Assembly (NCBI GenBank): GCA_029964075.1
Contig: CM057142.1
Coordinates: 27,406,392-27,470,391 of the forward strand
Source of the DNA: Patiria pectinifera
Taxonomy: Eukaryota > Echinodermata > Asteroidea > Valvatida > Asterinidae
DNA length: 64,000 nt
Direction: 5' to 3'
The notes beneath the pieces were generated by a model that saw only the letters and a list, made by a program, of their open reading frames with translations, was not told where the DNA came from and made no database searches. Below, piece by piece: positions 1 to 64,000 of the stretch. Each line of letters opens with the position of its first letter. The first letter of the stretch is position 1. The translations under genes were made by a program, and so were the position numbers.

Positions 1-184
1 AGCCTTGCATGGCTGCTGGCATTACAGTGGCATTGTCTGGTAAATCCGGCCGGTAAACAAAGCGGCAGGTACCGGTACCGGTATAAATAATGGGGTAGTG
101 GGTAAGGATGATCCGCAGTTGATTCACGGAAACGCTTGCCTCAGGTGTCACGCATACTGCCGTGCCGGCACCCCATTGACACTT

Positions 185-377
185 TAGACTGTTGACTTGT
201 TGGCTGAAGCATTTCAAAAGGCGTAAAAAAAATGCAGAGTGCTTTCACCAAGTTGCAATTAACATTTCAAATTACAAAATGTGACTACCGTAGACTGTTG
301 ACTTTTTGGCTGAAGCTTTTCCAAAAGCGTAAAAAAAAAAAAAGATGAGTGTTTTGCCCAAGTTGCAATTAACATTT
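185..377. repeat. 106-bp imperfect tandem duplication
   Basis: Two direct copies starting TAGACTGTTGACTT (185 and 291) and ending AGTTGCAATTAACATTT (267 and 377), each with an A-rich run inside. Confidence 0.85.
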
Positions 378-1121
378 GCGTCGCCCCTTAATGGTAATGA
401 ACACCATTTGCTAAAATTGAGTTTTTTTGCGGATTCAAGGAACGGTACCTTAAATCTGAAGCAGGCTTTAAAAAACTAACTGTCAACTTTCAGCTCACTA
501 GATATATACATGTACATATTTTTTAATTTTTTTTTGAAAACTTTGAAAATGCATCTTCAATTTTCTTGACACAACGCATCTATAGTTTCTGAGTGCGATT
601 GTTAGGTCCTAAACATTGTAAGGAAATGATGGTACATGTACATGTAATTCCTCTTTTTTTAAAACAAAAAATACAGCATAGGCCTACTAGGTGCAATGAT
701 TTCAGAGGATCCATGATCATTTAATGTACATGTACATGTACACATGTAAAATTTACTTACATACTTGTACATTTACCGGGTTCATCATCAAGTAGCCTGA
801 TATTTCATATTTTGACATTTTCAGTTTGAATGTTTGCAAATGTTGCCCATTACTCTCCAAGTTCAAGCCACACATAAGTTCATTGTCAGCCCCTAAAGAA
901 AGTGTTTCCATAAAAAGTTCCCTGTTTCAAACAGTATTGCATTTAATTGAGGTATCCCAGACAAAAAAATATGATTAACTACCGGTACTCATATATAATG
1001 AGCTGAATATCCCAGTATATTTTAAAACAAAAACTTTCATTTGTTATGTAACTTGTCAAAGAAATCAGATTTCTTTTTAATAAAACTTCTTCCCTGTACA
1101 ACGTTGAATAGTTCTACAAAC

Positions 1122-1745
1122 CTATTGTTGATGTACCCTAACGTGGCCCGGCCCCCAACGTGGCGCACTTTGATTTTTCGCCTGTATCGCCTAGCTAGAC
1201 CAAAAGTTTTAACAAAGTTCTAAACACTCCCGTTTATAAATCGCGAGTTTATTTACCCGTTACAAAGTTGGGGAAAAAAAATTATTTTGGCGTGAGTTTC
1301 CGATTTGATTTTCAAGTGCAAAGTGAACCCTTTGAAATGCCCCGAAAAATAAGAAAATAATTTTTGACAAACATCTGGCTGGGTATGTACATGTAAGTAC
1401 CGGTAGAGATAATAGGCCTAATGATTTATCAGAATTTATCAAGTTTACAGAAATTGTTATTTTTGTTAATTTGGAATTTTCCGAGATTTATTCAAGTGCG
1501 CCACGTTAGGGAACACTCCGCCAATTTGTGCCCAATTTCTGGACGCCCCCGTTTTTGAATTTCGGATTAAATTTTATGAAACCACAATTGTTCTCGGAGG
1601 TTAAATAGCAAGCATTAATTAATAAGGTAAAAGTACCAGTATTTTACTGCATGAATTTGAGGTTTGTCAACAAAGAGGTTTGGCAACACTACACGAGGAA
1701 AGTTGGGTAAGCTTCGAATTGCGCCATGTTAGGGAACACGACTTT
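1122..1745. mobile_element. TIR element I1
   Basis: Starts near CCCTAACGTGG and ends near CCATGTTAGGG, giving inverted ends. A sister copy (I2) lies at 9430-9993. I1 carries extra six-base blocks at 1390-1419 that I2 lacks. No transposase frame. Confidence 0.75.
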
Positions 1746-2589
1746 AGTTGTCATGCTGATGCTATTGTTTATTTTTCTTCCTGTATGTTATCTGATTGAA
1801 TGTCCCATGGATCTTAATTGATCGGATGTAAGTGTGTAATTTTTTTGGTGTGATAATGAGATCGTGTGTGATTCATAATTCAATAACCCCTAAACATCTG
1901 CACATACATTGTATACTTGTAATAATCCCCTCCCCCCCCTCCCGAAAATGTACAAAGCAAGTCATATAATTTCTCTAAGTTGCAAAAATATTTGTTGCAG
2001 TGTTCTTGAAGTTTTGGTTTTGGAATTCTTTATTTTTAATTTGATTTTGAAAAGAACTTTCTTTTTCAGCTGACGCTGAAGTACCGTACCGGTACATGTA
2101 ATGCACACCTAAATTCCCCAGAAAATGGTCCATTTTATTCACTTGGTTATCATGCTTCTCATTATTTATTCATTAAAAATCCCTTATCTGTCTGCATGAA
2201 AACATTGCCATGATAAAAAAAAAACCAAATGAAAGTCATGTCTGAATGAGTTTAGTTTTTGTTCATATTCATACATTATATTACAAGTTGTTGATGGAAT
2301 TTAACATAGAATTGCCGGTGTTTATGGTAATTTCTGGAAAGTGTGTGCAGTTGCTGTGTATTTGTTTGCCCATTCATGGTTTTACGCAGTGGAACTTGGA
2401 ATAATTCTAGGCATGTACACAAACAGGAAGACAGTAAATTACTGTGTTCAACTCAAATTAATGTTAAAACACAATTTAATTTTAAGTCATGTTTGATTAA
2501 TTAATATCTAGTTGAAGGTTAAGAACTTGTTTGGTGCAAACTCTCATTTATCCGATTTCACTGTAATGTATTTTGTAACTTACCCCATG

Positions 2590-3136
2590 TTAAAGCTATA
2601 GTCCATCATTTGCAGCTATCCGAAAAGTAACTGGCGTAATTATTGTTGAAAAACATACTTGGTTTAAAGATAGTAAGGGGACTAAACTCCCTGTGAAATT
2701 ATTCTTTATGGCATGCTTTCATTTTGAAGAAATCAACAAAAAAGGCCTTTGCAATGGTGCTTCTTAAGACGCACCGTTGGAAATTTCTGTTCGTAGTTCG
2801 TTTTTTATTCAGCGAAGCGCGTGCAGGCGTTGATATGACGCACACGCGCGTGCAGTTGCTATAATTTGTCGAATCGGTGTGCGACATCGCGTAGCTGCAA
2901 TCGGCTCAGTGAGAACGTGTCTCGGACACTGAATTCAGGCCCAATTCAAAACATGATTCAGCAAACTTTTGATTGGAAATCCGAGATCCTAGAATGCTGT
3001 TTTTCTCAAAATATACAGCTGAAGCTTTGCTGAAACTTCTTCGGGTTAGTTGTTCAGCATCCTTTAGATTGTGAGCACTTTTGTTGCTTCAAACAAACAA
3101 AATGCACAAATTACAAATGATGGACTATACCTTTAA
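2590..3136 (+). mobile_element. TTAA-flanked MITE, family B copy 1
   Basis: TTAA at both ends. Inverted ends AAGCTATAGTCCATCATTTG and CAAATGATGGACTATACCTT. About 545 bases, no transposase. Ends and TTAA target suggest a piggyBac-type origin (inference). Confidence 0.85.
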
Positions 3137-3840
3137 CGTACTTGTCGATGCAAGATAGACGCAAGAAACATGTAGGTATCAGTCTGGTTCAGTACATATA
3201 ATCCGTGCACCCAAACAAAACAGTCGCTAAGACATTTGAACTCACCACAGCACCGTTTCGTGGGAAGGGTTATGAGTGAAAATGACCCCACTGTACAAAG
3301 TTTGTAAAAGATACATGTACATGAGGGGCCATGGTAACATTTACAAGGCCTTTTCACGAGATCGTCAAGTCGAATTGAGCTGGGCTGGGGTTGGGGACGG
3401 GGAACTGAGTGAAATCATGATAATTATGTTGTCCACACCAGAGTTTTCCAACTATTGCACATGTACTAACAATCTAGGGACAAGTACATGTAGCAGTTGG
3501 ACATTGGGATATTTTGGACATTGGGACATACATGTAATTACGTGTAATTGTGCATTCCAAGTTAGTGAAACAATTTGACGATCAGCATGTGACTGTTCCA
3601 AATATAGGGTGAAAAAGTCCTATGCATGTTCCTCAAACTACTGGTACACCCTAGCTAGAGTGTGTTGCACGTGCTAATCAATTTTTACATTATTTTTTTT
3701 TCTGTCATCAAGGAAGGTCCAGAAACAAATTTCACTAAATTACTGGTATTAACATTATTGCATGAAACTGTGGAGGGAGGGAATTGCAACCGCCATCCCT
3801 CCTCATAAAGTGTTGGGAAGGGGTGAGATTTGTCAGGATT

Positions 3841-4226
3841 TAATAATAATAGTAATAATAGTGGATATTTATAAAGCGTACGTATCCACCAGGACTGGTG
3901 CTCAAGGCGCTACATTATTACCCCTGCTCATTGGGCACATGAAACATTCCAAATACCATCTCAGCTCCCTGGGGAGTATACAGCTCGATGCAGCCTGTTG
4001 GGCGCAAGGAAGCTAATTCAATCACAATAACCATCACTGCCCTCACAGGTACCCATTTACTCCTGGGTGGAGAGAAGCAATGAGTGACAAAGTGCCTTGC
4101 CCAAGGGCACACGCACCATGACCCCGCCAGGACTCAGACCCTGCCAGGACTCGAACCCACAACCTGCAGCTTTACCCACAGACCACGAATAAGTGCCCTT
4201 AAACACAAGGCCACAGCACTCCACAA
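3841..4226 (-). mobile_element. tRNA-derived SINE Q1
   Basis: Reverse copy of Q2: TAATAATAATAG tail at left, CCAGGACTCGAACCCACAACC (B box on the minus strand; 20-base core GGACTCGAACCCACAACCTG) and GGCCACAGCACTCCACAAT head at right. Confidence 0.85.
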
Positions 4227-4388
4227 TTTGTTCTGATTTCAAGATATTTTTGTCAAGATATTTTCCTTATTTCATTTTTTTTTTAAAGAATCCTTATTGA
4301 AATACTTACTAATATTAAACAAAAGAAATTGGTATTTGAAGGGATGCCTTGAGGTAAATACAAATATACTGGTACCATAGTTCCTCCA

Positions 4389-4747
4389 TCACACTAGAGC
4401 TTCTCAACCCGGGTTGAACTCAACCCTGGGTGAACCCAGTGCCGCCCTGGGTTGAGTTTTTGATTTTTCAACCCCGCGTTGAACCCCGCATCGTTTCACA
4501 CTTGTTTCATGCAAATCAAGCTTATCATGCTCAGTTACTACTGTTTTGGACCCTGGCAAGATTTTCAACCCGGGTTGAAAATCTCAACCCTGGTCTGAAG
4601 CAGGTTTGAGTTCAACCCGGGGCGAAATCTATCTCGGGGTTGACGCAGGGTTGACGCAGGGTTGACGCAGAGTTGAAATTCTTCAAGTGTGAACCGATGC
4701 ATGCCTTCAACCCTGCGTCAACCCTGCGTCAACCCCGTCTAGTGTGA
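4389..4747. mobile_element. CAACCC foldback element Y1
   Basis: Ends TCACACTAGAGC and GTCTAGTGTGA. Interior made of CAACCCGGGTTG, GGGTTGACGCAGGGTTGACG and CCTGCGTCAACCCTGCGTCA words that pair with each other. Confidence 0.65.
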
Positions 4748-5036
4748 AAGGGGTTCTCTGGGGCCCTCGTCGACAATCCACATAATTCTCGGCCGATTAT
4801 TTCACGGGCTTTAATTTCCCCCAATGTCAACCATGGTTGGAGGAGCTACCAAGCAAGAGCTACCGGTACATGTAGTGTAAGACTGATGACTCACAAACGT
4901 TGGAGTTGTGCATGGGTTGGGGTAGATTAACACATTTAATATTGTTATGGATGATGTTTTTGGGCAACCAATAAATTGTTCAAGCAACTCACTATGTGTC
5001 TAAACCTGCCTTACCAAGTTTTTTTCCTTTTGTATG

Positions 5037-5341
5037 TGGACAATTCCACGGTTACTCACGTTACATTTTTGAGTTTCCTTGGGCTGTACAAAGAAGTACA
5101 AGATGCACAAAGTCGGTTACTCACGTTACATTTTTGTAACGTGAGTAACCGATTTTGTGCATCTTGTTTATCATACATAACACATTTTGCTAGATGTCAT
5201 CTTTGGTGCTTAGGTAGGTCTAAGTCTACTCTATCTACCATGGGGGTAACAGTTATTAAACCTTTTCAGTAAGGCAATTACAGCCCAAGAAAACTCAAAA
5301 GTACATCAAAAAATGTAACGTGAGTAACCATGGAATTGCCC
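5037..5341. mobile_element. foldback MITE J1
   Basis: Ends ACAATTCCACGGTTACTCAC and GTGAGTAACCATGGAATTGCC form a long inverted pair. A second, internal inverted copy of GTTACTCACGTTACA is present. Sister copy J2 at 62821-63086. Confidence 0.82.
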
Positions 5342-5432
5342 ATATGACTTCGAAGATTGAATTTCCTGTTATTTTTTATGTTTGATTTTGATTAACCCGA
5401 TCTCCCTTGTATGGTTTCCGATATCTCCCAAG

Positions 5433-5506
5433 ATATTTCAGAAGCGTGGTTGGAGGTGCTACTGCAGGTCATCACCTGCCTACCCAAGGACATCCTCAAG
5501 AGAGAC
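5433..5506 (+). CDS. PPP4R4: PPP4R4 exon 1 in window (HEAT region)
   Basis: Encodes ISEAWLEVLLQVITCLPKD plus ILKRD, matching the vertebrate segment around AWLE-LL-VI-LPKE. The acceptor is the AG at 5431-5432 after a pyrimidine-rich stretch; the donor is gtaagt at 5507. It starts with two bases of a split codon and ends in phase 0. The competing AG at 5440-5441 would shift the frame and is disfavoured. The preceding exon is not in the window. Confidence 0.88.
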
Positions 5507-8500
5507 GTAAGTTGGCTCACTGACTCACTCAGGGTGGTGTTTTTGGTTAAAACTATTTAGTCCGACACATGAGGAAGGGGGGGGGGGCCGGAGGGTGGCA
5601 ATTTCTGCTAAGCGCAGAAATTTACGAAGCGCAGAAAATATTTGTTTAGCAAAAACAGGTCACTGTCCAAAGTGATCATATGGTTAAAGGTAGAGTAGAT
5701 CATTTACAGCTATCCAAAAAGAAAATTATTGTTAAAAAGCTTATTTGGTTTAAAGATTGTAATGGCAATAAACTCCCTGTGAAATTATTCCTTCTGGCAT
5801 GCTGTCATTTTGAAGAAAACAATAAAAGAAAGTAAAACGTAATTGCCAAAGATGAGTCAAGTGATGCGTTTTTGGAAATTTCCGTTAGTAGTTGGTTTGT
5901 AATTGGGCGAAGCCGTGAATGGGTGCGCGCAAGTGTTGACATGACGTGCACATGCGCACAGTTGATATGATTCCTCGGTTCAGTGCGTAACAGCTGCAAT
6001 CGGCTGAATGAGAACGTGTTCCGGAGACTGATTTCGGGCACTATTCAAAATATGACAAGGCAACTTTTGAATTGAAATCCAGATCCTAGAATATTGTTTT
6101 CTTGGAATACTACAGCATTCACAGAGCGAAAAATTCATCAGGTTAGTTGTTTAAAGGGAATGTACAACATTTGTTTTTGCTGTAATTTTCAGAAATGGAT
6201 GGATTTGGGGGTTAGTATTTTATAGCAAATATTGTTACACTGACGTTTTGGGCTCGTAGATGCTAGAAAAACAATCAAGTTCTTGTAGTCTGGTTCCCTT
6301 ACCCCACTTACGAAGAAACGAAGCAATTTATAGATGTCGGAAAGTTGTAAAGTCAGGAAATCAGTCTAGCTGGCTTGTATACCTGTTCACAGGTGTGTAA
6401 TCGATTGCAAAGAAAATGCGGACTAACTAACTGTGATAAATCGGGAACATTATTTGAAAAAAAAAACCCCAGTTTTTTTCCAACGCTGGTCCGCCGACCA
6501 ACGTTGGAAATTGATACAAAATTACCACTTTTCTTGAAAATGTCAGCACACCAGGAGCCATGATTTTACAAAATGTTTTAAACTGTCATTCACTAACAGT
6601 CCAGTAAGGTATTTTGTGATAATTTGGTAGTTTTGTTTTTTGATGCTTGTAAATGTTCTGTATTCCCTTTAAGTACCTGTGAGCACTTTATTTGCTTAAA
6701 ACAAAACAAATGCACAAATGACAAATGATCTACCCTACCTTATAAATCTATTTACAATACAATACAATACAATATTTTATTTCATCACAATTAAAAGACT
6801 TTAAAAGTGAAATTCTTCTTCCCAATGTGCACATAAAAACAATATACATATATTTAGACACTTAAAAATTTACATAAGTCAAAAACTTCAGGGGAGGGAG
6901 GAGGTGGGATTGACAAAGGGCCATTTTGCACAAAGTGTAGAAATTTGTTAAGCTCAGGAAATAGAGTAATGGACAAAGCGGTCATGTTGCTGGTGACTGA
7001 TTTTGTTGCTCAACGTGTTAACCCTCCTATGCAAACATATATTCCGTGCAGTCTTTTCAAAACCCCCCAAAAAGAATACAACCCAGGAGGTGTTCTCAAA
7101 GTTCGCAAGTCATTTTTTGTCTTATTACTAAATTCTGTACAGTATCTTAATAATAACTGGAATAACAAGTATTTCTCCAACTTTGAAAACACTTTAAGAT
7201 TGCATTTAATGATCATGTACCCATGATAGTGGATACTCTTTCATATTGTGCCCATGTTCACATGCTCTGCTGATGACAACATTCCTTGACCTTATAATTC
7301 TGACCGTATGCCAGACAGAGCACAGCATGAGGTCTCACTGTATACACACACGAGCATGTTGCCATCATTATACCGCAGGCACATGGGGATTTGCTACCTC
7401 TCAAGTTCTTGAGGCACATCTATAAATAACCAGGCGTTAATAATAGATATGAAATAACCCCGCCTCCGAAAGGTTGCACAGTTTGTAGCCCAGTTTGGTC
7501 CATTGAAATTCGTGAGTTTGCTTCAGGGGGTCGTCAAAATGTTGACTCACTGACTAGCACATTTACAGGAACTTTGCCCTTGACACCGTTTACATTGTGG
7601 TTGTCCCATTTTCCATGAGTATGTTTGCAGACGGCTAGACATTCATGTAATCAATGTTAGGATCAGAACGCATACATTGTATATCACGGGATGCATTTTG
7701 TTAATGACTACATGAACATGTACATGCTCATAGTGATATCGCTGCATCGCAACCGATCAGTTTAAAATTCAACTGCAAAAACTTGTCAGAAAAAGTGGCC
7801 ACTCATGGAGAGCAATCCATGTAATCAGTGTCAAAATCCAGAAACTCTAAAATATACTTTAGACCTTCCCCTCCCTTAAAACATCAGGCTCAAATCAGGC
7901 TGACTTAAAGGCTCCTTGCTAACATGTGTCAAGTTCAAAAAGGACCCCAGATGGCTAAATTAATTAAAAAGTCAAGCGATCCACATAAGATATGCCAGTG
8001 TGACTGACAACTTAATGAGACCTCCATGCATGGATTGACTGTCAGTGCAATCAAGCAATTGACATACATGTAGTCTGTCAACCGGGGCATATACACAGTA
8101 TATTTCCCCACTCGACTGACACTTAGTTTAGGTTTCGGCACCCAGCGTGTAATGAAACACCCAAGTGCATACACTGGAGATGAATCATGTCAGCGATATT
8201 TAGTTATCGGATACGCTCAGTCCAAATTGCAAGGGGAATAAGTGGCAGATTTTTTTTCAGGTTAGATTTAGTTTGATTTTCCCACTCCATATTAAACAAT
8301 AGATGTACATTTGAAAAATTAAAGTTTTCAATATTATCTACATGTACCGGTTGGAGTGGGGGATCATCTAGAAATCGAATAGGGCGTGTTTTACACATGT
8401 AGATGACCTCAAATAAATAACGAAAATTGCATATACCCTGTTCTCTTCAAAACATTGATTTTTTTTCCTAACGAACTTTGAATTTGTATGATTTTTGGAA

Positions 8501-11500
8501 GAAAAAACTACTTACTGGTATTTTGAGTGTCTGCAACCTCTGAAAGTGGTTTTCATTTTGTGCACAAATAAACCCAACCTGGGAGAGCTGAATTAATTGT
8601 CTGACAGCCAACGATTCAAATTTTGTGAATGATAATTCAATAACAAAACGTTGGTGGATTTCTTTCGCTCGATGTCTCATTCAAAAGTGAATGATTTTTA
8701 TATTGCTAGGAAAATAGTAATTGAAGAAACCCCAAATCTATAGCACAGGGAATGCATCTTTAATTTCAGATTGAATGCAAGAATATTAATGTTATCAAAC
8801 ATGCATGAATACATAAGACAGTTTACCCATAATTAACAGCACCCAAACTCCAAGCCGTCTTAAACAGAGTGATTAAAACCTCCCAAGCACACATTTATTA
8901 CATTATTCTAATTTTGTTGCAATCTAATTAAGACGCGATTGTCATTCTGAGTATTTAACAAGAAAAATCATGCTTCATAGAATTTTTGCTTTCGGTAAAC
9001 AAAGCCGTAAAATTGCCCCTTGTTAGCTCTCCACTTCGTGATCACTTCATCACACCTTTTATTTTCTCGTAACTGGGGCAATTATTCCAGATAAAGCGTT
9101 TCAAAAGCCGGTAAACGGTAAACAAAGCCGTGAAACTGCCCCTTGTTAGCCTTCCACTTCGTGATCACTTCATCACACCTTTTATTTTCTCATAACTGGG
9201 GCAATTATTCCAGATAAAGCGTTTCAAAAGCCGTGCCACCTTTTTATGTGTCAATTTTGTTTTCAAATAACGACAAGATGATAACCTTCTTTCCATTGTT
9301 GTCTCGCCAGGTCTTAACAGTAGCAGTGGCTAAAGGTCAGCTGTCTCAGTCAGTGCAGTCCCGATTGGCCAGTTGTCGCATCCTGGGCAAGATAGCCACT
9401 CGCTGCGATTCCTTCATGTGAGTACCATATTGTTGATGAACCCTAACGTGGCGCAGCCCCAACGTGGCGCACTTTGATTTTTCGCCTGTAGCGCCTACCT
9501 AGAGCAAAAGTTTTAACTGTTATTTCACAGAAAGTGAAATTTCATCAAGTTCTAAAGACTCCTGTTCGTAAATCGCGAGTTTATTTACCCGTAACAAAGT
9601 TAGAAGAAAATTTTGTTGGGGCGTGATTTTCCGATTTTATTTTCAAGTGCAAAGTGAACCCTTTAAAAATGCCCCGAAAAATGAGAAAAGAATTTTCTGA
9701 CAAACATCTGGCTGGATATGTAAGTAGAGATAATAATTATTTATCAGAATTTATCAAGTTTACAGAAATTCTTAAATGTTAATTTGGAATTTTCCGAGAT
9801 TTATTCAAATGTGCCACGTTAGGGAACACTCCACCAATTTGTGCCCAATTTCCAGACGCCACCGTTTTTGAATTTCGCATTAAATTCTATTTTACTGCAT
9901 GAGTTTGAGGTTTGTCAACAAAGAGGTTTGGCAACACTACACGAGGAAAGTCGGGTAGGCTTCGAAGTGCGCCACGTTAGGGAACACGACTATAGTACAA
10001 CGTTGCAACCGTTTTGAAACCGAAACCCTCCCTACTTCCCCTCCCAAAAAAAAAAAAAAATTGAGAAAAATGTTCTATGAAATCTGTAGTGACCAGAGTT
10101 GCAAATATTCAAGAAATCAAGAAATGTACGTGTAAGTTGATTTCCAACGATCAGTCAATTGACTGAGTTTTGGAATAAAGAGTTACAATGAGGAAAACGT
10201 GTTTCGTGATCAAAACGTTCTGCATGGTTTTTCACTGTTTTCTCGAGAAGTGTAATATCCACTGAGCTGAAACTTCAACAGGTTCGGTTCAGAACACTCT
10301 TCTTTGGAATTTGAGTGACTTGTGTTATTATTGGAAATAACAGCAAATGATCCCATATGCCTTTAAAGAATGGTGTTTTCCCGCCTAAATTGTTGTTAAG
10401 TATACATGCACCGGTGCATGTGCATGTACATGTTCTCTGTTCCCATAGACCTTACTATAAACACACACGCCAATGTGCCCTCTGCATTCAACTGATAAGT
10501 ACTGTTTGTTCGGTTTCATAAGGTCAAGCACATGTTGATAAACCTTGGTGGAGATAACATTCTTGCAAAGACCCTTGTTTTCAACAAAAGAAACACAATG
10601 TGCATTCTTTGGTGATGTGTTATTCACCTTGGTATTTTGTTTACGAAAAAAAAATAGTCTTTCTTGTTTTAGGTGGAACTTGTTGCACACATATGTGTGC
10701 TTTTGTTTTTTGTTAAAGATATCTAAAAAAATTAATGAATATTGCAGTATTGTGGTTGGACACCTATCTTCGTAAACACCGGCAATCGTGGACCCCCTAT
10801 TGTCCCTAATCCGCATTCCTTTAATACAACAGCAACAGCTCTCATTGGTTTGTACACGAATTTCAATCCTGGACGTTCGGTCAATCGTGGACGTATTGTT
10901 TGTGCCCTAACCCTTTTGTCCTAGGTCCACGATTTCCCGTGTTTACAATGTACCATAGAGCAAGGTGGTCATGAATGGGAGCAGATGTGCATTCATGTAC
11001 GGAAAATTGTTGGCGAAAAAAATGTGGTTTTGCTGATTGATGACTACCTCCTAGTTAGGTGACTGGCAAGCATGACTGATTTTGTAAAGATTTGCCTGCA
11101 GGCTACATGTTGCACAACCCCCCTGGTTTTCTGGTATTTATGTATGTGGTTGGGTTATAAAAATATGTATACAGTTATACCTCAGGTTTGTCCTGTGGAA
11201 TCCTTCTATCCAAAGTGCATTGAACCCTTGTGCTTGAGTTCTGGGCCCTATTTCTTGGTCCTGCTTACCGTTACCAAAAAAATCCCTGCTTACTATGGCA
11301 GAAAATTCCGTGCTTACTGTAAGCGTATTTCACGCGTAAGCGAGGAATGTGTGCTTCTGCGCATGCGTGTATATCCCGCAACTAAAGGATTCTGTGCTTA
11401 CGAGTTAGCACAGAATTGTTCTGCTAGCGCGGTTAGCACAAAATTTGTGGTCGTAAGCGCGGAATTCTGTGGTTAGCAGAGCTAAGAAATTGGGCCCTGG

Positions 11501-14500
11501 TCCAGTGTAGAAGCCATGTTTGATTCCTGCTAGTGTGGAACTGGAAGGGGTTCCCATAACCTCCGTGTCGAACCAGCAACACAGACATTTTGGATAGTGT
11601 GAAAGGCCCTTTAGAGGTTGTTAGAGTAACATGTGCAGGCTTACTCAGGTTGGACTCGAACCCAAGACCTCATGCTTACTGCTGCAGATGTCTCACTGAG
11701 AAAATGAATTCACCTGTGTCCTTAAATCAAATTTGTCAACCAAAACAATAGACTCAGCTAGGAATAAATCATTGAACCTTTACATGTAAATGACTACCAT
11801 TCTAATCCTGTACCATGTTTACATGTACGTATCCTCAGATACATTGATCCTCAGATCAGATGCATTGTTTATATTAGTGAGTGAAGTAGGGTGGTGTAAT
11901 GATGCCTTTTACAAAGGTATTACTCACTCACCCTATAAAACACCAAGGCCTCCTTAACCCTAACTCCCTAGGCCTTTTTGCTAGGATGTAGCCTCAATCC
12001 TGCAAAATCCTCCAATTGGCATCGTGGAAAAATATCATAGCCTCAACCCTGCAAATTCCTCCATTATTTCTTGAATATGTTCCGTGGAGGGGTGACCACT
12101 GCCTGAATCCTGCAAAATCCTGCTGCAGTGGCTGTCAATATGTTGAGGCTTGGCCAGTGACATCCTGGAGCAGTACGGAGGATTTCAAGCATAACCCAGG
12201 CCTATATTTATGCATGGCTGAGCAAAAAAACAACACAAGGTCGGGCCCAAGACCTTGACAAAGTGCTTCCTACGAAATCAGTGACGCACTTTTGCCATGT
12301 AACCTCATTCCTCCAAATTCCTCCACTTTGACAAAGAGGATCCAGAGTAGTTTAAAGATTACACTTTTTATAAATCTTTATTTTTGTGATTGAAAATTGC
12401 TTCAATAAATGCCATTGTTCACCCATTTTTTTTACATGTACCCTGAAATCACTGAACCCCTCTTTAAATACTAATTCATGTAATGACAATGTGTACCGGT
12501 ACATACAATTCATGCAGTTTGTTTACACGTGTACATTCAGTCAGAGCACGGAGCTCCATGGTCAGAGACAGTGAGTTGTAAATTACATTGTACATGTTGT
12601 ATACATAGTACAGTGTGTACTGCATAATGTAAACGGTCCAGTGATATTAATACTGATATGACATGTTATGATTAATAGTGTTAGACCTTGTAGGCCTACA
12701 TTGCTGTTTATTTTGTTCAACGCTGTCTTTGAGTGCTTAATTGTCACTCATACATCATGTCCATATTACCGGTACATGTATGTTGGCCAAATCATTTATC
12801 AAGTTCAACTTAACCAATTTATCCTCTACATGTACGTGTATGTACCGGTACATGTCAATGTACCGTACATGTTACACATCAAAATAAAATGATTTTGAAG
12901 CTAATAATATTATACATGTACTTGTGAAGCTGATAAGATTATACTTTGCATGTCATTTCCAGTTACATGTACATGTACATGTGATGGTACTTTACTGTAC
13001 ATGTACATGTACATTTACTGTACATGTACATGTACTTTACTGTACATGTACCGGTACTTTGCAGTTGGTGCTTTTCCCCCACTTGGTCGGAGGCACTCTT
13101 CAAAACAATTCTGTTTTACACTGAGTTGAACATGTACCTAAACATTCGGCTACCAGTATTCATCTTTCTTGCAAAAAATATTTCTCTCTGTTTATTTCCA
13201 TTTTAACCTGAGAAAAAAATACCGGTATACTGTCTATTTCTTTACATTTCTAGGCTATTTCTGTCTATAAGCAACGAGACTTTTGTTTTAAAAAAGACCT
13301 AGGGCCCAAAAAAAAAGCTTTGGTTGCCTTGCCACAAAAAGTGGTGCGGCGACGCGGCTTTTTTTTTTTAACTCTTTTTTTTTTCTCCAAATGTCCGCTC
13401 ATGACTGCAAATGGTGCCTGACTAAAATGAAGTGCAAAATGTATTGGAGCCCAGAGAGGCCACATAAAGCTTATACTCGATCGTAACCCCATCTAAAAAC
13501 ACGTTAAAATTGTGCAGCAGCAGGATTCCAGTCAAACCAGTGAGTTTGGCGGTTTTGAGACATCATCTTACATTGAAAAAAACTTTTTCATTTTGCCGAC
13601 GCGCATGGCTACGGCGACGCGTGCGCAGACCAGAAACCAGAGCCTTTATTTTTTGGCTTAATGTAATCCATGGTTTCCATGTTATAAATATTCCCAACAG
13701 GATCAAGCGAGATATACTGCCCCTGGTCACCTCCTTATGTCAGAATGTGGACTATGAGGTGCGGGCCTGCATGTGCAGACAGTTAGATTTAGTAGCTAGA
13801 GGCTTGGGGTAAGTACATTTCATCTTCCTTCAAAAGAGATTGGTTCCTTGTGTGAAGCATTTTGCTTAATAGTGCTATTGTTACACAAATTCAGACCGAG
13901 TTATGGGGACTTTCTGCTGTCCCACAGCATTTCGGTCCCCACAAATACCTCATACAGACCAGTGTAACTCCCCACAACTACATATGAAACAAGGCTGTGT
14001 TGTTCTACATAACCCCAGAGGACAGACACACAAAGGGAGAACAACAGATCCTTTCAGTCTTTGGGAGTTGGGTCTTTTGTTCAAAACGGTCCTCTGTAGT
14101 AGGTTTGTGTGCTTAATCTATGGGAGAGTGTTACAGGGACTAAGGGAAACACAAAGCAATGTCCTCAGGAATATAGTAAAACAAGAGTGGATAGTTTTTC
14201 AGGGTTAATGCAGTGTGAATGAATATTACACGCCTTACCAGACAATACCAATTGGCTGTGCTACACCAACACATGACTTCACTGCAACCTCATTATCAAG
14301 TGAAAAATATATTTTTTAGGGAAACTTCTCAGGGAAATACCAGGGAAAATTCAGGGAATTTTATCCTCAAAAAGTGCTGGGAACCCTACCAATGATGATT
14401 TAACAGGCATTAGAGTGTTTCTCTTTTCGTTGTTTTGGTTTGTTCTGGCAACTTGCAGGCTTGAGCCCACCAAAAGTGCAATACTTCCAGAGTTGGTCGA

Positions 14501-17500
14501 ACTGAGCAATGACGAGGAAAGTTGCGTACGATTGGCCGCGCTGGAGACCATAGTTAGTCTTCTGAGTTTGCTGGACGACGGTAAGTCAAAACGTCGTAGC
14601 ATCATTCCAAGCCATTCAAATCATTCAAAGAAGTTCAGCATCCATGTATCTCATCCATGTATTGGCCATCCAATTAATAATTTCAGTTACTAATTCAATC
14701 AATCTCTTTTGGATTATATTTTGTAACAGATTTGTTGTTTTCTGTATCACAAGATAATCAATTCAAGTCCCCATTTTACCCTTTTTTCGCCTTTCAAAAC
14801 TTACTCAATAAATTGTCTCTGCCAGTTTCTACTGAGGGTTGCAGATACCCAAAATGTTAGTTTCGGGGTTGGAATAAAACATACAAGTTGAAAATTTAAT
14901 AAGAGAGAAAAGAAAATGGAATTTGTTGAAGAGCACGGAGTATGCATTTTTAATGCACCACTGTCATTAGTTCAGCTCCAATAACTCTTCAACTGTATGC
15001 AACTCGTGGGCGTCTCCTGAAGCAATAATTGATCCCCAGTCCAGCGTGTACATAGATTCCTTCATTGACCAACAAGGCATCAAGTTAATGACCCGTGATC
15101 ACTGAATGCCTCACCATATGAATTATGCACATCACTCCGCGATGGCCTCTTTGTTATCCTTGGCAATTGGTCAGTTACCCGGCAACGAGGCGTTCCGGTT
15201 CCCATAGAAACGCTGTCTGAAGGCATCCGACCCTGACCTTGTTATCCTTTTTGGTGATTTGTGTTAGATGCACCAAGTGAAATATCCAAGAAATCCTGTT
15301 GGTTTTGCAAATTTTGATGTGATAAGGGACTTGATTGGAAACAAATAATAAACGTGGTGTGTGTACATGTACATGTATGTATACATTGTACATGTACATG
15401 TACATGTACATGTGTACATGTATATATAGCGATTTATACCAAAGGTCTCAAAGTGCTTCACAATTAGTACCCCTGTTCATCAGGCCATGAGATCAGTTTT
15501 TGCAGCAGCTTTAGATCAGCCCATTATGGTCTCTACATGTACCTTCACAGGTACCCATTTATACTTCTGGGTGGAGAGAGACAATTGTAGTCAAGTGTCT
15601 TGCCCAAGAACACAAGCACCATCTTCCCTGTCAGGGTTCGAACCCATATACCACGGCATGGAGTCGAACACCGTAACTACACCACAGTGCTCCAGAAAAT
15701 TCATGGAGTAATTTTGTAGTGTTACAATCCACATTGCTGGGCCCAATTCCATGGCTTTGCTAACTACAGAATTCTACGCTTGCTATCTGATTCTGTGCTA
15801 GCAGCGCTAGCAGAAAAAATTCTTTGCTGACCCTGTAAGCACAGAATCCTTAGTTACGGGATGTATGCATGTAAGTCTAAAAGGCTTGCTAACCCGTGAA
15901 ATATGCTTAATGTAAGCACAGAATGTTCTGCTACACAGGGATTTTTAGCTATTTTGGAAACAGTAAGCAGAGCCATGAAATTGGGCCCTGATCACTTCAA
16001 CTATTTACTTTCAATGGGACATAAAGCCCTGTGTAAAGGACATCTAATGGACTCCATGCGCGAGAAAAAGAGGGCGCTTTTTGACCACTTCTGAGAGCCC
16101 AGTGGACGGGACACACCACGTGCGCTGTCGGTTGTGTGTTAGAAGATCCTTCCCAGTGGTCGCCCCCATCTCCCCCTTTGTAAACTGTTGAGGGGGTACT
16201 TGTGCACAGAGTTCATCCGATTTGTTAGTAAAAACATCATTCACGCGCGCGCACCACTGATAACTAGCGCCCATTGGATAAATGCTCGAGGTGCATTAAC
16301 TTCCGGTTCCATTCGTGCTATGCTACACCGTGTGAGGTACGCATGGTTGAATTGAGATGACGTCACACTAACAAACCGGATAGTGATTGGGGTCTACCTT
16401 CCTCTATGCTGGGGGAAAAAATCCTCCAAAACCTGGTGGTACAGTAGATATGGAAGGATGTGGGAGGATTTTGTCTCAAGGGTTTACTGAGATCAATAAG
16501 AAAGAACAAGAAAACCACCTGGATATTTACATGGAGTAAGGCATGATCAATTATTGATAGTCTTATTTTTTCTTCATCTTCATCCATGCATCCTGACCAG
16601 GTGTGAACCCCACTAGAGGTAGAATCCGTATGTGGATGTGTACATACATGTACCATACATCTCATGCATGTTACTCGGTGTAGTGAAAAGTCTGTGTTTC
16701 TTGCAAATTGGTCATGCTATGAATTGGGGTCCAAAGTGTGACAGTGTTCTTGTCACTGTTTCGTACCTTGGTACTTTGTAATTTGACATTCAAGTTTCAA
16801 TAAGAATGACTAAAACATAGGGTTTTTTTTATTGGGTGCATGTGTAGGTACCAGTACATGTACATTGTACAGTGTGTACATGTACATGTACTGTAGTTCA
16901 CTATTCATACATGTGTATACATGCACTCTTGGAACAAAACTGCAATGAGGATATCATAGATATCACTTGGGAAGACTGTGTAAGAAATAACGAGAGCGCA
17001 AGCGCTGAAGCTCATGAAACCCCCAAACTAAAAGTTGCACTTTTCAATGGGCATTGCAACACACAACTGAATACGGGGTGGCCCCGTATTTAATTGTGCA
17101 GCTTTTTGTTTTGACATTTCAGGAGCTTCAGTGCTTGCGCTCTCGTTATTTCTTACACAGTGTTCCTAAGTGAGGTATCAAATTGAACCGGAAAGTTTCC
17201 GTGACAAAACGTATATTTGGGATTTTTGTTCGCCGAGACATGTCCAAACAAGGATGATTATAAAAACTGCTTAGTTTCTTTTTGTGCCAGGTGTATTTGC
17301 ACATGTATGCCACTTTAATAATTGTTTTAATTATAATTTTTTTTTTTGATTTTGTAGTACTTACATTGTACATGTACAAGAAAAACAAATTTGTGCGTGT
17401 TATTGTATAGTTTTGTGTTGTTGCATTGTGTGTAGACAGCTGGCAGTTTAATGTTTACTCACGTTTTTTTTTTTAGTCTGCATATCATTTGTGCTTGGCG

Positions 17501-20500
17501 GGACATTAGTCTCTTGCATATAGCCACTTCAATAAATTTATGTTCAGCCAAACTGCATGTTTACATTGCATGTTTTGTCATTAAAAATGTCGCATAATGT
17601 TGAACATACACGTACTTGGCGATGCATGTCTGCAGACTATGAACCCGAGAACGTCTGAAGTTGCTTTGTTTTGGACCCCCCCCCCCAAAAAAAACCATTG
17701 ACTGGCGGGTCCGAAATTCTTGGCCATCGTCAACATTTTCAGACTGTTCATAAATATTCCAAAGAAAATTTAAGACATTTTGGGGTTCATTTGCCATTTT
17801 TATTGCTTTTTAGTATTGGTTATTGCACAATTTGTTCTGTGAAGATTAAAAAAGTATTAAGACTTTCAGGAAGCATAGAGCAAGGAAGTAACCTACCAAA
17901 TTATTACCAAAAAGCTTACGGCACTTGGACTAAAGATTGTACTGTCACTAAACACCCCGTGAAATTATTCTGTCTGGCTTGCTGTCATTGAGAAGAAATC
18001 AAGAAATGTAGGTGATTTTCAGCATTCAGCCAGTTGACTGATCAGGCCCCAAAAAAAAGGCTCCGCGTTGCCGTAGCCATGCGCGTCGGCAAAATGAAAA
18101 AGTTTTTTTTCCAATGAAAGATGATGTCTCAAAACCGCCAAACTCACTGGTTTAACTGGTCCCCTGCTGCAGCACAATTTTAACTTGTTTTTAGATGGGG
18201 TTATGATCGAGAATAAGCTTTTTGTGGCCTCTCTGGTCTCCCATAATATTTGCACTAAGTTTAGTCGGGCACCATTTGCAGTCATCAGCCGACATTTGAA
18301 GCAAAAAAAAAACAGGTAAAAAAAAAAAAAGCTGCGTCGCCGCACCACTTTTTGGGCAAGCTCCATACCAGAAACCGGAGACTTTTTTTTTTGGCCTTAT
18401 GGAATAAAGAGCTTTATTGACAAAATCGTGTTTTGTGATCAAAAGGTTGTTCATGGTTTTTCACTGTTTTCGCAAAAAAAAAGGTGTAATAAGCACTGAG
18501 CTGAAACTTCAAAGTTTTGAACATTCTTCTTTGGATTTTGAGTTGTGTTATTATTGGAAACGAACAAAATGGGTGAAAAGCAAATGATCCTACCGGTACA
18601 TGCCTTTAAACTGTTGATCATGGCCCAGTTTCAACATAATGTATGTACACTGTACTTAGCAAAAATCAGTCACTTGTAATATACAATGCATGACATTTTT
18701 GGCCGGTAATTGGTTAATGCTCAGCAATAATGTTGTGTGTTTGGCAAGTTGGCCCCGTCCCTGTAATGAAAGCTGGTTGCCAGGACAACCAGACGAGATT
18801 GATATCCCTAATCTTTTCGCTAACACATTCACATTGGTGGGAGTGCATTCTTTGGGGGGTTTAATTCACATTGTTTAAAGCTATAGTCCATCATTTGTAA
18901 TTTGTGCATTTTGTTCGTTTGAAGCAACAAAAGAGTTCAAAATCTAATAAAGGATACTAAGCAACTAACCTGATAAAGTTTCAGCTCAGCTTCAGCTGTA
19001 TATTCCGAGAAAAACCAGCATTCTAAGATCTCAATTTCAAATCAAAAGTTACTGAATCATGTTTTGAATTGCCGCTATACGCGACTTCGCGCACTGATCC
19101 GACGAATTATAACAACCGCGCGCGCGTGTGCATCGTTCCAATACTTGCGCGCGCTGCGCTGAATAACAAAACGAACTACTAATTTAAATTTTCCTACAGT
19201 GCTTCTTAAGAATCACCGTTGGAAATGCCTTCTTTCGTTGATTACTTCAAAATGACAGCTTCCCAGAAAGAATAATTTCACAGGGAGTTTAGTTCCCTTA
19301 CTATCTTTCAACTAAGTATGTTTTTCAACAATAATTACGACAGTTACTTTTCGGATGGCTGCAAATGATGGACTATAGCTTTAAATACGAAACCAGACTT
19401 CAACAATTGAAGGATTAAGAGTAGGGCTGGGTTTGAAGTGTGGTGTCGACTTTCGGTTTTGTTGTCGGGGAAAGTATCAAATTTGGAGAATTTTTTTTTT
19501 TAAATACAACTAAAGTGATGTACCTGTAATATGGACTAAGATGAAACTTCAAGGTTTTGAGCATTCTTCTTTGGCTTTTGAGTGGTGTTATTATTGGAAA
19601 GTTATTTTATTTCTCTCTGGTAGTTAAGTTAAACCACAGATTCCTCAAAAGTACCCTAAGCACTGTAGCTTACAAGCCTGAAGAAACCTGTGGAGAGAAG
19701 ACAGTGAGAAGAAGTTACAGTTTTATAGGTGGGAGGAAAAGCCTAGAGGAATATTCTGAGGAAAACCCACGGAATCAGGCAGGGACTGAAAACCCAATCC
19801 ACATATTGGCCCGGGCAGGATTCGAACCCGGGACACAGCGGTGGAAGGCAAGGAAAGTACTTGAAAGCTTGAAAAAAACGCGTCGCCGCATCAATTCCGG
19901 AACTTCGGTCTGACCAGAGACCGACCATTTTTTTTTTGGCCTTAGCGTGCATAATTACAAAGTCACGAGATCTGTCAGCAATTTGGTTTTAATTCTCTCA
20001 TTTTTTTCCCTCCAGAAACGTGTACGCAGACCATTATTCCATTGGTGTGCAAGTTTTGCGAGACTGCCATGCGATGTGAAGACTCCACCTTGCCGGCTGT
20101 AGCCAGACAGTTTGGCCGACTCTGTCACGGCCTATCAGGTGATTAATAGGACAGCCCGATCGTTTTTGCAATTTTTTGTTAAATTTACCGTACATGCATC
20201 GTCATGGTAAAAAAATTTGCAGAAGGATAGCTAGAATTATTTCATACCAGACCTCGAGGTTGCATCTTTGGCACCCACTCTTTGTTTTCAAGCTGGTGTG
20301 TCTCAATTGACATATCGTCGTTTGCGAGTTTCCCACACCCCTTAGACAACCCTATAGAATTTTGTACGTTAAGTTTGTCTCAGATATTGTGTTTTCCTCA
20401 TCCATTTGTATATAATGGGGCAATATTTCACAAGCTGCGTTGACGCGATTCTACCGTGATAGGTAGATACCATAGGCAGATACACCGTAGAAGTGGTAAC

Positions 20501-23500
20501 GCATTGCCCACGGTTGTGTGTCTGTACACAAACCTGGCCTAACATAACATTTGTAATTTGTGCATTTTGTTCATTTGAAGCAACAAAAGTGCTCAATATG
20601 TAAAGAAGGATGCTGAACAACCAATCTGATGAAGTTTCAGCTTAGCTTCAGCTGCATTTTTTGAGAAAAACAACATTCTAGGATCTCAATTTCAAATCAA
20701 AAGTTGCTGAATCATGTTTTGAATTGGGCTTGAATCCAGCGTCCGAGACACATTCTCACAGAGCCGATTGCAGCTACGCGATGTCACGCACTGATCCGAC
20801 GAATTATAGCAACCGCGCGTGTCGTGCCAATGCTTGCGCGCGCTTTGCAGAAAAACAAAACGAACTACTAATTTACATGTAAATTTCCTACGGTGCTTCT
20901 TAAGACGCACCGTTGGAAAGGCCTTCTTTCGTTGATTTCTTCAAAATGACAGCTTGCCAGAAAGAATAATTTCACAGGGAGTTTAGTCCCCTTAGTATGT
21001 TTCAACCAAGAATGTTTTTGAACAATAATTACGCCAGTTACTTTTTGGAAAGCTGCAAATGATGGACTCTGGCTTTAATCGCCAGTGCAAAATCTTATGG
21101 TAAAAGTGGTGGATGAAACATTGCTTCGACACATCACTATTGTAGACAACCCCGTGTGATGTCACACTTCTATGGCGTATTACACCGCGTTCCCACTTGA
21201 AATGGAAAAAGGTGGATCAAGATCCGGCATTTTGGTGTGATCGTTATCTTACCGCAACGAAATCGCAAGACGCGTTCCCACTTATGCTTGATCCACCTTT
21301 TCGTACGGAAATGTCGGGTCCGAAAGGTCACTGAGTTCGGAATTACGCGCGCTCTGTCGGAGTGCCATTGTTGCATGGTTGCAAGCTAGGCCAGGATGGG
21401 TCAGTTTTCAAACAGTACTATCAGAATTCACCGACAAAAATTACGCGAATTCACCAACATAAATCACGGATCCGTAGAGGATCCGTGCGTGCATAAATTA
21501 ACAGGTGAAATCCAACAGATCAGAGCCGCTCATTGTGTGACATCACGGCAGAAACCAATGCATCGATAAGGGATTCCCTGGTTCTGAAGCTTCTCATTAG
21601 TTAGAAACGGTCACATGATGTCTACGACATCATTTTCCAATTTTCTATAATCAATACTTCAGATTTGTCACCTCCGTACGTACCGCGTTATCGGCACTAT
21701 TCTCATCGCATACTCGTAAGCTTTTCCATGATTCTGTGCCAAAGTGAAGTCTTTTGGTGCGTGCGGACTCAGAGTCATTTATGGATGGAAAAATAAGTAA
21801 AATTTCACCAATGGAAAAGGTTTAGTAATGGACGAACACGCAACAAATTAAGGCCTAGTGTAGTTTTAGGATACCACGTGCGCTTTTGCATGCGCGGTGC
21901 TAGCCCGTAGTTCAGCGGTTGTTTATTGTGCATGTTGTATACGCTGGAAATGTTCACATGAGCTACACGCCTGAAAACGTGTTTCTTCGTTCATGAGACC
22001 GCAACATTTTCGCGCCACTCGTGCACCGGGCGGATGTTAACAGGTCAAATTGCCGGATCAGATCCACCTTTTGCGTTCCCATCTGATCGTGATCCGGCAA
22101 TTGCCGGATCTGATCCACCAATTGGGGGATCTGTATCCTGGTCCAGAGGTGGATCAGAAAAGGTGGATCTGATCCTGATCCACCTTATAACGGTTAGCGT
22201 TCCCACTACACACAATTGCCGGATCTGATCCACCAATTGGGGGATCTGATCCGGCAATTTGGCAAAAGGTGGATCAGATCCCCCAATTGGTGGATCAAGT
22301 GGGAACGGGGTCTTACATTCAGCTGCCATGTTTTATAGGTGTTTTGTTATGTTAATTCATTAACAATGAATGTACACCAGGTCTACTCATGCGTGTCCCT
22401 GTTGAACAAAAGAACACACCTCATTAACAATGAATGCACACCAGGTCTACTCATGCGTGTCCCTGTTGAACAAAAGAACACACCTCAAAGATGGCTGCAG
22501 TGCAATCTGTCTATTGTTGAGCCCAATGCTGCAAGACCATAGAGCTATATTAATTTACTAGAGAGCTAACTCCTCTTTCTTGCGCGCGGAGACGCTTTGA
22601 AGCCGTCCTGGGTGCAGACATTTTGAATTCATGTGCGTGTTTGTAGAACATAATGTAATTAGATGGATTGAATTTTGAAAGTGTACTCTACATGCAAGTA
22701 GAACACACGCAAACAACTTAAGTGCGTCATGACAGTTCAAAAAACGTCACAGCAAAAAGCATTTGCAGTGAATACGGGCACGCGTTGCGCTGTTTGCCTA
22801 GAGCAAAATGAAACGCTCATTAGCTGATCGTGCATTTCGGTTTTGGGCGTATCGGCTTCGATGACGCACCGGTATGGAATACAAACGCAGATATGCAAAT
22901 AGCCGTACAAAAGCCGTACAAAATTTCTAGTTCTCCATAGGTTTGTGTACAAACATGGATGCGCCCATCAGGCATTACTTTGTACATCGATTTAGCGCTC
23001 TAGTCATTTAATATACATGTACACGTAGCTCTATGTGCAAGACCCAACATTTCTGTGTCTGCTGTGCGGCACACCAGTAGCGCAAGCCAAATGTAAATTA
23101 ATTTATGTATCATGTCAAGAGGTTTCCGATACCCATTTATCCATTGTTTGTGATAAATTGAGTTGGACCCTGAACTCATCATGCAGAGACACATGTAGCT
23201 TCTCATGTTCGTAGGTGTCAGGATAAGGTGTACAATACACATTATGGCTTCAGGGTGTCAAGGAAACAAATGACTGTTTATTATAAGCATATGAATAAGC
23301 TTACAGTCGAGTCTCGTTAATACAAACTTGTTCGGACTTAGCCAAATTGTTTGTTATATCAGAATTTTGTATTAAGAGGAACATCAATCCCTTTCATTGT
23401 GCACATATATGCACAGTCGGGACCAAGGCCTTATGTTTGTTATAACCAGAATTTTGTATTAACAGAGTTTGTACTAACGAGAGTCGACTGTAAATGGTTT

Positions 23501-26500
23501 ATTCTTTGATTTTCCCTTCTTTTTTTCATAGCAAACCTTTATTTTTCAGTGCAATGGGAAGTGAAACTTCATTATCAGACACGTACACGCATAGTGCAGT
23601 CATTTAGCCATTTATTAAGACTTTCATCATGTACACATCATGCAGTGCAGTTCTCATGGTGTTGCCTACTTTCTAAATTTGGTCCCCTTAATTTTCAGTA
23701 TGAATCTCAAACTCTCCAGAACCTCTTTGGTTTGGATGAAATGTCAGGGATTTTAGGCGTTTTGTTGTTCCCGGTGTCCATTTGTTTCTTGTCATACGAT
23801 TATACAGGCTTAATTAAAGGGAGAAAATGACCTCATATATTACTTGCTCTACTATTTGACCATTACTTATGCGAACAAACAAGTTGTACATGTTTGGCTT
23901 GGACAACGGCGGATCCAGAACACAATTTTAGGGGGGGCCAAAAAAAAATTTGGTCCCCCCAAAAGTGGGTCAAAAAATTACGGCGTGGGGTTCGGGGCCC
24001 GCTTCCCCGAAAAAATTTTGGATTCTAGATGCTCTGTGGTGCGATCTGAGGCAATTTCTGACCACTTTAACCAATGTTTTTTTGAGGAAAAGATGGTGGT
24101 GTACTCATTGCCTGCCTTTATTGCGATGTTACATAAAAAAAAAAAAAAAAAAATTGGTTTCGTTTTTGGGGGGGGCCATGGCCTTGGGCTTGGAAGGAGT
24201 TTTGGTATATCCGGATAGTGAAGTTTTTGTTTAAATACCGATCAATACCGACCAATGATCTATGAATACCGAAACACCGGTGAACTCGGTATGGAATTTC
24301 AATACTGCGGTATTAATGTTCACAATGTTTGCAAAAGCCTTTTACATGTTAAAGAAAGAGAAAAAACGTCTTCCACATGTTTGATTCATTCATTGTGCTT
24401 CCAGTCATCCAGTGCCATGTCTGGATTGTTAATTACAGTGGAGAGACGTAGTTGTCAAGCTCAACTTGATAATCTGATACTTCAGCAGCTGCAATCCCAC
24501 CAGAAACGGCCTTTGAAGTTTTGCTATAAATGCCGCCATGTTTGCGGTTTTCTTTGTGTGTATTGTCTGGACGGAGAGTTCAATCAGTGTTTTACGCAGG
24601 GGCATGTTTTGACGGTCGTGACAAAAACTGGTTGTGTTGTTTGTAAAAATGACAAAAGTCATGGGAAAAGTCAAGGAATTTTGTGAGGACCAATTTACTT
24701 TTAAATTTTAAACTTGGTATGCATAATTTAGCACCTGTAACCTATTATACCCAACTAAATGCGACACATTACGCTGATACAAGCATTTTGATTTCAAATT
24801 TTTGCCTGGTCATATCCCCATTTCATTTAAGCACTTTTCAAGGAACAGGTTGGACAGTTTATTTGCATTTTAATGAACTACCATGAATTTTCATAGTTTG
24901 GTCATGGAAAAGTCCTGCCCCCTCTAAGATCTCGACCATCGAGTGACGAAAACTTATTAAAGTCGGTACATGCATAGAGCAACTCAACATGAATATACCC
25001 AATAAAGTTCATGACTATAGGTCAAAGGGTTTTGGAATTATGGCTAATTAATTATTCATATGCACAAATAGTCATTCCGGTTTGTCTACACTGCGTATAT
25101 GGGGAAATTCAGTTTTCACGGCGCGTAGCGCTGGAAAATTTTCAAGGGTATCGTGAAAAAAATTGAGGGGGGGGGGGGCGGATCCCCCCCGGCCCCTTTA
25201 CAGTTGAGCAAATGGAAATCTTGCTAATGCTTACAATAATATTGTACCTTGTGTTTAGACATCCTTTGCTAGTTAGTGAGGAGCAGAAATAATGTTTTTT
25301 GTGTTCCTCATGAAATTCCTCTTTTTTTCCTCCTCCTCCAGTCAATCTAACGGAAGACCAGAAGATCTGGTTCCTGAACTTCTACTGCAAGTTGTGTGTG
25401 ATTGGTCTGGTGCCAGACAAAACGAGGGTCAACGACCGACAGGTTAGTGACCTGTGGCGTCTGCCGCTAGTCATTTCCATCCAACGGGATTCCCACCCCC
25501 GTGTGGTGAATGATTCATGTTCTGCAGCTGTTCATTGCAGGCACATTCATGTTCGTCGTGGTGTCAAATGGGTGAAGCATGTCGTAATGTTTTATCGTTG
25601 TAGTATGCACGCTACGAGCCGCACAACAGTATGTCGTTATAAACACTGTTGTTGTTGAGACAGTATCTGAGACCTTTCAAAAAATAATTTGTATCAATAG
25701 TTTGCATTTTCACAGATCTAATAATGAATATGACTACTTCAAATAGAGTTTCATTATTTGATAAAACATGTATGTGCATATCAGTTAACCTATGGGTGCG
25801 AGTGGAGCACTGGATAAAGTAATGTACAGGATAATATAGCGTCCCATATGCTACTCGGCTGACATTGTGAACACAGGCACACTACATTTTCCCTAGGCAT
25901 TTTTGCTAGGATGCAACGTCAATCCTCCAACTGCCTCCATGTACAAATTGCATACAGCCTCAATCCTGCAAAATGCTCCATTATTTCTTGAATTTGGTTC
26001 TTGGAGGGGTGACCACTGCCTCAATCCTGCAAAGTCCTCCAGCAATCACTGTGTATGTTGAGGCAGAGCCAGTGACATCCTGGAGCAGTGCGGAGGATTT
26101 CAAATGATCTAGGCCTAAATTTATGCACGGCTGAGCATTTAACAACATAAATTCCGACCATAGACCTTGACACAGTGCATCCTCCAAAATCAGCCACACA
26201 TTTTTGCCATGTGGCCTCAATCCTGCAAAATCTCTCATTTTTTAAAGAGGATTTTGGAGGATGTGGGAAGGTTGGGTTCAACATTTCCCTGTTGGAAGAC
26301 CGGTACTTTAGTTTGGGGCAACCTTGTTTTTGGATGTCATCACCATAATGTACAGTGTAATCGTTATGTAATGCATTGAACGGCGAGCCCATTTCTTTCT
26401 TGCATGCTGCATTAATTATAGGATGCATCTAGAGCGTCTAAACAGGTGATCATGTGTGTCTTTCTAACGGACCCTAACGAACTAACACTAAAAATTCACA

Positions 26501-29500
26501 AAGCATAGAAATATGGGTTCCGTGTACATGTACAAGAACCCTGTCTTTACTGTGTTAAATTTCACATACTGACATCACAGTCTCAGAATAAGTGTACATG
26601 TTTAACCTTTATTCACAAATGCCTAAGACAGTTTACCCATTCCCATTGGTCGAGCGCTCGTCACGTGGTCGGTCTTAAACGGATGATAAAGACATGGCTA
26701 GCTGGTCTTAAACACTTTTTCAGTGTCACATGAAATATGGACTCTATGAAATCCAGTGCGTTTTACCATTTTATTGGTTGAACGTTCACAATCGTCACCT
26801 GGGCATGCACAATACTACCACTGAGTCAGTATTTCATAGTCCTAAATTCACAACTTACTTTAAACCCCAGCTGCATCTGTGCTTCATCGCGCAGTACGCA
26901 TGACGCGCACGCCAATCTCCATAAAAAGAGTTGTTTACGTCTAACGCGCGAGTGGGACACTCCATTATATAGCTAGAGGACATTTCGAAAAAACAGAAAG
27001 CAAATTTGTTGAACAAAATCATTGAAAAATTTGAATTTTTGACTTGTTTTGACTTTTGGACTGTAACATTTTGATTTTTTTACTGAAAAGGTTTCCGAGG
27101 GTAATTAGCGGCATTCCAGACTCCAACCAGTCTTAAACATACTGTTTAACACCTCCCAAGCACATATTTATTCCCTTATCAACTTTATTAATTTTTTTAT
27201 CATGGACTATTTTTTGCACAAGCCTTACTAAACTGTGTGCCTGTATGCTGTTTGTATGCTGTTTGTACTTTTAACACCCTGTGCATTTTATGTTTGCCGT
27301 TTATGTGTTTTGACTTTTGGACTTGTTGTGTACATCTGTGCGTAAACCTGTCACCAATGTCACAATGTCACAATAAAGTGACTGACATATTGAAGATATA
27401 ACAACTAACCCACCGACCCTTTTGTATGGTCGGATCCGGCCAGGCCCCATTAACACATCGCGTCAAAATGTTGAACTTTGTTTTCAGTCAATGGGGCCCG
27501 TTCTTTGTTTGGCTGTTTGCTTTGCTGTAGACGTTGTTGTGAAGTTTCAATAACGTTATCGGCAACAGATAGATATCGAGTATGTGTCAAGTTTTTACCG
27601 TTTTAAGTCAATGTGGTAGCTTGAGTTTATGAGAAGGTTTGTATCCTTCACAAAAGGGGGGGATTTTTCAACTTAATAATAAGGGTGAATAAAAAGTTGG
27701 TGCCCCAGATTATGTCCATAAGTTTCTGTCACAAATTGTTTTCTTGAAATGGGCACAAAGTTTAATTTCAGTAGTTGTGACAGGATAGTGTGTAAAAATA
27801 ATTGCCACAAGTAATGTGAGTGTACACCTACTATTCAACTAACAAAAATACCTACATTAAGCTGAAATTGAACAAGGCCTCCACCTTTTTTTCAGTTGCT
27901 TTGAATGCTAACATTCATTTTTGTAAAAAAAAAAAAAGTTATATTAATAATTGAGAGAAATTGCAAAGCGCAGACAATCGCAGGAAAAAAATCCATCTCA
28001 ACACGCTATAACAATAAATAAACGTACAAAATGCTCTATTTAAGTTTAATTTTTATACATGTAGTGTATGGAAACATCATGACGGATGTAACGTGTCTGA
28101 AATCAACTTCAAACACGTGATAAAAAACATACTGAATTATGGTATTCTAAGTTCTGTGGAACATTTCTATAAAAATGAAAATTTCTCTCTGCCTTAATAA
28201 ACAAAAACTCACAATAACACTTAGCACTTTGCATGTGAAAACAAGATGCCAAAACGACTGCTTAAAATGTATAATTTTAGCCCCCCCCCCACATTTAACC
28301 ACAGTCTATCTCACTGGCACAGCACTCAAATGAAAGGCCTTATTGTCCCCTTTCATTTGATACAACATTTGAGGTTGCAATGCTTGTAGTTCGGAAAATT
28401 TCATAAATTTTTCCACTTTTCATCGATTCAACTTTCGCTTGGAATTGCCCAGTGGCAAAAAATTATTTCAACTCTCATGATGGTGACCACAGAGTTTTGA
28501 ATGGAGTGGCTGTCTGAACATGCTTTTGAGCAAATTTTCTTGTCGTTTTGTTGTTTGATTTGCAGAGCCCACCAATCTTAAATCTGTACAGGGAAGAAGA
28601 CAGGCATATGGAATGCCGACGACACTGTGCTTTCAATTTCCCGGTAAGCGCAGCAAGTTCTGAAAAACAAGTGTGTTTGAAAAATAAATGTGTATTTAAG
28701 CGGTTGTTTAATATCTGTTTATTTAATATGCATATTTTGAAGTCATTGATGAGATGTATGCATTTTTCTCGCTCTCCATTTGGCAGTGCATGGTCCTGTT
28801 TGCCGGGCCTCGTAACTTCAAGACAGAGCTGCATGGCACCTTCGCTAGTTTATGTGACGACCCCAACAAGTGCGTGCGGGTCACCATGGCCAGTGGCTTC
28901 CATGAGGTATGTAATAGCCCTAACAGTCCGGAATCCTCCAATTTTAATACGATTTTGCACACCCCCTAGGGAGTTAAGGTTAACCTCCCCTTCCCCCCCC
29001 CCTCAAGTGAACAGTCTAACAGCAACATGAACAGCTAAAGACTGGAATAAATATAGCAATAGTGATCATGTGTAAGGCTTGTTAAATGCTCTCTGCCAAA
29101 GGGAGGTCTCAAAGCACTTCACAATTATTACTCCGGTTCAACAGACTATAAAACCACTTTTTTTCTGCAAATGAGATCTGGTATCTACACTCTGGTATCT
29201 GGTATCTAACCTCACAGGTACCCATTTTTTCTCCTGGGTGGAGAGAGGCAGTTGTAGAAAAGTGTCTAGCCCAAGGACACCAGCACCATGTTCCCCTCCA
29301 GGGTTCAAACCATAGAGCTATATTAAATTACTAGAGCGCTAACTCGATGTACAAAGTAATGCCTGCAGGGCTCATCCATGTTTGTGCACAAACCTATGGA
29401 AAACTCGAAATTTTGTACGGCTTTTGTACGGCTATTTGCATATCTGTGTTTGTATTCCATACCAGTGCATAATCGAAGCTGATACGCCCAAAACCGAAAC

Positions 29501-32500
29501 GCACGATCAGCAAATGAGCGTTTCATTTTGCTCTACGCAAACAGCGCAACGTGTGCGCGTCCCTCCGCTGCAGATGCTTTTTGCCTTGACGTTTTTTAAA
29601 CCGTTATGATGCGCTTAAGTTGTTTGCTAAGTACTTGCGCGTTGCATTTAGAGTACACTCTAACCCTAACTCCCTAGGGGGTGTGCAAAATCATATTGAA
29701 ATTGGAGGATTCAGGACTGTTGGGGTTAAAAATTCAATCCATCTATTTTGATTGTGTTCTACAAACACGCACATAAATTCAAAATGTCTGCGCCCAAAGC
29801 GGCTTCAAAGCGTCTCCGCGCGCAAGAATGAAGAGTTAGCGCTCTAGTAATTTAATATAGCTCTATGGTTCAAACCCACGTACCTTGGCACATTGGTCAA
29901 ACATTGTAACCATTGGACCACTGTGTTGTACTAAATTGTTGATTGATATGTACACAAGGCACTCATGTGGCATTGACTAATCATAAATTATAATGCATGT
30001 AACCTTGTCGGCTGATACAGGTAGCAAAGATGCTTGGCTCCAATGTACTTACCATACAAGGGGAACTCATCAGTCTACTTAAGGACGATTCACTAGAGGT
30101 ATGAAGGTCTTGAAATTATAATGTGCTTTTTCCTGTTACTGGCATGTGACACTCTACATGCACAATGAATCTAGACATTTTTCGGATTGTACCTTATAGT
30201 TTCTTGAATTGCATGTACCCTGACATAAATAAAGAAGTTTTGTTTTCCCTCGGATGGACAGTATGAAGTGACTCTCTCTGAAAAGTGAAGTGGTTCTCAG
30301 AAGGACCTTGTTTTCTTTTTTTGATTTTTAATAACAGTCACTTCGCGTAGTATTTCTTCACCATTATAAATCCTAAAAATTGGGAATGGGATGGGGGTTA
30401 TTGTATAAATTTAGGGTCTAAAGAGTGATCTTTTCCCTGTAATTTGTAATTTGCCATTCGTGTACCATTAACCCTAACGTACCTGAATCCATCAAAATCC
30501 ACACCCTTGTTTCGGGGGATTTCGGTGGATTCAGGATACCTCCATATTGAGCAGTTTATAGGGGACTTTGATGGATTCAGGATCTCAACAGATTTACTCC
30601 CGGCTAATTGGTGGATTACAATGGACTCACTGGCCACCAAATTTTTTTTTGCATGGCAAAATTTATGGATTTTGGCAGATTCAGGATACTTTCTAGTAAA
30701 TATACCCGAGGGGTTAGGGTTAATAATGACTTGTAAACAGTATTTTATTTGTTGGGTAGGTAGTTTGCTGTGAATTCATAAACACTCTTGGACGATGACT
30801 GCATTAAGGAGTGCAACCAAATACCTACATGTAGATTCCTTTAATCAGTTACGAGTTCTCTGCCTTCATAAAGCAGGATTGACTGGCTGTGACTGTGAAA
30901 CTTGATACAGCTTTGCCTTGACTGTAGGTAATTGATAAGTCTTTTTTTCTGACTTTTTCTGCTGTTTCAGGTTATTCAGGGCATAATATCTTACTTACCG
31001 GACACCTTAGATGCATTTGCAAGGGGCGGGGGCAACGTGATCACAGAATCCAAGGTGAGTGTGTCAAGGGTCAATCTATCTAGTTCCCCCTTGGTCTTCA
31101 CTGCATCCTTGGCGTAAGCTAGGGCTGTGCATTTTTCGAATAATGTAGTATTCGATTATTCCAACTTGGACTGATCAAATAATCGATTTTGAAATGCGCT
31201 AAGCATGCTGAAACCTAAACATATTAAAATAACATCAAGAACAGGTAGCGGAGTGGCTGATCCTCGACCGATTTTAAAGAAGAAATTGAAGCTAATGTTC
31301 CACATGGAAGCTCTCAAATCGTGCACGTAACTGGCATTTTAAACTCTGTCATGTATTGACAAGTTAGCTATGTTGAAAAAAAATATATACATTGAGGCAA
31401 AAAAAAAAATATATACTCGGTCTCTGGTCAGCGCGCGCGTCAATTTTAATCATGCGCGTCAACCTTTTTTTTTCTCTTCAAATTAACACGGAATCTACAA
31501 CAGCGCCCTCTATTGCTGCGCCTCCTCAAATTTTTGTACCAAGGAGCACCAAGGAATGGGGAAATTGCACCAAGGCAAATGATAAAGGGCACCAAAGCAA
31601 ATTATGGAGGACACCAATGTATAACGAGGACACAAAAAAGCAAAATAGTACCCACCTTGTCTGTACAATACAAGCTTGAAAAAAAAAAAGCCGCGTCGCC
31701 GCATCAATTCCGGAACTTCGGTCTGACCAGAGACCGACTATTTTTTTGTTGTTGGCCTAATACATACGTGTACATGATGTTCATAAAAAGATCTTACCTC
31801 AATGTTAAATGGTCCAATATTCAAATATTTGATCAACTCTGAGTTCCAATAATCAAATACTAAATTATTGAAAAATGCACAGCACTAGAATATAACTCAC
31901 AAATGTTACAAGCTTCAGTACCTGTGGGGTCGTTCAGACAGGGGGCTTTCTTCGGAGATAGCTTCGAAGTTAGCTACCTCCACCCAAAATAGTTGTCGTT
32001 GGAACACGTGCTCACATGCTGCATTGACCAGTGGCCACATTTGACCAGTGTACCGAGATAGTCCAACAGGGCGTTGTGTACAGTATACCGGCAGAAGCAG
32101 AAAGTCAACTGAATTCACCTCTGGAGCTAGCTCTGGAGCTAACCAGCCCCAATATTAGCCCCGAACATTTTAATGAGGCTAGATCCGCTTTTGGCTCAGT
32201 GGGCTTCTTTTTATACGACCGAGCTCCACCCTTATTTGTCATTTGGACGCAACAGACCTAGGGTTGCAGACCAGTAAATAAACTGCCATAGACCCCAATG
32301 ATAAATGCCCCCACTTCAAAAATTCAGGAAAAATACTCACAACTCTTCAAGGTATTCGAGACACACATTAAATTAAAGCTAATTTCATCATCTTTCATTT
32401 TCTTTTCAATTTTCGGGGGGATAATTGATGACTTTGAGGAGAAATTTCCACCCTGAAGCCCATCACCATTTTTAAAAACGAAGCCTGCACTCCATTGCAA

Positions 32501-35500
32501 AATAGGGCGCTGTTAGGGCTCCAATTTCATCCAAATTGCATAGAACTACAAGCTCGCAGTCCTCTGCGCGGCTTCCACCCATATTTTTTACAAACCCTCA
32601 AGTTCATGGTCCACAATATGCTCAAATAACGAAGAATTTGAGGGCATGCAAATCGTGATTTGGCCGGCGTAGGCGATTTTGGACCGATTTACTGGTCTGC
32701 AACCCTAGAGGTCCTCGCTGAGGCATCTGGTCGTTGCTTATATGTCTGACCAAATATCACGTAACCTATTTGGTGACCTTTTAGCTCCACCATAACTCCA
32801 TATCCTGAGTTGACCATCATTGTATGAATGTAAGCAGATTTTACATTTTCATCACTAGCTCCACAAATCCCCTGTTCAGTTCGTTAATTGGAAAAGAACT
32901 AGCTCTAGATCTGCCCTCCGTCTGAAAATACCCTATGTTGTGTAAACAAAAAGTAATTCATTTTGAGAGTTGACAAACTCCCCAGTCACAAGTCATAAAA
33001 CGGGTGAGGAATCCGTTTAAAAAAAAATATTTTTATTGCTTGTTATTGTCTTGATAAGCCTTGGCCTTTAAAACCCAAAGCTCACATAACGTAGGCCATG
33101 ATCCCTATTTGTTGCCATGGCGTTTGCCTTCCTACCCCACTTGAAATGTTCCAGTGGACAAGTGTCATTGAACAAGAAAACAATATGGCCTTGCAGCATC
33201 AAAGAACAAAAATTCCAGAAAAAACAGAAATTCCAGAAATTATGAATTCCTTAAAGGGAAGATACAACATTTGCAAACATCAACAAGCGAAATGATCAAA
33301 TTATCACAAAATACCTTACTGGATTGTTAGGGAATGACAGTCTAAAGCATCCTGTAAAATTGTGGCTCCTGGTGAGCTGACATTTTCAAGAAAACTTGTA
33401 TTTTTCCAGCGCTGGTCGGCCGACCAGCGTTGGAGAATTTTTTTTTTCTTTCAAAAAACTGCCTCCAATTTTTCATATTTTGTTATTTTCACATTTCCTT
33501 TGCAATTGATTGCACTCCTGTAAAGGATTACAAGCCTGCTAAACTGATTCTCCGACCTTACAATTCCCCAAAGTCTATAAATTGCTTCGTTTCACCTTAT
33601 TAAAGTGGGGTCCGGTAACCAGACTGCAAGAACATGATTGGTTTTCTTGGTTTTTCCAGCATCTACAAGCCCAGAAAGTGAAACAAGTCAGTTTAACAAT
33701 ATTTGCTATGGTACACAAACCCTCCAAATCCATTTACTTCAAAATATTGCAGAAAAAAGAAATGTTGTACATTCCCTTTAACCCTAACTCCCTAGCGTCT
33801 TTTATTAGGAACTGGACCAAGTCCATCAATATCCATCAATCACTGTGCGTCCAATACAAAACTGTACATAACATAATGGAATTCACCACTGACGCACGGA
33901 CTTGCTACACACGGCTTTTATGACAATAGCAGTACAGGAAGCTAGGCAAAATCAATCAGATACCCCTAGCACTGCTTCAGGCCATTAGGCCCAAGTCCAT
34001 CATACTCCATCAATATTGAGTCATGCCAGGCCTTCTGGACCAAGTCCCCCAAAATCCCCCAAAATCCACCAAAATGGGGGGATGGATTTTGATGGAGTTG
34101 GGGTGGTTAGGGTTAATAGGTCTTCCAACAGGTGTATGACCGGCAGGTACCCATGGGTTGAGAAGGGTGTGGCATACTATGTGCAGTACTGTGGTATTCA
34201 GTTGTTATTATCGATTGAGAGTAGGAGAAGGAGGTATTATGATTTATGCATCTGAGCCGAGTCAAGTGCATTAATTTTTTTATCACAAATGAAAAAGCCT
34301 TATCAACAATAAACAATTGGGGGGAGTATGTGGCCTAGTGGTTAGGGTTCGTGACTCATGATCAGAGGGTCCGGGGTTCGAATCCAGCCGCTGGTCATAT
34401 ATTGTGTCCTTGGGCAAGGCACTTCACCCCCACTTGCCCCTCACCACCCAGGAGTATAAATGGGTACCGGCATTAGCTGGGGAGTAACTTGCGATGGACT
34501 AGCATCCCATTCAGGGGGAGTAGAAATATTCTCAGTCGTTTCATGCTACTGAAACCGGAGATAAACACCGGCCTGATGAGCCACATTGGCTCGCGACAGA
34601 CTTTTTTATAGCCGAAGCATTTAAGTCGGAATGTAAATCAAAAACTCGGCTATCAAAAGAATAAACTATGGGGGGAAAAATTGGTGTCCTGAGACCCATT
34701 TTAACAGCCTTGGTCACCATTAATCCAAAAGGTTCAGGTTTTATATGAGGGTAATATTATTCTTTTTTTTGGTCAAAATGTTGCCGCCCAAAATCCACCG
34801 AGTAATGTTGAAATTTAAGTATCCAATGAACTAACTGGCAAAAAAAACAAGTCCCGTGGGTAAAATCACACGTTGGGATGTCATGGTGGTGCTTGCATTT
34901 GTACCAAAAAAAAAATATAATAATAATGGACAGAGTTCAGAGTTGTTGGCTGCCATTGAAAAGAGGGCCTGTGAAATATTTGGGGGGAAAAATAGAATTA
35001 CCTTGCACAAATCGTATAAACCAAATTTAATGAAACTTTCTAAGATTTGACATGAGAAGCAACCACATTTTGTGTAAAAGTTGCAGTTCTGCCAAGTTTT
35101 CAGTGTTTTCCTGCCATTTGAATTTTGGGGGAGGAAATTAAGTTTATCTGTCTGAGAATCCAGCTATGTGTCTGTCTCTGTACTGTTTTGTCTTGTGGTA
35201 AGGGCCCGATTCATATCCCGGACGAGTTCAGGACAAGTTGCGGGTAGAAGTGTACACTTTGTCCGGAAGAAGCTCTGTATTTGTTCCAGACATGTTCTGG
35301 GAAAATTTTCACTAGCAACTGCTTGACTCGCCAATACTGATAACTTCCTTGCGGGAAAATTGCGGGGAAGTTGTTCAGAATCCTGCAACTTATACCCGAT
35401 ACAATGTCCCAAACTTGTCCGGAACTCGTCCCAGATATGAATCAAGATGGACCCTAAATGTACATTGTTGAGTCTCTTTCAGTAATCACATTTGTCCACA

Positions 35501-38500
35501 TTACCCAGCTCTCTATTCCATTGTTAATCCCAATAGACCAATCCATTAAAGAGGTTGTGGAATGCTGAAAGTCATTTTGTTTTTTATATTTTTTTATTGT
35601 AGAGTAGACCCACATATATCATAATGACAAAGTCCCATTCTTTTGTAATGTGCGTTTATATGTTTATAAAACTGAAATTCATTGAGTAATTTGTTGGTCG
35701 ATGAGCGCATAATTGAAATCAATAGTCGTCGGGTTCTTCGTAAAATGAGAAAAATCATGATGTAGTAAATAGGACTCATGTATACTATGCTGCATCAGGA
35801 GTCCTGTTTATTACGTCACGATTTACTATGTTTTGTTTGCTGCCCCCAACGATGACTTTTACACAAATTGCACGTTCGGGTCGAAACAGGACCTGAAAAA
35901 CAGCTCTCAAAAGTACTCATTTCATGACGGACACAATAGTCGTTTTTATTTCATCACACCTTAGGCTACATATACCCGAAAAATGACGGAAATGTCTTTG
36001 AGCATTCCACAACCTCTTTACGCCCCGCCCACACAGTGTTTTGACCAATCCTGGCCTTGATTGATGTCCGATATGCGCGCACAAAAGCCTGACATGCGTG
36101 CACGGGAAGATGACACATTGGAGAGGAGTACATGTGTATATGTCAATAAGCAAGTTTGGTATTCCAACTACGCATGTGCACGTCAAAATTTGCCGATTTT
36201 TCTTTCGGATAAAACTTTCATCGTATGCGTGCAAAAGCATAGCGGGGTACTTGCAAAATTGAAGAGATCATCGTGTTCTGAAGTATAACATTTTGCAAAA
36301 AACCTTTGGACAGCGAAGTGTTTTTAGGTGTCTTGTGTGTCAAAACTGTTGTGCGAACGAAACTTCCATCTCTTTTCAATTGCACGAAAAATTGCACAGA
36401 ATGCAGGTTTGGTTACCACGTCCCCTATCCGCTCCGTTCACAAGTACCCTCTCACCGGCAAAGAAAGTACAGTTGGGGGTGACCGACCGACGCCATCTTG
36501 CCTGACTGCAATTTTGCCGCAACGCGCGGCTTGCCACTGCGTGTACCCTGGTGTACGTGCGTCACACACAAGGAACAGCTAAATGTCCCGCCCATGGGAC
36601 GTCGTTGCTAGGTAAAAGGGCACCCTCTTTCGTTGGTGCACGGAGCCCATAGCCTTGTGTGCATTTATCTGCCACGATTATCCCCAGTGAAAATCGTCGA
36701 ATCTTGCTGTGCACCAGACTATTTTGGAAAGCCAAACTCGCTTATTGCTGATGTCCGCAGTGGGTGGGTCCAAGTGGTCTATTTCATAGCTCTGGTCTGC
36801 CTAAAGCGAATAACCTAGCCAACTTCAAGAAACATTCTGTGTCTATTGAGTTTTATGCTTGCATGTGTGTGTATCCTAAAACTTGAGGATTCTTTAGACC
36901 AATCTGGGACGCTGTCAGTTAAACAACATCACGATGGCCTCCTTCATTGGCGAAAGCATTGTGCTAGCTGTTGTTCAGATAATCCATCACAGGGTGTGCT
37001 GCGTTGTGCAATAGCTTGCATAGTGGTTCTCCATTGAAGGGGGCCTCGTGCTTGTACAGTAACCACGTGTCTGGATTCGTCAAGTGCATCAGTCTGAGCT
37101 TCTAAATGGTGATCATCGGCAGTAATTTGATGGAGAGCAGAGCCAAGAAATTGGGTCTGGGAAGTTGAACAGAGCCATAATAATTAACGACAATTCTCCT
37201 TGCCATTCCCCTGTTCTCACTTTCTAGATTCTTGGGTTTGGGTTTGACAATCTATTTCTTTGCCGAAGGGTAAGCGGGCATTTTCATCCTGTCGCTTCCC
37301 CACTCCATCCCATCTCTAACCCCACTCTCCCCCCATCTCCCCCCCCCCTTGTTGCACCCTCTACCCCTTCTGCTCCCCTCACCTATTTTTTTCATGATTG
37401 TTTCCTCCCAAGTGGTGGGAGAAATCAGAGATTTCAAAATCCTCATTTTTGTTCAAACCAAAAATCGGTTATCCGATTTTACCGGAAGCTCCCATTCAGC
37501 TCACAGTCATGCCATCAAAAAGTGAGGAGTGTGGTGCTGCATGCAGTGTCCTCCCAATGACTGGGTATAGTTTGCAGGATTCAGTGACCACTGGGCCTTG
37601 ACAAAAACACGCCACAGCTGTAATGTTGACAAACAAATGGATGGGAACTCTCCAGAGAGCTATGTTAAATTACTAGAGCGCTAATTCGATGTACAAAGTA
37701 ATGCCTGATGGGCGCATCCATGTTTGTGCACAAACCTATGGAAAACTCAAAACTTTGTACGGCTTTTGTACGACTATTTGCATATCTGCGTTTGTATTCC
37801 ATACCGGTGCGTCATCGAAGCCGATACGCCCCAAACCGAAACGCACGATCAGCAAATGAGCGTGTCATTTTGCTCTACGCAAACAGCGCAATGCGTGCGC
37901 GTATTCGCTGCAGATGCTTTTTGCCGTGACATTTTTTTAACTGTCATGACGCGCAGTTGTTTGCGTATGTTCTGCTTGCGCGTTGCATATGTAGAGTACA
38001 CTTTCAAAATTCAGTCCATCTAATTTCATTATGTTCTACAAACACGCACATGAATTCAAAATGTCTGCACCCAGGACGGCTTCAAAGCATCTCCGCGCAC
38101 AAGAATGAGGAGTTAGCGCTCTAGTAATTTCATATAGCTCTATGGAACTCTCTGATATAGTCTAATGGGCAGGCTATTCATATACCAAGAAGTCCACTAG
38201 CAAGTGAGTGTAGTTACAAACAGAGACCATGGAGCAAATTGGGGGAGGTTCCAGTTGTTTTCTTCAGCCTTGACACAGAAAATGGAAGGCTTAGTTTGTT
38301 TAAGGTTGATTTTGAAAATCGGGGTTTGCAAAAGCGAAACCGAAAAGTGGGATTCAAACCGAATTGAAAAATATCCGGATTTAAGTTCCACCACTTCCTC
38401 CCTGTGCATACTTCACTGCTCAGTACATGTATACTAATGTTAACTTACCAGTAGCTACATGTAGGTACATGCAAGGCAACGATGCACCTCACTCGGTGTG

Positions 38501-41500
38501 TAAATAAAAACCAATTTGGAATGCTGAATGTACATGTATGCATGAAACTGGAAAGCTAAAGAATTTTGTTGGAGACTGTGTTTCAATCTTCTTACCCTAA
38601 CTTGCTTAAGTTAAAATGAATTGCCTTTTTTTTTTTTATATTAGGGCCCTGTCACACTTCTGCGTATCCTAATTCCTTATGAGTTGCGTATTGACATTTT
38701 TTTCATACGCAGTCGTACGCACAATACGCACCTCATATGCATCTCTATCGTTTTGTGTAGGTTTTATGTACGCAGATATATAGGACCCATTTTTCAACCG
38801 TAATTTTATCAAGCCTGCCCTCAGATGGAAGCCCAAAAACCAGGGGGTTGATCCTTGGCTACATTTACACAATTCCACCGTTTTTAAAGCCAAACGGTCT
38901 CCGTTTTCAAAAGAAACTGTGGGGTCACTTTTTATGCTAATCAGCTCGCGTAGAAATTCTCACTTGAATTAGTTCACTGCACCCTTTGGAGGACTGAGTC
39001 AATTAATGATACCATCACCGTGTAGAAACCTTTCTTCATAGACATTTCCGTGGTGCATATTATTGTGAGCATGTTGAACCTCGAAACAGTCAGTAATAGT
39101 AGAAAGAGTAGAAACTGCACATGTACATTGTTCAAATCATCATTCAGGGTACAATATACAATTGTCTACTGTGATGTACCCTATCGGTAGTCCATGGCAA
39201 GTAACATGAGGTGATGTACACACTGTGGAGTCCATGAGATCGCCATACATGAACTTTAAGCAGCAAGTCATGCAAAAAGTTCTCAACCAATGAAATCTCA
39301 CAATCCTAAACCGTGGTATAAAGGGCCTGTCACACTGTCTGTGATCATATATGCACTCTCACTTCGTCTTTGAAAAATGGCTGTGGCGCAACAACAACTA
39401 CTAGATCGCAGCGAGAACTACATACATGTGTACATGTAGGTCACCTGATGGGGGCCGGAGGGTCTTGATGGTCTCTGATGAGCACCAAAGTTTTTGAACA
39501 TGCTCAAAACAATCGCAACACCTCTGCGCTCTGGCCAGGGCGCCGTAATGGCGCAACTCAGGCACTGTGCGAGCGTGAATCGTGCGACATTGAAGTGGCA
39601 TTGAGGCAGTCTAGGCGCAAGGCAGTCGATGTAGTCTCCATGAGAAAGTAACTCGACTGCGATGAGCTTGTCAAATACATGTGAAACTGGACTACTGATT
39701 GACCGTTTTGTTGTGGTATTTATACAGCGCAAGTGACTTCAAGTGAGCGTATTTTGGTCGGATAGAGAGCGTGACGTGAGCTACTAGGACGTATCAACAG
39801 CGAGCAGAGCGCAGTGACAGTGCAGCGGCAGCGACTAGATCGAGTAATTGGGCTTGACAGGGGCGCGTAGTGAGCGAGTTGAGCGCATCGTAAGCGCGGG
39901 ATGAGCGCAGTATGAGCGTTGCGGGATGAGCGCAGTATGGCCACTTAATACAGAAAATGTTCATTTTCTTGCGTCCTTGCTGCGATTGTTAAATTTATTA
40001 AATATTTTTGGTCGCCGTAAGGTCTCCTATGAGAGCGCATATAATGTGACAGGCCCTTAACAGAGCATGATTATTTTATACTAATGGCGTTGGAGTCGTT
40101 AACACTGTCCGCTTCTTAATACAAACAGTTAAAAGGCTGAGTGATTTGACAACTAGTAAGCTGAATTAAGCCATTTTGATATACATGTAATATATGCAGT
40201 GTAACCATGTACTGTTTGATACCTCACGGCTAACTGCATGTGTGGTGTTTCTGCTGTTTTCATTTCTGCAGTTAATTCGAGTGAACAATCGATCAATTTT
40301 CTATTCCACAGCCTTTAAAAACCAATCAAAAGTCATTGTTATTTTGATTTCAAATTTACATTTTGCTATAAAAAATGTATGTTAAAAGGGCTTCCGTTTT
40401 ACTGTACTCATTTTGTAAGAGCGAAATCTCAGTTTAGTTACCCTCATCCAGCACATTTTTTTTACCATTTTTTTCCTTAAATGCACAATATCTTCTCCAC
40501 ATTTGTTGCGTTTAAGCAAAATTCTGCAGATTTTGGTTTGAAATTTACCAAAGACTTTATTAAATGTTGCCAAATTCCCTGCAGAAATTCTCCAAATTTC
40601 CCTTTGTCTTTTTGTTTGGCCTCTTGTTATTTGAAGTCATGTATCACATCTGGTTCAATCATCCTCATCATGAGGTACCCCTCAACAATGATTAATCACA
40701 CTTTCTATCTATGTCACTCTCTGATTACACTCTCTATCTATGTGCCATTAGATGTACATGTACACACAAATCTAAAAGAACTCTGGCAATATTTTGTGTT
40801 GTTCAGTTCACCAAACCTTCCTTACCCCATCTTGATAACCTTTTTTTTTTCCCTCTCCTTCTTTGCAGGTAACGGGTCTGTCGGACCTCATCCCAGCCTT
40901 GCTGTCGGCCGAGAGCGCCACGGCCGCATCGCGCAACTGGCGACTACACCGAGACGTACTGGACAAGTACAGCCACCTGCCGCGCTGCCTGACTAGCGAG
41001 CAGATCTACGGCAAGATCACACCCATGGTCTTCAGGCACATCACTACCCATGTAGGCACATTTTTTTGTTTCTAAGGGTGCAGACCAGTAAATCGGTCCG
41101 AAATTGCCTACGCCAGCCAAATCACGATTTGCATGCCCTCAAAATCTTCAGTATTTGAGCATGCTGTGGGCCATGAACTTGAGGGTTTGTCAAAAATATG
41201 GGTGGAAGCCGTGCACGGGACTGGCAGCTTGCAGTTCTGTGTAATTTGGATGTAATTTCGACCCTAAAAGCGCTGTATTTTGCAATGGAGTGTAGGCATC
41301 ATTTTTCAAAATGGCGATGGGCTTCAGGACTATTTTCAGGGGTGATCATTTTCAGATGGAAATTTCTCCTAAAAGTCATCAGTTGACCCCCCCCGAAAAT
41401 TGAAAAGAAAATGAAAGATGATGAAATAAGCTTTAATTTGATGTGTGTCTCGAACACCTTGGAGAGTTGTGAGTATTTTTTTCCGAATTTCTGAAGTGGG

Positions 41501-44500
41501 AGCATTTACCATTGGGGTCTATGGAAGTTTATTTACTGGTCTGCTACCCTAAGCAAATCCAGTGACCACAATTAGGAAGCCATTTCTGAGGTGGTACCAC
41601 ACGCACACTCGAGTTGTACGCACTCACACCAGTTTGTAAACACCGGCAATCGTGGACCCCCTATTGTCCCTAATCCTCATTCCTTTGTTTGTACAAGTTG
41701 GGCATTTCCACACTAATGGGCCAATTAGATAAGTTTATGGATGTTGCATGGAGGGTAAAAGATGAGCTAGTATTTTCTTCAGTTTTTTCCTATACCTTGC
41801 TAAGTTGAAAGTGACTAGGACAAGACAAGACAAAAGATGATACCTTTTTTTGTTTGAGAAAATAACAGGCATCTTTTCTGTGTGATACGTATGTAATGTG
41901 GACAGACGCACTGCTAGGAAAAAGGTAAAAGTAAAGTAAAAGTCTGTCCCGAGCTAATGTGGCTCATCAGGCCGGCGTTTATCTCCGGTTTCAGTAGCAT
42001 GAAACGACTGAGAATATTTCTACTCCCCCTGGATGGGATGCTAGTCCATCGCAGGTTACTCCCCAGCTAATGCCGGTACCCATTTATACTCCTGGGTGGA
42101 GAGGGGCAAGTGGGGGTGAAGTGCCTTGCCCAAGGACACAATATATGACCAGCGGCTGGATTCGAACCCCGGACCCTCTGATCATGAGTCACGAACCCTA
42201 ACCACTAGGCCACACACTCCCCTCCCAAGGGAAAAAGGTGGGAAAAAAGCTAGGAAAAAGGTGCTTACGACAAATTCAGTTTCTAATAGGCACTTCCAGT
42301 GACATTATATTAAGCCATATTACATTGTTATCAAGCAAAAATATAACAGTCTTCACATTGGCTTCAAATTTACGATGTGATAAGAGTTACGTATGAACAG
42401 GGACAGACATTTTGTGACAGATGTCCAGAGTGTTCGTACGTATAAATCCTGATTATAAAATATCAAATAATTCTTCACACTGACTCTGAGTTTTCTAGGT
42501 GTTGACTGATAAGCATTCCTCCAGGGTACATCTTCTTAAATAAGTCAACATCAGGGGATCATTAGACTTTATGCTTACTTTGTGACTTTTATCTAAAATG
42601 TCTGTCCTTTTAAAACAATATCCACTTTTTTTTCTAAAATACAAAACCTGTTATATCATTTGCAGGTGAGGACATTTGTTCGAAGCTTGCAATGTTTACA
42701 GCAAAAATTGAGAGACAAAGATCGCAGTTTTATCATCAAAACTTAAAGGTCTTCTCAAATGTCACACTTTTGGGCCCATTAGTGTGGAATTGCCCACTTT
42801 TTAGCAACAGCTCTCATTGGTTTTGTACACAAATTTCAGCCGTGGACTATCAGTCAATCGTGGACATATTGTTTGTGCCCTAACCCTTTTGTCCTAGGTC
42901 CACGATTGCCAGTGTTAAAATACTCACCCAGACAAGTGTGTAAACTCCTTCAATCCTGGACCCCATATTGTCCCTCTTTTGTTTGTACCTTAACTTTTTA
43001 GGAAGACCTCCCATATGTTTTGTACACGATCGTCAATTGTGGACCTTCGGGAATTGTGGACCCTATTGTCCTCTTTTGTTCAACGTCCCCTATTGAATGC
43101 GTATCAGAATCACTGTAGGGGATGGAGTGCTAAAGACGATTTAGGCTGTTCGCATGATGACGCGTTGTTGGAGTAATACCTTTTGTTTGTGATCGTTTTT
43201 TAATTATTTATATTATTACAGAGGGTATTACCAGTCCAGCTGGCTGCAGCCCGCACGATATGCGTCTTCATGAAGTACAATCGCAAGCTGGAACAGAGGC
43301 AAGATATGTGTGGGAAACTCATTGCAGGTAAGGACAGGACTGTACTGGTTGGAACAGACAAACAAACAGACATCCCCACATACAAACAAGCAACAAACAT
43401 ACCCGTCACCCCTGAGCCCATTTTTGTGGTGCTGCTAAGCACACAAGTTTTTCTAATGAGTTATGACAGAACTTACTCTTTCACAGTAAGCACGACAAAG
43501 TCAATAAAGTTTGCTGAAAATAGTGATGCAACAATGGGATTCTCCATTCACTTTGTATTTGAAAAGAGTTTTGAATAAAGGGTGTATAAAGCTTTTACAA
43601 AGATCTCGGGGCTTTACATTTATTAGTCCTGCACATACAGTATTGCCCATGAAACATTCCTTGGACCATATCAGCTCCTTAAAGGGAAGATACAACATTT
43701 GCAAATATCACAAAACGAAATTATCAAATTATCACGAAATACCTTACTGGATTGTTAGGAATGACAGTCTAAAGCATCCTGTAAAATCGTGGCTCCTGGT
43801 GTGCTGATCTTTTCAAGAAATGAGAAAACTGGCTTTTTTTCAAAAACTGCTCCGAATTTTCATAATTAGTTATTCCGCATTTTCTTTGCAATTGATTACA
43901 CTCATGTGAAGGGGTACAAGTCTGCTAGACTGATTCTCTGACCTTACAATTCCCCAAAGTCTATAATTTGCTCCGTTTCATCTTAAGTGGGGTCAGGGAA
44001 CAAGACTACAAGAACATGATTGGCTCTCTTGGTTTTTCCAGCACCTACAAGCCCAAAACGTGAAAAAGGTCATTTTAACAATATTTGCTATAACAGGCTA
44101 ATCCTCCAAATCCATTTATTTCTGAAAATTGCAGAAAAAGCAAATGTTGTACATTCCCTTTAAGGAGTATACTGTTGTTAAAGCTATAGTCCATCATTTG
44201 CAGCTATCCGAAAAGTAACTGGTGTAATTATTGTTGAAAAACATACTTGGTTGAAAGATAGTAAGGGGACTAAACTCCCTGTGAAATTATTCTTTCTGGC
44301 AAGCTGTCATTTTGAAGTAATCAACGAAAGAAGGCCTTTCCAACGGTGCTTCTTAAGACGCACCGTAGGAAATTTAAATTAGTAGTTCGTTTTGTTATTC
44401 GGCGAAGCGCGCGCAAGCATTGGCACGACGCACATGCACGCGCGGTTGCTATAATTCGTCGGATCAGTGCGCGACATCGCGTAGCTGCAATCGGCTCAGT

Positions 44501-47500
44501 GAGAACGTGTCTCGGACGCTGAATTCAGGCCCAATTCAAAACATGATTCAGCAACTTTTGATTTGAAATTGAGATCCTAGAATGCTGTTTTTCTCAGAAT
44601 ATACAGCTGAAGCTGAGCTGAAACTTCATCAGGTTAGTTGTTCAGCACCCTTCTTTAGATCTTGAGCACTTTTGTTGCTTCAAACGAACAAAATGCACAA
44701 ATTACAAATGATGGACTATATCTTTAACATTCCATTGTTGGTTATCCTACCGTGCTCTCGCTCAGAGTCATATAAGGATGCCCTGCTATTGCCCTTTCAA
44801 CTTAACACCTGGTGCGGTTGTGGAAAAATGCACCAAAAGATATCACAGAACAAAGCCAAAATACAGAAGAACCTCACGTACAGTACATGTACCGGTAGAC
44901 CTGCACGTGTGAATTACAGAGGTCAATATAGGTGAACCACAAGGAAGTCACATGATCACAACGTCAGTTTAGCAGTGGCCATCCGCATGGGACTTTTCAG
45001 TGATGAAACTTAACTGCGGACTGTAAAACTTACAATTGACAGTCGACACTTGATAATTTGGGAATTTTGCCAGCTGTTCGCACTGGAGATAATATGGTTA
45101 AGGCCAAGTTCGCGCAAGGACTATAGTTGACCAATAGTTAACCATAGTTCGACTAACGCTTGCCTGAACTCTGTCTAGTCGACGGTGGTTGACTACGTTA
45201 GTCGACTATTTGGAACCAACCTACTGGGGCTGGTTGCATCGCTGGTAACAAATAGCCGTGCGCATTCATAACGCTAGCAGAGAGCCAGGATCTAGAAGTT
45301 TTGCGATGACATTTTGACCAGCATTTGACTAGAGACGTTCGCACGTTGCTTTTAGTATGCAGGCGTAAGGTACGTTACAAATCAACCACTAGTCGAATAA
45401 TGGTCCTTGCCCGAACTTGGCCTTTGCTGACAACAGTCTCTGTAAAGTTAACAACAGTCTCTGTTAGTTTAACCAAAAAAAGTCCAGTGCGAACACAACT
45501 TTAATGTGTGAAGCATGCACACAAATTTTCACTATGAGTGAGCGTCAGGCAAAGTTGGCAGTGCCTTCATGAGTCCCATTCAGTGGTCCCTCCCAACTTG
45601 CTCTTTGTCACCATAGAGGGAGTATGTATTGGTCACATTTGTTCAGTTTTAGATTCTTTATATCCTTTTGTCCACAGAATGCTGTCATTCCAAGAACCAT
45701 CGCTACAGGAAGCTGTTCATCGATATTTGTCACTTCTCTCTGGAACTTTTCTCCAAGTCCTTCTTCAAGGACAACTTGTACAACTATGTCGTACAACTTG
45801 CACAGGACCCAGTCCCAAATGTCAGGTAACAGGACTTTTTGGAAGTTCGTTGGGAAAAAAGCGGTGTCTTCTCTGAGTGATCCCCATTTGCTTTTTCCCA
45901 AGTTTGCAGTATTTCCAATGTTGCTAACATCGTGACTTTAGGTGTGATCCCTGGCTAAATGGCATTTTGGGGTTTATGGCTTCTGACTAGCGCCCTTTGA
46001 ACAAAGACATTGACAAATTGGGGGACCACCAACATAGGGCTGGTTAGCTCAGTTGGTAGAGCGCTGGAACGCAGGTTCAAATCCCGCAGGTTCAAAACCC
46101 AGAGGTCGCAAGTTCAAACCCCGCTCCAGTAAATTTCTTTGTTCAACTTTAAATTAGTAAACTAAGAGGAATTGATTTCAATGTCCGTATTTGGCATTCC
46201 AAAAAACACTGGTCATTCCAAAAATATAGATCGACCACCAAATTTTGAAAATTCCATGTTCTGTATAATCACCTTGAATATGCCTTGAAATGAATACACC
46301 TGGGTCTCAAGTTCTGAGGGTGTAAATGTGCCGTTTTGGGCCCCCCCAAAAAACTGTTAACAATGGGAACAAAATAATGCTTAAAATTTGTTATGATGGG
46401 AAGAATTTGTTTGTTCACAAATTGTAACTGCTATCATCAGCTCATTTTGTTGGAACAGCGGTTGAATTTTTATTCATTTCCCTTCAATCTTTGTAAAAAG
46501 TCAGTTATTCAATTCATTGGGGGTTGATGGATGCTTGAGCTGTACGTTAAAAGTGTATGTGTCATATTTCTACTGGACATGGTCTTTTTAAATGATTCTC
46601 ATTATTTTAAACTTTCTTTTAATGTTTTGTCTATTTTGTATGCTATATTCATATTTTTAACTTGCTTTCTTAACATCATTTATGTTGCTGTTCGGCAATC
46701 ATTAGGTTCGTCTTCTTTTTTGTTAACTCACTATTTTTTATTTTTGTCTACTTGTTTTGTTTCCTTTTTCCTTAAATTAAATACCCAAATCAAAATTAAC
46801 TAAAATCATCGTTGCATTTCTGTTCTACACTTTTTTGGGGGTCTCATTAGGTTAAAGTTCTGCTCATTACTACCATCGCTCAAGGCCCAGTTCAAGTTAC
46901 CTAAAGACTTGCAGCTATTACAGCAGCTTGAGACGATAGTCAGGCGACTCCTCAGCATGGAGAACGATCAGGATGTAGTGACTGCAGTCAGGAGGGTGGG
47001 TACCATACGTGCATTTATGTGGACACAGAGATTTGTAGAAATCACCGAAGTTGTCTTTTTTTTCTCCTCGGTGGTAATTTTTCTATTCACATTAGAATTA
47101 TTCTGTTTTCGTTTCAGGCTGTGTTTGAGTTGGACAAGATTCAGATGTGTGTTGGTTCGGTAAGTTGTCACATAAGCAGGATAATAGAGCGTGCAAGTTG
47201 ACCTCAAAACCCTGCAAGATTTTGTGATAATACATTGGAACGCCGCTATAACGAACATCGTGGGATCCAAAGAAAGTGTTCGTAATAACGATCGTTCGGT
47301 ATAGCGATTTTGAACCGCTGGTACCCTCTTTTGACCAATAGTGAAGTCACTGAACTGGCATTTCTCACATCCCACCGCCGCACGAGGAGTTGTCACAAAA
47401 CTTTAGCAACGGGTGGTTTTCCCTTTTATTCCTTGGGGAAATAATAGCCATCTATCGCTCTTCAACATTCAAACACGATGTAACCATGGGTGGTTTGATG

Positions 47501-50500
47501 TTCGGGAATTAAAAGTGGCCCAACAGTGTTTAATATGTGTACAACCAGTTGCTTTTTTTTTAATCTGTTGACTTTTTTTAACAACGATGTTGGGTACGTT
47601 TTGTACATTAGAACCGGGAGCCAAGGATGATGTTCGGTATAGCCGAATGTTTGGTAAAGCGGTGTTCGGTATAGCGGCGTTCACTGTACAGCACATCCGG
47701 GCACTATGTATAAGATCTAGAAATTGTGTAACATCCTTATTTTGTTTTGAATTTATTTTGTGGCCTGACTGGGCCCATCCCAACAAGGGCAATAAGTGTG
47801 ATTTTAAAAGAAAAGAAAGCATTACAATTCGCAATATATTGAAAATATTGTGAACTGATGAGTATTATAAAAGTAAAACGGTTGGCCTCAACTTCTGTTC
47901 CGCCGATCATGCAGATAACAATCGTGTAAATTCAAATACGGGAATCTGTGACTAGACTAGTCAGTGTTTGGTATCAAAACGTTCACATAAAAAGTGAACA
48001 CGGACCGGCGAGACTTGCACACTCTATTTTTAATTACGCTAAGGGGTCCTCAGCGATCTAGCGATTTCTCCCTGCAGTCACGTATGTTCATAGCCTATTT
48101 CCGGTGTAGTCACTTGGGGGTTACTTGCTGCACATGCGCAGTGTGAGACATCCACTAGTCTTCGCATGTTGGCGACATTTTACCAACATATTCTGGCGCT
48201 ATGGTGGCATAAAATGTCCAAAATTTCCATTATGTGAGTTTTTCCAAAGTTATGCTCCGAAAAGATATACTCAAAATAAGTTTCCAATAAAACTCACCAT
48301 ATAATCAACTGGGCTACATTTTTTTTAAATGAATATTCATACTTGTGAATAAAAAAAAATGTAGCTCCCTATTTATCACCTGGATGGGAACATTGACATT
48401 GCTGGCTTCACTTCCATAGGTCTCCCTTATTCCTAAAAACTCAGATTTTTAAGGAAAACAAAAGAAACATCTTAATCAATGAAAATCACTGCTTGCGAAA
48501 AGACTACTACATCATTTGAATACGGAGCATCAATAGACCTATTGAAACAAAAATTAGAGTAAGAAAAGACTGATTATGTCATGCCGCGTTCAAGCCGTAT
48601 TAAGGAACAAAGGCTGATGGCGTTGAGTGGGATACCTGGGCACAATAGACAAACTAAGTGGAAGGCACAAACATACGTGCAGTGCTCTCACACAGCTGTC
48701 CTAAACAGGTCACATTGCCTTCAGCACCTGATGCGCATTGAACCTTGGCACCTCCATCATTTGATGCCATCTTTAGGTGCCGTCACTCGGCATGCAAGAC
48801 AAACTTGAACGGCCCTGTTGTATTCGGGTAATTGGAAATCAATACCAAATCGTTAGGGTATAATGTTAAGTCACAAGGTATTCGAAAGGACTGTGACGTT
48901 GTCATTTGTTGTATCACCCATTACTTAATGGAACTTTAAAGGGAATGTACAACGTTTGCTTTTGCTGCAGTTTTCAGAAATAAATGAATTTGGAGGATAA
49001 GTATGTTAAAGCAAATATTGTTCAACTGACTTCTTTCATGTTTCGGGCTTGTAGATGCTGGAAAAACCAAGAAAATCAATCATGTTCTTGTAGTCTGGTT
49101 TCCTGACCCCACTTAAGATGAAACAGAGCAATTTGTAGACTTTGGGGAATCGTAAGGTCAAAGAATCAGTCTAGCAGGCTTGTACCCCTTCACAGGTGTG
49201 TAATCAATTGCAAAGAAAATGCGGAATAGCTAAATATGAAAAACTAGGAGCAGTTTTTGAAAAAAAGCCAGTTTTTTTCCAACGCTGGTCGGCCGACCAG
49301 CGTTGGAAAAATACAGTTTTTCTTGAAAATGTCAGCACATCAGGAGCCACAATTTTACAGGATGCTTTAGACTGTCATTCCCCAACAATCCAGTAAGGTA
49401 TTTCGTGGTAATTTGATCATTTTGTTTTTTTGATGTTTGCAAATGTTGTATCTTCCCTTTAATTGTGATTGACTTGTGGTTGGACTTTCAATGAACTTGT
49501 GATCTGACTTGTGATTTTGACTTGTGATAGACTGATGGTTGGACTTGTGGTGGATTTGTCTAGAATTCCTGCTCAACCTCCGCAACTATTAAATCATAGA
49601 GCCCATTAGCGCTAACCTTCCAGGGTGTTTTGGCTTGAAACCCTGCAAAATGTTGTTGAGGTTAGAAGACAGTCTAATATATCCAACAGGACAAAAATCT
49701 CAAGACTGAACTGCTCCAGTTTCTGTAGTTGCAAACTGAGAGGACATTTTCTAAAAAAAAAGTGGGGCCTGTACAACAAGTTACATGAACCATAGATTAG
49801 GGCTGTGTATTGGAACTGAGTACCCGAGTACCCGACCACTGATGTCGGGAACCGGTTCCAGATTATGGAATCGAGGACCCGTAATAAACTTTACATATTA
49901 CTTAGTAATTTCTCAGAAAATGAAAAAGAACAGTTTTGAATGTCATTTATATGGAATTTTCTAAATGAAAACCAGGCTACACGGAAAAACAAAACAGATT
50001 CATGTTTACGACGCTTCCGAAAATGCAAGTTACACCGTAAAGCTAAAGAGCACACTTGTATTTTTGCTGTATTGAAGCACCGATGTGGCAGTATTATGCA
50101 AGACTAGGGCAAGAATGCGGGAGTGTCCAGCATGTGAAAAAAACAACTTCCGAGATTTCAATTTTGGGTTTGGATTACCCGTGTTTGTTTCAGTAACTGA
50201 TTCCCGTACTGCCCGTAGGTGCACACCCCTACCACAGAGTCTTAAACCTGTTGCACTGTGTTGCATCTGGCAGGCTTAAGGTTAACCCTACATTTCTCGC
50301 ATCCATTCTTTGACCTCAGCTGACCTCCAAACGGCAAGCCGAAGACGACCTCCTCGATCAGAAGAAGGAAGAAGACGAGCAGCTCCTCTTGGAGATGGAG
50401 AGGAGAGAATTGGAAGACTCGGAGGGCAAGGCTGGGGGAGGGAGTAAGGCTCCAACCTCGGCCAAGGGGGGAGACAGGAGGAAAACGGGGACGGAGGGCA

Positions 50501-53500
50501 AGAATGTTGGAGTCTCCAGCACGACGGCCAGTTCCGCTGCTAAAAAAGGTCAGCCAAATGAAACTGATTTCCTTGCTACGGTAGAAGTTTGTGTTGAAGA
50601 ATTTTGTATTCCTTCGCATAGTTTAACCCTAACAGAACTCAACCCATCAAACCCCAACGGCATGTTTTGTTGGAATCTATCAGGATGGGTACAGCACCCC
50701 TAAACTGACAGTCTTTTACATTGGGTTGGCACACCTCCAGAATCAAAGTCAGAAGTACGTGTGTGCAGTTTCCCATATGGTGTTGGAATTTGCCAGGATG
50801 GGTATGGTTCCTAGTAAATCATGCTAGGGAGTTCGGGTTAAGGTATCTCTAGATAATTGTCAAATTATGCTTCCAACCATCAGTTACTAAACCAGCCAAG
50901 ACGGGCAGTGCGACGGGTAAGAGACCCCCTCCATCATCCTCCAGCAACACGTCGGTCACCTCCACTAACAGAGGTACACTTCCTTTCTTTTCATGATGAT
51001 TGCAAACAACTAAATTCGGTTATTTGGGGGCAGTACTTGAAGAGTTTTCTTGTTTCTTGCGATGGTTCGTTCCAAACCGTCGCGAGAAAATGATGTTAAT
51101 TCCTATTTTATTTTCCTTTCTTATTTTACCTACAATTCAGTGAGATATTATACAAATAAGGAGTGTTTATGAGTGCAATGGAAAGAATAATTTCATGAGG
51201 TGACAGATGGAATGTTCCATTTCACGAGGCGAGCTGAGTGCAATTTGGAATGGAACATTCCATCTGTTACCGAATGAAATCATTCTTTCCATTGCATGAA
51301 TGTGAAACATTGATTATTTGTTTCATACAACACCAGAACAAATCCTCGTCATCTGATTGGTCAGAGCCGCCAATAGTGTGACCATGATCAGAACTTCTAT
51401 TTACCTTGGAATAGAACTTCTATTTACCTTGGAATAGAACTTCTATTTACCTTGGAATAGAACGTCTATTTACCTTGGAATAGAACGTCTATTTACCTTG
51501 GAATAGAACTTCTATTTACCTTGGAATAGAACGTCTATTTACCTTGAATAGAACTTCTATTTACCGTGGAATAGAACTTCTATTTACCGTGGAATAGAAC
51601 TTCTATTTACCGTGGAATAGAACTTCTATTTACCTTGGAATAGAACTTCTATTTACCTTGGAATAGAACTTCTATTTACCTTGGAATAGAACTTCTATTT
51701 ACCTTGGGATAGAACTTCTACTTTTGTGGTACGGCCGCGCCGTGGGTTGGGATGAATAACTCAATGACATGTGATCAACGACCAACCAATCAGATGTGTC
51801 TATCACTTTTAAATCCGTCAGTTACAAGTCGGAGTCCTGTCTCATTTGCTGATCTTGTTCTACAAAAAATAAGTTCCAAGTCCAGCTTTGCTTCACATTT
51901 TAATTCAGTTACTCCATCAAAATTCTAAGAAAAGTTAAACGCAGTGCTCAGCCACAGTATTGTATTATATTTAGTAGCTACTGCTGATGTGGAAAGAACA
52001 AAGGTTTGCAATTTCAAAAAGGTTGATCTGTTGGTTTCTTATTCCCATCCAAAGCGACAAAAACCGGCAAAGCACCTGGCAAGAAGTCGACGGAGAATGC
52101 CACCTTTGCCGCCCCCACGGCCAGCAGTGCCTCCAAGGTGACTAGCATCTCAGCTAAGGCAGGGAAGAAATCACCGCCGGTACCTGAAACTAACAACAAC
52201 AAGCCTGGAAAGTAAGTATTAACGAGCTGTAAAACCTCTCCCCCACCCACAAAAAAACCCCCAAACAATCAACTGATACAACTGTTTTAGCAGAGGGCTT
52301 ACTAGGAATGCTGTTTTTTGTGTCACAGTTTTTTTTTCAGTGGTGACTATGTCTTAATGTTAGTTTTATAGAGAGTTATATTAAATTACTAGAGCGCTGA
52401 CTCATGTACAAAGTAATGCCTGATGGGCGCATCCATGTTTGTGCACAAACCTATGGAAAACTCGAAATTTCGTACGGCTTTTGTACGGCTATTTGCATAT
52501 CTGCGTTTGTATTCCATACCGGTGCGTCATAGAAGCCGATACGCCCAAAACCGAAACACACGATCAAAAAATGAGCGTTTCATTTTGCTCTGCGCAAACA
52601 GCGCAACGTGTCAGCGTCCCTCATGCTTTTCGCCGTGACGTTTTTTGAACCGTCATGACGCGCTTAAGTTGTTCGCTTATCTTCTACTGGCGCGTTGCAT
52701 GTAGAGTACACTTTTAAAATTCAATCCATCTATTTTTATTGTGTTCTACAAACATGCACATAAATTCAAAATGTCTGCGCCCAGAGCGGCTTCAAAGCGT
52801 CTCCGCGCGCAAGAATAAGGAGTTAGCGCTCTAGTAATTTAATATAGCTCTATGGTTAGTATACAATAAGTACATTTTTTTCGTGCAATGGACTGAATCG
52901 GGGCTAGTAGTTTATAAAAATTTGTATCGTTACACCGACCTGTTCAATGTTTTATGTCCATTGGAACCAGAAAGAAAAAAAATGTCATTCATTTTTAACC
53001 CTTAAAGTGCAGCTTGCTGAGCTTGCTTTGCCTACCTAAGAGCCATCCATGTTGTGAGAACAAAATATGCATGTACACGGTGTTTATAAAATATATCAGC
53101 GAACGAAGGGTAAAACCCAAAATAAAATTTATATCTCCCCGATACAAATTCCGTCTCACAAAATGCATATAGTTCGATTAAGATATGATGATTATTGGCT
53201 GAAGCATTGTTAGTTACAAGTTCAGGGTGAGTAAAAAAAGCAACAACAAATGTCGGGACTATTGTTTCAGTGAAGTTTTGCATGTAGCACTTTCAAAATC
53301 TAGGATATGAAGGCCCAATTCATAAGCTTTCTTTTAGTACAAGAATCATTCAAATCACTCATGTACTTTTCAAGAACTTTAAAATTGTGGTTGTGTTTAA
53401 AATTCCGTAACTTGAAAAGTACATGAGTGATTTGAATGATTCTTGGAGTAACAGATAGCTTATGAATTGGGCTTTCATATCCTAGAGTTTGAAAGTGCTA

Positions 53501-56500
53501 CATGCAGAACTTCACTAATGCTCCCGATATTTGGGTTTTGCTTTTTTTGACTCGCCCTGTAGTGTGATTGCTTTACATGTGTGCTCTTTATGACTAAAAA
53601 AAAACAACAACAAAAAATAGTAGACAAACAGCATGAAGCATAATTGTCAGTTTTCCACAGGGGTTGCGGTTTATTCGCATGCGTAAAAAGCTCCAAATCT
53701 AAAACATACATGTATCTTAGTCACATTTTCTTTTACTGTCCTTTGTGTTGTAGCTACATTGTCTGCGACATTTGTTGGTTGTCCTCAAGAACTTTTTCTT
53801 TCTTTTAAGTATGCAATGTGCATGTACATGTGTGTGATTGGAACTCAGCTCATTTGCATCCCTTGTACACATGGTGTATGTTGTGTGTATGTTTTGTTTT
53901 TTCTCCAACCTACAGTAGGCGTAGAGCGGGCTCTGATGGCCTGATCTGCCTGTCTTCCAATGCCAAGACAGCCACCTCAAGGTTGTTTGTTTGTTTCCTA
54001 AAATGCTGCAAATCAATCACGGCGCTTTGCCCACACTCGATACTAAATCTGCCTGCTTGTGCTTTTTGCTCTTTGCAGGAAACTGCCGTATTAAATCTGA
54101 TGGGTAGTAATGCTTGCCTTACACTCGATACTAAATATATCTGCTTGTTGCATTTTGCTCTTTGCAAGAAATTACCATATTTGACCTGATCAGTAGAAAT
54201 GAGTCTCATATGTGGCTAAAATAAATCAGAGTTTTAATTCTAAAATAGCTTTAAAAAAAATATTTGGCTATCTTACAGAGGGCAATGCCCTCCCCCCCCC
54301 CACCCTGCCGGGTCTTTTAGGGCTAAATTGAGCACTTGGTGTTGGGAGATCTTACATTTCATTCTAACTTTCTGACAGATCATTGTATCAACAGTAATTT
54401 CCAGGGGGAAAAATGCCCTTTTTAAAAGACAAACCGAAAAACTGACATGTTACTTGTTTCTGTCGATCAGGTTACATATTGGACCATCTCACATTGCTAC
54501 TATGCAGGCTCCTAAGTTTTAACCTAAGAAAGTTTAACCCAGCTTTGCAATCTTAGGAGGTGCTTTCAACACCCACCCCCTCCTTTTTCATTCTGCTGTA
54601 ACCCTTCAGACCTTGCACCACCTGTTACTCATCACACTGCCCCAAACCGCCTCAGCACTATGGTTTTATTGATTCATTGAGGAGAAAATACAATGTTTCC
54701 CAGTCAAAACAAAACATGCACATTGAAAATGAGTTGTTCTTTGTGTGTAGAGAACGGGACATGCATCTTTAATACAAGGATTAACTCAGGATTCAAATTT
54801 CCTTTTTATAAATGATTTTTTTTTTTTTTTTTTTAAAACTTTTGTTCAATCAGTCTATTGCAACATTTGCAGCTTAGAAGGAATGCCAAGTCTGACCAAA
54901 TGTTTCGGAGCTTTTCCTCCTGCAGTTCCATGTACTTGATATGGTCAATCCCCTGGACCCAAGTTAATGGTGCTGTTAAGCACCAAGTTTATGTGCTAAG
55001 ACATTTTGGCTGAGGACCTGCTGATGTATAGCAAATAGTTTCTGAGCTTAGGGCCCGTCTCAGTTCGTATCCGGTGCGAGTTCTGGACAAGGTGTGGGTA
55101 GAATCGTTCATTTTGTCCGGAAGAAGCTCTGCCTTTGTCCCAGACATGTTCTGGGGAAATTTTTATGAGCAACTGCTTGTACTCAATATTGATAACTTCA
55201 TTGTGGGCAAGTTGTCCAGAATACTGCAGCTTATACTCAATACGTTGTCCGGAACTCGTCCCGGATACAAATTGAGACGGGCCCTTAGCAGGGTCATGAA
55301 ATTGGGCCATGCAGACATACGTCTTGAATACACATTTTCATAACCCTTTTAACCAGGGTGCAGTATCTGAAGGCATACAGTCTTTCATACCCCTATGAAA
55401 TGTTTGGTTAGACTTCTTTAAATACCAGCTGTCGCACTGCAAAACATGGCTTCACTATCTTATGTCTTGCATGTCATACAATGAAGTTGTTACATGCTGT
55501 GCAATGTCCTATACAATGTAAAGTAAAAATCTTGCCTGATTCGTTGATAGGTCCTCTCCAGGGACAGTGTGACCACTGGTAACTAGAGTTGCATGCCCCT
55601 AGCCTGTCTTGGCATGGGCAAAAAAGGCTTGATTCACACCGCTCTAACAGTTAAGGGGGATTTTGCTTGTTGAGTCTGTTGGCCCATCGACAGGTGACAG
55701 GTTGGGTGTGCAAATTCGTTTGTGAAAGGTTTGCCCTCAAATGAGGTGTTATGTTCATTAAAATCCAGTTACCTCGGGCTGAGAGTTAACAAACTGCATT
55801 AACATGTGCTCCATCAGACTCACAACTTAACCCCATCATTTGACACTTGCAGCAATGTTCAACGTATATACCTTCAATACTGTCCCAGGTTTTAATGTGG
55901 TGCAGAGGTCCAAGTTAATGTGTTGGGTTTTGTGGTAGGCTTATGTTAACACATTAAAAGTGAGACAAATGAAAAGTGGTTCCGTAATATTTTGTATCAT
56001 GGTGCGTCCAGCAAGTGGCACTGCAGCCGATTTCCCGAAAAAGTGCGCAGCTTGTGCCATGCGTATATGTAAGACTTACGCAACAAATTTGTTGCACAGC
56101 TGCGCAATAAACTTACGGTCGATTTCATGAAACTTGGCGTAGCTGCGCAACATTTTTTATAATGTAAACATCTTGGACGAGGATAAAAACAGCTTTTATG
56201 ATGGCTGTTTATGTATGAATTTGTTCATTCGCGAAAAACAGTCGTTGGATCACCACAGCCCGCCATTTTAAAAATTATTTTGTCCGACTTTCTTTGGAAG
56301 GGTTCGGCAACTCTAAAAATGATGTTACGAGTAAACTAGAAATTCATTTACTTCAAACATAAAGTTGTGAGTGTCTTGTATCAACCTTGATAAGTTGTGC
56401 AAAATCGGGCTCCACAACAGTCCCGATTTGCTGGTAAAATATGAAATTTTCAGTCGCTACGCCACAACTTACGCTGTAAAATGATTGCGCAAGTTTATTG

Positions 56501-59500
56501 CGCAAGTCGCGAATTTGCACACTATCCATTTTTCGTGAAATGTGTCATAAGTGAAATGTTGCGCAGCGTGAAATATTGCGCAACTTACGCAATAAATTTT
56601 GGCGCAAGCAGAGTTGCGCCATTGCGTAAGGTTTCGGGAAGTCGGCTGCTGGTCTTCTAAGGATGATCTAATCTTGTTTGCAGAAGATCTAATGATGCAT
56701 CCTTGTACACTCAAAGTTGTAAGATTGTGGAGTGCTGTGGCCTCGTGGTTAAGGGCACTGATTCGTGGTCTGTGGGTAAAGCTGCAGGTCGTGGGTTCGA
56801 GTCCTGGCGGGGTCATGGTGCGTGTGCCCTTGCGCAAGGCACTTTGTCACTCATTGCTTCTCTCCACCCAGGAGTAAATGGGTACCTGTGAGGGCAGTGA
56901 TGGTTATTGTGATTGAATTAGCTTCCTTGCGCCTAACAGGCTGCATCAAGCTGTATACTCCTCAGGGAGCTGAGATGGTATTTGGAATGTTTAACTGGCC
57001 CAATGATCAGGCGTAATAATGATGTAAAGCGCTCTGATCTTAGTTAAAAGCGCTATATAACAACCTGTTATTATTATTATTATTATTAAAAGTGGCCTCT
57101 CCGAGGTAAAAACCATGGAGGGCAATGCATTGGTTATTTGTCCACATTAGTGATTCTGCAGCACATTGTCCCGTTCACGTATGAGTAAAAGTAATAACCT
57201 TTTGTTGTCTTTTACACTACCAGGTCTCGGAAAGGTTCGGATCAGAACGCGAGTACAACTGTGGATGGCCCATCCAGCAGCAGTGGTAGCTCCTCATCTA
57301 TCAAGAGAACGTCGAGCACAAGTAGGCATTTCCTTCTATAGATCGGATACATCAACCACTTGCCTGCTGTGATGTGGTCCCTGGCGTGTCGTACGTCCAA
57401 AGTGGCAAAAAAGGCATCCGAAGCGAAATTCCACCACACATACCCAGACTGGTTTCCTATTTGTTGCATACCACACACCAGTCGTGAGAAAGGTGTAGTA
57501 AGGACCGAAAACCATGTAGGGGTAATCGAAAGTCCCCACTTCTGTAACATGTCCCCATAATGCAGTCCCAGGCGTGTTTGAATTGTTGCTCACACAGATG
57601 TACCCAAGGGCACATAACCTACATGTATAACATGCTCTGGCTCTATTTTAACTGTTGTAAAAAGCAGCTTGGATAACTATCTGCAAAATCTTTGAGGACG
57701 ATCTAGTTAGCGTTAGCTCAGTGGTCGAGTGGTGAAACATCTGCACTAGAAAGCAGGAGGTCGTGGGTTCGAGTCCCACCCGACTGTTTTTTTCCAACTT
57801 TCACTCGGGAGGTAACACACTGAGTATACAGTGTTAATACGTTGGCACACCCAGTAAAGCCATTCATATGTGGGAGTTAAGCCCCACAGGTATCGCCATC
57901 AATTTAATAACCTTTCACTGAGTATACAGTGTTTATACGTCGGTGAAGGGCAAAACCTAATTTGATTTACATCACCCCAACGCAAAATTCCATCTTATGA
58001 ATAGTTAATGCGGTACCCGCTGCTATGTACATCAGATTCGAACCAGCCAACCGATCCTATGCTTTTATCCCCTGTACATGAGTGATGTACTCTGCAAGGT
58101 ACCATGCAGTGGTCACCCGTGTACTCTTGAAAAAAAAAAAAAGTCATGTGGAAAGTTCTCAATGGTATTTTCAAAACCATTAACCATTCATAGGTGAATC
58201 CCGGAAAGGTTCGAGTTCGTCGGTAACCAGTCCGCGGGTACGCCAGTCGTCAGCCAGTAATGTAGCGTCAACAAATTCAACAACTAGAATGTAAGTATGT
58301 TCTGTGATTCATCGCTTAAAATTTTATTGATAAATACTTAAGAAAGTTTACCCATTTGTATTGGTTGGTGGTATAAAACGGTTGATTAAACACTGACTGG
58401 TTTTAAACACCGCTGCCTCCTGCGCCACATCACGCAGTACTCACCACACACTCCAATCTCCATATAAGGAGATTTTTTTAGTACTACTCACGGAGGCAGG
58501 TACCCTAACTAACTAGAGGGGAGTTTCACAAAACATGAAGTAAAGTTGTTGAACAAAATTGTGACTGTTTATTTTGTCTGGCCATTTTTTTTTTTTAACT
58601 GACTTCACCCTTTGAGGTTGTCTCTTGGCTTCTTGAGAATTCCTAATCTTTTTGAGGTTTAAAGCTCAGTCCATCATTTGCAGCTGTCCGAAAAGTAACT
58701 GGCGTAATTATTGTTGAAAAACATTCTTGGTTGAAAGATAGTAAGGGTGCTAAACTCCCTGTGAAATTATTCTTTCCGGCAAGCTGTCATTTTGAAGAAA
58801 TCAACAAAAGAAGCCCTTTCCAACGGTGCTTTTTAAGACGCACCGTAGGAAATTTAAATTAGTAGTTCGTTTTGTTATTTGGCGAAGCGCGCGCAAGCAT
58901 TGGCACTGCGCACACGGGCGCGCGGTTTCTGTAATTCATCAGATCAGTGCGTGACATCGCGTAGCTGCGATCGGCTCAGTGAGAACGTGTATCGGACGCT
59001 GAATTCAGGCCCAATTCAAAACATGATTCAGCAACTTTTGATTTGAAATCGAAATCCTAGAATGCTGTTTTTCTCGGAATATACAGCTGAACCTGAGCTG
59101 AAACTTCATCAGGTTAGTTGCTCAGTATTCTTCATTAGATTTTGAACACTTTTGTTGCTTCAAACGAACAAAATGCACGAATTACAAATGATGGACTGTA
59201 CCTTTAAGAGGGGCTCCTTGTTAGCTGCCAGAAACAAAATTCTTCAGCAGTATGCTTTGTGACAGTCATTTGAGCTCCGTAAGAGTGCTGAAATGGGCGT
59301 GCACAACTTAGAGTAGACAGGACAACTTTTTCATCTGCAGGTGCATCAACCCAAAGTGTTTGCGTGAGGGCATTGGGCAAGTGATAAGCTACCTCTCTCT
59401 TGAACAGTTTTAAAGGCGTATAGGATCATTTTGTTCATTTCCAATAATAACGCCACTCAAAATCCAAAGGAGGATGGTCAAAACCTAACCTGTTGAAATT

Positions 59501-59885
59501 TCAGCTCAGTGGATATTACACTTTTTGAGAAAACAGTGAAAAGCCATGCACAACCTTTTGATCACGAAAAATATGATTTCGTCTAAAGCAATCTTTATTT
59601 CCAAAAATCAGTCAATTGACTGATCGTTGGAAACCACCTACATTTCTTGATTTCTTCTAAATTAAAGCAGGCCAGACGGAATAATTTCACGGGGTGTTTA
59701 GCACCAGTACGATCTTTAATCCAAGTAAGCTTTTTGATCATAATTCGGATAAATGCAAATGATCCTATATGCCCAGGGATATGTGCGAGGATTCCATATG
59801 TGTCTATTTCTTCTTCTTTTGACAAATTTTGTTTTTGCCCCTGACACCAATTTGCAGAAAGAAAACGACGGTTAGCAAGTCATGA
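5433..59885 (+). CDS. PPP4R4: PPP4R4 orthologue, protein phosphatase 4 regulatory subunit 4 (22 exons, 5' partial)
   Basis: Spliced gene: join of 5433-5506, 9311-9417, 13701-13808, 14459-14580, 20016-20138, 25342-25442, 28566-28643, 28787-28906, 30021-30098, 30971-31054, 40869-41051, 43222-43327, 45678-45825, 46851-46995, 47118-47159, 50320-50548, 50884-50973, 52055-52211, 53916-53981, 57224-57321, 58194-58290, 59858-59885. All introns are GT-AG and the 2384 coding bases stay in frame to TGA. The product follows vertebrate PPP4R4 collinearly, with landmarks such as SQSVQSRLASCRILGK, YEVRACMCRQL, LSDLIPALLSAE, RVLPVQLAAART and LELFSKSFF. Known role of the family: a HEAT-repeat scaffold that binds the PP4 catalytic subunit in the cytosol. 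HEAT repeats span exons 1-14. The linker is acidic and the C-terminal tail is Ser/Lys-rich and poorly conserved. The first 150 or so residues and the promoter are upstream of the window. Family assignment is strong; individual tail exons are less certain. Confidence 0.93.
5684..6744 (+). mobile_element. Family B copy 2, interrupted by C1
   Basis: Diverged copy with ends GGTAGAGTAGATCATTT and AAATGATCTACCCTACC. A family C element (6151-6672) is inserted near its right side. Confidence 0.75.
6151..6672 (+). mobile_element. TTAA-flanked MITE, family C copy 1
   Basis: TTAA at 6151-6154 and 6669-6672; inverted ends AGGGAATGTACAACATTTG and its complement (with small differences). Central near-palindrome at 6480-6507. 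Nested in B2. Confidence 0.82.
8993..9233. repeat. 123-bp tandem duplication before exon 2
   Basis: Two nearly identical direct copies from CGGTAAACAAAGCCG to GCGTTTCAAAAGCCG (ends at 9110 and 9233), differing at few bases, so recent. Confidence 0.93.
9311..9417 (+). CDS. PPP4R4: PPP4R4 exon 2 (HEAT region)
   Basis: Encodes VLTVAVAKGQLSQSVQSRLA followed by SCRILGKIATRCDSF. This is one of the best conserved stretches of PPP4R4 (SQ-VQSRL-SC-ILGK). Acceptor gccag, donor gtgagt at 9418. It ends in phase 2, and the split codon AT+G is completed by exon 3. A 123-bp tandem duplication ends about 80 bases upstream, and a TIR element starts within about 15 bases downstream of the donor. Confidence 0.95.
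9430..9993. mobile_element. TIR element I2
   Basis: Ends CCCTAACGTGGCGCA and TGCGCCACGTTAGGG. Same family and orientation as I1. It lacks about 60 internal bases present in I1 and begins just downstream of the exon 2 donor. Confidence 0.78.
10110..10366 (+). mobile_element. MITE family E copy 1 (partial)
   Basis: Carries AGTCAATTGACTGA and ends GCAAATGATCCCATATGCC, as in E2 and E4. Left part diverged. Confidence 0.65.
10772..10945. mobile_element. 174-bp TIR element M1
   Basis: Ends GTAAACACCGGCAATCGTGG and CCACGATTTCCCGTGTTTAC. Interior AATCGTGGACGTATTG. Sister copy M2 is split by N1. Confidence 0.82.
11243..11497. mobile_element. GGGCCC-ended MITE G1
   Basis: Ends GGGCCCTATTTCTTGGTCC and GCTAAGAAATTGGGCCC. 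Interior repeats GCTTAC-GTAAGC inverted words. Sister copy G2. Confidence 0.78.
11954..12353. mobile_element. TTAA-CCCTAAC-type repeat D5 (right end uncertain)
   Basis: Begins TTAACCCTAACTCCCTAGG. Interior repeats CTCAATCCTGCAAAATCCTCC words, also seen in D6. Right edge set at the TTAA near 12351. Confidence 0.5.
12760..13060. repeat. TACATG / TACCGG hexamer arrays
   Basis: Clusters of TACATGTACATG, single TACCGGTACATG blocks and ACATGTACGTG variants, spread over about 300 bases. Confidence 0.9.
13301..13660. mobile_element. GGCC-A(n) TIR element F1
   Basis: Starts AGGGCCCAAAAAAAAAGC and ends TTATTTTTTGGCTTA. Contains GCGGCGACGCGGC and CCGACGCGCATGGC, both shared with F2. Confidence 0.72.
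13701..13808 (+). CDS. PPP4R4: PPP4R4 exon 3 (HEAT region)
   Basis: Encodes IKRDILPLVTSLCQNVDYEV then RACMCRQLDLVARGLG, matching the human IKREILPLVKSLCQDVEYEVRSCMCRQL region almost residue for residue. Acceptor caacag, donor gtaagt at 13809. Phase 2 at both junctions. This is a typical HEAT helix pair with the D-x-x-x-V-R signature. Confidence 0.97.
14459..14580 (+). CDS. PPP4R4: PPP4R4 exon 4 (HEAT region)
   Basis: Encodes LEPTKSAILPELVELSNDEE then SCVRLAALETIVSLLSLLDD. It carries a canonical HEAT signature (LPELVELSNDEE-x-VRLAA). Acceptor ttgcag, donor gtaagt at 14581. The opening codon is split GG+G, and it leaves in phase 1. It is separated from exon 3 by a 650-base intron. Confidence 0.97.
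15364..15424. repeat. TACATG hexamer array
   Basis: Runs of GTACATGTACATG with a GTATGTATACATT interruption. Confidence 0.9.
15424..15702 (-). mobile_element. tRNA-derived SINE R1
   Basis: Tail side AAAGGTCTCAAAGTGCTTC, body GGTACCCATTTATACTTC, minus-strand B box CAGGGTTCGAACCCATA, head end ACACCGTAACTACACCAC. Confidence 0.8.
15739..15988. mobile_element. GGGCCC-ended MITE G2
   Basis: Ends GGGCCCAATTCCATGGC and GCCATGAAATTGGGCCC. About 250 bases, same layout as G1. Confidence 0.8.
17895..18608 (+). mobile_element. MITE family E copy 2 with nested F2
   Basis: Matches E1 and E4 on both sides of F2 (CAGTTGACTGATCA before, GGAATAAAGAGC after). Right end carries an extra CCGGTA. Confidence 0.68.
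18043..18400. mobile_element. GGCC-A(n) TIR element F2 (nested in E2)
   Basis: Reverse of F1: starts GGCCCCAAAAAAAAGG, ends TTTTTTTTTTGGCCTTA. Inserted in family E sequence. Confidence 0.78.
18875..19384 (-). mobile_element. Family B copy 3
   Basis: TTAA at both ends, inverted ends AAGCTATAGTCCATCATTTG; runs opposite to B1. Confidence 0.85.
19858..19943. repeat. GGCC-A(n) element, right-end fragment
   Basis: Shares GCATCAATTCCGGAACTTCG and the TTTTTTTTGGCCTTA end with F3. Left part not recognised. Confidence 0.65.
20016..20138 (+). CDS. PPP4R4: PPP4R4 exon 5 (HEAT region)
   Basis: Encodes (E)TCTQTIIPLVCKFCETAMRC then EDSTLPAVARQFGRLCHGLS. It ends with the conserved GRLCHGL motif (human GKLCHGL). 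Acceptor ctccag; the donor gtgatt at 20139 is weak at +4/+5. Phase 1 in and out. Confidence 0.95.
20547..21078 (-). mobile_element. Family B copy 4, one end truncated
   Basis: Body matches B3 closely. The left terminal 20 or so bases are missing; the right end GATGGACTCTGGCTTTAA is present. Carries an extra CATGTA at 20876-20881 relative to B3, B5 and B6. Confidence 0.8.
21185..22311. mobile_element. composite GGATC-rich element X1
   Basis: Outer ends CGCGTTCCCACTTG and CAAGTGGGAACGGGG. Two blocks (21205-21310, 22040-22305) are dense in GGATCAGATCC and CCAATTGG words; the phrase GCGTTCCCA recurs inside, so it may be a tandem or nested pair. Confidence 0.65.
22359..22486. repeat. 63-bp tandem duplication
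   Basis: Two copies starting CATTAACAATGAATG (22359, 22422) and ending AAAAGAACACACCTC, differing by one base. Confidence 0.95.
22538..23035 (-). mobile_element. hAT-like MITE A1
   Basis: Flanked by perfect 8-bp target duplications TGCAAGAC (22530-22537 and 23036-23043). Ends CATAGAGCTATATTAA and its complement. The right TIR carries an extra CATGTACACGTA. No transposase frame. The 8-bp duplication fits the hAT superfamily. Confidence 0.93.
23304..23490. mobile_element. pogo/Tigger-like MITE S1
   Basis: TA at both sides (23302-23303, 23491-23492). Ends CAGTCGAGTCTCGTTAATAC and GTACTAACGAGAGTCGACTG. TIR type and TA target fit the pogo branch of Tc1/mariner (family knowledge). Confidence 0.87.
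25342..25442 (+). CDS. PPP4R4: PPP4R4 exon 6 (HEAT region)
   Basis: Encodes (V)NLTEDQKIWFLNFYCKLCV then IGLVPDKTRVNDRQ, matching the human FTPDQ-LRFLEFYKKLCTLGL segment. The acceptor follows a long CCTCCTCC tract; donor gttagt at 25443. Ends in phase 0. Confidence 0.95.
25443..28565. other. intron 6
   Basis: Holds D6 (about 25886-26285) and a repeat with ACAGTTTACCCAT at 26620-27165 that is shared with 8813 and 58334. From 27200 to 28560 it is AT-rich sequence without recognisable features. Confidence 0.65.
25886..26285. mobile_element. relative of D5 (D6)
   Basis: Starts CCCTAGGCATTTTTGCTAGG and repeats CAATCCTGCAAA words; ends near GGAAGGTTGGGTT. Diverged, with no intact ends. Confidence 0.5.
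28566..28643 (+). CDS. PPP4R4: PPP4R4 exon 7
   Basis: Encodes SPPILNLYREEDRHMECRRH then CAFNFP. The tail matches the conserved NCAYNFP of vertebrate PPP4R4. Acceptor ttgcag, donor gtaagc at 28644. 78 bases, phase 0 on both sides. Only 143 bases separate it from exon 8. Confidence 0.93.
28787..28906 (+). CDS. PPP4R4: PPP4R4 exon 8 (HEAT region)
   Basis: Encodes CMVLFAGPRNFKTELHGTFA then SLCDDPNKCVRVTMASGFHE. It matches human IVFVDPKNFHMELYSTFFCLCHDP-VPVR. Acceptor tggcag, donor gtatgt at 28907. 120 bases, phase 0 on both sides. A 62-bp TIR element lies 11 bases past the donor. Confidence 0.96.
28918..28979 (-). mobile_element. 62-bp mini TIR element, copy 1
   Basis: Begins CCCTAACAGTCCGGAATCC and ends CCCTAGGGAGTTAAGG before TTAA. 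An inverted, otherwise near-identical copy lies at 29664-29725. Starts 11 bases after the exon 8 donor. Confidence 0.75.
29311..29867 (+). mobile_element. hAT-like MITE A2
   Basis: Perfect 8-bp target duplication GTTCAAAC (29303-29310 and 29868-29875). TIR CATAGAGCTATATTAAATTA. Inserted in the B box of SINE R2, and itself carrying the 62-bp element. Confidence 0.95.
29664..29725 (+). mobile_element. 62-bp mini TIR element, copy 2, nested in A2
   Basis: Begins CCCTAACTCCCTAGGGGG and ends GGACTGTTGGGG, flanked by CTAA and TTAA. Absent from the other A copies at the same point, so it is a clean insertion. Confidence 0.85.
30021..30098 (+). CDS. PPP4R4: PPP4R4 exon 9 (HEAT region)
   Basis: Encodes VAKMLGSNVLTIQGELISLL then KDDSLE, matching human VSKLLNSGVYLIHKELITLLQDESLE. 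Acceptor atacag, donor gtatga at 30099. 78 bases, phase 0. Confidence 0.96.
30468..30723 (+). mobile_element. TTAA-CCCTAAC MITE D3
   Basis: Begins TTAACCCTAACGTACC and ends GGGGTTAGGGTTAA. Interior repeats GGATTCAGGATA words. A partner copy (D4) lies downstream of the gene in reverse. Confidence 0.8.
30971..31054 (+). CDS. PPP4R4: PPP4R4 exon 10 (HEAT region)
   Basis: Encodes VIQGIISYLPDTLDAFARGG then GNVITESK, matching human VLDALIDHLPEILELMSTGGES. Acceptor tttcag, donor gtgagt at 31055. 84 bases, phase 0. The next intron is the longest in the window (about 9.8 kb). Confidence 0.95.
31119..31888. mobile_element. TIR element Z1
   Basis: Ends CTAGGGCTGTGCATTTTTCG and TGAAAAATGCACAGCACTAG form clear inverted repeats. 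F3 is inserted inside. Confidence 0.78.
31393..31759. mobile_element. GGCC-A(n) TIR element F3 (nested in Z1)
   Basis: Starts AGGCAAAAAAAAAAA and ends TTTTTTGTTGTTGGCCT. Shares TCAATTCCGGAACTTCGG with the fragment at 19858-19943. Confidence 0.7.
31925..32934. mobile_element. probable TIR element AA1 with nested L1
   Basis: Ends GGGGTCGTTCAGACAGGGGGC-like at left (shown only to 20: GGGTCGTTCAGACAGGGGGC) and GCCCTCCGTCTGAAAATACC at right. Inverted match is imperfect. Confidence 0.5.
32268..32708 (-). mobile_element. TIR element L1
   Basis: Ends TAGGGTTGCAGACCAGTAAA and TTTACTGGTCTGCAACCCTA. Sister copy L2 in opposite orientation. No transposase. Confidence 0.85.
33251..33781 (-). mobile_element. 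Family C copy 2
   Basis: TTAA at 33251-33254 and 33778-33781; inverted ends as in C1. Central 28-bp near-perfect palindrome at 33406-33433. The right TTAA is shared with element D1. Confidence 0.85.
33778..34116. mobile_element. TTAA-CCCTAAC MITE D1
   Basis: Begins TTAACCCTAACTCCCTAG and ends GGTTAGGGTTAA. Interior made of repeated CCAAGTCCATCA and CCCCCAAAATCC words. Shares its left TTAA with C2. Confidence 0.78.
34320..34609 (+). mobile_element. tRNA-derived SINE P1
   Basis: A box region TGTGGCCTAGTGGTTAGGG, B box GGGGTTCGAATCCAGCC, body GGAGTATAAATGGGTACCGG, end CATTGGCTCGCGACAGAC followed by T run. Confidence 0.88.
35201..35454. mobile_element. GGGCCC-ended MITE H1
   Basis: Ends AGGGCCCGATTCATATCCC and ATATGAATCAAGATGGACCCT; interior TTGTCCGGAAGAAGCTCTG also in H2. 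Confidence 0.78.
35547..36020. mobile_element. TIR element W1
   Basis: Ends TAAAGAGGTTGTGGAATGCT and AGCATTCCACAACCTCTTTA, 20 of 20 matching. Confidence 0.82.
37653..38144 (+). mobile_element. hAT-like MITE A3
   Basis: Perfect 8-bp target duplication GAACTCTC (37645-37652 and 38145-38152). Left end CAGAGAGCTATG, right end ATATAGCTCTATG. 492 bases. Confidence 0.95.
39321..40059. mobile_element. TIR element U1
   Basis: Ends AAAGGGCCTGTCACACT and ATGTGACAGGCCCTTAA. Interior has repeated GAGCGCAGTATG words. An unpaired left-end-like copy (AGGGCCCTGTCACACTTCTG) sits at 38643. Confidence 0.68.
40869..41051 (+). CDS. PPP4R4: PPP4R4 exon 11 (HEAT region)
   Basis: Encodes VTGLSDLIPALLSAESATAA, then SRNWRLHRDVLDKYSHLPRC and LTSEQIYGKITPMVFRHITTH. 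It matches human LPDLIPALTAAEQRAAAS-KWR and the following segment. Strongly GC-rich against its surroundings. Acceptor ttgcag after a T-rich tract; the donor gtaggc at 41052 is non-consensus at +4 and +6. 183 bases, phase 0. Confidence 0.96.
41073..41552 (+). mobile_element. TIR element L2
   Basis: Ends TAAGGGTGCAGACCAGTAAA and TTTACTGGTCTGCTACCCTA. Begins 22 bases after the exon 11 donor. Confidence 0.85.
41700..42795. mobile_element. TIR element N1 nested in M2
   Basis: Ends GGGCATTTCCACACTAATGG and CCATTAGTGTGGAATTGCCC. Contains SINE P2. Confidence 0.8.
41940..42226 (-). mobile_element. tRNA-derived SINE P2
   Basis: Very close reverse copy of P1 (GGCTGGATTCGAACCCCGG, CCTAACCACTAGGCCACAC). 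Nested in N1. Confidence 0.88.
43222..43327 (+). CDS. PPP4R4: PPP4R4 exon 12 (HEAT region)
   Basis: Encodes RVLPVQLAAARTICVFMKYN then RKLEQRQDMCGKLIA, nearly identical in pattern to human NVLPVQKAASRTLCIFLRYNRKQEQRHEV. Acceptor ttacag, donor gtaagg at 43328. Ends in phase 1. Confidence 0.97.
43679..44163 (-). mobile_element. Family C copy 3 (lacks the central palindrome)
   Basis: TTAA ends at 43679-43682 and 44160-44163. The region that holds the palindrome in other copies is deleted after a T run. Confidence 0.83.
44178..44727 (+). mobile_element. Family B copy 5
   Basis: TTAA at both ends, inverted ends AAGCTATAGTCCATCATTTG / CAAATGATGGACTATATCTT. Full length. Confidence 0.87.
45101..45425. 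mobile_element. TIR element V1
   Basis: Ends AAGGCCAAGTTCGCGCAAGG and CCTTGCCCGAACTTGGCCTT. Interior ACTATAGTTGACCAATAG and related inverted words. Confidence 0.78.
45678..45825 (+). CDS. PPP4R4: PPP4R4 exon 13 (HEAT region)
   Basis: Encodes (E)CCHSKNHRYRKLFIDICHF, then SLELFSKSFFKDNLYNYVVQ and LAQDPVPNVR. It matches human EIFSKSFF and ELTHDPVANVR. Acceptor ccacag, donor gtaaca at 45826. Phase 1 in, phase 2 out. Longer open frames across the same bases are out of phase with both neighbours. Confidence 0.96.
45826..46850. other. intron 13
   Basis: Holds a tRNA-like unit (46039-46132); the rest is AT-rich with a T-rich run (46560-46800) and no coding signal. Confidence 0.65.
46039..46132 (+). 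tRNA. tRNA-like unit (probable pseudogene or SINE head)
   Basis: Good A box TAGCTCAGTTGGTAGAGCG with a pairing D arm (GCTC/GAGC), then GGTTCAAATCCC, a second GGTTCAAAACCC and a third AGTTCAAACCCC. The T stem and acceptor stem do not pair well, and the anticodon arm is not clear. Three B-box-like copies suggest internal duplication. Probably not a working tRNA. Confidence 0.45.
46851..46995 (+). CDS. PPP4R4: PPP4R4 exon 14 (last clear HEAT repeat)
   Basis: Encodes LKFCSLLPSLKAQFKLPKDL, then QLLQQLETIVRRLLSMENDQ and DVVTAVRR. It matches human LCYLLPKVKSTLKIPADKHLLQQLE and the following helix. Acceptor cattag (TAG type), donor gtgggt at 46996. Ends in phase 0. Confidence 0.96.
47118..47159 (+). 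CDS. PPP4R4: PPP4R4 exon 15 (42-base microexon)
   Basis: Encodes AVFELDKIQMCVGS, matching human VLELDRMEMSMD right after the preceding helix. Acceptor tttcag, donor gtaagt at 47160. 14 codons, phase 0. It lies only 122 bases after exon 14. Confidence 0.92.
47233..47686. mobile_element. TA-flanked Tc1/mariner-type MITE T1
   Basis: TA at both sides. Ends CATTGGAACGCCGCTATAAC and TATAGCGGCGTTCACTG. Several GTTCGGTATAGCG words inside. No transposase frame. Confidence 0.82.
48936..49462 (+). mobile_element. Family C copy 4
   Basis: TTAA ends at 48936-48939 and 49459-49462. Perfect 28-bp palindrome at 49279-49306 in the middle. Confidence 0.86.
50320..50548 (+). CDS. PPP4R4: PPP4R4 exon 16 (acidic helical linker)
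   Basis: Encodes LTSKRQAEDDLLDQKKEEDE, then QLLLEMERRELEDSEG and a Gly/Lys/Ser/Thr-rich stretch. The DLLDQ-K-E-E-LLLEME core matches human KDLLDQEKEREELLLLEMEQLE, so this is still the conserved part of the protein and probably a coiled coil. Acceptor ctcag; donor gtcagc at 50549 is weak. Ends in phase 1. The ORF antisense to this exon is a shadow. Confidence 0.93.
50549..50883. other. intron 16
   Basis: 335 bases, of which 219 are the TTAA-flanked element D2 (50623-50841). Confidence 0.8.
50623..50841. mobile_element. TTAA-CCCTAAC MITE D2
   Basis: Begins TTAACCCTAACAG and ends GAGTTCGGGTTAA inside intron 16. Confidence 0.72.
50884..50973 (+). CDS. PPP4R4: PPP4R4 exon 17 (Ser-rich tail, skippable)
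   Basis: Encodes VTKPAKTGSATGKRPPPSSS then SNTSVTSTNR. Low-complexity Lys/Pro/Ser/Thr tail; no residue-level match to human expected or seen. Acceptor atcag, donor gtacac at 50974. 90 bases, phase 1 on both sides, so it can be skipped without changing frame. Supported by splice sites, phase continuity and GC-rich codon use. Confidence 0.82.
51175..51300. repeat. inverted repeat next to the minisatellite
   Basis: AGATGGAATGTTCCATTTCA opposed to TGGAATGGAACATTCCATCT; outer words TGCAATGGAAAGAAT and ATTCTTTCCATTGCA also pair. Confidence 0.88.
51390..51719. repeat. 23-bp minisatellite, about 14 copies
   Basis: Unit TAGAACTTCTATTTACCTTGG + AA (23 bases; shown as TAGAACTTCTATTTACC and TTGGAA). 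Variants: AACGTCT in three units, ACCGTGG in three adjacent units, one unit short by a base. Confidence 0.95.
52055..52211 (+). CDS. PPP4R4: PPP4R4 exon 18 (Ser/Lys-rich tail)
   Basis: Encodes ATKTGKAPGKKSTENATFAA, then PTASSASKVTSISAKAGKKS and PPVPETNNNKPGK. Acceptor AG at 52053-52054 after a TTCCCATCC tract; donor gtaagt at 52212. Phase 1 in, phase 2 out. It contains several basic-x-Ser/Thr sites, typical of a disordered regulated tail. Confidence 0.85.
52367..52854 (+). mobile_element. hAT-like MITE A4
   Basis: Target duplication GTTAGTTT / GTTAGTAT (7 of 8 match; 52359-52366 and 52855-52862). 488 bases in the intron before cassette exon 19. Confidence 0.92.
53223..53559. mobile_element. 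337-bp foldback element, CA...TG ends
   Basis: Near-perfect hairpin: arms CAGGGTGAGTAAAAAAAGC ... TTTTTTTGACTCGCCCTG, and TTGAATGATTCTTG opposed to CAAGAATCATTCAA. TA follows the right end. Lies 357 bases before exon 19. Confidence 0.82.
53916..53981 (+). CDS. PPP4R4: PPP4R4 exon 19 (candidate 66-base cassette exon)
   Basis: Encodes (N)RRRAGSDGLICLSSNAKTAT then SR. Acceptor ctacag, but a weak donor gttgtt at 53982. It starts and ends in phase 2 and is a multiple of three, so joining exon 18 directly to exon 20 is also in frame. The RRRAGSD motif resembles SRKGSD of exon 20. A good candidate for alternative splicing; it could also be a decoy. Confidence 0.68.
54020..54195. repeat. 89-bp imperfect tandem duplication
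   Basis: ACACTCGATACTAAAT occurs at about 54033 and 54122, with TTTTGCTCTTTGCA-GAAA following each. Confidence 0.75.
55050..55286. mobile_element. GGGCCC-ended MITE H2
   Basis: Ends AGGGCCCGTCTCAGTTCG and AAATTGAGACGGGCCCT. Same family as H1 and better preserved at the termini. Confidence 0.82.
56023..56649. mobile_element. TIR element AB1
   Basis: Ends GCAGCCGATTTCCCGAAA and TTTCGGGAAGTCGGCTGC. Interior full of TTGCGCAA and ACTTACGC words. Confidence 0.75.
56724..57090 (+). mobile_element. tRNA-derived SINE Q2
   Basis: Head TGTGGCCTCGTGGTTAAGGG (A box) and GTGGGTTCGAGTCCTGGC (B box), body CCACCCAGGAGTAAATGGGT, tail TTATTATTATTA. Confidence 0.88.
57224..57321 (+). CDS. PPP4R4: PPP4R4 exon 20 (RKGS tail module)
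   Basis: Encodes (R)SRKGSDQNASTTVDGPSSS then SGSSSSIKRTSST. The RKGS and KRTSS sites fit basophilic kinase consensus (R-x-x-S). Acceptor accag, donor gtaggc at 57322 (same unusual hexamer as exon 11). Phase 2 in, phase 1 out. Confidence 0.86.
57322..58193. other. intron 20
   Basis: Holds a tRNA-like unit (57711-57787) and a repeat segment with GAGTATACAGTGTT words (57820-58000) related to 53080. Confidence 0.65.
57711..57787 (+). tRNA. tRNA-Ser-like unit (probable pseudogene)
   Basis: Perfect T arm GTGGG-TTCGAGT-CCCAC, A-box-like GGTCGAGTGGTGAAAC, and a CTAGAAA stretch like a Ser(AGA) anticodon loop, followed by a T run (Pol III stop). The anticodon stem does not pair cleanly and no long variable arm is seen. 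Confidence 0.4.
58194..58290 (+). CDS. PPP4R4: PPP4R4 exon 21 (RKGS tail module)
   Basis: Encodes (S)ESRKGSSSSVTSPRVRQSS then ASNVASTNSTTR. Acceptor tcatag, donor gtaagt at 58291. Phase 1 in, phase 2 out. Its first bases share CGGAAAGGTTCG with exon 20, suggesting an exon duplication. Confidence 0.87.
58662..59209 (+). mobile_element. Family B copy 6
   Basis: Ends TTAAAGCTCAGTCCATCATTT and AAATGATGGACTGTACCTTTAA (written here with TTAA included). Body close to B5. Confidence 0.85.
59410..59775 (-). mobile_element. MITE family E copy 4
   Basis: Ends AAGGCGTATAGGATCATTT and AAATGATCCTATATGCCC as inverted repeats, with AGTCAATTGACTGA inside. A further fragment (E3) lies at 19535-19601. Confidence 0.78.
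59858..59885 (+). CDS. PPP4R4: PPP4R4 exon 22, last codons and stop
   Basis: Completes the split codon AT+A and encodes KKTTVSKS, then TGA at 59883-59885. Acceptor tttgcag after a T-rich stretch. The basic, Ser-containing end resembles the vertebrate C terminus (TLKSRKSNP). The 3' untranslated region continues from 59886; its end is not fixed. Confidence 0.8.
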
Positions 59886-60230
59886 GAGAATGCCTTACAG
59901 CATTGTCAGTTTCACCAGGGTAGAACACTCGGCTCCCAAGTTGCTGTCAACTGGGAAGCAGTGCTGACGCGACCAGTGGACACCTTTGCGAAACCTGGTC
60001 CAGCAATGTCTTGTGCTGCATCTGCGAGATGGAGGATGCCAAAGTGACTTCGTCATTATTTAGTCGTCGTTAGATGGAGCTATCTCCCGAGCATTTGCCT
60101 CCGTCGGGAACACGTTTAGGAGCCTTGTTTTCGTCGGAGTTTTTGCTCCTTTCGGTAGTGAGCAGCTCAACACTGTGTGGGGACTGACCAAGCCGTTATG
60201 TCAGATCTGACGCTTGTGCTTGCCAACAGT

Positions 60231-60595
60231 TGAGCCGTTCTGTGGAGACCTCTTGCTCTAGTTATACCTGCATACTGCCGTTGCTCTCGGGTCGTCTCGC
60301 AAGTCCAACAAGTCAAATCACAGTCCGGTCACAATTAAACATGGGGTGAACGGGACAAAGGAACGCCTTTTGTCAAAGTTCATTTGACAAAAGCTTGTGA
60401 TTTGATTTTAGACTTCAGCCGTTCTGTGGAGACCTCTTGCTCAAGATATACCTGCGTACTGTCGTCGTTCTTGGATCGTCTTGCAAGGCCCACAAGTCAA
60501 GACACAATCCCGTCACAAGTAAACATGGGATGACAGGGAGAGAGGAATGCCTTTTGTCGAAGTTCATTTGAAGAGCTTGTGATTTTAGACTGCAA
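60231..60595. repeat. 185-bp tandem duplication in the 3' region
   Basis: Two copies from GCCGTTCTGTGGAGACCTCT to AAGCTTGTGATTT / AGAGCTTGTGATTT, about 85-90 percent alike by eye. Confidence 0.88.
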
Positions 60596-60639
60596 GACTT
60601 GTGATTGTTGTGTGATGACTGGTACGGTGTTGTAGGCAG

Positions 60640-61070
60640 AGTCCATCACAAGTCCTCCCAAGTCCTTACAAGACCTAACAAGTCCTCACAAGTCATCATA
60701 AGTCCTCACAGTACCTCACAAGTCCTAATACTGAAAGTCCTCACAAACCCTCACAAGTCCTCATAACTTTAAGTCCTCACAAGCCCTCACAAGTCCTCAC
60801 AAGACCTCATAAGTTCACACAGACTTCACAAGTCCTCACAAGCTCTCATAGGTCCTCACAAGTCCTCAAAAGACCTCACAAGTCCTTACACGACCTCACA
60901 AAGTCCTCACAAGACCTCACAAGACCTCACAAGACCTCACAAGAGCTCACAAGTCCTCACAAGACCTCACAAGACCTCACAAGTCCTTACACGACCTCAC
61001 AAAGTCCTCACAAGTCCTCACAAGTCCTCGCAAGACCCCACAAGTCCTCACAAGACCTCACAAGTCAATA
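60640..61070. repeat. AAGTCCTCAC minisatellite
   Basis: About 40 units of 10-11 bases alternating CAAGTCCTCA and CAAGACCTCA, with some CAAAGTCCTC. Follows the 185-bp duplication. Confidence 0.92.
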
Positions 61071-61859
61071 GTGAGTCCTTGAGTCCTAAGTCAAATCACA
61101 AGCTCTTCAAAATGAACTGTGTGACAAAGGCATTCCTTTGTTATTGTTTATTTTCTGTTACATGTGAACAAAGTTGTAACTTGGATTGGACGGGACTTCC
61201 GACAGGACTAGGGACAGGAAGTGTGATGGAAAATCAACACTGATTGAGCACAACCCTGCTTACTGATGTATAGTATGCAGGCAAAGAAGGCGTGGAACCA
61301 CCCTTCCCCTCCCCCAACCACCAAAGATTGTTCCTGTAAATCAGAGGACATTTTCACTTTTGATCATTGTCAACGGATTGATGGTTAAGACGATGGGAAC
61401 CGCTCAGTGGTTTACTGAATGCAAGAAACATTTCAACAGCATCCATTCTAGCTGTGAAAAAAAAATCAATATTTTCACTGTTGTCATTTTTTTGCAGTAA
61501 TTTTTAATAGATTGTTATTTTTGAATATTGTATAAGACTACTGCATTTGTAGAATGAATACTACAGGTGTCGAAAAAAAGCAATGAAAATATTTTTAGAA
61601 AAGAAAAGTGGGAAAAACCTCGTCTTAGATAATCCCACGATGTTTTCTGAATGTTGGTATTCCGTACTCATGTACTTAAAACTGCCATTTGTATTGCATT
61701 TTGCAAGAGTGCCTTCAATGCTGCCATAACGCTGCCTAAATCTACTTCAGAAACCAAAAATTCTTGAAAAGTGGCCTTTTAAAAATATATTTTGTACAAC
61801 AGCGTCGAGTGTTTTATCATGTGACAGGCGTTTCAACAAAGAACTCTCCAAAAACTTAA

Positions 61860-61865
61860 ATTAAA
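61860..61865 (+). promoter_or_regulatory. candidate poly(A) signal ATTAAA
   Basis: No AATAAA is visible between the stop codon and 62400. ATTAAA occurs here, followed by a GT-rich stretch (GTTTGC, TTGTTTGT). Another ATTAAA at 60334-60339 sits inside the 185-bp duplication. If this one is used, the 3' UTR is about 2 kb and includes the minisatellite. Weak evidence. Confidence 0.25.
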
Positions 61866-61999
61866 CATTTTCAAAACTGTTTGCTAAACCAAGATCTGCC
61901 ATTGTTTGTACAACATGCTTGCATGCCATGCTAAGTTTGTGCAGTCCATGAAACTTGTATGTATTTCGGAGAGTAAGCACCATGGCTGTAGTAGTTTCA

Positions 62000-62318
62000 C
62001 ACCCCTTGGGGATTTTTACAAGAAAAGATCCTGAATCCATTAATTTTGCCATGCAAAAAAATGTTGGTGGCCAGTGAGTCCATCAGAATCCACCAGTTAG
62101 CCGGGAGTAAATCTGTTGAGATCCTGAATCCATCAAAGTCCCCTAACTGCTCAATATGGAGGTATCCTGAATCCATCAAATTCCTGCAGTACCACTAGGC
62201 TTACTGTCCTGAATCCATCAAAATTCCCCAACTTTTTTCAATACGGAGGTATCCTGATTCCGCCGAAATCCTCCAAAACAGGGGTGTAGATTTTGATGGA
62301 TTTAGGTTCGTTAGGGTG
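62000..62318 (-). mobile_element. TTAA-CCCTAAC-type MITE D4 (diverged)
   Basis: Reverse relative of D3: repeated GATCCTGAATCCATCAA words and GGTATCCTGAATCCATC, ending GGTTCGTTAGGGTGAA. Terminal TTAA is decayed. Confidence 0.65.
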
Positions 62319-62399
62319 AAAAAAAAGCCAAACAATTCTTCAGAAATGAGACAGCTACCCAATGGTTTGAGCTTGCTTAACTACAGAGTAAAATATAAA

Positions 62400-62735
62400 C
62401 ATGTTGGAGTTATACTAGGCGCATCCTTCTTTGTGAACTGGTATGTACAGCTTTTGTATGGCTATTTGCATATCTGCGTTTGTATTCGAAGCCAATACAT
62501 CCAGAACTGAAACGCCAACAATGTACATGTATGTGCACATATGTACTTCCAATGATATCCTACCGTGCCCATGCAGCCGCACCTGTACTCTCACGTTGTA
62601 TTTAGAACTCACAGCTTCAATTTCATTCCATGTAACTTTGTTCAACGATCACGCACATTCGTTCAAAAAGTCTGCGCCCAGAACGCGTCTGCAACTATTC
62701 CACACGAAGGGATGAGGAGTTGGCACTCTATACGT
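62400..62735 (+). mobile_element. decayed hAT-like copy A6
   Basis: Shares GGCTATTTGCATATCTGCG and TCTGCGCCCAGAACG with the A family, but the ends are unrecognisable and the interior is shortened. Confidence 0.6.
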
Positions 62736-62820
62736 AAATACGTCATTTGAAAATTTCTCAGAAAGACGTTTTCACCACACCTTTCTGGTTTCTGTGCTGG
62801 GCAATTCCGTAAATTCAGAA

Positions 62821-63086
62821 GGGCAATTCCACGGTTACTCACGTTACATTTTTGATGTACTTTTTGAGTTTCCTGGGGATGTAATTACCTTACTGAAAAG
62901 GTTTAATAACTGTTATCCCCATGGTAGATAGAGTAGACCTAGACCTACCTAAGCACCAAAGTGAAAGATGACATCCAGAAAAATGTGTTATGTATGATAA
63001 ACAAGACGCACAAAATCGGTTACTCACGTTACCAGGAAACTCAAAAGTACATCAAAAATGTAACGCGAGTAACTGTAGAATTGCCC
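62821..63086. mobile_element. foldback MITE J2
   Basis: Ends GGGCAATTCCACGGTTACTC and GAGTAACTGTAGAATTGCCC. Same family as J1, without the internal extra inverted pair at full strength. Nested in K1. Confidence 0.82.
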
Positions 63087-63323
63087 AGATGTACATGTCA
63101 GACAATTTAATGAGCTGCTGTTGGAAAAGTGAATGTAATACATCACTGAAATGGGACATTAAATGAGTAGAAAATAATAGACCCATCGCAAATGACGTCA
63201 CTGCCTACAAATTGTTACCTGCATCGGCATTGTGGAGTCGAATTTGCACGACACGCATCGGCGTAAGACACAACTAAGGTGCCACCACCTTAACACCCTT
63301 GTACATACATCATGTGGTCGGAC

Positions 63324-63847
63324 CATAGAGCTATATTACATGTAAATTACTAGAGCGCTAACTCATGTACAAAGTGATGCCTGCTGGGCGCATCCATGTT
63401 TGTATATAAACCTGTGGAGAACTGGAAATTTTGTACGCATTTTGTACGTCTATTTGCATATCTGCGTATTCCATACCAGTGCGTCATCGAAGCCGATACG
63501 CCAAAAACCGAAACGCACGATCAGCAAATGAGCGTGTCATTTTGCTCTACGCAAACAGCGCAACACGTGTGCTTATCCACTGCAGCCTTGATTAACCGTA
63601 TTATTATTTTTTTTTACCGTAACACGCGTAAGAAGTTTGCGTACGTTCTACTTGCGCCGGCGTTGCATGATTTAGAGTACACTTCTAAAATTCAATCCAT
63701 CTAGTTTCATTGTGTTCTACAAACACGCACACATTTAGCTGTATGCACCCACATGAGTTCAAAATGTCTGCGCCCAGGACGGCTTCAAAGCGGCTCCACA
63801 CGCAAGAATGAAGAGTTAGCGCTCTAGTAATTTAATATAGCTCTATG
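63324..63847 (+). mobile_element. hAT-like MITE A5
   Basis: Perfect 8-bp target duplication GGTCGGAC (63316-63323 and 63848-63855). The left TIR carries an extra six bases ACATGT-type block. 524 bases. Confidence 0.95.
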
Positions 63848-64000
63848 GGTCGGACGTATTCAGAGAATTGGATTTTACGGAATTGCCCAACTGTCAAGTT
63901 AAGAGTTGCATTACAATGTACACAGCGTTTCTGCATCGCATGTACATCTTGGTTTGAATGCTTTCCTTCCAAGTCAAAACTCAGGATGCTGGATGACGTG

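Follow-up and report, generated by a model that had tools for sequence, protein, structure and literature searches.

Six-base insertions consisting of a four-base palindrome followed by TA recur at TA dinucleotides in the genome of Patiria pectinifera, and this recurrence is supported in repeats that are unrelated to one another. Three cores, CATG, CCGG and GGCC, lead the series, and all three are found in a single copy of a MITE-like repeat within the window (the whole 64-kb stretch of DNA analysed here). Taken together, the insertions are likely, if unproven, to be the scars of transposon excision.

Three blocks in one repeat copy and their polarity

The window holds two forward-strand copies of a repeat of ~600 bases, whose ends were placed by eye: I1 (1125..1744), flanked by TA at 1123-1124 and 1745-1746 and delimited after the empty site of genomic copy L046, and its sister I2 (9430..9992). 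The empty counterpart site of L046 shows that the family duplicates a TA target, and I1 ends in imperfect terminal inverted repeats, T(T/A)GT(T/C)G(A/T)TGT(A/T)CCCTAACGTGGCGC. From its 5' side, the relevant part of I1 reads TATGTA (1384-1389), CATGTA (1390-1395), AGTA (1396-1399), CCGGTA (1400-1405), GAGATAATA (1406-1414), GGCCTA (1415-1420) and ATGATTTATC (1421-1430), so that the first block completes TACATGTA at 1388-1395, the second TACCGGTA at 1398-1405 and the third TAGGCCTA at 1413-1420. The corresponding part of I2 reads TATGTA (9717-9722), AGTA, GAGATAATA and ATTATTTATC (to 9745), with the TA sites empty throughout 9717-9745. The initial annotation had reported the three blocks and described them as the sole length differences between the two copies; the observation is confirmed and, over this stretch, the description is borne out, one G/T substitution (ATGATT in I1, ATTATT in I2) lying beside the blocks. 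Its rendering of the I1 string was correct in sequence, but the end it assigned, 1422, falls before the end of the quoted string.

The polarity of the difference was read from an alignment of 41 rows, comprising I1, I2 and 39 genomic matches (L009-L047), within one assembly of 613.5 Mb. The matches come from a genome search in which 40 of 1134 candidate copies were scored, the 40th being I1 itself. No block is present at any of the three sites in 33 of the 41 rows, and the remaining 8 carry at least one at the first site: CATGTA in I1, L009, L013, L014, L020 and L023, CCGGTA in L018, and both in L024. Blocks at the second and third sites are found in I1 only, although some rows have other small insertions there. 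All three blocks are thus gains in I1, CCGGTA and GGCCTA being derived according to the copy alignment and CATGTA being derived at a site struck in several lineages. The carriers are scattered on the tree, which upholds the earlier claim that the blocks were inserted and refutes the opposite polarity, in which they would be ancestral and lost from I2. Two carriers, L013 and L014, are duplicates of each other (98.3% identity); in a FastTree tree of the element, computed without branch support, no other two are sisters. The simplest reading of this distribution would be at least seven independent gains at the first TA, exchange between copies being also possible. The consensus contains 50 TAs and yet the first took most of the insertions, which makes it a hot spot. 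A genome search anchored at this same TA returned seven matches (four CATGTA, one CCGGTACATGTA, one duplication and one AGTACC), but all except one of the seven had been aligned before, so they do not count as independent evidence.

The blocks make up a large part of the small insertions of this family. Sixteen single 6-bp insertions were found in the 41 copies, nine of which are blocks (8 of 15 if the L013/L014 pair is counted once), and two 12-bp insertions, in I1 and L024, are each made of two blocks. Blocks also occur elsewhere in the element, with GGCC in L035 and CATG in L040. When a random genomic 6-mer was placed at a random position of the repeat in 2,000,000 simulated trials, a palindrome between two TAs arose in 0.13% of cases and one of the three cores in 0.03%; the suggestion that six-base TA insertions with palindromic cores exceed expectation is therefore sustained by the nine of sixteen observed.

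Shorter relatives of the blocks accompany them. Of thirteen 5-bp insertions in the 41 copies, four are TA-GGC/GCC-TA or TA-CCG/CGG-TA, and the remainder are mostly duplications. The GGC/GCC form is seen as an insertion in L029, L041 and L045, as well as in L014 and L037 relative to their duplicates, and the CCG/CGG form in L032 and L059. Three pairs of duplicated segments, a weak stand-in for a comparison of individuals, differ in similar ways. L013 and L014 differ in length at four places, one of which is TA-GCC-TA in L014 where L013 has TA; L033 and L037 (96.4%) differ at six, including TA-GGC-TA in L037 against TA and a 5-bp duplication with CATG in L033; and L025 and L026 (99.1%) differ at a single place, a duplication.

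Palindromic blocks in sampled DNA and in unrelated repeats

Within the 64-kb window, the complete words exceed a trinucleotide expectation by a wide margin, with TACATGTA seen 54 times against 2.35 expected, TACCGGTA 13 against 0.43 and TAGGCCTA 4 against 0.30. A sample of 200 kb, made up of twenty 10-kb stretches (L048-L067) from contigs C1-C3, gave 54 against 4.8, 6 against 1.2 and 20 against 1.1, respectively; TATATATA is also elevated there (16 against 4.0), presumably as a simple repeat. Rough, straight extrapolation from the 200 kb to the genome gives an excess of ~150,000 TACATGTA, ~58,000 TAGGCCTA and ~15,000 TACCGGTA. All cores of the form TA-(3-11 bases)-TA without an inner TA were then ranked over 264 kb, counting distinct flanks only. 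The leading cores are CATG (61 against 10.9 expected), GGCC (22 against 1.6) and CCGG (17 against 1.6), and the fourth four-base core is CGAG (TACGAGTA/TACTCGTA), at 9 against 2.8. Among the 12 XX.X'X' types tested, CA, CC and GG are clearly elevated. Elevated counts were also found for variants one base shorter (CCG/CGG, 28 against 14.5; GGC/GCC, 18 against 11.7) and one base longer (CAATG/CATTG, 18 against 4.1); in the ranking by distinct flanks, CAATG/CATTG comes next after the three leading cores, at 16 against 4.8.

The three blocks are not distributed alike. Across L048-L067, TACATGTA ranges from 0 to 15 per 10-kb stretch, and the richest three stretches (L056, L060 and L065) are the sole ones with TACCGGTA; CATG and CCGG blocks thus cluster in the same few stretches, and GGCC blocks are spread more evenly. 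In runs, exact adjacent pairs number 14 for CATG-CATG, 5 for CATG/CCGG and 0 for CATG-GGCC. The company that CATG and CCGG keep in runs and stretches, and GGCC does not, hints at two sources. Examples in the window are the mixed run TA-CCG-TA-CCGG-TA-CATG-TA at 2082..2100 and a cluster of adjacent and mixed runs (TACCGGTACATGTA, TACATGTACATGTA, TACATGTACCGGTA) at 12767..13056.

The flanks are shared. Outside runs, (C/T)A(C/T) is found outward on both sides of 8 of 68 CATG, 1 of 10 CCGG and 4 of 22 GGCC blocks, compared with 230 of 16,055 for all TAs; in these small numbers, a palindromic target preference, ATR-TA-YAT, is common to all three. A palindromic, AT-rich preference around TA is typical of transposase targets. 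A supposed difference between the GGCC flanks and those of CATG and CCGG was dropped: the counts behind it had included runs, and without runs the three look similar.

Insertion of the same blocks was traced in repeats outside the I1/I2 family. In the window, TACATGTA at 20874..20881 lies in an unrelated repeat copy whose sisters near 44377 and 58857 (minus strand) have TA, and TACATGTA at 63337..63344 lies in a third repeat family (TTA^AATTACTAGAGCGC), of which the sister near 29325 has TTAAATTA. A whole-genome search anchored at one TA of an unrelated, TTAA-flanked MITE-like family recovered six insertions of 1-31 bases, with GGCCTA, CCGGTA and CATGTA represented once each, the others being a two-base CA and two local duplications. 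At a non-TA control position of the same family (one control site), none of four insertions was a block. Indels at TA being no commoner than elsewhere had been named as a finding that would tell against the blocks; their share, three of six at one TA and none of four at one non-TA site, points the other way. At a TA of another family searched in this way (up to one mismatch allowed), eight insertions comprised one CATGTA, one CAATGTA, one complex ACTAG-CATG-ACTAG and five others. Over 264 kb with the I1/I2 family excluded, seven of 41 six-base length differences are blocks (six CATG, one CCGG), and two more are TA-x-TA with other cores. The same 264 kb yielded no palindromic TA-x-TA among length differences of 4, 8 and 10 bases (69, 27 and 14 sites, 110 in all); differences of 5, 7 and 9 bases, odd lengths that cannot form an exact palindrome, include two, one and two TA-x-TA. 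The TTAA-flanked family has inverted repeats AGCTATAGTCCATCATTTG and several copies in the window (2596-3127, 18881-19375 and 44184-44718).

CATG also occurs between exact 5-bp direct duplications without TA, as an insertion relative to aligned copies. The duplicated words are GTTGG (L033:378-391), CTGAG (L044:563-576), CAAGT (L045:764-777), TCTAG (L056:4840-4853) and, less clearly, ATTGT (L043:997-1010), to which the last of the anchored searches above adds ACTAG (contig C1 of the genome, G000:C1:15253668-15253715); CTGAGCATGCTGAG is present in L062 too. In plain sequence, short cores enclosed by duplications of 3-9 bases show no general excess, and CATG within 5-bp duplications is rare, at 4 against 0.7. 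An element that makes a 5-bp duplication and ends in CA...TG could have left this second class as its scar; a model confined to TA leaves it unexplained.

Probable excision scars and competing origins

On balance, each block is probably a scar that was left when a cut-and-paste transposon of the IS630/Tc1/mariner type, with TA as its target, was excised and the break repaired. Such an element would enter at TA and duplicate it; on its departure, both chromosome ends would retain the element's terminal bases, and rejoining would produce TA-XX.X'X'-TA, with CA giving CATG, CC giving CCGG and GG giving GGCC. The palindrome would be perfect each time because both element ends carry identical bases. 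In an alternative geometry, a four-base self-complementary overhang (CATG, CCGG or GGCC) would be resealed by pairing, with the same main product. A one-base overlap followed by mismatch repair would yield CCG/CGG and GGC/GCC, and one extra retained base would yield CAATG/CATTG. We infer both the transposase as the source of the break and the geometry of the ends; a single source may account for CATG and CCGG, and a different one for GGCC. The initial annotation had likewise proposed a footprint with two bases left per end: this form fits CA.TG, CC.GG and GG.CC, but an abundant element to match it was not found in 264 kb. Excision also sits awkwardly with tandem and mixed runs, which need repeated strikes at neighbouring TAs, and with a core that is mostly of exactly four bases.

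That constancy of length would suit a different process, in which TA is cut by a nuclease, either the host's own or a selfish one, and an invariable palindromic filler of four bases (CATG, CCGG or GGCC) is put in during repair, a long element never being involved. It would also be in keeping with the failure to establish a parent family, with CATG filler inside 5-bp duplications too, and with blocks more numerous than any single TA-flanked element family in the sample. We regard it as unlikely because symmetric ends that retain terminal bases are what transposon ends ordinarily show, the joining of such ends would fit the weaker variants of 3 and 5 bases, and the palindromic flanks are of the type described above for transposases; moreover, we know of no enzyme that adds palindromic fillers of this kind. 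Microsatellite birth followed by slippage, with (TACATG)n, (TACCGG)n and (TAGGCC)n growing from chance seeds, can draw on the existence of runs of two or three identical units and on CATG flanks that look like further units while runs are included. It is nonetheless improbable, as single blocks stand at TAs without a prior unit, three different cores were found at a single TA in one family and at TAs close together in I1, and runs are mixed in core, so that a new unit does not copy the adjacent one as in a hexanucleotide microsatellite; tandem duplication of 6 bp would create a palindromic TA-x-TA at just 16 of 607 repeat positions. The same observations bear out the earlier remark that slippage does not account for three cores at single TAs.

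Selection for binding sites has a basis in the literature, in which, as far as the excerpted texts go, TACATGTA is the preferred site of Irx homeodomain proteins (PMC3520976) and, together with TACCGGTA, has been predicted as a regulatory motif in Phytophthora (PMC3520976, PMC3597505). Selection, however, creates no six-base insertions within mobile-repeat copies, and the duplicated segments described above differ in 3-base variants. For TAGGCCTA, no regulatory role is known to us, and selection as the origin of the blocks is very improbable. Slighter still is the chance that ancestral blocks were deleted from I2 or that an assembly artefact is involved, in favour of which nothing was found: besides the block-free majority and the scattered carriers, changes of 4-9 bp in the 41 copies comprise 55 insertions against 9 deletions (near-identical copies counted apart), and the same cores are seen in unrelated families.

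The excision-scar reading finds partial likenesses in known systems. A Minos-type footprint is TA-CGAG-TA or TA-CTCG-TA. It resembles the blocks in being a six-base insertion of four terminal bases plus TA, and the corresponding TACGAGTA/TACTCGTA ranks fourth here, but CGAG is not self-complementary and the three main cores are. Tc1/mariner excision is described in the excerpt of PMC3878927 as leaving 3' overhangs of 2-3 bases and short footprints in which the overhang lies between the target duplications, with C(A/T)GTA as the footprint of Sleeping Beauty; footprints of 0-3 bp for ZB and 0-4 bp for the pogo-type Passer are given in similarly partial texts, and for Tc1 in worm soma +4 is the outcome in 78% (excerpt of PMC13148408). 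Tc1, Sleeping Beauty, Frog Prince, ZB and Passer are thus alike in a TA duplication that encloses a few terminal bases, but according to these excerpts their scars are mixed and of 0-4 bp, whereas those here are common and mostly a four-base palindrome of three kinds. The word taCATGta (TACATGTA) itself is a rare Tc1 footprint in C. elegans, as cited from Eide and Anderson 1988 in the excerpt of PMC3520976. Grass Stowaway MITEs offer another likeness, with historical TA-MITE scars that hold short terminal fragments, several of them independent at one site; the footprints in the excerpt of PMC1925063 are asymmetric and variable (TACTCC...AGTA etc.) and come from one intron, with no word excess over long stretches described there.

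Phytophthora presents two of the same palindromes. TACATGTA lies upstream of 12,070 Phytophthora genes, for which the authors considered and then set aside a footprint reading (excerpt of PMC3520976). In P. infestans, TACATGTA (M93, with 4,150 promoter occurrences) and TACCGGTA (M94) are separate high-confidence promoter motifs, interpreted as transcription-factor sites in the excerpt of PMC3597505. Among the matches listed in searches for literature mentioning TACATGTA, ACATGTACATGT or pairs of the three palindromes, with few subscription journals covered, there were no such insertions in animal genomes. What is new here is the scale, the uniformity and the trio of cores. The geometry repeated in all three cores suggests that they share an end structure or a route of repair. 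If the blocks are scars, they would allow past transposition to be followed event by event even where the elements are no longer present, and small insertions in at least one repeat family would owe much to them, as they account there for 8 of 15 independent six-base events. They also counsel caution, in that palindromic 8-mers enriched in promoters, as in Phytophthora, could stem from mutation and not from selection for binding. A bolder extension, which we hold to be possible although rather unlikely, is that mobile elements of a kind not yet described (or a process driven by a nuclease) target TA and have self-complementary ends, so that each departure reseals to a perfect palindrome, that perhaps on the order of 100,000 TACATGTA-type marks were left in this way, and that the same process is perhaps behind both Phytophthora palindromes, which would later be usable as binding sites.

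Candidate parents and transposases

Searches of 264 kb for TA-flanked inverted repeats, at two stringencies, and for 10-mers that regularly follow TA found no abundant family with CATG, CCGG or GGCC ends, and TA-flanked inverted-repeat elements ending in CA, CC or GG are few. The parents may be few and active, extinct, or of another nature. Elements with GGCCAA ends are present in two copies in L048, in L052 (~6754-7771) and in L060 (~2152-3161); they have three-base TTA/TAA duplications, would leave another word and so misfit the TA blocks, and we take them to be Harbinger-like. The two sides of a further GGCCAA-ended element, at L064:5657-5969, share TA only, which fits the blocks. The CCGGTACCAGG repeat of L007 was rejected; it sits within a longer palindrome. 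The CAGGGYGAGT family would predict CAGTG/CACTG as the form with one extra base, counted 5 times against 2.9, yet the variant in excess is CAATG/CATTG, at 18 against 4.1.

Transposases of the appropriate type are encoded in the genome, in which 88 PF13358 matches (IS630/Tc1-like transposases) were found, many with open frames. Two loci were confirmed by Pfam as IS630/Tc1-like DDE transposase ORFs, one at L075:1004-2095 and one on the minus strand of L076; both were inspected for terminal inverted repeats, and none were found at either. A search of viral contigs for relatives of such a transposase gave one pattern match and none that was confirmed. The relatives named for the L075 transposase are mostly from echinoderms, including a Strongylocentrotus purpuratus protein with 71% identity and others from Diadema, Amphiura, Lytechinus and Patiria; a hagfish (Eptatretus burgeri) protein is 70% identical, and transposons can pass from one species to another.

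Two further features were recorded. One repeat copy, L010, carries an insertion of ~380 bases (~668-1047) with inverted ends and an apparent 8-base duplication, TAAATTTT, presumably a MITE of the hAT or P type. At 56738-56816 of the window, ARAGORN, run with bacterial settings, predicts a tRNA-Thr with anticodon CGT.
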